Below are positions 1 to 35,259 of a stretch of 35,259 nucleotides of DNA, in pieces. The position numbers were made by a program, and so were the translations under genes. How positions within the stretch are numbered: the stretch's first letter is position 1; each line of letters opens with the position of its first letter. The notes beneath the pieces are model-generated. The model was given only the letters and a program-made list of their open reading frames with translations, was not told the DNA's origin and did no database searches. Origin of the DNA: Methylotenera sp. (GTDB taxonomy: Bacteria; Pseudomonadota; Gammaproteobacteria; Burkholderiales; Methylophilaceae); NCBI RefSeq assembly GCF_029945705.1, contig NZ_JAQSDC010000017.1, positions 1-35,259 of the forward strand, read 5' to 3'.

Positions 1-518
1 AATCAGCGGTCACGTTGGACCGTTTTTACTGGTCACGATGGGCCATAATACCCAACTGATATTAATATGGCATTAAAGTTTGCGCGCGAACGCTTTAGCC
101 AACTTAAACAAAATACAAACCATCAGCAAGATACTGACCGCATTATCAAAAACCATGCTTCCAGAAAAAATAGTAGTCAAAAGCGCACAACTAAAGCGAA
201 AAAAATACTCACTACTGAAAAAACTGCGAACAACACAACAGCACTTCAAAAATCACTTTTTTAAATCTAACTAACCATCCTACTTAATGGTTTTTAGCAT
301 GATTTCATATTTTGCTTAAAATAGCATTAACCGCGTTTAAACTATCACCTGCATGTAATTTAACTTTTAATAAGCCAAACCAATAAGGCTTTGTGCTTTT
401 ATAAATGTGCTATTTTGTAGTATTTGCGCCGCTTTGTATTAAATAGCGTGTGGAAATACTTTAATAGCGGACTGCAAAATAAACAGTAATTAATAGTTGC
501 TTATGGAATTTTAATGAC
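1..518. other. Left-edge stretch without a supported gene
   Basis: No convincing coding region. A 65-codon open frame at 67-264 is Lys/Asn/Thr-rich, has no domain-like pattern and no clear ribosome binding site, so it is not called. From 265 the DNA is AT-rich and probably contains the promoter of the gene starting at 519. The only structure seen is the direct repeat at 8-44, listed separately. Confidence 0.5.
8..44. repeat. Imperfect 14-bp direct repeat, possible IS21-family end
   Basis: GGTCACGTTGGACC (8-21) and GGTCACGATGGGCC (31-44) match at 12 of 14 positions and start 23 bases apart. IS21-family elements typically carry several short direct repeats of this kind near their ends, so this may be the end of an element lying mostly left of the window. 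No transposase is visible here, and the family assignment is an inference. Confidence 0.3.
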
Positions 519-1874
519 ATGACTGAATTAAAAACATCTTTAAAAAAAATATGGGCCAAATTAGCGGCAATCTATGGCAGCAGCATTATTCTGTTTATGT
601 TTTTGATGCTGGGTTTTATAGCGATCATTTGCCTTGCAGTATTTTTATTTTTTAATTCTGCGGCACCCACTAGCTTAACTATTACAGCGGGTGATGAAGG
701 TAGTGTTTATCAAAAAAATGCACTGAAATATAAAGCGATTTTGGCTAAACAAGGTGTAAAGCTTAATATACTGGCATCCAATGGTTCTATTGATAATCTC
801 AGTAAGTTGGCTGACAAGCGCATAAACGTTGATATTGGTTTTGTGCAAAGTGGCGTGGTCGGTAGTATTAAGACAGATAAACTAATGTCGCTTGGTAGTA
901 TTGCCTATCAACCCATGATGATTTTTTATCGTGGTGAAAATAAAAACTTGATTGCAGATTTTGCTGGTGAACGATTGAATATAGGTGAGCTCGGTAGTGG
1001 TACCCATTCTTTGGCATTGAATATGCTGAAAGAAAATGGAATTTTACCGGGTGGTAGTACGAAGTTAATTGAGAAACCAAGTCTAAATCCAGTGGATGAT
1101 TTATTGCAGGATAAGATTGATGCAATTTTTGTGATGGGGGATTCTGTATCAACACAATTGATTAAAAACTTGGTCAAAACGCCAGGCATTAATATCTTTA
1201 ATTTTGATCAAGCGGATGGCTATACAAGGCGTATTAAATATTTACATAAGTTGGTTTTACCTAAGGGCTCAATTGATTTAGGAAAAAATATTCCTGTAAA
1301 TGATTTAAATCTGGTTGCACCTACGGTTGAATTAATCGCCCGCGATACCTTACATCCAGCATTGTCTGATCTGTTATTGGATGCTGCAAACGAAGTACAT
1401 GGTTCGGCAACTTTATTTGTGAAAAGTGGAGAGTTTCCAAATCTAACTACTCAGGAATACCGAGTCAGCCCAGATGCAACCCGCTATTACAAATCTGGTA
1501 AAAGTTTTCTGTATCGCGATTTTCCATTTTGGATGGCCAGTTTTATTAATAGAATGCTGGTGGTTTTGGTCCCATTATTGTTGATATTGATACCTGTCAT
1601 AAAATTAGCACCAAGTATCTATCGCTGGAAAATTCAACTATCAATCTATCCTTTTTATCGAGCCTTACTTGAGCTCGAGAAAGATGCGTTTGGTACAACC
1701 AATGATGTAGATAAGCGCCAAGAAATAATGAATAATCTAGATCAGCTAGAAGAAAAGTTAAGTAATATAAAAATACCAGCCGCCTTTGCAGATATGTTTT
1801 ATGGACTGCGTGGGCATATTAATTTTGTACGTACAAGGCTGTTGGCGGAACAAATTTCAGATGCAACTGAATAA
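519..1874 (+). CDS. TAXI-family solute-binding protein, membrane-anchored
   Basis: A 451-residue protein of the TAXI/NMT1-like periplasmic binding family used by TRAP transporters. An N-terminal hydrophobic segment (about 20-47) is followed by a binding domain (about 50-320) with the family pattern TITAGDEGSVYQ, then a repeated IGF/IGELGSGTHS-type strand-loop region. A second hydrophobic segment (about 343-362) and a charged tail of about 85 residues follow, which ordinary secreted binding proteins lack. The start at 519 is chosen because the ATG at 513 runs into a stop two codons later. No TRAP membrane subunit is adjacent, so it is either an orphan receptor or works with a distant permease. 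The substrate cannot be read from the sequence. Confidence 0.8.
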   Translation: MTELKTSLKKIWAKLAAIYGSSIILFMFLMLGFIAIICLAVFLFFNSAAPTSLTITAGDEGSVYQKNALKYKAILAKQGVKLNILASNGSIDNLSKLADKRINVDIGFVQSGVVGSIKTDKLMSLGSIAYQPMMIFYRGENKNLIADFAGERLNIGELGSGTHSLALNMLKENGILPGGSTKLIEKPSLNPVDDLLQDKIDAIFVMGDSVSTQLIKNLVKTPGINIFNFDQADGYTRRIKYLHKLVLPKGSIDLGKNIPVNDLNLVAPTVELIARDTLHPALSDLLLDAANEVHGSATLFVKSGEFPNLTTQEYRVSPDATRYYKSGKSFLYRDFPFWMASFINRMLVVLVPLLLILIPVIKLAPSIYRWKIQLSIYPFYRALLELEKDAFGTTNDVDKRQEIMNNLDQLEEKLSNIKIPAAFADMFYGLRGHINFVRTRLLAEQISDATE

Positions 1875-1894
1875 TACAAATAAAAGGATTTAAT

Positions 1895-2252
1895 GCGCTG
1901 TCCTATATAACTATCACATATGTTGTTTAACCCATTGTTTTATTTTTAATAATTGTGCTTGTGGTGTTGGTTTGTTAAAACACCACAAGCACTCCTTTAA
2001 AAAACAAAACGAAATTAGCCTTTGTCACACCGTTAAATTTACGCATGTGACGCTTAGCTTGATTCCAAAAATTCTCTATACCATTGATGTGGTTTTTTTG
2101 TCTGCAAACAGTTTCGAGTAGTTAATTCGATAGTGCTCGAAATCAGAAACATCCAACACATTATAACCACGCCAGCTATCAGAATAAACAATACTTTCTG
2201 CTCTTTCTCATGCCGTCATTGTAAAATTTTATGTGTTATCTAGGACAGCCCC
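1895..2252 (-). mobile_element. Internally deleted IS1595-family element
   Basis: Both ends are preserved as an inverted repeat: CTGTCCTATATAAC at 1898-1911 and the complement of CTGTCCTAGATAAC at 2235-2248 (13 of 14). Between them lies only the 3' part of an IS1595/IS1016/ISXO2-type transposase gene. The element is about 360 bp where an intact one would be about 700-1000 bp. No clear 8-bp target duplication is visible. It sits between the TAXI gene and the Anbu gene. Confidence 0.75.
1914..2211 (-). pseudogene. IS1595-family transposase remnant, deleted and frameshifted
   Basis: Read on the minus strand, the start codon (2211) and first codons (MRKSR) are joined directly to the C-terminal part of the transposase. 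That part shows the family patterns YSDSWRGYNVLDVSDF, NHINGIENFWNQAKRHMRKF and KECLWCFNKP. These fall in different frames: one shift lies at the deletion joint, one in a run of seven T (plus strand, near 2093-2099), and one in the triplets encoding KECLW. The gene ends at a TGA at 1914-1916. It cannot make an active transposase. Confidence 0.8.
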
Positions 2253-2271
2253 TAAATTATTTAAGCATTAG

Positions 2272-3000
2272 TTAACACCAATCAGGATTTGGAATTTCAG
2301 CAAAGACTTTGCGTAAACCCTCGCCCCAATGTTGGCGTACCGAGAGAAAGTAAGGGTCGTCTTTAGCTACGCGGTGATTGTAATCAATGCTAAGTTTATT
2401 ATTTCTATACACCAACACGTCAACTGGTAGATCAACAGACACATTGCTGCGGATAGTCGAATCAAATGAGATGAGTACACATTTAAGCGCGTCTTCTAGG
2501 CCACATTTGTAGTTAATCACACGGTCTAAAATCGGCTTGCCGTACTTGGTTTCACCAATTTGAAAGTAAGGCGTTTCTTGGCTGGCTTCAATGAAGTTGC
2601 CCGCAGAGTAAATCTGGAACAGCCGCGTTGGTTCACCCGCAATTTGCCCAGCAAACAGAACGGAGATATTGAAGTCGGTATTGTGGTGACGCAAATGTTC
2701 AGCATCTTCTTTGTGTACAGTACGTATAGCCATACCAACCAAGCGTGCAGCATCGAACATATCTGAGGCATTGAGTAAGTGATGTGTTTCGTTGTTGGCG
2801 ATGTCTTTATGCAAGTGCTGTAATACCGCTTGAGTTACCGCTAAATTACCTGCAGTGAGCATCACCATCGTGCGCTCACCTGGCACTTCAAAAGTAGTCA
2901 TTTTAGGAAAAGTAGCGACTTGGTCAACACCCGCATTAGTACGGGTATCAGACGCCATGACTAATCCAGATTCCAATAGTATTCCAACACAATAAGTCAT
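2272..3000 (-). CDS. Anbu proteasome-like NTN hydrolase
   Basis: A 242-residue protein of the Anbu family, the bacterial ancestral beta-subunit relative of 20S proteasome and HslV. Removal of Met1 would expose the nucleophile Thr (N-terminus TYCVGILLESGLVMASDTR). In mature numbering Asp17 (in ASDTR) and Lys32 (in ATFPK) fit the proteasomal catalytic set, and there is no propeptide, as usual for Anbu. It is transcribed away from the fused ATP-grasp/alpha-E gene at 3202 and shares its 201-bp upstream region. Anbu genes are typically found beside alpha-E, cp-ATP-grasp and transglutaminase genes, as here. The substrate is unknown; a role in degrading or trimming peptide-tagged products has been proposed for the family. 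No good ribosome binding site is visible before the ATG. Confidence 0.92.
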   Translation of the reverse strand: MTYCVGILLESGLVMASDTRTNAGVDQVATFPKMTTFEVPGERTMVMLTAGNLAVTQAVLQHLHKDIANNETHHLLNASDMFDAARLVGMAIRTVHKEDAEHLRHHNTDFNISVLFAGQIAGEPTRLFQIYSAGNFIEASQETPYFQIGETKYGKPILDRVINYKCGLEDALKCVLISFDSTIRSNVSVDLPVDVLVYRNNKLSIDYNHRVAKDDPYFLSVRQHWGEGLRKVFAEIPNPDWC

Positions 3001-3024
3001 AAATGCAGCTTGATAAATAAAGCA

Positions 3025-3057
3025 TTAATCATAACTTTTTAATGATTAAACAAGCAA
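3025..3057 (-). promoter_or_regulatory. Candidate promoter with overlapping inverted repeat before Anbu
   Basis: On the minus strand TTGCTT (3057-3052) and TATGAT (3033-3028), separated by 18 bases, resemble a sigma-70 promoter for the Anbu gene. A perfect inverted repeat, TTAATCAT (3025-3032) and ATGATTAA (3042-3049), covers the -10 box and part of the spacer, the usual place for a repressor operator. The region also lies upstream of the divergent gene at 3202. This is pattern reading only. Confidence 0.35.
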
Positions 3058-3201
3058 CTTGTTTGCGCTGTAAATCGCGCTAAATCAGGCTCCATTTAGG
3101 TGATGTTATGTAATTCTTTGTTAAAACGCATCTCTAGTGATGCAACTTAACCGCTAAGCTGAATTTAAGCTTAAAATGTGCTTAGGTTTTTGAGAGTACA
3201 C

Positions 3202-5793
3202 ATGGCAACTTCAAATCAATATTTGCAAGCTTCAAAAGCTAATACTTGGCTAGGGAATACGGCTGGCTATTCGGCGGGCGCAAGCATGCTAGATGAAATG
3301 CTCGATCAATCTGGCAAGGTTCGTCCGCATTGGGCATATTATATTCAAGCTTTACAAAAATTAGGGCAGGGTGAAGTTAGTTTAAGGCAGAATGAAATTC
3401 ACAAGTTACTCCGCGAAAACGGCGTCACTTACAATGTGTATGGCGACCCTGACGGCAGCAGTCGGCCTTGGCAGCTAGATTCTGTTCCCTTGCTGCTTGC
3501 TAATGAAGAGTGGCGAGATATTGAACTTGGTCTGCTAGAGCGTGCAGAACTGCTAAATCTGATTCTGACGGATATTTACGGGCCACGCGAGCTGATTCGG
3601 CAAGGCTTGTTACCAATAGAGATGTTGTTTAACCACAGTGGCTTTTTACGCGCTTGTGACAAAGTTAAAATACCTGGTAAACATCAATTAGTGCTGTACG
3701 CGGCAGATTTAGCACGCGGCCCTGATAATCGCATGTGGGTCATTGGCGACCGTACCCAAGCGCCTTCAGGTGCTGGATATGCCTTAGAAAACAGGCTGGC
3801 GATGTCGCGCGTGTTTCCCAATATTTTTCGTGACACACAAGTACAACGATTAGATGGCTTTTTTCAATCGTTGCGCCATGGCATGCAAGAAATCGCACCG
3901 CAAAATGCTGATGCGCCTAGAGTGGTTGTGCTGACGCCAGGGCCGTTTAATGAAACCTTTTTTGAGCATGCTTATTTAGCTTCACATCTAGGCTATCCAT
4001 TGGTTCAGGGCGATGACCTGACCGTGCGCGATGGCTTTGTTTGGTTGAAATCACTCAACGGCTTGCAGCGCGTGGATGTCATTATGCGTCGTATGGACGA
4101 TGTGTTTTGTGATCCACTTGAGTTACGTGATGATTCGCGCTTAGGTATTCCGGGTTTGCTAGAAGTGGCGCGCAGAGGCAATGTGACGATTGCTAATCCT
4201 TTAGGTAGTGGTGTATTAGAAAGCCCAGGTTTATTGCCATTTCTGCCAAGAATTGCGGAATACTTTTTGGGTAAGAAGCTACGTTTACCCAGTGCTGCTA
4301 CATGGTGGTGCGGTCAGCCCAAGGAGTTAGATTATGTGCTGAACAATCTGCATAAATTAGTGATTAAGCATATCTGTCGCGGTGCCATGACTTCGGTTTT
4401 TGGCAGCCAGTTGAGTCGGCAACAAATCACTTATTGGCGCGATCGCATTCGTGCCAACCCAGCATTTTTTGTGGGGCAAGAACATGAAGTGTTTTCTACC
4501 GCGCCCTCATTGGTGGATGGCCATTTAGAACCGCGTCAGTCATTGATGCGCTGCTTTATGGTCGCCCAAGAAAGCGGTTATAACCTGATGCCTGGCAGCC
4601 TTACACGCAGCGCGACGCAAACTGGTGATGTGCTAGTTTCAAGTCAGTTGGGCGCCATGAGTAAAGACACTTGGATAGTTGGCGGCACTAGCACGCAACA
4701 AACTAACGTAACAGCAAACAGACATAGCGAACTTGTTGGTAGCAGTTACTCCAGCACACTTTCTAGTCGCGTTGCCGAAAACCTGTTTTGGGTAGGTCGT
4801 TATGCTGAGCGCACAGAAGGTAGCATTCGCCTGCTTCGCACTACGGTTAAAAAACTTTATATCAACCCAGATAATAGTAATGTGCATTTTCAACATAGTT
4901 TGCATACTATTTTGCGCAGCCTCACCAACATTACCAATACTTACCCTGGCTTTTTAGGCGATTCAGAGAGTGATAATGCAACTGCACTATTGCAAACGCC
5001 AGATGGCGAACTGCTGTCATTGATGTTAGATGAAGAAAAAATTGGCAGTATTGCCAATAATCAGCGTAGCTTGGTGCAAGCGGGTTATACCGTACGTAAT
5101 TTGTGGTCATCAGATACGTGGCGGGTGATGGACGAGATAAAGTCGCACTTAGAACAATCGCAGCAACTCACTGAATCTACGCTGTGGAATATTCAAGAAC
5201 ACATGGATCGACTAATCACCGCGCTATCCGCGTTCAGTGGCTTGATTATGGAAAGCATGACGCGTGGCAATGGCTGGCTGTTTCTAGATATAGGCCGTCG
5301 TTTAGAGCGCGCTTTGTTGCTTATTTCACTATTACGAAGTTGCTTCTCTACCGCGCAAGCTTCAGGCACAGAACAACTATTGATGGAGTCTTTGCTGGAA
5401 ACCAGCGATAACCTGATTTGCTACCGTGAGCATTATCGCAACAGCATAGAGCTACCTTCATTTATTGAATTGCTGATGTTAGATAAAAATAATCCACGTT
5501 CTTTAGCCTATCAATTTAACCGCATTCAAGAACACGTGAGCAAAATGCCGCGTAAGCAAAGCAATGCACAGCTAAGTGTAGAAGAGCGCCTGATATTAGA
5601 AGCTTGTAGCTTATTAGATTTAACCAATTTAAACGACTTGATTAAAACCACAAAAGGGCACGTGCGTGAGAATTTAGATCAAACACTCAGCCGCTTGTAT
5701 TATTTAATCGCTACATTATCCGACAGCATAACTGCGACCTACTTCAAACACGGGCAGTTGCAACACTCACTCAATGAAGTCAGACCAGTTTAG
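3202..5793 (+). CDS. Fused circularly permuted ATP-grasp / alpha-E protein
   Basis: An 863-residue two-domain protein. Residues about 30-490 are a type-2 circularly permuted ATP-grasp domain (DUF404/DUF407) with the family patterns TPGPFNETFFEHAYLA, VDVIMRRMDDVFCDPLE and LANPLGSG-like ANPLGSGVLESPG. Residues about 520-850 are an alpha-E (DUF403) helical domain beginning SSRVAENLFWVGRYAERTEG. The start is set at ATG 3202 (GAGAG upstream) rather than the in-frame GTG at 3178, which would add eight atypical residues. Compared with the stand-alone paralogue at 17424-18863, Lys389 is kept. However, the Gly-rich loop GSGGYGM is replaced by HICRGAM (390-396), and the acidic EDN before RTPSG is GDR (182-184). 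ATP binding may therefore be altered. It probably forms an operon with the transglutaminase gene 11 bp downstream. Confidence 0.9.
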   Translation: MATSNQYLQASKANTWLGNTAGYSAGASMLDEMLDQSGKVRPHWAYYIQALQKLGQGEVSLRQNEIHKLLRENGVTYNVYGDPDGSSRPWQLDSVPLLLANEEWRDIELGLLERAELLNLILTDIYGPRELIRQGLLPIEMLFNHSGFLRACDKVKIPGKHQLVLYAADLARGPDNRMWVIGDRTQAPSGAGYALENRLAMSRVFPNIFRDTQVQRLDGFFQSLRHGMQEIAPQNADAPRVVVLTPGPFNETFFEHAYLASHLGYPLVQGDDLTVRDGFVWLKSLNGLQRVDVIMRRMDDVFCDPLELRDDSRLGIPGLLEVARRGNVTIANPLGSGVLESPGLLPFLPRIAEYFLGKKLRLPSAATWWCGQPKELDYVLNNLHKLVIKHICRGAMTSVFGSQLSRQQITYWRDRIRANPAFFVGQEHEVFSTAPSLVDGHLEPRQSLMRCFMVAQESGYNLMPGSLTRSATQTGDVLVSSQLGAMSKDTWIVGGTSTQQTNVTANRHSELVGSSYSSTLSSRVAENLFWVGRYAERTEGSIRLLRTTVKKLYINPDNSNVHFQHSLHTILRSLTNITNTYPGFLGDSESDNATALLQTPDGELLSLMLDEEKIGSIANNQRSLVQAGYTVRNLWSSDTWRVMDEIKSHLEQSQQLTESTLWNIQEHMDRLITALSAFSGLIMESMTRGNGWLFLDIGRRLERALLLISLLRSCFSTAQASGTEQLLMESLLETSDNLICYREHYRNSIELPSFIELLMLDKNNPRSLAYQFNRIQEHVSKMPRKQSNAQLSVEERLILEACSLLDLTNLNDLIKTTKGHVRENLDQTLSRLYYLIATLSDSITATYFKHGQLQHSLNEVRPV

Positions 5794-5804
5794 CGAAATT
5801 CAGC

Positions 5805-6701
5805 ATGCACTATAAAATCACTCATATCACCAAGTACGATTACACAGATAAAGTTTCACTGTCATACAGCGAAGCGCGCCTGATGCCAAGAAACTGCAAG
5901 AATCAACAAGTGATTTCATCCACACTAGATATAGAACCCTATGCGGCTGATTTCCGTATTCGCGAAGACTTCTTTGGTAATCATGTAGCGTATTTTTCTA
6001 TGCAGCAAGCGCACCATGCTTTCACCATTACAGCTGTAAGCGAAGTACAACTGCAAGAAAACCCAGCTCAGCTAGATTTCTATCAAGGCTATACTTGGGA
6101 AGCGGTACGTGATTTATTGGCTCAGCAAACGCACTCTACAAAACAAACAGCAGATACGCTCGATGCCCGCCAATATACTTTAGACTCGCCTTTGGTTGCC
6201 GTCACCACGGAGCTGGCAGAATATGCGACCTTATCTTTCACGCCAAGTAGATCAATCACCGGTGCAGTGAATGATTTAATGCAACGTATTTATAAAGACT
6301 TTACTTTTGACCCAGACTTTACCACCCTCGCCACGCCACTTGCCACCGTGCTAGAACACAGAAGAGGCGTTTGTCAGGATTTTGCGCACCTTGCAATCGG
6401 CTGTTTACGTTCAGTAGGTTTAGCGGCACGATACGTCAGTGGTTACATAGAAACCCTACCACCCGCAGGTGAAGCCAAGCTGATTGGTGCCGATGCCTCG
6501 CATGCTTGGTTCTCAGTCTATGTGCCAGAACAAGGCTGGATAGATTTTGACCCCACCAACAACCAAATGCCCAATACTCAACACATCACATTAGGCTGGG
6601 GACGGGACTACGCAGATATTACCCCACTAAAAGGCGTGATATTTGGCGGTCAGCAGCATGAGTTAGATGTGTCGGTGCATGTAGAGTGTTTGATGGAATG
6701 A
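5805..6701 (+). CDS. Transglutaminase-like protein of the Anbu/alpha-E locus
   Basis: A 298-residue protein with an N-terminal bacterial transglutaminase-associated beta domain (about 2-85) and a transglutaminase-like cysteine protease core. The triad is intact: Cys190 in GVCQDFAHL, His233 in SHAWFSVY, Asp249 in DFDPTNN. There is no signal peptide, so it is expected in the cytoplasm. It begins 11 bp after the ATP-grasp/alpha-E stop codon and is very likely co-transcribed with it. In this neighbourhood such enzymes are thought to act as peptidases or amide-transfer enzymes on the ligase product; the real substrate is unknown. It resembles the protein at 15582-16418, in which the Cys is lost. 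Confidence 0.88.
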   Translation: MHYKITHITKYDYTDKVSLSYSEARLMPRNCKNQQVISSTLDIEPYAADFRIREDFFGNHVAYFSMQQAHHAFTITAVSEVQLQENPAQLDFYQGYTWEAVRDLLAQQTHSTKQTADTLDARQYTLDSPLVAVTTELAEYATLSFTPSRSITGAVNDLMQRIYKDFTFDPDFTTLATPLATVLEHRRGVCQDFAHLAIGCLRSVGLAARYVSGYIETLPPAGEAKLIGADASHAWFSVYVPEQGWIDFDPTNNQMPNTQHITLGWGRDYADITPLKGVIFGGQQHELDVSVHVECLME

Positions 6702-6785
6702 ATGATTCTGATAAGAGTAGTTTTTGGAGTGTAGCTCCTGTTTCGAATGCCAGCTTAGGTACCATGCAGGCGATTTTAGAAACAA

Positions 6786-7799
6786 TTAACCAGTTAAGAC
6801 TAAATGCAAATTTTTTCTTGCTATATCGTTAGTAATTTTTGGTTCCAGAATCTTAGTTACAAAAAGTACTTGGCAATATGTGATTAAAGTTGCACCTAGT
6901 ATAGTTATTGGGAATTTAATGAACCACACAAGATGCACTGCCCTTATTAGCGGGATATGCCACATATAAATCCAGATACTATTTTGAGCAATAAACAACA
7001 CTAACCTATTCAATCTAAGCTCAACAGTATAGGCGTAGAGCCGTTCTGAAAAAATCCATAGGCTAGCTCCAACAAAAAGAGCATAAGAAAAATAATAGCT
7101 GGTTGGAGGATATTTAAATTCTTGAGTCTGTTTAAAACCACCTGTTTTAAAAATGAGATAAAGTGAGTACGTAGCAAACACAATTAAGAAAATGCCAGCA
7201 AGAAATGCTATTGCTTTTGTTTTTAATAAAGGCATACGCAACCCTAGTGCAAAGACGCAACCATAGCCCACAAGTAAAAAAATACTTTGTAGAGTAAAAG
7301 ATTCGGTGGTATTTATTTGACGAACGCTATAGTTGAAAGCAAAGAACTCGTATATTAAATATATTCCGAATAATCCACTTAAATAGATAGGGCTTGAAGT
7401 CTGCTTTTTATTCAACCAATATAAAACAGGCGCTATAAGTGCTACTAGTAAGAAAACTCTTATCACCCAAACATAGCCAATACCGCTGAGTAACGTATAT
7501 GAGTTAAATATGACCTCGTAAGGTTCTTTATTGATGTGTAATAAATTGATTTGGGTAACTGAAAAATATATGGTGAGGAAAATCCAAACTGGCAAGACCA
7601 GCCGTTTAAAGCGCTTCCATACGTAAGCGAGATAATTCTCACCTTTGTAAGATATACCAAATACTGCGCCTGAGAGAAGTACCATTAATGGAACATCAAA
7701 GTTTCGAAGCTGGAAAATAATTGGTCCAGGTGATGAGTGCGCTAGGATAATCATTGAAAGACCAATAAATCGTAGTAAATCCAGTTTTTCAAATCTCAT
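6786..7799 (-). CDS. Acyltransferase-3 family membrane protein
   Basis: A 337-residue integral membrane protein of the acyltransferase-3 (OafA/NodX-like) family. The N-terminus has the family pattern with Arg10 and His21 (LDLLRFIGLSMIILAH), and about ten hydrophobic segments follow. Members move acetyl or other acyl groups onto surface sugars; the acceptor cannot be predicted. It is visibly more AT-rich than its neighbours and sits alone between the transglutaminase gene (convergent) and the PEP carboxylase gene (same strand), with no polysaccharide genes nearby. It may be a later insertion between the two halves of the peptide-ligase system. An 8-bp inverted repeat (ACTATAAC/GTTATAGT, 7827-7850) lies just before the start. 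Confidence 0.82.
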   Translation of the reverse strand: MRFEKLDLLRFIGLSMIILAHSSPGPIIFQLRNFDVPLMVLLSGAVFGISYKGENYLAYVWKRFKRLVLPVWIFLTIYFSVTQINLLHINKEPYEVIFNSYTLLSGIGYVWVIRVFLLVALIAPVLYWLNKKQTSSPIYLSGLFGIYLIYEFFAFNYSVRQINTTESFTLQSIFLLVGYGCVFALGLRMPLLKTKAIAFLAGIFLIVFATYSLYLIFKTGGFKQTQEFKYPPTSYYFSYALFVGASLWIFSERLYAYTVELRLNRLVLFIAQNSIWIYMWHIPLIRAVHLVWFIKFPITILGATLITYCQVLFVTKILEPKITNDIARKNLHLVLTG

Positions 7800-7887
7800 A
7801 TTTTGAAGTCCATTAAGTATGTCGGGACTATAACTACATATTGTTATAGTTGAAAGACAGAAGCTAAAATAAGCCTAAAATGACTGC

Positions 7888-10683
7888 TTAACCCGTATTA
7901 CGCAACCCCGCCGCAATGCCGTTAATCGTTAAATGAATCGCACGTTTCACTAGCACGTCAGTTTCACCGCTTCTATGGCGTTTAATCAGCGCTACTTGTA
8001 GGTGGTTGAGTGGGTCTAGGTAGGGGAGTCGGTTTTTAATTGAGTTGGCTAATGTGGGGTTGTTGGTAAGGCGCTCGGTGTTTTGTAAAATTAAATTGAG
8101 TGCTTGGTTAGTGAGTGCATGCTCTTGTTGTATGCGTTCAAATACCGTGGTTCTGAGTGTTTCATCTTGCACTAGTTCAGAATAGCAGCCTGCGATGACG
8201 AGGTCTGTTTTCGCAAGTATCATGTCCATATTGGAGATGAGCGTTTTGAATAGTGGCCAAGCATCTAGCATGTCTCTTAACACATGGATGCGTTGCTGTT
8301 TGTCCGTTTCATCTTTGCTAGCGCTTAAATATTCATTGATAGCGCTGCCAAAGCCGTACCAACCTGAAAGCAATAATCGACATTGCCCCCATGAGAAGCC
8401 CCATGGAATGGCGCGTAAGTCTTCAATACGTTGGGTGGCTTTGCGCGAGGCAGGGCGGCTGCCTAGATTTAAGTCGGCAATTTCTGAAATGGGCGTTGAG
8501 CTGAAAAAGTACTCTGCAAATCTTGGCGTTTCATAGACTAAATCTCGGTAAGCTTGCATTGCGCTGGCTGAGAGTTTATCCATCAACATTTCATAACCTC
8601 TGCGTTGTGTTTGTGGCAACTGATCTTGCGGAAATAGCGAGGCATCGATGGTCGCGGCGACAAAGGCTTCTAAATTGCGCCTTGCCACTTTAGGGTCAGA
8701 GAATTTATTGGCGATAATTTCACCTTGTTCCGTCAAGCGTATTTGGCCTGCTACCGTGCCTAGCGGTTGTGCCATGATGGCCTGATAGGTTGGGCCACCG
8801 CCACGGCCAACTGCGCCGCCACGGCCATGGAATAAACGCAATCTTACGTCTGCCTGACTGAATAGCTCAACTAAATAAACTTCGGCTTTGTATAGCTCCC
8901 AATTTGAGGTTAAAAAGCCGCCGTCTTTGTTGCTATCAGAATAACCAAGCATGATTTCTTGCTCATTGCCTTGATGGCGAATCAAATGGCGTATGCCTAG
9001 CAAGCTTAACCATTCGCTCATGATTTTTGGCGCGTTGCGCAAATCTTCAATGGTTTCAAACAGCGGCACGATATTGAGTTCCATCTCTACGCTGGATGAA
9101 CCCCATGCACCTCGCAACAAGCCAGCTTCTTTTTGTAGCAAAGCCACTTCAAGCAGGTCAGACATGGTTTCAGTATGCGAGATAATGTAGTGGCGCACCG
9201 TGCGGCTGCCAAATTTTGCACGGACTTCTCGCGCTTTTCTAATCACATTCATTTCTGTTTGTAGCAAGTCTGAATATTGTTGAAAAGGCGAGTACAACAA
9301 ACGTGGCTGCCTGAGTTCTTCTAGTAGGATATTTATTTTTTCTGCCTCACTGAGCGCGGCATAGTCAAAACTATAGCCAGCATTCACAAACAGTTCTTTT
9401 AACACTGCTTCATGCACGTCTGAGCTTTGTCTTAAATCGATGGTGGCTAAATGAAAACCAAAGGTTTCAACTGCTTTAATCAGCTTGCCCAGCCTTGGGT
9501 AAACCAGTAATTCACCGTGATTTTTAATCAATGAATTGGCAATAATGTTCAGGTCAGCTAGCAACTCATCTGCACTAGTGTACGGTTTTAAGTTCTCGGC
9601 TACGTTAGTTTCAATATGCAGGCTGGCTTCGCTACCGATTAAATTTTGAAAGCTGAGTGACAAGCGCCCCATGACGGCCATGATGGCAAGCCGATACGGT
9701 TCATCTTGTCGGTGCGGAGATTGATCTTGCGAGGTGCTAGCTAAATCTAGCAACTCTTGTGAAACTTTCACTAAGCGCGTAGTGGGTGTGAGCTCTTTGC
9801 GCAAGCTGCTGATTTCGCGTAAATAATGCTCAAATGCCACAGTGGATTGTTGTATGGTTGCGGTGTCTAAAGTGGCTGCGTTCACATTGGGGTTACCATC
9901 GCGGTCGCCACCAATCCAACTGCCCATCTGCAAAAAGCTTGGTAGCTGATAGCGTTCTGTGCCGGTTTTGTTAAACAAGTCGCCAATATCTTGCTCTAAA
10001 TCTTGCAATAGCTCAGGTATCGCATCGAGTAAGCTCAAGCGGTAGTATGAAAGCGCATTATCAATTTCATTGTCGACCGTGAGTTTGTCAAAACGCAACA
10101 TTCTGGTTTGCCATAAAGCTGTGACGGCGGCGTAGAGCATACGAGAGTTTTTCTCGGTTTCTTGGCGCGACATCAACTGCGCTTTATTGGCGAGTAGTGA
10201 TGAAATGACTTGTTCAGTATCTAGCAGGCTTTTTCTTTGCACCTCAGTTGGGTGTGCGGTTAACACTGGCGAAATTAACGCCGATTTAAAAAAATCATCA
10301 ATTTGTTTTAATGTTAACTTTTCATCTTTAAAAGAGCGCATAGAGTTTGCCACGCCGCCTGGTGCTTCTATACTTTCTTCCATTCGATATTGATAGTTGC
10401 TGTAAAGGTCTTCAGCAATATTGACCAAATGTTTAAAGTAGCTAAACGCTCTTGCCACTGAAATGGTTTGGCTGTTAGTCAGTTCTTTTAGTAAGCCATC
10501 TAATTTCTGTGTAAATTCTTGGTCGCCTTCGCGATGAAATTTCACGGCGGATTGACGAATTGCCTCTATGGTTTCGAAAGTTTTTTCACCCTCGTTATCT
10601 TTAATCACTTCGCCCAGAATGCGTCCAAGGTAACGGATATTTTCTTTAAGTGCTGTTTCAGCAGGTGTCATAGGTGCATTCAT
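7888..10683 (-). CDS. ppc: Phosphoenolpyruvate carboxylase
   Basis: A 931-residue PEP carboxylase, which adds bicarbonate to PEP to give oxaloacetate, an anaplerotic step important in C1 metabolism. Motifs are intact: catalytic His144 in VLTAHPTEVQRKS, the GYSDSNKDGG loop, FHGRGGAVGRGGGP, and the C-terminal Asn-Thr-Gly end important for activity. Length and full conservation indicate a functional bacterial-type enzyme. A ribosome binding site AAGGAA precedes the ATG. It is not functionally tied to the peptide-ligase genes on either side and probably has its own promoter in 10684-10780. Confidence 0.98.
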   Translation of the reverse strand: MNAPMTPAETALKENIRYLGRILGEVIKDNEGEKTFETIEAIRQSAVKFHREGDQEFTQKLDGLLKELTNSQTISVARAFSYFKHLVNIAEDLYSNYQYRMEESIEAPGGVANSMRSFKDEKLTLKQIDDFFKSALISPVLTAHPTEVQRKSLLDTEQVISSLLANKAQLMSRQETEKNSRMLYAAVTALWQTRMLRFDKLTVDNEIDNALSYYRLSLLDAIPELLQDLEQDIGDLFNKTGTERYQLPSFLQMGSWIGGDRDGNPNVNAATLDTATIQQSTVAFEHYLREISSLRKELTPTTRLVKVSQELLDLASTSQDQSPHRQDEPYRLAIMAVMGRLSLSFQNLIGSEASLHIETNVAENLKPYTSADELLADLNIIANSLIKNHGELLVYPRLGKLIKAVETFGFHLATIDLRQSSDVHEAVLKELFVNAGYSFDYAALSEAEKINILLEELRQPRLLYSPFQQYSDLLQTEMNVIRKAREVRAKFGSRTVRHYIISHTETMSDLLEVALLQKEAGLLRGAWGSSSVEMELNIVPLFETIEDLRNAPKIMSEWLSLLGIRHLIRHQGNEQEIMLGYSDSNKDGGFLTSNWELYKAEVYLVELFSQADVRLRLFHGRGGAVGRGGGPTYQAIMAQPLGTVAGQIRLTEQGEIIANKFSDPKVARRNLEAFVAATIDASLFPQDQLPQTQRRGYEMLMDKLSASAMQAYRDLVYETPRFAEYFFSSTPISEIADLNLGSRPASRKATQRIEDLRAIPWGFSWGQCRLLLSGWYGFGSAINEYLSASKDETDKQQRIHVLRDMLDAWPLFKTLISNMDMILAKTDLVIAGCYSELVQDETLRTTVFERIQQEHALTNQALNLILQNTERLTNNPTLANSIKNRLPYLDPLNHLQVALIKRHRSGETDVLVKRAIHLTINGIAAGLRNTG

Positions 10684-10781
10684 TTTTCAATTCCTTAAAC
10701 CAAACATCTTTGAATGGCTACATTATTTATAAAATTACCAACACTCTTCAACCACAGCATTAAACATAAACCTACTACTCT

Positions 10782-10859
10782 CGTCATTCCCGCGAAGGTG
10801 GGAATCCATGTTAGGTTTTAAAAAAGTCAAAATTGATTCCCGCCTTCGCGGGAATGACG
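10782..10859. repeat. Paired REP/dRS3-like inverted repeat
   Basis: Two 25-base arms, 10782-10806 and 10835-10859, are complementary at 24 of 25 positions. Each arm is itself a small palindrome of the form ATTCCCGCGAAGGnGGGAAT, close to the Neisseria dRS3 repeat and to similar repeats in other Proteobacteria. It lies between the 1124-residue ligase gene stop (10880) and the PEP carboxylase start (10683), both on the minus strand. As RNA it would form a long hairpin that could end or protect transcripts. It may be a repeated element elsewhere in the genome. Confidence 0.8.
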
Positions 10860-10879
10860 GAGTGAAGATTTAATTCCAG

Positions 10880-13800
10880 TTAATTCGCATGCCACCTTAA
10901 ATCTAGCGTGAATGGATACTCGCGATTGTTTAACTCGGTTGGCGGCTCCATCAGCTTCACAGCTTTATTGGCAGACTTCTTCGGCGATTTAATATTACCG
11001 GGCGTGTGCTCAAGTACGGTAAAGCGACTCACGCGGCGGCCTTCCGCTTCATAAGCATTGACTGGCAAGGTGTCATAGTTACGGCCACCAGGGTGCGTAA
11101 CATGGTAAGTGCAACCGCCAACAGAGCGACCATTCCATGTGTCAATCACATCAAATACTAATGGAGCTTGTACGCCTATACTTGGGTGCAGCGCAGAAGG
11201 CGGATTCCACGCACGGTAACGTACCCCTGCGACCATTTCACCTTGCGTGCCAGTGTCACGCAGCGGCAAGCGGCGGCCGTTGCAGGTAATCACATAGCGT
11301 TCCCCAGTGATGCCTGTGAGCTTGACTTGCAGGCGTTCAACCGAAGAATCGACATATCTAGCCGTACCGCCGCTAGTGATTTCCTCACCTAATACATGCC
11401 AAGGCTCAATCGCGGTTCTGAGTTCTAGCTGTAAGTCTTGAATTTCTAATGTGCCACAACGTGGAAAGCGGAATTCAATAAACGGTGCAAACCAATCTTT
11501 AGAAAACGCATAGCCAGCGGCTTGTAAATCTTGCGCGACATCTTCAATATCGCGTTCAATAAAGTGCGGTAGCATAAAGCGGTCATGTAACTGTGTGCCC
11601 CAACGTACCAGTGGTTTTTTGTAGGGCTCTTTCCAAAATCTGGCCACTAAAGCACGCAACAACAATATTTGCACCAAGCTCATGTGCGCATGTGGCGGCA
11701 TTTCAAACGCACGGAGTTCTAATAAGCCAAGTCGACCAGTATCTGAACCTGGCGCATAGAGCTTATCAATACAGAATTCACTGCGATGCGTATTGCCCGT
11801 CATATCCACAAGCAAATTGCGTAATAAGCGATCTACCAACCACGGGGCGGGTACTTCGCCATCTGGCATTTGTTGAAAGGCGATTTCTAGCTCATACAAG
11901 CTATCGTTACGCGCTTCATCAACGCGCGGCGCTTGGCTAGTGGGGCCAATAAACAGACCTGAAAACAGGTATGACAATGACGGGTGGTGCTGCCAATAAG
12001 TTATTAAACTGCGTAGCAAGTCAGGGCGACGCAAGATTGGGCTATCCGCTGGCGTAATGCCACCCAGCGTGACGTGATTACCGCCGCCCGTGCCCGTATG
12101 GCGGCCATCCAGCATGAATTTTTCAGAGCCTAGTCTGGTTAAACGTGCTTGTTCATACAATATCGTGGTGTTGTTAACCAAAGCATCCCAACTGGCGGCA
12201 GGATGAATGTTAACCTCAATCACACCAGGGTCTGGCGTGACAGGTAAGCGAGTTAAACGTAAGTCATGTGGCGGTTGATAGCCTTCAATCACCACAGGCA
12301 TGTTTAAGGTGCTGGCTGTTGCTTCAATGGAGGCAATGATGTCTAAATAATGCTCTAGCGTATTGGTTGGCGGTAAAAAGACATGCAAACGTCCGCCTCT
12401 GGTTTCCACGCACAAGGCCGTATGCGGGGTAAATTCTGGGTCTGCTGGTGCAGCATCTTCATCAGCTTCAACATCAACACCGTCATCCGCCAATCCCATT
12501 TCGTGACTATGCGCGTTCTCTTTGGTAAATTTGCTGTAACGGCGGCTCACTTCAGAATCAATATCCGCTAGTGGTTCTACCGCTTCATAAAGGCTACGCT
12601 CATGTTCATGGTCGCGGTCTTCAAAAGCTATCCAAGGCAATGAGCTTAATGGCAGGCGCAATCCCATAGCGGAATCGCCCGGCGCTAGAAACATTTCTCC
12701 ACGTCTAAATTCCCAAGCGCTGCTGCTCCATGCGTTGCGCTGGTGACTCCAATGCAGTGGAAGTAGATAGCCCACTGGCGCGCCTAAATCGCCCGCCAGC
12801 ACTTTTGTCAGACGCTTACGTTCTAAATCATCTTTGAGATCTGATTTGAGTGGGTTTAGATTATTGGGTACTAAGCCTTCAGCTAATAGGTAGTAAAGCG
12901 GGTCTTCATAACCTGCACAAATATGGCTGCCTTTTAGACCAAGTCGTTTTGCAAGGTCGCGAATGAAGGTATCAGCATGTTCGCGATTTAAACCATAGTC
13001 TTTGTTTTCATCAGCTAATAGCTCGGGGTTGCGCCAAACGGGTTTGCCATCTTTGCGCCAAAAACAAGCGAGTTGCCAGCGAGGTAGCGCTTCGCCCGGG
13101 TACCATTTTCCTTGACCAAAATACAGCAAACCGCCTGGTGCAAAGCTATCACGTAAACGTCTGACTAACTGACCAGCTAATTGACGTTTTTCTATACCAT
13201 CGGCATCAATATTCCATTCTGGCGCATCCATATTATCGATAGAGATAAAAGTCGGTTCGCCACCCATGGTGAGGCGCACATCGCCTGTTTCTAACTCAAC
13301 ATCTATCTTTTGACCTAGCGCATTAATCTCTACCCACTGCTGTTCGCTGTATGGTTTAGTGACGCGCGGATCTTCGTGAATGCGGGTAACATTGTTGCTA
13401 AAGCTAAATTCGATATTGGCGTGACCAGTATAGCCACCAGTCACAGGAGCCGCGCTGACATAATCAGCCGTGCAAGCGAGTGGAATATGACCTTCACCAG
13501 CCAATAAGCCAGATGTCGCATCTAAGCCTATCCAACCTGCGCCTGGAATATACACTTCAGCCCATGCATGCAAGTCGGTAAAGTCAACTTCGGTACCAGA
13601 AGGGCCATCCAAAGATTTCACATCCGCAGTGAGCTGTACCAAATAGCCAGAAACGAATCGAGCGGCTAAGCCCATGTGGCGCATGGCTTGCACTAGCAAC
13701 CAAGCAGAATCACGACAAGAACCTAATCTTTTGTCTAAGGTCTCTTCGCAAGTTTGTACGCCTACTTCCATGCGAATTGAGTAATTAACGGTTTGATTAA

Positions 13801-14254
13801 CACGCTGATTTAAGTACACCAGAAAATCTACAATCGCTTTTTTACCGACATCAATTTCCGCTAGCCAAGCTTTGAACAACGACCCTTGTTCGCGCACTTC
13901 TAAGTAGGGCGCAAGTTCTTTGAGTAACTGTTCTGGATAAGCAAACGGATAATTCTCTGCGTATTCTTCCAAGAAGAAATCGAAAGGATTAATCACCGTC
14001 ATTTCTGCAATCAGATCGACTTCGATTGAAAGTTCGGTAGATTTTTCTGGAAACACCACGCGTGCTAGGTAATTGCCAAACGGATCTTGCTGCCAACTGA
14101 TGAAGTGATTCTCAGGTAATATTTTAAGTGAGTAAGCACTCACAGGCGTGCGCGAGTGCGCTGCTGGCCGAAGACGGAAAACATGCGGTGCAAGTTGCAC
14201 GGGATTATCATAGTGATAGGCCGTTTTATGGTGGAGCGCGACTCGAATAGTCAT
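10880..14254 (-). CDS. Transglutaminase fused to DUF2126 cp-glutamine-synthetase-like ligase
   Basis: A 1124-residue fusion. Residues 1 to about 290 are a transglutaminase-like unit with an intact triad: Cys180 in LGSCRDSAW, His229 in DLHAWAEVY, Asp245 in GLDATSG. Residues about 330-1110 are DUF2126, described in comparative work as a circularly permuted glutamine-synthetase-like amide ligase; recognisable stretches are GGEPTFISIDN, HTGTGGGNHVTLGG and LFIGPTSQAPRVDEARN. An acidic, poorly conserved linker lies near residue 570-590. A ribosome binding site AAGGTG precedes the ATG. It is the last gene of the minus-strand operon starting near 18863, 38 bp after the dioxygenase-like gene. It likely joins an amine or amino acid to a carboxyl group on a peptide; the substrate is unknown. 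Confidence 0.9.
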   Translation of the reverse strand: MTIRVALHHKTAYHYDNPVQLAPHVFRLRPAAHSRTPVSAYSLKILPENHFISWQQDPFGNYLARVVFPEKSTELSIEVDLIAEMTVINPFDFFLEEYAENYPFAYPEQLLKELAPYLEVREQGSLFKAWLAEIDVGKKAIVDFLVYLNQRVNQTVNYSIRMEVGVQTCEETLDKRLGSCRDSAWLLVQAMRHMGLAARFVSGYLVQLTADVKSLDGPSGTEVDFTDLHAWAEVYIPGAGWIGLDATSGLLAGEGHIPLACTADYVSAAPVTGGYTGHANIEFSFSNNVTRIHEDPRVTKPYSEQQWVEINALGQKIDVELETGDVRLTMGGEPTFISIDNMDAPEWNIDADGIEKRQLAGQLVRRLRDSFAPGGLLYFGQGKWYPGEALPRWQLACFWRKDGKPVWRNPELLADENKDYGLNREHADTFIRDLAKRLGLKGSHICAGYEDPLYYLLAEGLVPNNLNPLKSDLKDDLERKRLTKVLAGDLGAPVGYLLPLHWSHQRNAWSSSAWEFRRGEMFLAPGDSAMGLRLPLSSLPWIAFEDRDHEHERSLYEAVEPLADIDSEVSRRYSKFTKENAHSHEMGLADDGVDVEADEDAAPADPEFTPHTALCVETRGGRLHVFLPPTNTLEHYLDIIASIEATASTLNMPVVIEGYQPPHDLRLTRLPVTPDPGVIEVNIHPAASWDALVNNTTILYEQARLTRLGSEKFMLDGRHTGTGGGNHVTLGGITPADSPILRRPDLLRSLITYWQHHPSLSYLFSGLFIGPTSQAPRVDEARNDSLYELEIAFQQMPDGEVPAPWLVDRLLRNLLVDMTGNTHRSEFCIDKLYAPGSDTGRLGLLELRAFEMPPHAHMSLVQILLLRALVARFWKEPYKKPLVRWGTQLHDRFMLPHFIERDIEDVAQDLQAAGYAFSKDWFAPFIEFRFPRCGTLEIQDLQLELRTAIEPWHVLGEEITSGGTARYVDSSVERLQVKLTGITGERYVITCNGRRLPLRDTGTQGEMVAGVRYRAWNPPSALHPSIGVQAPLVFDVIDTWNGRSVGGCTYHVTHPGGRNYDTLPVNAYEAEGRRVSRFTVLEHTPGNIKSPKKSANKAVKLMEPPTELNNREYPFTLDLRWHAN

Positions 14255-14292
14255 TAATGTGTCACCTTCTGTTGAGTCGTCATTATTTTGAT

Positions 14293-15525
14293 TTAGCTAG
14301 CACTTTCAGCTTGTAGTAAGCGTAAATTTTCTTCCACACCAGCCGCTTCAGTGAGTTCAGCCACGTTCTGCTTGGTAAAAAACCCATCAAAATCGCCAAA
14401 GCGTTGTACATATTCAATGATGAGCGATGAATGTTCTGAGGCGCTGGAGAAAATTTGTTTTAGGCCTTCTTCGCGTGAGCCAATCACATCGAGTAAGAAG
14501 TCTTTGCCTTTTTCTCTGATGGCAGCGACCACGTAATCAATATTGATTTGACCATTGGTTTCGCCGTCTGCCACGCCTAGTGCAATGTGGTGCAAACGCG
14601 GACCATAATTGCGTACAAAGTTTTCAGTAGGTGACGGTAAGCCGACTAAGTGATTAACGAAGTAAGGATGATTAGCCGCCGTGAAAACCTTTGCAGGGCT
14701 TTTTTGCTCATTATTATAGTGCGCGCTTTTAGTCACATTGGTTGAAGAGTTTTGGCTGGCAATATCGTATGAGCCCCAGTAGTAATAGCTGGAAAGCGTG
14801 AGATACTCAAGTATTGCCACCTCACGGTTTTGGCTGTAAATACGCGTTGCCAGATGGTCAATTGGCAGAATCAGTTTATCTAAACCGAGCTTAGCTTGTG
14901 TTTCTTTGGCTTCCAGATAACCGCGATTCACGTCTTCATGAATCACACTTACCCCAAGCGCATAAATGCGAATATCCCCGACTGGTCGCTCCCAATATCC
15001 TACAATATTGTGCGTGTAGGGCGAAGGTTTAACGATAGACATATTGCCTGGTAGTTCTAACTTGCGAATTTGATCTTGATTGAAAAAACGAATCTCGCGG
15101 GCTTTTTGTAGCTCAACCACTTCATGCTGATTAGTCACACGAAAGATTTCGCCCATATAGCGCGAGTTTGGCTTATGCGCGCCTATCGGGTAAACGTCAT
15201 TAAGACTGCGGAAAATGCCGTGGATATTAGGGTCGCGCACTTCTCGCACAATCACATCTGGCGAATTCATATCAATACGCAGCACATGCGTCCAATGCGA
15301 CTCGGATTCTAGCGTGACTAAATAGTGGTAGGGCGTCATCAACGCTAACTCACTGATATAAGCCACTGAACAACCTGGCTCAACGGTAATCATCATGGCG
15401 TCAATTTCATGCACCATGTCAGTTAAGCCAATTCGATCTCTATCTTCCAATAGCTTAGGTAGAAATTCTTCAAACCAAGGTGAGTTGACCTTGTCGCCAT
15501 GACGCTGGTGTTGCAATGAGTTCAT
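14293..15525 (-). CDS. HPPD-like VOC-superfamily protein in the ligase operon
   Basis: A 410-residue protein. Its C-terminal half (about 215-385) resembles the metal-binding half of 4-hydroxyphenylpyruvate dioxygenase. His223 in LPIDHLATRI, His313 in LHHIALGV and Glu371 in IIEYVQRFGDFDGFF match the three iron ligands and their local sequence (DHLT, QHVAF, FFEFIQR), and KQIFSS matches LLQIFSE. The N-terminal 210 residues are not recognised. Overall similarity seems too low to call it true HPPD, and the rest of tyrosine degradation is absent. It lies inside a tight operon (56 bp after one transglutaminase gene, 38 bp before the next). An iron-dependent oxygenase acting on the ligase product is a reasonable guess. 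The fold assignment is by eye. Confidence 0.6.
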   Translation of the reverse strand: MNSLQHQRHGDKVNSPWFEEFLPKLLEDRDRIGLTDMVHEIDAMMITVEPGCSVAYISELALMTPYHYLVTLESESHWTHVLRIDMNSPDVIVREVRDPNIHGIFRSLNDVYPIGAHKPNSRYMGEIFRVTNQHEVVELQKAREIRFFNQDQIRKLELPGNMSIVKPSPYTHNIVGYWERPVGDIRIYALGVSVIHEDVNRGYLEAKETQAKLGLDKLILPIDHLATRIYSQNREVAILEYLTLSSYYYWGSYDIASQNSSTNVTKSAHYNNEQKSPAKVFTAANHPYFVNHLVGLPSPTENFVRNYGPRLHHIALGVADGETNGQINIDYVVAAIREKGKDFLLDVIGSREEGLKQIFSSASEHSSLIIEYVQRFGDFDGFFTKQNVAELTEAAGVEENLRLLQAESAS

Positions 15526-15581
15526 TAGGACATCCGAAATGTAAGTATTGGTGTGTTCTTGTTTTAGCTAAAGTGAAATAC

Positions 15582-16418
15582 TTATTGTTGCGCAATGGCA
15601 TGCACTTTGGAATTGATCGACATTTTTTCATGTACAACATCTGGCATGACACGCGAGATAGGGCATGCATCACGGTAATCTAATCCGGTTGCTAGTCTCA
15701 CGTGTATGCCATTTGATCGCGCGTTATTGGCCACATCAAAACTTTGCCAACCGTCTTTGATTAGCCATGCGTCCGCCCAACTATGGTAATCAAGTTGCTT
15801 ACTTTCATGGTTATAGCAATAACCATGTACAAGCCTTGCTGGTATTTTAAAGGCTCGACAGCAGCTAATAAATAAATGCGCCATGCCCTGACTTAAGCCC
15901 TTACCTTGGGCTAAGGTGGTGATGGCGGACTGCTGGTATTCTGTAGTGTCTTTATCGCAAACAATCTTTTGTGAAACACCATGCATGAGTGCCGTTAGCA
16001 TCGTTAGCGTATGGGGTTCACCTTTCGTTAAAAACTGATCTGAAAACTGAATGACTTGATCATTAGCCTCTGTCAGCTTGGTATTTCTGAGGTAGATGGG
16101 TAGCGCTAAATTTTCATATTTTGTCGTTAGTGTTTCATTGGCGTCATTAGTCGTCGTGGTACTATCTAGATCAGTTTCAACTTCCCCCGTAACACTGATG
16201 ATAATTTCTTGATGCGGGACATCCATCACCAATGTATGCGTCGTGTTGCCAAAGGTATCAATCTGCGGAGATGACAACCCACTCACTTTAAGTTGCCAAT
16301 TACTAACGCGTTGCCCAAACCCACTTTCTGGCGTGAGTCGCAACTGCTGTATTGTGTATCCGACAGGCTTATTGAATGCAAAGCGGGTTTGGTGTTCAAT
16401 ATTAAATTTCATAGCCAA
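15582..16418 (-). CDS. Transglutaminase-like protein with Cys-to-Ser nucleophile
   Basis: A 278-residue transglutaminase-like protein. The N-terminal beta domain and core are recognisable (SQGMAHLFISCCRAFKIPAR, then HGYCYN). The nucleophile position, Cys in the usual GVCQD pattern, is Ser176 here (GLSQG), encoded by AGT, one base from TGT. His212 (YHSWADAW) and Asp228 (FDVANN) remain. It may be inactive and serve as a binding or scaffold subunit, or act as a serine enzyme. It lies 37 bp after the alpha-E gene and 56 bp before the dioxygenase-like gene. Its closest relative in the window is the intact protein at 5805-6701. Confidence 0.85.
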   Translation of the reverse strand: MAMKFNIEHQTRFAFNKPVGYTIQQLRLTPESGFGQRVSNWQLKVSGLSSPQIDTFGNTTHTLVMDVPHQEIIISVTGEVETDLDSTTTTNDANETLTTKYENLALPIYLRNTKLTEANDQVIQFSDQFLTKGEPHTLTMLTALMHGVSQKIVCDKDTTEYQQSAITTLAQGKGLSQGMAHLFISCCRAFKIPARLVHGYCYNHESKQLDYHSWADAWLIKDGWQSFDVANNARSNGIHVRLATGLDYRDACPISRVMPDVVHEKMSINSKVHAIAQQ

Positions 16419-16455
16419 TCTCCCATTTAGTTTAATGACTTTTAATGCTGATCTT

Positions 16456-17430
16456 TTATCCTTGAGTTTGAGTCATAGGTAATTCAAGTTCTGGGCTATT
16501 TAGGTACGCACGTTGAATTTCAAGCCCTAGGCGATTGTTTTGTCTGAGGAATGCTTCTAAAAATTCATGTAAGCCTTCTTTGTAGATATCTTCAATCAGG
16601 CCATATTTCAAAGTGGAGTGAATTTCACCAGCTAGGCGCTTACATTCACGTCCAGCATTACCGCTTAAATGTTCAAGAATAGTGGTTAGTTCATCCATAC
16701 AAGCATGAAGCGAACGCGGCATGTCTTTGCGTAATACTAGAAGTTCTGCCACCCGCAAGGGCACGACAGCATCGCGATACACTTTTAGATAGGCTAAATA
16801 GGCGCTGGCTGAACGTAATAATGCACTCCACTCGTAGTAATCTACAGCTCCGCCAACATCAGACGCTGACGGTAATAGAAGGTGATATTTCACATCTAAC
16901 AAACGCGCCATGTCATCTGCACGCTCAATAAACCCGCCTAATCTGGTGAACCAAAAGCCATCATCACGCAACATGGTGCCGTAAGTCACGCCACGGAACA
17001 GATGTGAACGAGATTTCACCCAGTCGCAAAACTCTGTTAAGCCACTATCGAGAATGACTAATTTGTCGAGCTGTAGAAATTCTAACCATAGGCTATTGAT
17101 GTTTTCCCACATCTCCAGCGACATGGCCACTCTTACTGCGTGTGCATTTTCACGTGCTGCGCGCAAACAGCTATAAATGCTCGAAGGATTGCGCTCATCC
17201 ATTGAAATGTAGTAAATAACGTTGCTGGCAGTGACTTCATCATAGGCTTTGTTGAAGTCATCGACGGTATCTGAAATATGCAGCAATGGCACCCAAAGCG
17301 CAGCTTCGCTTTGGGCAGCGTTTTGAACGAGTGACATGCGATAAGTCACATCCAGCATGCGCGCCATGTTTTCAGCACGCTCAATATAACGTGCCATCCA
17401 GTATAAGTGATCAGCGGTGCGACTTAGCAT
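16456..17430 (-). CDS. Alpha-E domain protein (DUF403)
   Basis: A stand-alone alpha-E protein of about 324 residues, all-helical, starting MLSRTADHLYWMARYIERAENMARML, which is the family's typical N-terminus. The start at 17430 overlaps the stop of the upstream cp-ATP-grasp gene in an ATGCTAA arrangement, indicating translational coupling; an alternative ATG at 17442 would add four residues. Alpha-E domains are found almost only with cp-ATP-grasp, transglutaminase and Anbu genes and probably act as a partner or scaffold for the ligase. Here it is a separate protein, whereas the paralogous locus at 3202-5793 has it fused to the ATP-grasp domain. Confidence 0.9.
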   Translation of the reverse strand: MLSRTADHLYWMARYIERAENMARMLDVTYRMSLVQNAAQSEAALWVPLLHISDTVDDFNKAYDEVTASNVIYYISMDERNPSSIYSCLRAARENAHAVRVAMSLEMWENINSLWLEFLQLDKLVILDSGLTEFCDWVKSRSHLFRGVTYGTMLRDDGFWFTRLGGFIERADDMARLLDVKYHLLLPSASDVGGAVDYYEWSALLRSASAYLAYLKVYRDAVVPLRVAELLVLRKDMPRSLHACMDELTTILEHLSGNAGRECKRLAGEIHSTLKYGLIEDIYKEGLHEFLEAFLRQNNRLGLEIQRAYLNSPELELPMTQTQG

Positions 17431-18863
17431 TGCAGCACCCATGTATCTTTAGTGCCGCCACCTTGAGAGGAGTTCACGACTAAAGATCCTTCATTCATGG
17501 CTACGCGACACAATGCCCCTGGTACGACTGAAGTCGTTTTACCTGATAATACATAAGGACGAAGGTCAACATGCCTAGGCGCTACGCCTTGTTCGACCAA
17601 TGTTGGACAGGTAGAAAGCGCAAGTGTTGGTTGGGCAATGTAGTTATCTGGGTCGGCTATGATGCGTAATCTAAACTCTTCAATCTGTGCTTTGCTTGAA
17701 GTTGGGCCTACGAGCATGCCGTAACCACCTGATCCTTGCACTTCTTTAACCACTAATTCAGCAAGATTATCCAACACATATTTTCTGTCATCTGCTTTGC
17801 TGAGTTTATAGGTGGGAACATTGGACAAAATTGGCTCCTCACCTAAATAAAATTTAATCATATCAGGCACGAAGGTATAAGTAGCTTTGTCATCCGCAAC
17901 ACCTGTGCCAATGGCGTTAGCCAGTGTTACACCACCATTACGATAGACTGAAACTAAGCCAGGTACACCTAACATAGAGTCTTGTCTGAATGCCAAGGGG
18001 TCAATAAAGTCATCGTCAATACGTCGATAAATGACATCAATCTTTTTAGGCCCTTCAGTGGTGCGCATAAATACGGCATTGTCTTTTACAAACATGTCTC
18101 GACCTTCAACCAGCTCAATACCCATCTGCTGTGCAAGAAAAGCATGTTCAAAATATGCGCTGTTGTATGCACCTGGTGTCATCAGTACAACGGTAGGGTC
18201 ACCTGTTGTGCCACTGGGCGCGGCGGCGCGCAGATTTTCTAACAATACTTGCGGATAATGATCGACTGGTGCAATAGGATATTGCCTGAAAAGCTCAGGG
18301 AATAACCGCATCATCATGCGGCGGTCTTCCAGCATGTACGAAACACCAGAAGGCGTTCGTAAGTTATCTTCTAACACATAAAAAGTATCCGCTTCGGTAC
18401 GTACAATATCAATACCTGCAATATGGGCATAAACACCGCCCGGCACGTCTACACCTTGCATCTCTGGTCGATACATTTCGTTAGTCAGTATACTTTCTGG
18501 CATGATGCCAGCTTTGATAATGTCCTGTCCGTGATAGATGTCATTCAAAAACATATTGAGTGCACGCACACGTTGGCAAGCGCCATCTGAGAGCTTTCCC
18601 CATTCACTTGCGGCCAAAATTCTAGGAATCACATCAAATGGAATCAGGCGTTCAGCGCCTTCCTCTTCGCCATAGACTGCGAAAGTGATACCGACTCGTC
18701 GAAACAGTAATTCTGCATCGCGAGATTTTTGTGCAAGTTGAGAAAAGTCTTTGCCAGCTAACCAGTCAGCATAAGGCGCGTAAACTTGTCTCACGCCTTT
18801 TTTTGAATCTATAGATTCATCAAATGCAGTGAGCAGTTTATTTTTATAATCAATAGAAGCCAT
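17424..18863 (-). CDS. Circularly permuted type-2 ATP-grasp protein
   Basis: A 479-residue (from 18863) cp-ATP-grasp protein (DUF404/DUF407), expected to form an acyl phosphate and join it to an amine. ATP-site features look intact: VLEDNLRTPSGVSYMLEDRR, IDVIYRRIDDDFIDPLAF, and the Lys plus Gly-rich loop in VVKEVQGSGGYGM. These are the positions changed in the fused paralogue at 3202-5793, so this is the likelier catalytic copy. The ATG at 18863 is preferred because the protein then begins where homologues do; an ATG at 18899 would add 12 residues, and neither has a good ribosome binding site. It is the first gene of a five-gene operon and overlaps the alpha-E gene. Confidence 0.9.
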   Translation of the reverse strand: MASIDYKNKLLTAFDESIDSKKGVRQVYAPYADWLAGKDFSQLAQKSRDAELLFRRVGITFAVYGEEEGAERLIPFDVIPRILAASEWGKLSDGACQRVRALNMFLNDIYHGQDIIKAGIMPESILTNEMYRPEMQGVDVPGGVYAHIAGIDIVRTEADTFYVLEDNLRTPSGVSYMLEDRRMMMRLFPELFRQYPIAPVDHYPQVLLENLRAAAPSGTTGDPTVVLMTPGAYNSAYFEHAFLAQQMGIELVEGRDMFVKDNAVFMRTTEGPKKIDVIYRRIDDDFIDPLAFRQDSMLGVPGLVSVYRNGGVTLANAIGTGVADDKATYTFVPDMIKFYLGEEPILSNVPTYKLSKADDRKYVLDNLAELVVKEVQGSGGYGMLVGPTSSKAQIEEFRLRIIADPDNYIAQPTLALSTCPTLVEQGVAPRHVDLRPYVLSGKTTSVVPGALCRVAMNEGSLVVNSSQGGGTKDTWVLQC

Positions 18864-19248
18864 AGTAATAGTATACTTGCAAGGCGCGTGCCAACTCATA
18901 CAAAATTAATCAATATCTATATTTAATGCGCCTTGCAGGCTTGTTTTATCTTGAATTGATATTACTAGTAGCACCAATTTTTTAGTCTACTTTAATTGAT
19001 GCGCTTTTTTGGTGCATAGCTAACTTAGCAAAGCGTTTAGTTAGTGCGTAAAGTTAATAGGAATTTTCTTGAAAGTAAGCCCCACAGCCTACTTCAGGCT
19101 TAAGCTAGTTTAAGCAAAACAACGAATAGTGAATGAATAGCTATTGGTATAGTTATTGCTGTATCTTCAGGACAGTGTTGCTGCAAATAGGTAGCTTTCG
19201 TCAAGATGCTTTTGTCCAAATACTGTAAATCATAAAAGGAAAACAACT
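18864..19248. promoter_or_regulatory. Divergent upstream region of the second ligase locus
   Basis: 385 bp between the divergent cp-ATP-grasp and transglutaminase genes, with no convincing small gene. A perfect 9-bp inverted repeat, GCAAGGCGC (18879-18887) and GCGCCTTGC (18928-18936), lies just upstream of the minus-strand start and could be an operator. GCACCAA and TTGGTGC about 35 bp apart (18971-19015) form a weaker pair. Promoters for both operons are expected here, but none stands out. Confidence 0.35.
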
Positions 19249-20046
19249 GTGTGGCTTCGTACTCGATGTGATATTACTTTTGACGTGGCTATTGCAACCC
19301 CGTTTATTCTGATGCTTAGGCCCCGTAGCGGCTTAAATCAATGGGTCGCGCGAGAGTCATATACGCTAAACCCTAGCGTGCCCGTTGTTGAGTACACTGA
19401 TAATTACGGCAATCTTTGCCAGCGGCTAATTGCACCGCCGGGCGAATTTTCTATCCGAACATCCGCCGACATTATGACCGCAGACAACATCGATGTTTGT
19501 GCAGGCGCACCTTTTGATGAAGTACAAAATTTGCCAGATGACGTGCTTACCTACCTGTTACCAACGCGCTATTGTGAGTCAGATCGCTTTATCGACCTAG
19601 GTCAAGAGCTCGTAGCTGGCGTGATGCCTGGCTATGATCAAGTCGCGACCATCGTGGCTTGGATACGTGACAATATTAAGTTTAATTCAGACTCCATTCA
19701 CTTTCAGCTATCTGCGGTAGAGGTTAATCAGCAGCGCGAGGGTGTGTGTCGCGAGTTGGCGCATTTGGGCATCGCGCTGTGTCGAGGTTTGTGCATTCCT
19801 GCGCGCATGGTTGTTGGCTACCTACATGGACTAAAGCCTATGGATTTTCATGCTTGGTTTGAAGCTTACGTAGGCGGGCGCTGGTATACCTTTGACCCAA
19901 CACAGCCCTATCCTATAGGCGGTCGTGTCACCGTTGCTTATGGGCGCGACGCTGCCGATGTGGCGATATTCAACCAATTTGGCCCAGCGTTATATCCGCA
20001 AGCCATGTCGGTGAGTGTTGAAATGTTAGATGCGGCACCAAACTAA
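19249..20046 (+). CDS. Transglutaminase-like protein, short form
   Basis: A 265-residue protein with a transglutaminase-like core and an intact triad: Cys167 in GVCRELAHL, His201 in DFHAWFEAY, Asp216 in TFDPTQP. The N-terminal domain is shorter and diverges from the other copies ([17 protein letters not shown]). The GTG start at 19249 is supported by AAAAGGA about eight bases upstream. No signal peptide is visible, so it is probably cytoplasmic. It is the first of two co-directional transglutaminase genes (21-bp gap), divergent from the cp-ATP-grasp operon, and probably belongs to the same pathway. Whether it acts as protease, amidase or cross-linker cannot be told. Confidence 0.87.
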
Positions 20047-20067
20047 GCGTTATTTAATTCCAAAGCT

Positions 20068-20922
20068 ATGCAAAGATTACGTATTAAACACCTGACTGAT
20101 TATACGTTTCCAGCGCAGGTAACGTTGAATCAGCATAAGCTTTTACTGCGCCCAAGAGAAGGGCATGACGTACGCATTGAGTCCTCAAAGTTAGAAATCA
20201 CGCCTGCTTACAATATTAAATGGCAGCGTGATGTGTTTGATAACTCGCTGGCGATTGTCAATTTTTTAGAGCGTTCGAATAGGCTCACTATCGCTAGTGA
20301 GGTCGTAATTCAGCATTACGAGCAAGCGCCTTTCGACTTTATGTTAGAAAGCTATGCGGCTCAATATCCATTTACTTACGCATTAGACGAACAAGCAGAT
20401 TTGGCTATTTTCCAGCAGGCCAGCTTTTATAACGACCAAAATGTTGTTAATGCATGGTTGCAACAACAAAACTTATTTGGCATGCAAACTTTTAGTTTGT
20501 TAATGCATTTAAATCAGAATATTAGCCAAAATTTTCGTTATCAAATGCGCGAAGAAGCGGGTGTGCAGTCGCCTTCGCAAACGCTGTCGCAGCGTAGTGG
20601 ATCTTGTCGAGATTATGCAACGCTGTTCATTGAAGCTTGTCGTTGCTTAGGCTTAGCGAGCCGCTTTGTCAGTGGTTATTTACATGCGCCAGCTACCGAA
20701 GCTGGAAATGCGACAACCCACGCATGGGCTGAAGTCTATTTGCCCGGCACTGGTTGGAAAGGATTTGACCCGACTTCAGGAGAACTCACAGGTAATCACC
20801 ATATTGCTGTAGCCGTTGCGCGCAATCCAGAGTCAGTACCACCAATTTCTGGCAGTTTTACTGGACTAGGCTTGATGGCAACTACGATGTTAGTCAATGT
20901 GCAGGTTAATTTGTTACCCTAG
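20068..20922 (+). CDS. Transglutaminase-like protein related to the ligase fusion N-terminus
   Basis: A 284-residue protein with intact Cys180 (SGSCRDYATLF), His218 (THAWAEVYLPG) and Asp234 (FDPTSGEL). It matches residues 1-290 of the 1124-residue ligase fusion closely: the Cys falls at the same residue number, APFDFMLESYAAQYPFTY lines up with NPFDFFLEEYAENYPFAY, and VQSPSQTLSQRSGSCRD lines up with VQTCEETLDKRLGSCRD. It therefore looks like a free-standing duplicate of that domain. It starts 21 bp after the previous transglutaminase gene and is likely in the same transcript. It converges with the rubredoxin gene. Confidence 0.88.
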   Translation: MQRLRIKHLTDYTFPAQVTLNQHKLLLRPREGHDVRIESSKLEITPAYNIKWQRDVFDNSLAIVNFLERSNRLTIASEVVIQHYEQAPFDFMLESYAAQYPFTYALDEQADLAIFQQASFYNDQNVVNAWLQQQNLFGMQTFSLLMHLNQNISQNFRYQMREEAGVQSPSQTLSQRSGSCRDYATLFIEACRCLGLASRFVSGYLHAPATEAGNATTHAWAEVYLPGTGWKGFDPTSGELTGNHHIAVAVARNPESVPPISGSFTGLGLMATTMLVNVQVNLLP

Positions 20923-20967
20923 TAAGCCAAGCTCAGCACTTAGCTGACATTGTCAGTTGTTCGCTAT

Positions 20968-21132
20968 TTAAAATTCAACCATTTCAAATTCTGCTTTAGA
21001 AACGCCGCACTCAGGACATGCCCAGTCAGCAGGTACATCTTCCCAGCGAGTGCCAGGTGCAATCCCATCTTCAGGCCAGCCTTTTTCTTCTTCATATACC
21101 AAACCACATACTACGCATTGCCACATTTTCAT
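20968..21132 (-). CDS. Rubredoxin
   Basis: A 54-residue rubredoxin with the two CxxC pairs that bind one iron: Cys6/Cys9 ([11 protein letters not shown]) and Cys39/Cys42 ([10 protein letters not shown]). The start at 21132 gives the normal length and has AGGAAAAAGT just upstream; a longer reading from 21183 would add 17 non-rubredoxin residues. Small cytoplasmic electron carrier; its partner is not adjacent. It sits downstream of katG on the same strand but behind katG's terminator, so it is probably transcribed on its own. A role in oxidative stress would fit the location but is not shown. Confidence 0.95.
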
Positions 21133-21202
21133 ACTTTTTCCTAAATTGTTACTAGCTATTATTAGTCGCAAACCAAAGTGCAATACTTACATAGATTGGC
21201 AA

Positions 21203-21230
21203 TAAAAAAAAGCCCGCATGGCGCGGGCTT
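21203..21230 (-). terminator. Rho-independent terminator of katG
   Basis: On the minus strand AAGCCCGC and GCGGGCTT (21230-21223 and 21217-21210) form an 8-bp stem with a 5-base loop, followed by a run of T. It lies about 50 bp after the katG stop codon. Confidence 0.9.
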
Positions 21231-21280
21231 AAAGGGTGAATGAGATAATCTATATCATCTGTGGTTTTATGATGATTTAA

Positions 21281-23491
<2,211 letters not shown>

Positions 23492-23566
23492 TTAATAATT
23501 TGCTGCATAGTCAGCCAGTAGCGCTATGGCCAGTGGACTAATGTTTTCTAATAGTTGTTTAATCAT
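23492..23566 (-). CDS. 24-residue small ORF before katG
   Basis: Encodes a 24-residue hydrophobic peptide, MIKQLLENISPLAIALLADY plus AANY. The start at 23566 has an AGGAGAATACAATG ribosome binding site, as good as that of katG. It ends 21 bp before the katG start and would lie on the katG message. It could be a small membrane or amphipathic protein, or a leader whose translation affects katG. Spacing, ribosome binding site and clean stop support it; no homologue is recognised. Confidence 0.5.
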   Translation of the reverse strand: MIKQLLENISPLAIALLADYAANY

Positions 23567-23599
23567 TGTATTCTCCTAGTTGCCTTGCATATGGAGTAT

Positions 23600-23622
23600 T
23601 TTATGAGCTTAAGCTATATTTG
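23600..23622. promoter_or_regulatory. Candidate OxyR site in the katG-oxyR divergent region
   Basis: The palindrome AGCTTAAGCT at 23606-23615 sits between the katG small ORF and oxyR. On the minus strand ATAGCTTAAGCTCAT partly matches one OxyR half-site (ATAGnTnnnAnCTAT, about 7 of 10 fixed positions). Location and the neighbouring OxyR gene make it plausible, but the match is weak. Confidence 0.3.
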
Positions 23623-23702
23623 CATAATTGTATGTTTTGATGAGGTTGATAAATATAATTTATCAATGTATGATAGAAAAAATTGATGGCATTGAGCATA
23701 AA

Positions 23703-24605
23703 ATGAGTCTAACAGAATTAAAGTTTATTGTAGCTGTGGCACAAGAGCGCAACTTTAGGCGTGCTGCGGAGAGGTGTTTTGTTTCACAGCCTGCACTAAG
23801 TCTAGCGATTAAAAAGCTTGAAGAAGAGCTCAATGTGATTATTTTTGAGCGGAGTAGAAGCGAAATCACTATGACTGAAATTGGCGAAAAAATAGTGGAG
23901 CAGGCTTCAAAAGTATTGGAAGAGGCCGCCTATATCAGGCAGCTAGCAGACCTAGGTAAAAATCAGCTGAAAGGCACGCTAAAACTAGGCATGATACATT
24001 CAGTAGGTCCTTATTTATTACCAGAGATTATTCCCATATTACGTAATAGCGCGCCAGAGATGCCGTTGGAAGTGGAAGAGAACTTAACCGCAAATTTAGA
24101 AGTGCAACTGCGTAATGGCGTCATTGATGCGGCCATTATTGCGTTGCCATTTAATATACCTGGCTTGCAATACCGCGCTTTGTATGACGAAGAGTTTGAT
24201 GTGGTTGTACCCAGCGACCATCATTGGGCAAAACGTAAAAATATTAAGCCCGAGGAGTTGTCTGAAGAAAAAGTACTATTACTGAATAGTGGCCATTGTT
24301 TTAGCAATCAAGTCACACAGGCGTGCCCAGAACTCTCACGTAAGGGCGAAGTGCTGCAGGGCAATTCATTAGAAACTATACGTAATATGGTGGCATCAAA
24401 CCTAGGTATTACAGTATTGCCTTGTTCTGCTACAGCGGAGCGCTACAATAATCCGTTAATTAAAGTGATTCCGTTTGTCAGCCCAGCACCTACAAGGCGT
24501 ATAGCCATTGCGTGGCGTAAGAGTTTTATGAGATTGGAAGCAGTAGAAAAAATAGCAGAGGCGATTAAAGCGATTGATTCAAATTACATGTTGTTGATTA
24601 AGTAA
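23703..24605 (+). CDS. oxyR: OxyR, peroxide-sensing LysR-type regulator
   Basis: A 300-residue LysR-type regulator. The N-terminal winged helix-turn-helix reads NFRRAAERCFVSQPALSLAI. With the start at 23703 the two sensor cysteines fall at Cys199 and Cys208 in GHCFSNQVTQACPE, the same numbers and spacing as in E. coli OxyR, where peroxide forms a disulfide between them. The longer open frame from 23628 would add 25 residues not present in the family. It is divergent from katG and probably activates katG and represses itself from the shared region. Its 3' end faces the pqqA terminator. Confidence 0.93.
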   Translation: MSLTELKFIVAVAQERNFRRAAERCFVSQPALSLAIKKLEEELNVIIFERSRSEITMTEIGEKIVEQASKVLEEAAYIRQLADLGKNQLKGTLKLGMIHSVGPYLLPEIIPILRNSAPEMPLEVEENLTANLEVQLRNGVIDAAIIALPFNIPGLQYRALYDEEFDVVVPSDHHWAKRKNIKPEELSEEKVLLLNSGHCFSNQVTQACPELSRKGEVLQGNSLETIRNMVASNLGITVLPCSATAERYNNPLIKVIPFVSPAPTRRIAIAWRKSFMRLEAVEKIAEAIKAIDSNYMLLIK

Positions 24606-24660
24606 ATTATAAATCGCATTATCCAGGCGCATGCGTCTAAAAGTTAGGCTGCTGAAAAAT

Positions 24661-24685
24661 AAAAAGGCGCACAAGGCGCCTTTTT
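24661..24685. terminator. Bidirectional terminator between oxyR and pqqA
   Basis: A perfect 10-bp stem, AAAAAGGCGC (24661-24670) and GCGCCTTTTT (24676-24685), with a 5-base loop and T runs on either strand. It can end both the oxyR transcript (plus) and the pqqA transcript (minus). Confidence 0.9.
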
Positions 24686-24701
24686 CAGTAGTAAAGAACA
24701 A

Positions 24702-24773
24702 TTATTTGTTCATTACGTACATTGTAACTTCGAAACCGAAACGCATTTCAGTAGCTGCTGGTGTTGTCCACAT
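24702..24773 (-). CDS. pqqA: PqqA, precursor peptide of PQQ
   Basis: A 23-residue peptide, MWTTPAATEMRFGFEVTMYV then MNK, the typical PqqA sequence. The conserved Glu15 and Tyr19 (E-V-T-M-Y) are the two residues that PqqE joins and that become the PQQ ring system. A ribosome binding site AGGAGAATTATTATG precedes it, and a terminator follows within 20 bp. No pqqB-E genes lie nearby, so this is an orphan or extra copy. PQQ is the cofactor of XoxF/MxaF methanol dehydrogenases, so high precursor supply makes sense in a methylotroph. Two inverted repeats lie upstream (24801-24823, 24875-24893). Confidence 0.95.
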   Translation of the reverse strand: MWTTPAATEMRFGFEVTMYVMNK

Positions 24774-24800
24774 AATAATTCTCCTGTAAATTAATTAATT

Positions 24801-24823
24801 AAGTCATACAAAATCTATGACTT
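24801..24823 (-). promoter_or_regulatory. Inverted repeat upstream of pqqA
   Basis: AAGTCATA (24801-24808) and TATGACTT (24816-24823) are perfect complements separated by 7 bases, centred about 39 bp before the pqqA start. It may be an operator or a hairpin in the leader RNA. Confidence 0.4.
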
Positions 24824-24874
24824 ACATAATACAGAGCAGTTGCATTTACTAGCTATGTAAAGCCACTAAATTAG

Positions 24875-24893
24875 ACTAATGATTTTCATTAGT
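24875..24893. repeat. Hairpin between the DUF3426 gene and pqqA
   Basis: ACTAATGA (24875-24882) and TCATTAGT (24886-24893) form a perfect 8-bp stem with a 3-base loop, 22 bp after the DUF3426 stop codon. There is no strong T run, so a weak terminator, processing site or operator are all possible. Confidence 0.4.
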
Positions 24894-24914
24894 TCAGCGT
24901 TGTTACGATTAATA

Positions 24915-25742
24915 TTAATAACTCACTGAAATTCGATAGCCAGCTACAGGTTCATCCTGGGCGGTCAGCGCTAGTTTTACTTTGATTTCAGCACCCGCTG
25001 GCAAGCCGCTTACAACATCTGTATGCTCTAGTAGATATTCTGCTGGTGTGAATATGCGCCTTAATTTAGGTTTATCCTCAATATCGGTCAATGTCAGTTC
25101 TATATTCGGGTAAGTTTGGATAAATCCAGCTTGATTAATTAAGGTGCTAGAAAAGTGGATTAAACCTTCGTGCTCAGCATCTTCTTGCATATCGGAGTCA
25201 TCAATGATGATAAATTCAATTTTCTTCGGCAGGCTGATACTGCAAGAAAATTTTTCACAAACTTGAGTAAGCAAGGGTTTTAGTTTTGGATAGTAAATAG
25301 TAATATCGCTGCGCCAAAAATAGATGCTTTGAGCAACTGCGGCGATTAACAGAAGAATAGCAAATATGCTTATTAGCCACTTGTATAAACGACCTTTACG
25401 TTCAGCTTTTTGGTCAATGGTTTCAAAGTAATTGGCTTGACTGTGCTTAAGTAAGGCTTTGTTGACAATCTCACTAGCCTCGTCGCTTACTTGCGGATTT
25501 TCGTGATCCTCAATGTGACTAACTTGAGCTTCGTTCTCATCATTGACGCTAGCAAAGTCGTTAGCTAAATCGGTGTCATCTGACGCATTAACTTCAGTCT
25601 CGTTAACATCAACCAGCTCTTTTGTCGCATCAAAAACATGTAGGCAATGCCCACAACGCACTTTGCCATTATGTTGGTTCAGTTGCTCATCAGTAACAAC
25701 AAATTGCGTTTGGCAGTTGGGGCAGTTAGTGACGTTGGTCAT
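24915..25742 (-). CDS. Zinc-ribbon / DUF3426 membrane protein
   Basis: A 275-residue protein. The N-terminus is an MJ0042-type zinc ribbon with two CxxC pairs (NCPNCQTQF and RCGHCLHVF). It is followed by an acidic, low-complexity stretch (about 45-100), one membrane segment (about 123-148) and a C-terminal DUF3426 domain predicted outside the cytoplasm. The function is unknown; in Betaproteobacteria it commonly follows prmA, as here with an 8-bp gap. It is the last gene of the accB-accC-prmA operon. Its stop is 141 bp from pqqA. Confidence 0.88.
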   Translation of the reverse strand: MTNVTNCPNCQTQFVVTDEQLNQHNGKVRCGHCLHVFDATKELVDVNETEVNASDDTDLANDFASVNDENEAQVSHIEDHENPQVSDEASEIVNKALLKHSQANYFETIDQKAERKGRLYKWLISIFAILLLIAAVAQSIYFWRSDITIYYPKLKPLLTQVCEKFSCSISLPKKIEFIIIDDSDMQEDAEHEGLIHFSSTLINQAGFIQTYPNIELTLTDIEDKPKLRRIFTPAEYLLEHTDVVSGLPAGAEIKVKLALTAQDEPVAGYRISVSY

Positions 25743-25750
25743 TTTTCACT

Positions 25751-26638
25751 CTATTTTTTGGTGCCTGTGAGCAACACCCAAGAATCCATCGTTTGTGGGG
25801 CTTGCATGTTAAACCACTCCGCGTAAATAGCACTCACGTCAGAGGCTTGCTCTTTTAAAATACCCGAAAGTGCAATCTTGCCACCAGTTTTGCAGGATTT
25901 TGCCAGCGCAGGCGCTAGTACACTTAAAGCGCTTGAGAGTATATTTGCAACCACTATATCAAATTCACGTGATTGATATTTACTTGCATGATAAAAGTTA
26001 GCGGCGACATTATTCTGCTCAGCGTTGTATACGCTAGATTGAATTGCTTGAGGGTCAATATCTGTGCCGATAACTTCAGATGCACCAAGTTTTTTGGCAG
26101 CAATCGCTAAAATACCTGAGCCACAGCCATAATCCAAAACGGAATCTTGTTGAGATACTGTTTCAGTTAACCACTGCAAGCACAGATGGGTAGTAGGGTG
26201 GCTGCCCGTGCCAAAAGCTAAGCCTGGATCTAACACGATGTTAATCGCCTCTGAGTTAGGCGCGCTATGCCATGTCGGCACAATCCATAAATTATCTGTA
26301 ATTCTAATCGGCTCAAACTGAGATTGCGTCGCGCGCACCCAATCTTGCTCTTGAATGATTTCGGTAGAATATTGTAGATTGCTTAATTTGGTTTCTCGTT
26401 CCAAATCAGCAATCACTTTTGTAACATCAACACCTTCATCAAACAACGCGCTGACAAGATTTTGTTGCCAAATACCTGGTGGTGGGTCTCCTGGCTCGCC
26501 GAATATAGGCTGCTCATCTAATGTGTCGGCGTTGGCATCTTCAATAATGGCAGAAAGCGCACCTTGCGCCATTAGCGTATCGCTAATTAAATCAGCCGTA
26601 TTGTCTTGTGCTTCAATTTTTAAAGATACCCACGCCAT
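25751..26638 (-). CDS. prmA: Ribosomal protein L11 methyltransferase PrmA
   Basis: A 295-residue S-adenosylmethionine-dependent enzyme that methylates ribosomal protein L11. An N-terminal L11-recognition domain precedes the methyltransferase core, which has DPGLAFGTGSHPTT, the SAM loop LDYGCGSGILAIAA, and VVANILSSAL holding the Asn-Ile-Leu part of the active site. Length matches E. coli PrmA (293). It lies 21 bp after accC and 8 bp before the DUF3426 gene in one operon. Confidence 0.97.
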   Translation of the reverse strand: MAWVSLKIEAQDNTADLISDTLMAQGALSAIIEDANADTLDEQPIFGEPGDPPPGIWQQNLVSALFDEGVDVTKVIADLERETKLSNLQYSTEIIQEQDWVRATQSQFEPIRITDNLWIVPTWHSAPNSEAINIVLDPGLAFGTGSHPTTHLCLQWLTETVSQQDSVLDYGCGSGILAIAAKKLGASEVIGTDIDPQAIQSSVYNAEQNNVAANFYHASKYQSREFDIVVANILSSALSVLAPALAKSCKTGGKIALSGILKEQASDVSAIYAEWFNMQAPQTMDSWVLLTGTKK

Positions 26639-26659
26639 GCAAAACCCACTTACTGATGA

Positions 26660-28015
26660 TTATTTGTTATAAATGCCAAGCTTTTGCTCAAGGTAATGAA
26701 TGCTTGTACCACCTAGATGAAAAGCTGCGTCCGCCATGAGGTCTGCGTGCAATGCTACGTTGGTACTAATGCCGCCTATCATCATTTCTGATAGGGCAAT
26801 ACGCATACGCGCAATCGCTTGGTCACGCGTGTCACCATAAGTAATCAACTTACCTATCATAGAGTCATAATTTGGTGGCACAGTGTAGCCCGCGTAAGCG
26901 TGTGTATCAATACGTACACCAGGACCACCTGGCATATGGAACGTAGTAATCTTGCCTGGAGAGGGCACAAAAGTGTATGGATCTTCCGCATTCAGACGGC
27001 ACTCAATCGCGTGTCCCTTAAGTACTACATCTTTTTGGCGAAATTTTAGCTTTTCACCAGCCGCTACAAAAATCTGTTGTTGAACTAAGTCAATGCCAGT
27101 AATCATTTCGGTCACGGTATGCTCAACCTGTAAGCGGGTATTCATCTCAATGAAGTAGAACTCATTATTTTCATACAAGAATTCAAAAGTACCCGCACCA
27201 CGATATTTAATTTTGCGGCAGGCTTCGGCACAACGCTCGCCAATTTTGTCGCGTAAACGCGGGTTAAGTAATGGCGCAGGCGCTTCTTCAAGAATTTTTT
27301 GGTGGCGGCGTTGCATCGAACAATCACGCTCACCTAAGAACACCGCATTGCCATGTTGGTCAGCGAGTACTTGAATTTCAATATGGCGTGGCTTTTCTAG
27401 GTATTTCTCCATGTATACCACAGGGTTACCAAAGGCTGCTTGTGCTTCGGCTTTTGTCATATTCACCGAGGCTATCAGTGCAGCTTCCGTATGCACCACA
27501 CGCATACCGCGTCCACCGCCACCGCCAGAGGCTTTAATAATGACTGGGTAACCAACTTTTTTAGCGATTTTAATAATTTCAGCTGGATCATCTGGCAATG
27601 CGCCGTCAGAGCCTGGCACACAAGGTACGCCCGCTTTTTTCATGGCATCTTTAGCCGATACTTTATCGCCCATTAAACGAATAGTTTCAGCGCGAGGGCC
27701 GATAAACACGAAACCACTTTGCTCTACACGTTCCGCAAAGTCAGCATTTTCTGATAAAAAACCGTAACCTGGATGAATTGCTTGCGCGTCAGTCACTTCA
27801 GCCGCACTAATCACTGCTGGAATGTTTAAGTAACTTTGACCAGACGGTGCAGGGCCAATACATACAGATTCATCTGCTAATTTTACATATTTAGCTTCTC
27901 GGTCTGCCTCAGAGTGAACGGCAACTGTTCTGATACCAAGTTCGCGACATGCACGCTGAACACGAAGGGCGATTTCGCCTCGGTTAGCGATTAAGATTTT
28001 GTCAAACATAGCCAT
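26660..28015 (-). CDS. accC: Acetyl-CoA carboxylase, biotin carboxylase subunit
   Basis: A 451-residue biotin carboxylase, which carboxylates the biotin carried by AccB using ATP and bicarbonate at the start of fatty acid synthesis. Features are [15 protein letters not shown] at the N-terminus, the Gly-rich ATP loop [12 protein letters not shown], the [12 protein letters not shown] region and [17 protein letters not shown] 28015 is favoured by an AAGG 12 bases upstream; an ATG six bases further in would be nearer the E. coli N-terminus. The gene follows accB by 26 bp. It is an ATP-grasp enzyme but unrelated in function to the circularly permuted ones in this window. Confidence 0.98.
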
Positions 28016-28041
28016 GTTGTTAAATACCTTTTAAATTTTTA

Positions 28042-28503
28042 TTAGCCAATAATAAATAGTGGCTCGCCGTACTCAACAGCCAAGCCGTTTTCGACTAAGA
28101 TTTTCTTAACAACGCCAGCTTTATCTGATTCAATTTCATTCAGTAGTTTCATCGCTTCAATAATACAAAGCGTGTCACCTACAGCCACTGTATCACCTAC
28201 TTCTACAAATGGTTTTGCATCTGGTGAAGATGAGCGGTAGAACGAGCCTACCATCGGTGATTTAACCGCATGACCTTCTTCAACTATTGGCACTTCAGCA
28301 GCTACGGCTTGTGGCGCTTGTCCTTGCGGTGCTGCAGCGTACTGCGCAGGCGCATAGTTGGCGTAGTGTTGTTGTTGTGCTGGTGCGCTAGATGTAAAGT
28401 TGCGGCTAATACGTACCGTTTCACCTTCTTCTGTTAGTTCAAGTTCAGCGATGCCTGACTCTTCAACAAGATCAATTAGTTTTTTAAGTTTGCGTAAGTC
28501 CAT
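28042..28503 (-). CDS. accB: Acetyl-CoA carboxylase, biotin carboxyl carrier protein
   Basis: A 153-residue biotin carrier. The N-terminal helix [18 protein letters not shown] is followed by an Ala/Pro/Gln-rich flexible linker (about 38-70) and a biotinyl domain with Lys119 in [13 protein letters not shown], the biotinylated residue. A ribosome binding site AGAGG lies before the ATG. It is co-transcribed with accC, and the 49-bp gap to aroQ suggests one longer operon. Confidence 0.98.
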
Positions 28504-28552
28504 AGTAACCTCTAAAAATCTAGGAAAATTTTAGTTAATAACAAGAATAAAT

Positions 28553-29008
28553 TTAAGAATGATTGATGCGGCGAATTGCATAATCAAGCGCGAGTGTATA
28601 GCCATGTGCACCTAAGCCGCTAATGACACCAACTGCAATATCCGTAAAATAGGAGTGATGGCGAAATGCTTCACGTGCATATACATTAGATAAATGCACT
28701 TCAATAAAAGGCACTTTCACAGCAGAAAGCGCGTCGCGCATTGCCACTGATGTATGTGTAAATGCGGCAGGGTTAATAATCACAAAGTCTACTTTGGTCG
28801 TCGCAATGGATTGAATTTTAGTAACAAGATCACCTTCAGTATTGCTTTGAAAAGTCTCTAAAGCTAAACCAGCTTGTGTTGCAATGTCCGTTAACGTTTG
28901 ATTAATCGAGCTTAGTGTGTCGCTGCCATAATGCTCAGGTTCACGCAAACCCAATAAATTAAGGTTTGGACCGTGCAATACTAATATAGATTTAGCCGAC
29001 ATGTTCAA
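28553..29008 (-). CDS. aroQ: 3-Dehydroquinate dehydratase, type II
   Basis: A 151-residue type II dehydroquinase that converts 3-dehydroquinate to 3-dehydroshikimate in the shikimate pathway. Family patterns are [17 protein letters not shown] (with the catalytic Tyr), [20 protein letters not shown] and [19 protein letters not shown] (with the catalytic His/Arg region). It heads the aroQ-accB-accC-prmA series common in Proteobacteria. The 171-bp gap upstream (29009-29179) probably holds its promoter. Confidence 0.97.
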
Positions 29009-29179
29009 CCAATTTTTTGAACGGTTTATATTGTAAATTAGTGTAACTCATTGTTGCAAGTTTGCCGAAGTTAGCAGGTTTTGTCCAGCAACTTTAGTGA
29101 GTTTAAACGAAATTAGCTTGCATTCACAATTTAAGTGGTTGATATTACTAGCTTAAGCTTAGCTGTAAAATATGGGGTG

Positions 29180-29734
29180 TTATGGTGCTAATAAAGGACG
29201 TATTGCAGATTCTAAAAGGGTTTTATTGATGCGTCCAAAGTAGGTATCAGCGACTTCGCCACGCTGATTAATAATAACGGTATAGGGTAATACGCCTTTA
29301 TCATTACCTAAATCATTGCCAAGCACCATGCCTTCATTCTCCGCAGCGAATAAAGGATAGCTTACAGGCGTTGCTACTGAAAATTCTTTCACAAGTGCTA
29401 ATTCATCTACAGCCACACCAAGCACCACTACATTCTTATTTTTATATTCTGTATATAATTCAGAGAGTTCTGGCATTTCTTCGCGGCAAGGCGGACACCA
29501 AGTTGCCCAAAAGTTAAGTACGATGATTTTCCCTTTATACTGGCTTAAATCTTGTTTTATGCCATTTGGATTAGATAGCTTACTTGCAAATAGCGGTTGT
29601 GTAGAAAACTTGCTGTAGTCAGTCGCAGCGTTTTTAAATGCAGTATTGGGACTTAAAAAATAGTAGTAAATCGCAAAGCCAAGCAGTAGCATGGCAGCTA
29701 AATAGCCAATATTAGAGAGTATTTTTTTTAGCAT
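29180..29734 (-). CDS. TlpA-like membrane-anchored thioredoxin
   Basis: A 184-residue protein with one N-terminal membrane anchor (about 9-27) and a periplasmic thioredoxin-fold domain of the TlpA/ResA type. The active-site pair is Cys80/Cys83 in WATWCPPCREEMPEL. It probably keeps disulfides of cytochromes or other exported proteins reduced. It follows dsbD by 51 bp on the same strand, and DsbD is the likely source of its electrons. Confidence 0.92.
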   Translation of the reverse strand: MLKKILSNIGYLAAMLLLGFAIYYYFLSPNTAFKNAATDYSKFSTQPLFASKLSNPNGIKQDLSQYKGKIIVLNFWATWCPPCREEMPELSELYTEYKNKNVVVLGVAVDELALVKEFSVATPVSYPLFAAENEGMVLGNDLGNDKGVLPYTVIINQRGEVADTYFGRINKTLLESAIRPLLAP

Positions 29735-29785
29735 AATTTGATGATTGGCCTGATTAAAACGCTACTTTTATTAATTCCGTTTTTA

Positions 29786-31714
29786 TTAACACTGTGCAGT
29801 TGTTTCTTGCTGATTTTGTGGTGCGATAATGCAGCTATCGCGTTTAGCTAAGGTAGTGCTAAAACGCTCAGCATCTTGAAAGCCAACGGTTTTTAGTGTG
29901 GTCATTTCTTTGCCATTACCATTAAAAAATGCAATACCAGGCGGGCCAAACAAGCCAAAGCGTTTGAGTAGCGCTTTATCTTCATCGGTATTTGCAGTGA
30001 CATCTACTTGCAATAGCAACGTGTTGCTAAGTTGTTGCTGAACTTTTGGATCGCTAAACGTCAATTGCTCAAGCTCTTTACAAGCCACGCACCAGTCTGC
30101 GTAAAAATCTAACATGACAGGTTGATTAGTTGTAGCTAGCTTTTGTTCTAATTCAGCAATGCTAGCAACGCGGGTAAAGTTTAAAAGTGAAGGATTTTTT
30201 GATTGGCTAGCGCTACTAATAGTAAAGTTGCTGAGTGGTTTTAAGGGTGATTTTGCACCAGAAAGCGCACCAATTAGTAAGGCTACACCAAATATCAATA
30301 TAATAACGGCAACGCCTTTCCATAGCTTGGCAAAGTTGGTTGCATGCGTTGGTAAGCTGTCTAGCGCGCTGTGATAAACCGCGGTCACAATTAACAATAT
30401 TGCCCATAGCCCTAATTGAATACTCACGGGAATCACTGGTGAAATAAGCCAAATTGCCATGCCTAACATCAATACGCCAAAGAAGTTACGCACCGCGTTC
30501 ATCCAGTTACCTGTTTTTGGCAATAAGCTGCCTGCAGATGCCCCAATTAGCAATAACGGCACACCCATGCCGATGGCGAGTGCGAACAAGCCAACACCAC
30601 CTAAAAATACATTATGGGTTTGACCAATGTAAATCAGTGCGCCTGCTAGTGGCGCCGCTACACACGGGCTAACAATCAATGCAGAAAGTGCACCCATGAC
30701 GAATACACCAAAAAAGTGTCCACCTTTGAGTTTATTGCTGGTGTTTAGCATTTTGTCTTCAAAGTTTTGCGGAAGTTTTAGCTCATAAAAGCCAAACATT
30801 GAGAAAGCTAATAACACGAATATCAAGGCGCTTGCGCCAAGCACCCAAGCATTTTGTAGCGATTGGCTGAGTAGGTCGCCAGATAAGCCTGCTGCAATTC
30901 CTGCTAGGGTGTAGCTTAATGCCATGCCCAAAACATAAGCCACAGATAAGCCGAATGCATGCAATTTTGACGGTTTAATTTGCTGACTTTGACTGCCTAC
31001 AATAATGCTCGATAAGATTGGAATCATCGGCAACACGCAAGGTGTAAGTGAAAGGAGTAAACCTGCGGCAAAAAAACCTGCAATGACTAACCATAAATTG
31101 CCAGATTTTAGTATTTTTGTCGTGTTATCCGTTTCGTTATCGTTTGCAAGATTAGTTACTGCGGCTTTTTCTGATGTGCTTACAATATTTTTAACATCAG
31201 CTAAATCTACGGTAAATGTTTTGGTCATCGGTGCGTAGCATAAGCCTTTTTCACTGCAGCCTTGGTAAGTAGCGCTAATCTTAATGGCATTATTTTTAAT
31301 GTTGGCTAAATTAATTTTTGTACTAAAGTCATGATGATAGACTTCCATTTTGCCAAAATTTTTATCATTTTTAATCTCAGCCATAGGAAATTCAATGCCA
31401 GTAATCTCGGCTGGAGTTCCTGGTGCCAGTACAAATTTGATGCGCTCTTTGTAAAGATAATAGCCAGGTACTACAGTAAAATTGGCTTGAATGCTTTGGG
31501 CATCTTTGGCGGTTAAGTCCAATTGGAAAGCGGCTTCAGGCGATAAAAAAGTCTCTTCGCTATTAGTTTCAATCAGTGAGTTTGTAAATGAACTGAACTT
31601 GTTTTCAGCCGCATAGGTGTTGGGTAAAACGCCAACGATGGCAATCAGGCAGAAAGCCAAATGCTTAAGAAATGCAGAGTGTTTAAGAAATAAAGGTTTC
31701 ACTATTATATTCAC
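29786..31714 (-). CDS. dsbD: Thiol:disulfide interchange protein DsbD
   Basis: A 642-residue protein that carries electrons from cytoplasmic thioredoxin across the inner membrane. After an N-terminal signal segment (about 15-36) comes the periplasmic alpha domain with Cys153/Cys159 (QGCSEKGLCYAPM). A core of about eight membrane segments holds Cys226 (SLTPCVLPM) and Cys351 (IVSPCVAAP), and the C-terminal thioredoxin domain has Cys542/Cys545 (DWCVACKEL). All six functional cysteines are present. It is divergent from fxsA and likely in an operon with the TlpA-like gene. Confidence 0.96.
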   Translation of the reverse strand: MNIIVKPLFLKHSAFLKHLAFCLIAIVGVLPNTYAAENKFSSFTNSLIETNSEETFLSPEAAFQLDLTAKDAQSIQANFTVVPGYYLYKERIKFVLAPGTPAEITGIEFPMAEIKNDKNFGKMEVYHHDFSTKINLANIKNNAIKISATYQGCSEKGLCYAPMTKTFTVDLADVKNIVSTSEKAAVTNLANDNETDNTTKILKSGNLWLVIAGFFAAGLLLSLTPCVLPMIPILSSIIVGSQSQQIKPSKLHAFGLSVAYVLGMALSYTLAGIAAGLSGDLLSQSLQNAWVLGASALIFVLLAFSMFGFYELKLPQNFEDKMLNTSNKLKGGHFFGVFVMGALSALIVSPCVAAPLAGALIYIGQTHNVFLGGVGLFALAIGMGVPLLLIGASAGSLLPKTGNWMNAVRNFFGVLMLGMAIWLISPVIPVSIQLGLWAILLIVTAVYHSALDSLPTHATNFAKLWKGVAVIILIFGVALLIGALSGAKSPLKPLSNFTISSASQSKNPSLLNFTRVASIAELEQKLATTNQPVMLDFYADWCVACKELEQLTFSDPKVQQQLSNTLLLQVDVTANTDEDKALLKRFGLFGPPGIAFFNGNGKEMTTLKTVGFQDAERFSTTLAKRDSCIIAPQNQQETTAQC

Positions 31715-31763
31715 TAATGTTTTTTAAAATGATGGAGCTTTAAAGACGCATGGCTACCTTTTT

Positions 31764-31800
31764 AGCAATTAAAATTAAACTATCTTGTATTTTAATTGCT
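31764..31800. repeat. 12-bp inverted repeat between dsbD and fxsA
   Basis: AGCAATTAAAAT (31764-31775) and ATTTTAATTGCT (31789-31800) are perfect complements separated by 13 bases. It lies in the 162-bp divergent region (31715-31876) between dsbD and fxsA, about 50 bp before the dsbD start. It could be an operator for one or both genes. Confidence 0.5.
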
Positions 31801-31876
31801 CAGACTCCATTACATAGAGAGTGAATGAGCATCATACGTTCAATATTACTTGTAATCCACTAAGGATCATATATCA

Positions 31877-32272
31877 ATGCGTTTAATACTTACACTGGCT
31901 TTACTTGCCTTTCCTATCGCGGAAATCTGGATTTTAATTAATCTATTTCAGCAATATGGTTGGTGGGTATTATTATACTTAGTCGCTATGGTATTGCTTG
32001 GCTTACAACTTATTCGTGATGAAAAGCTATTATTTACAGGTCGAATGATGCAAAGCCTTAGCCAGGGCGGTAACCCAATGAAAGCGATGTTTGGCAGTGC
32101 GCGTAATATTATTGCTGGCATATTACTGATCATTCCAGGTGTACTTACAGATATAGTGGCCGTAGTGCTATTGTTGATACCTGTGGATAAAAACGCGATA
32201 AAATCGTCTACATTTAAGCAACAAGCTGCTAATGATGATGTCATAGAAGGTGAATTTCACCGAGAAGAATAA
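31877..32272 (+). CDS. fxsA: FxsA family membrane protein
   Basis: A 131-residue inner-membrane protein of the FxsA family, with hydrophobic segments near 3-20, 24-44 and 70-105 and a polar tail ending in HREE. The family pattern AEIWILINLFQQYGWW near the start is clear. In E. coli FxsA eases phage F exclusion when overproduced, but the normal role is not known. AAGGA lies about ten bases before the ATG. A MITE-like repeat begins immediately after the stop codon. Confidence 0.9.
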   Translation: MRLILTLALLAFPIAEIWILINLFQQYGWWVLLYLVAMVLLGLQLIRDEKLLFTGRMMQSLSQGGNPMKAMFGSARNIIAGILLIIPGVLTDIVAVVLLLIPVDKNAIKSSTFKQQAANDDVIEGEFHREE

Positions 32273-32273
32273 T

Positions 32274-32414
32274 GGGCACCTCTATTCATTAAACTTTCGT
32301 CGTAATGCTGCGTTGCTCACAAAAAATTATTCCTTATATATTAACTATATACAGCGTCATAATTTGTTTGTCGCGCCTTGTCTTACTTAGAAACTTAAAT
32401 GAATAGAGATACCC
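32274..32414. repeat. MITE-like element with terminal inverted repeats
   Basis: A 141-bp segment bounded by GGGCACCTCTATTCATT (32274-32290) and, inverted, GGGTATCTCTATTCATT (32414-32398), which match at 15 of 17 positions. It has no coding capacity. The bases AATAA flank both sides (within the fxsA stop region on the left) and may be a target duplication. It inserted one base past the fxsA stop codon. The outer bases GGGCACCTCTA recur at 35207 near the right edge. Confidence 0.7.
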
Positions 32415-32441
32415 AATAAAGAGTAAAAGAGAGCCTAAATT

Positions 32442-33470
32442 ATGAGTTATCAAATCACTATAAAATCTAGTCAACACATATACACAGCAAAAGCATCAGA
32501 AACTGTTCTGGAATCAGCCATAGGCGCAGGTGTGAATATTCCATATGGTTGTCGTAACGGCACTTGCGGTAGCTGTAAAGGCGATATTATTTCAGGTGAA
32601 GTGGATTATGGCGATTACGCATCGAGCGCACTGACTGATGCAGAAAAGACCATGGGTAAGGCGTTATTTTGCTGCGCACACCCGCTATCAGACTTAACCA
32701 TAGAATGTCGTGAAATTCATGCTGACGTGATTCAACCGCGTATTTTGCCAGCACGCGTGGAGCGTAAAGAGCAACTTTCACATGATGTGATGGCTTTGTT
32801 TTTAAAACTTCCCAGCACTGAGCATCTCAAATTTATGGCTGGTCAATACATCGAATTTTTACTTAAAGACGGTAAGCGACGGGCATTTTCACTAGCTAAT
32901 GCACCGCATATCAACAATATATTAGAGTTGCATTTACGGTTGATTCCAGGTGGCCAGTTTACCGAATACGTATTTAACGAAATGCCAGACAAAGCTATTT
33001 TGCGTATTGAAGCGCCATTCGGTAGCTTTTTCTTAAGGGAAGATTCTGACAAACCTATCATCATGGTCGCTGGCGGCACAGGTTTTGCGCCGATTAAAGG
33101 CATTATCGAGCACATGCTGCACAATAATATCAATCGCCCAGTAACTTTATATTGGGGTGCGCATAGTTTGAAAGATCTTTATATGCCATCGTTACCAGCA
33201 TCATGGGCGGTTGAGCATCCGCACATTAAATTTATTCCAGTATTGTCTGAGCCTGCTGCAGAGGACAATTGGCATGGCCGCACTGGCTATGTGCATCAAG
33301 CAGTTTTAGAAGATTTCGCTCAAACAGGTTTAGCTGACTATGAGGTCTATTGTTGTGGTGCACCAGGCATGGTGGAGGTCGCCCACGCCAGTTTTGTAGA
33401 AGCTGGTTTGCCAGAAGATGAATTTTTCTCTGATGCATTTAATTATGCAAAACCAACGCCTAAAGTGTAA
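32442..33470 (+). CDS. 2Fe-2S / FAD reductase (CDP-glucoseen reductase-like)
   Basis: A 342-residue electron-transfer flavoprotein. The N-terminal plant-type ferredoxin domain binds a 2Fe-2S cluster through Cys37, Cys42, Cys45 (YGCRNGTCGSCKGD) and Cys77 (LFCCAHPL). A flavin-binding barrel follows with Arg147-Ala-Phe-Ser150, and an NAD(P)H domain with VAGGTGFAPIKG (209-220) and CCGAPGMVE. Betaproteobacterial relatives are commonly labelled CDP-6-deoxy-delta-3,4-glucoseen reductase, but no deoxysugar genes are nearby. It more likely passes electrons from NAD(P)H to an unknown oxygenase or other acceptor. The fold and cofactors are sure; the partner is not. Confidence 0.88.
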   Translation: MSYQITIKSSQHIYTAKASETVLESAIGAGVNIPYGCRNGTCGSCKGDIISGEVDYGDYASSALTDAEKTMGKALFCCAHPLSDLTIECREIHADVIQPRILPARVERKEQLSHDVMALFLKLPSTEHLKFMAGQYIEFLLKDGKRRAFSLANAPHINNILELHLRLIPGGQFTEYVFNEMPDKAILRIEAPFGSFFLREDSDKPIIMVAGGTGFAPIKGIIEHMLHNNINRPVTLYWGAHSLKDLYMPSLPASWAVEHPHIKFIPVLSEPAAEDNWHGRTGYVHQAVLEDFAQTGLADYEVYCCGAPGMVEVAHASFVEAGLPEDEFFSDAFNYAKPTPKV

Positions 33471-33544
33471 CTTCTGCATGGTTTAGCTTTCCAACGATAG
33501 TTTAGGTGAATTTTCTCGAAACCTGACTCTAGTGAGGTGCTGAT

Positions 33545-34321
33545 ATGAGTGATTTATCTGCTCTAAAAGGGTTTTTGTTTGATTTGGACGGTGTGCTTTA
33601 TACAGGTTCAAATGTGATAGAAGGCGCCGTAGAAGCAATCGAAAAACTGCGCGCCAGCCATATATGCCGCTTTGTCACCAACACTAGTACTTTATTCCTT
33701 AGGTCACTTCAGCAAAAAATTAATACCTTAGGCTTTGCAATCCCTGCAAATGAAATTATCAGCGCACCGCAAGCTACTTTACTCTATTTACAAGGTCAAC
33801 AAAATCCAGTTTGTCGTTTGTTGTTAGCTGAGGATGTAAAACAGGATTTCGAGGTGCTTAATCAATCTGAGACTGCTGCAAATTACATCGTCATTGGTGA
33901 TATTGGTGGTACGTGGTCTTACTCGCTCTTAAATCAAGTGTTTAATGACTTGATGCAAGGCGCAAAACTCATAGCAATTCACAAAAATAAATTTTGGCAG
34001 ACTGAGCATGGTTTACAGATGGATATTGGAGGGTTTGTTGATGCGCTGGAATACGCTAGCGGCGTGAAAGCCATGATTATAGGTAAGCCTTCGGCCGATT
34101 TCTTTCAAATTGCCTTAGATGATATGGGACTTAAAGCTTTTGAAGTAGCCATGATAGGCGATGATATTGACGTGGATGTTGCTGGAAGCCAACAAATTGG
34201 CTTAACAGGGATGTTGGTGAAAACGGGTAAGTATCGCCAAAGCTATGCTGAAGCTTCTCACGTTAAACCAGATTTACTCATAGACTCAATCGCAGATTTA
34301 CCAAAATTACTTGGGTTATGA
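33545..34321 (+). CDS. HAD-superfamily IIA phosphatase (LHPP-like)
   Basis: A 258-residue HAD hydrolase of subfamily IIA (TIGR01458/LHPP-like). Motif I is FDLDGVLYTG with nucleophile Asp13 and Asp15, motif II is the Thr in FVTNTST, the Lys is in IIGKPSADFF, and motif IV is MIGDDIDVDV. The type IIA cap lies between motifs II and III. Relatives remove phosphate from phosphohistidine, phospholysine or small molecules; the substrate here is unknown. It is a monocistronic-looking gene, 74 bp after the reductase. Confidence 0.92.
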   Translation: MSDLSALKGFLFDLDGVLYTGSNVIEGAVEAIEKLRASHICRFVTNTSTLFLRSLQQKINTLGFAIPANEIISAPQATLLYLQGQQNPVCRLLLAEDVKQDFEVLNQSETAANYIVIGDIGGTWSYSLLNQVFNDLMQGAKLIAIHKNKFWQTEHGLQMDIGGFVDALEYASGVKAMIIGKPSADFFQIALDDMGLKAFEVAMIGDDIDVDVAGSQQIGLTGMLVKTGKYRQSYAEASHVKPDLLIDSIADLPKLLGL

Positions 34322-34426
34322 CAGTCTAAATAGCAAACTGCTATGCCATTCATTGGCCTAACAACATCACAAATCTAAACCGAATATTTAATTACATGCT
34401 TAAGGTTGCGTTAAGAATATAAATTT

Positions 34427-34464
34427 ATGATTTGCTCCATACCTCAATAAAAGGAGCAAATCAT
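34427..34464 (+). promoter_or_regulatory. Hairpin covering the cytochrome b561 ribosome binding site and start
   Basis: ATGATTTGCTCC (34427-34438) and GGAGCAAATCAT (34453-34464) are perfect 12-base complements separated by a 14-base loop. The right arm contains the GGAG ribosome binding site (34453-34456) and the first two bases of the ATG at 34463; a T-G pair extends it one step. If it is in the message, translation would be blocked unless the stem opens. Alternatively it is a DNA operator. Confidence 0.6.
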
Positions 34465-35122
34465 GGAAACCATCACCTACCAAAGAAAAAAGGTCTATGA
34501 CCCAGTTCTGCGACTGATTCACCTCTGGAATGGCTTAGCCATTCTATTCCTTATGACCACTATCTGGCTTTCTGACCTTTTTGAAAAAGGCGTTGGCGAG
34601 AAAACCTTGTGGCAACTTCATATTTACATTGGCTATGCGCTTGTAGTTGGGATTGTTGCTCGACTAGCTTGGGGTGTTGTGGGTCCGCGTCACGCTCGCT
34701 TTTCTGATATGTGGCATCCAATTGTTTGGTGGGATGCAGTACGCAATTTTAATCTGCAAGCCAAGCCGCGTTTTGGCCACAATGCTTTAGCTAGCGGGGC
34801 TTATCTGTTGGTCTATTTGTTGTTAATAACCATGGCAATTACGGGACTTTCCCTTGCAGCTATCGAGCATAGCATGGGACCTTTCAGCACTTGGATGGGA
34901 GACATGCCTTGGTTGAAAGAAATTGTAGAAGAACCACACGAGATTATTTATTACTTTTTGATGGGTTTTGTAGTGGTGCATATCGCGGCTTTAATTTGGC
35001 ATGAGTACAAAGATAAAACACCACTAGCGCAAGCGATGGTAACTGGCTATCAGTATGAAGTTGAAGACAGTCAACACCATGCTCAAAACGTACATAAAAA
35101 TCAAGGAGATCATCATGCTTAA
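34463..35122 (+). CDS. Prokaryotic cytochrome b561
   Basis: A 219-residue diheme cytochrome b of the bacterial b561 family. It has four membrane segments (about 22-38, 50-70, 108-132 and 158-178). Probable heme His residues are His20 (LRLIHLWNGL), His53 (QLHIYIGY) and the late pair in EEPHEIIYYF and VVVHIAALIWHEY. It passes electrons between the quinone pool and periplasmic c-type cytochromes. AAGGAG lies before the ATG but is inside a 12-bp inverted repeat. Its stop overlaps the start of the next gene (ATGCTTAA), so the two were translated as a pair. Confidence 0.9.
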   Translation: METITYQRKKVYDPVLRLIHLWNGLAILFLMTTIWLSDLFEKGVGEKTLWQLHIYIGYALVVGIVARLAWGVVGPRHARFSDMWHPIVWWDAVRNFNLQAKPRFGHNALASGAYLLVYLLLITMAITGLSLAAIEHSMGPFSTWMGDMPWLKEIVEEPHEIIYYFLMGFVVVHIAALIWHEYKDKTPLAQAMVTGYQYEVEDSQHHAQNVHKNQGDHHA

Positions 35123-35229
35123 TGCATTTGTTAAACAATCATTTCTTGTATTTGGGCTGCTATTTAGCATCCATGTATTTGCTGCAACGCCGCAAGAGTT
35201 ACTTAAGGGCACCTCTAAAAATACGATTT
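35115..35229 (+). pseudogene. Truncated exported cytochrome-like protein (DUF1924 type)
   Basis: Starts at ATG 35115 with a strong AAGGAGATCATCATG and overlaps the cytochrome b561 stop. It encodes a signal peptide (VFGLLFSIHVFAATPQELLK), then reads into unrelated sequence at GGGCACCTCTA and stops after 37 residues. Genes paired with cytochrome b561 often encode a small periplasmic c-type cytochrome (DUF1924/SHP type) whose mature start resembles ATPQELLKG. The break coincides with a sequence identical to the outer bases of the repeat at 32274, so an insertion is the likely cause. The rest may lie right of the window. The identity of the intact protein is inferred from context. Confidence 0.55.
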
Positions 35230-35259
35230 AATCGCACCATGTTAGATAGTGATGCAATT
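35207..35259. mobile_element. Probable start of an insertion element at the right edge
   Basis: GGGCACCTCTA (35207-35217) equals the outer 11 bases of the MITE-like element at 32274. It appears exactly where the exported cytochrome gene loses its reading. Only 53 bases are visible and no transposase is seen, so this rests on the shared end and the gene disruption. Confidence 0.4.

Follow-up and report, generated by a model that had tools for sequence, protein, structure and literature searches.

HPPDL, a protein encoded in the window (the whole 35,259-nucleotide stretch analyzed here, which is contig 17 of a 2.93 Mb Methylotenera genome), is a deeply conserved branch of the 4-hydroxyphenylpyruvate dioxygenase (HPPD) fold that lies outside the coverage of Pfam and NCBIfam. 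It goes with the alpha-E/circularly permuted ATP-grasp ligase system and, among the genomes tested, was found only where alpha-E is encoded. On balance, we favor the reading that HPPDL represents a new subfamily with the fold of HPPD and hydroxymandelate synthase and would work for this ligase system as an oxygenase with a mononuclear non-heme iron(II) center.

The HPPDL gene lies in a minus-strand run that encodes, in order, the ATP-grasp ligase, the alpha-E protein, a transglutaminase-like protein, HPPDL, and a transglutaminase-DUF2126 fusion (Table 1), with 56 bp to the preceding gene and 38 bp to the following gene by ORF coordinates. The nearest relatives of HPPDL, from Methylotenera and other Methylophilaceae, are 97 to 98% identical and share this gene order. 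A sequence-only reading of this DNA had placed the gene between two transglutaminase genes in a tight operon; the placement and the short gaps hold, but the upstream transglutaminase-like protein lacks the catalytic Cys. The nucleophile position is occupied by Ser in the window and by Ser (four), Tyr (one), or Asn (one) in six of six orthologues that were encoded directly upstream of HPPDL in fetched loci, which argues that the protein is probably a pseudo-transglutaminase, likely non-catalytic as a Cys transglutaminase. The Cys motif used for this comparison is that of transglutaminases, and it was also read from the sibling proteins in the window. Scanning of positions 10600 to 19400 yielded 10 promoter-like sites (shuffle mean of 16.2, i.e., no excess) and 10 terminator-like sites (8.8 in shuffles, about equal), so the scan is silent on the transcription unit. 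The window encodes five transglutaminase-like proteins in total, including those of the second system and the divergent pair, and the Anbu label of the proteasome homologue was given from its position beside ATP-grasp, alpha-E, and transglutaminase genes. Beyond the end of the run, 197 bp away and in the same orientation, lies a PEP carboxylase gene (7888-10683, minus strand), an order repeated in loci L028, L029, L032, and L051, and a catalase-peroxidase-like gene with a divergent LysR/OxyR-like regulator (21281-24605), as read from the sequences, adjoins the locus.

Table 1. Coordinates of HPPDL, its putative iron ligands, and the related genes of the window.
Feature	Coordinates	Strand	Remarks
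HPPDL (P0001), HPPD-fold protein with His-His-Glu triad	14293..15525	-	410 aa, ATG start
Codon of His224, putative iron ligand 1	14854..14856	-	
Codon of His313, putative iron ligand 2	14587..14589	-	
Codon of Glu371, putative iron ligand 3	14413..14415	-	
Circularly permuted ATP-grasp ligase, opens the run	17424..18899	-	PF14403/PF04174
Alpha-E protein	16456..17442	-	PF04168
Transglutaminase-like protein, Ser at nucleophile position	15582..16418	-	Family match and orthologue comparison
Transglutaminase-like domain + DUF2126 fusion (putative amidoligase), adjoins HPPDL downstream	10880..14254	-	Family match
Anbu-type proteasome homologue, possible extra member	2272..3000	-	PF00227, E 8.6e-8
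Second system: fused ATP-grasp/alpha-E (3178-5793), transglutaminase (5805-6701)	3178..6701	+	Family matches
Two more transglutaminase genes (19249-20046, 20068-20922), divergent from the run	19249..20922	+	Family matches

HPPDL gave no family match in Pfam or NCBIfam (the latter searched up to E 10), no match among PDB chains by phmmer or by profile search, none among plasmids, and none among viral structures at E up to 0.001. The mean column identity of the family was 81% over 19 proteins and 80% over 61 proteins, the larger alignment comprising the window and 60 of 80 fetched loci, from which closely similar copies and some further loci had been excluded. HPPDL is more conserved than its partners, as in locus L053, where it reached 77% while the ATP-grasp protein stood at 48% and alpha-E at 30%. 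The AlphaFold2 model displayed an HPPD fold with a mean pLDDT of 76.2 (55.7-76.2 over five models), in which the predicted two-domain, HPPD-type VOC architecture spans nearly the whole length of the protein; the beta-alpha-beta-beta-beta modules are present according to the order of strands and helices in the model and its structural alignment with HPPD. The N-terminal half had earlier been described as unrecognized, which is true by sequence, but in the structure this half also aligns with HPPD and hence forms no novel domain. Pocket segments 229-232, 282-285, 299-309, and 384-405 of the model had pLDDT values under 50.

Profile-profile comparison with 16 HPPD-type sequences placed His224, His313, and Glu371 in the ligand columns of HPPD, with a score of 37.7. 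Among 200 HPPD profiles with shuffled columns the highest score was 30.5 (mean 17.1, sd 3.2), and the reversed HPPD profile reached 21.1; it is the local hhalign alignment that covers the triad, the global one having a score of -0.4 and giving no useful alignment. His313 and Glu371 are the residues originally proposed as ligands, whereas the third had been set one position off, at residue 223, which is Asp. All three residues are invariant (19 of 19 and 61 of 61 proteins), and the proposal of an HPPD-like VOC protein with a complete iron triad agrees with this invariance, with the aligned columns, and with the predicted fold. Judging from that fold and the alignment, the geometry of the triad would be as in HPPD. 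In Arabidopsis numbering, five other HPPD residues were kept in the hhalign alignment in 61 of 61 proteins: Asn282 (Asn285 in HPPDL), Gln379 (Gln357), Phe381 (Phe359), Phe419 (Phe382), and Asn423 (Asn387). Three were replaced, again in 61 of 61 (Gln293 by Pro299, Gln307 by His312, and Phe424 by Val388), and Ser267 had no reliable counterpart. For the Arabidopsis enzyme, the passages covered report catalytic efficiencies lowered ∼3722-fold in Q293A, 160-fold in N282A, 99-fold in Q307A, and 12-fold in S267A (PMC6750108). A separate HPPD-like protein of 331 residues (locus L131, genome G041) scored 275 bits against the TIGR01263 cutoff of 277 and likewise has Pro and His in place of Gln293 and Gln307; it may mark a further branch of the HPPD fold whose chemistry differs.

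The family might have kept its metal site for some other VOC chemistry, such as isomerization, hydrolysis, or extradiol-type ring cleavage, or HPPDL might be a metal sensor or scaffold. We regard this reading as rather unlikely: the ligands are of HPPD type and stand in HPPD columns, Asn285, Gln357, Phe359, and Asn387 are kept alongside them, and HPPD and hydroxymandelate synthase head the structural matches of the better model.

The dependence of HPPDL on alpha-E was evident in an even class sample of 274 genomes, in which HPPDL occurred in 23 and alpha-E in 79: all 23 HPPDL carriers encode alpha-E, compared to 56 of the 251 genomes that lack HPPDL (Fisher p 3e-14, uncorrected for kinship). 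The same was seen for 17 of 17 genomes whose HPPDL stretch contains no core gene (nine of these stretches extend 6 kb or more in both directions from HPPDL), where alpha-E is encoded elsewhere, and for six of six further carriers in a phylum-wide sample of 398 genomes. At least two genomes, recognized by identical coordinates, are common to these two sets, and four of the 11 genomes listed in the phylum search had weak matches only (E 0.14-0.8) and are excluded from the carrier count. The sequence-only reading had named absence of the gene from all related loci as evidence against it; instead, a core gene lies within 6 kb of HPPDL in 63 of 80 loci, and in 49 the gene immediately upstream, in the same orientation, is alpha-E or the pseudo-transglutaminase. 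These loci are the best 80 of ∼297 relatives in one collection, ranked by similarity to the window, and hence a biased set. Within the class sample, an alpha-E match lies within ∼5 kb of HPPDL in about 12 of the 23 carriers but not in the other 11.

Other members of the gene set follow HPPDL less closely. DUF2126 was detected in 19 of 23 carriers versus 31 of 56 alpha-E genomes lacking HPPDL, and Anbu in 22 of 23 versus 44 of 56. A transglutaminase or DUF2126 protein as obligatory partner was rejected, the 19 of 23 for DUF2126 being looser than the 23 of 23 for alpha-E. The claim that HPPDL is embedded in the ligase locus is thus to be kept for an alpha-E/ATP-grasp/transglutaminase locus and amended in one respect: the tightly linked partners are alpha-E and the ATP-grasp protein, not the transglutaminases or DUF2126.

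The majority of alpha-E genomes (56 of 79) lack HPPDL, and a family search among selected neighbors at four loci without it revealed no HPPD-like replacement. The neighbors of stand-alone HPPDL copies vary (malic enzyme, fructose-bisphosphate aldolase, and SulP, as read from the sequences) and give no clue to the substrate. Three of the 23 copies look broken or remnant (G156, G206, and G264; loci L022, L027, L021, L025, and L023), of which two adjoin alpha-E or what is left of it, and two more are cut at contig ends (G048 and G241). When mapped onto an 80-row tree of the partner ATP-grasp proteins (after removal of L230 and L231 at 34-36% identity; G033 has no ATP-grasp match in its stretch), the presence of HPPDL was scattered, with 17 changes of which at least nine are forced by starred branches, and slightly more clustered than expected at random (a value as low arose in 6 or 11 of 500 shuffles). 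This scatter means that HPPDL has been gained and lost repeatedly, yet alpha-E is always present in the tested genomes that have it.

The lifestyle of the hosts may confound this association. Named carriers include Methylotenera, Methylomonas, Gallionella, Sideroxydans, Thiobacillus, Acidithiobacillus, and Mariprofundus, which we take to be mostly chemolithoautotrophs and methylotrophs, and RuBisCO (E under 1e-100) was found in 19 of 23 HPPDL carriers versus 23 of 56 alpha-E genomes without HPPDL (Fisher p 0.001). An indirect link, in which HPPDL and alpha-E share an aerobic or microaerobic way of life rather than one pathway, would account for these figures and for the 11 of 23 copies that are not near alpha-E. 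We nevertheless judge it improbable, as the presence of alpha-E in every carrier is stricter than that of RuBisCO, and the upstream and core genes counted above, in loci biased toward the window, lie close to HPPDL.

HPPDL as a canonical HPPD was ruled out by the Pro and His at the Gln293 and Gln307 positions together with the gene context, and the conclusion that it is not a tyrosine-degradation HPPD is supported. A search of the window's own genome for three families (PF14696, TIGR01263, and PF04209) gave no match, in line with the earlier remark that tyrosine-degradation genes are absent. TIGR01263 was matched in one of 29 carrier genomes (G206), whose HPPDL copy is in pieces with a stop, and HPPD exceeded its cutoff in 5 of 19 alpha-E genomes without HPPDL among the first 94 genomes. 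A divergent HPPD handling tyrosine-derived 4-hydroxyphenylpyruvate, for which the fold and triad are present and which could in principle replace the canonical enzyme absent from 28 of the 29 carriers, is very improbable given the replacement in 61 of 61 proteins of the two glutamines so costly to mutate in the Arabidopsis enzyme, the lack of a PF04209 (homogentisate dioxygenase) match in the window's genome, and the linkage of HPPDL to alpha-E instead of tyrosine genes.

The favored reading, an iron(II) oxygenase of the ligase system, draws its chemistry from HPPD and hydroxymandelate synthase, in which, according to the accounts covered, triad-held Fe(II) binds a 2-oxo acid in bidentate fashion and reacts with O2, CO2 is lost, and the resulting iron(IV)-oxo species hydroxylates the same molecule. 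By analogy, His224, His313, and Glu371 of HPPDL would hold Fe(II), and the iron would be chelated by a 2-oxo acid, either a small one or an intermediate of the ligase system that itself bears a 2-oxo group. Cleavage of the 2-oxo acid by O2, with loss of CO2, would form an iron(IV)-oxo species, which would in turn hydroxylate the very molecule that was cleaved. The resulting compound could then become a building block for the ATP-grasp ligase, much as hydroxymandelate synthase provides for hydroxyphenylglycine peptides, or it could be the ligated product after its final processing. In the ligase context we infer that these two placements, before ligation or as a finishing step after it, are the simplest. 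The synthesis of E-64 offers a precedent for an iron oxygenase that feeds an ATP-grasp ligase (PMC12568646). In Burkholderia cenocepacia, the mapped NtrC regulon lists genes with DUF404/407 and DUF403 (-8.2 and -9.4) (PMC5491218), which hints at a tie of the system to nitrogen supply; these ligase and alpha-E domains formerly went by those DUF names.

Comparison with known systems sets HPPDL apart in several ways. It resembles HPPD (TIGR01263) in the predicted two-domain VOC fold, the His-His-Glu columns, and the Asn282, Gln379, Phe381, and Asn423 positions, but it has no sequence-library match, falls below the curated cutoff, differs at the three replaced positions, and has its link with alpha-E, not with tyrosine degradation. 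The structures of 4-hydroxymandelate synthase (2r5v and 7yvv) match the fold of the model, but at 17% identity, and that enzyme is partnered with a peptide synthetase where HPPDL has an ATP-grasp ligase system. HglS, the DUF1338 2-oxoadipate dioxygenase, is likewise a VOC-type iron enzyme acting on 2-oxo acids in the account covered (PMC7286885), whereas HPPDL has no Pfam DUF1338 match.

The founding paper of the alpha-E/ATP-grasp system is reportedly that of Iyer in 2009. The window and its relatives carry the same alpha-E/circularly permuted ATP-grasp/transglutaminase/Anbu genes as the published set, which the passages covered describe as a system predicted to synthesize or modify peptides (PMC6376114, PMC5666114, PMC3597751). 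Those passages assign it no product and name no oxygenase as a member, and none was found in the literature searched, whose scope excluded most subscription papers and the founding paper; HPPDL would be such a member. The surrounding system is already known, and what we put forward as new is therefore a subfamily of the HPPD fold and, for the alpha-E system, a newly recognized accessory component.

The gene set is widespread, as the frequency of alpha-E in the class sample indicates. We tentatively suggest, at somewhat less than even confidence, that the system has an O2-dependent branch in chemolithoautotrophs and methylotrophs, in which HPPDL makes or finishes an oxidized, probably 2-oxo-acid-derived unit of a peptide-like metabolite or protein tag. 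A dependent oxygenase narrows the chemistry of the ligase system, in that a 2-oxo acid or an oxidized unit should take part. The iron-oxygenase-like character of HPPDL, together with the presence of alpha-E in every tested carrier, suggests that this gene set may include an oxidation step.
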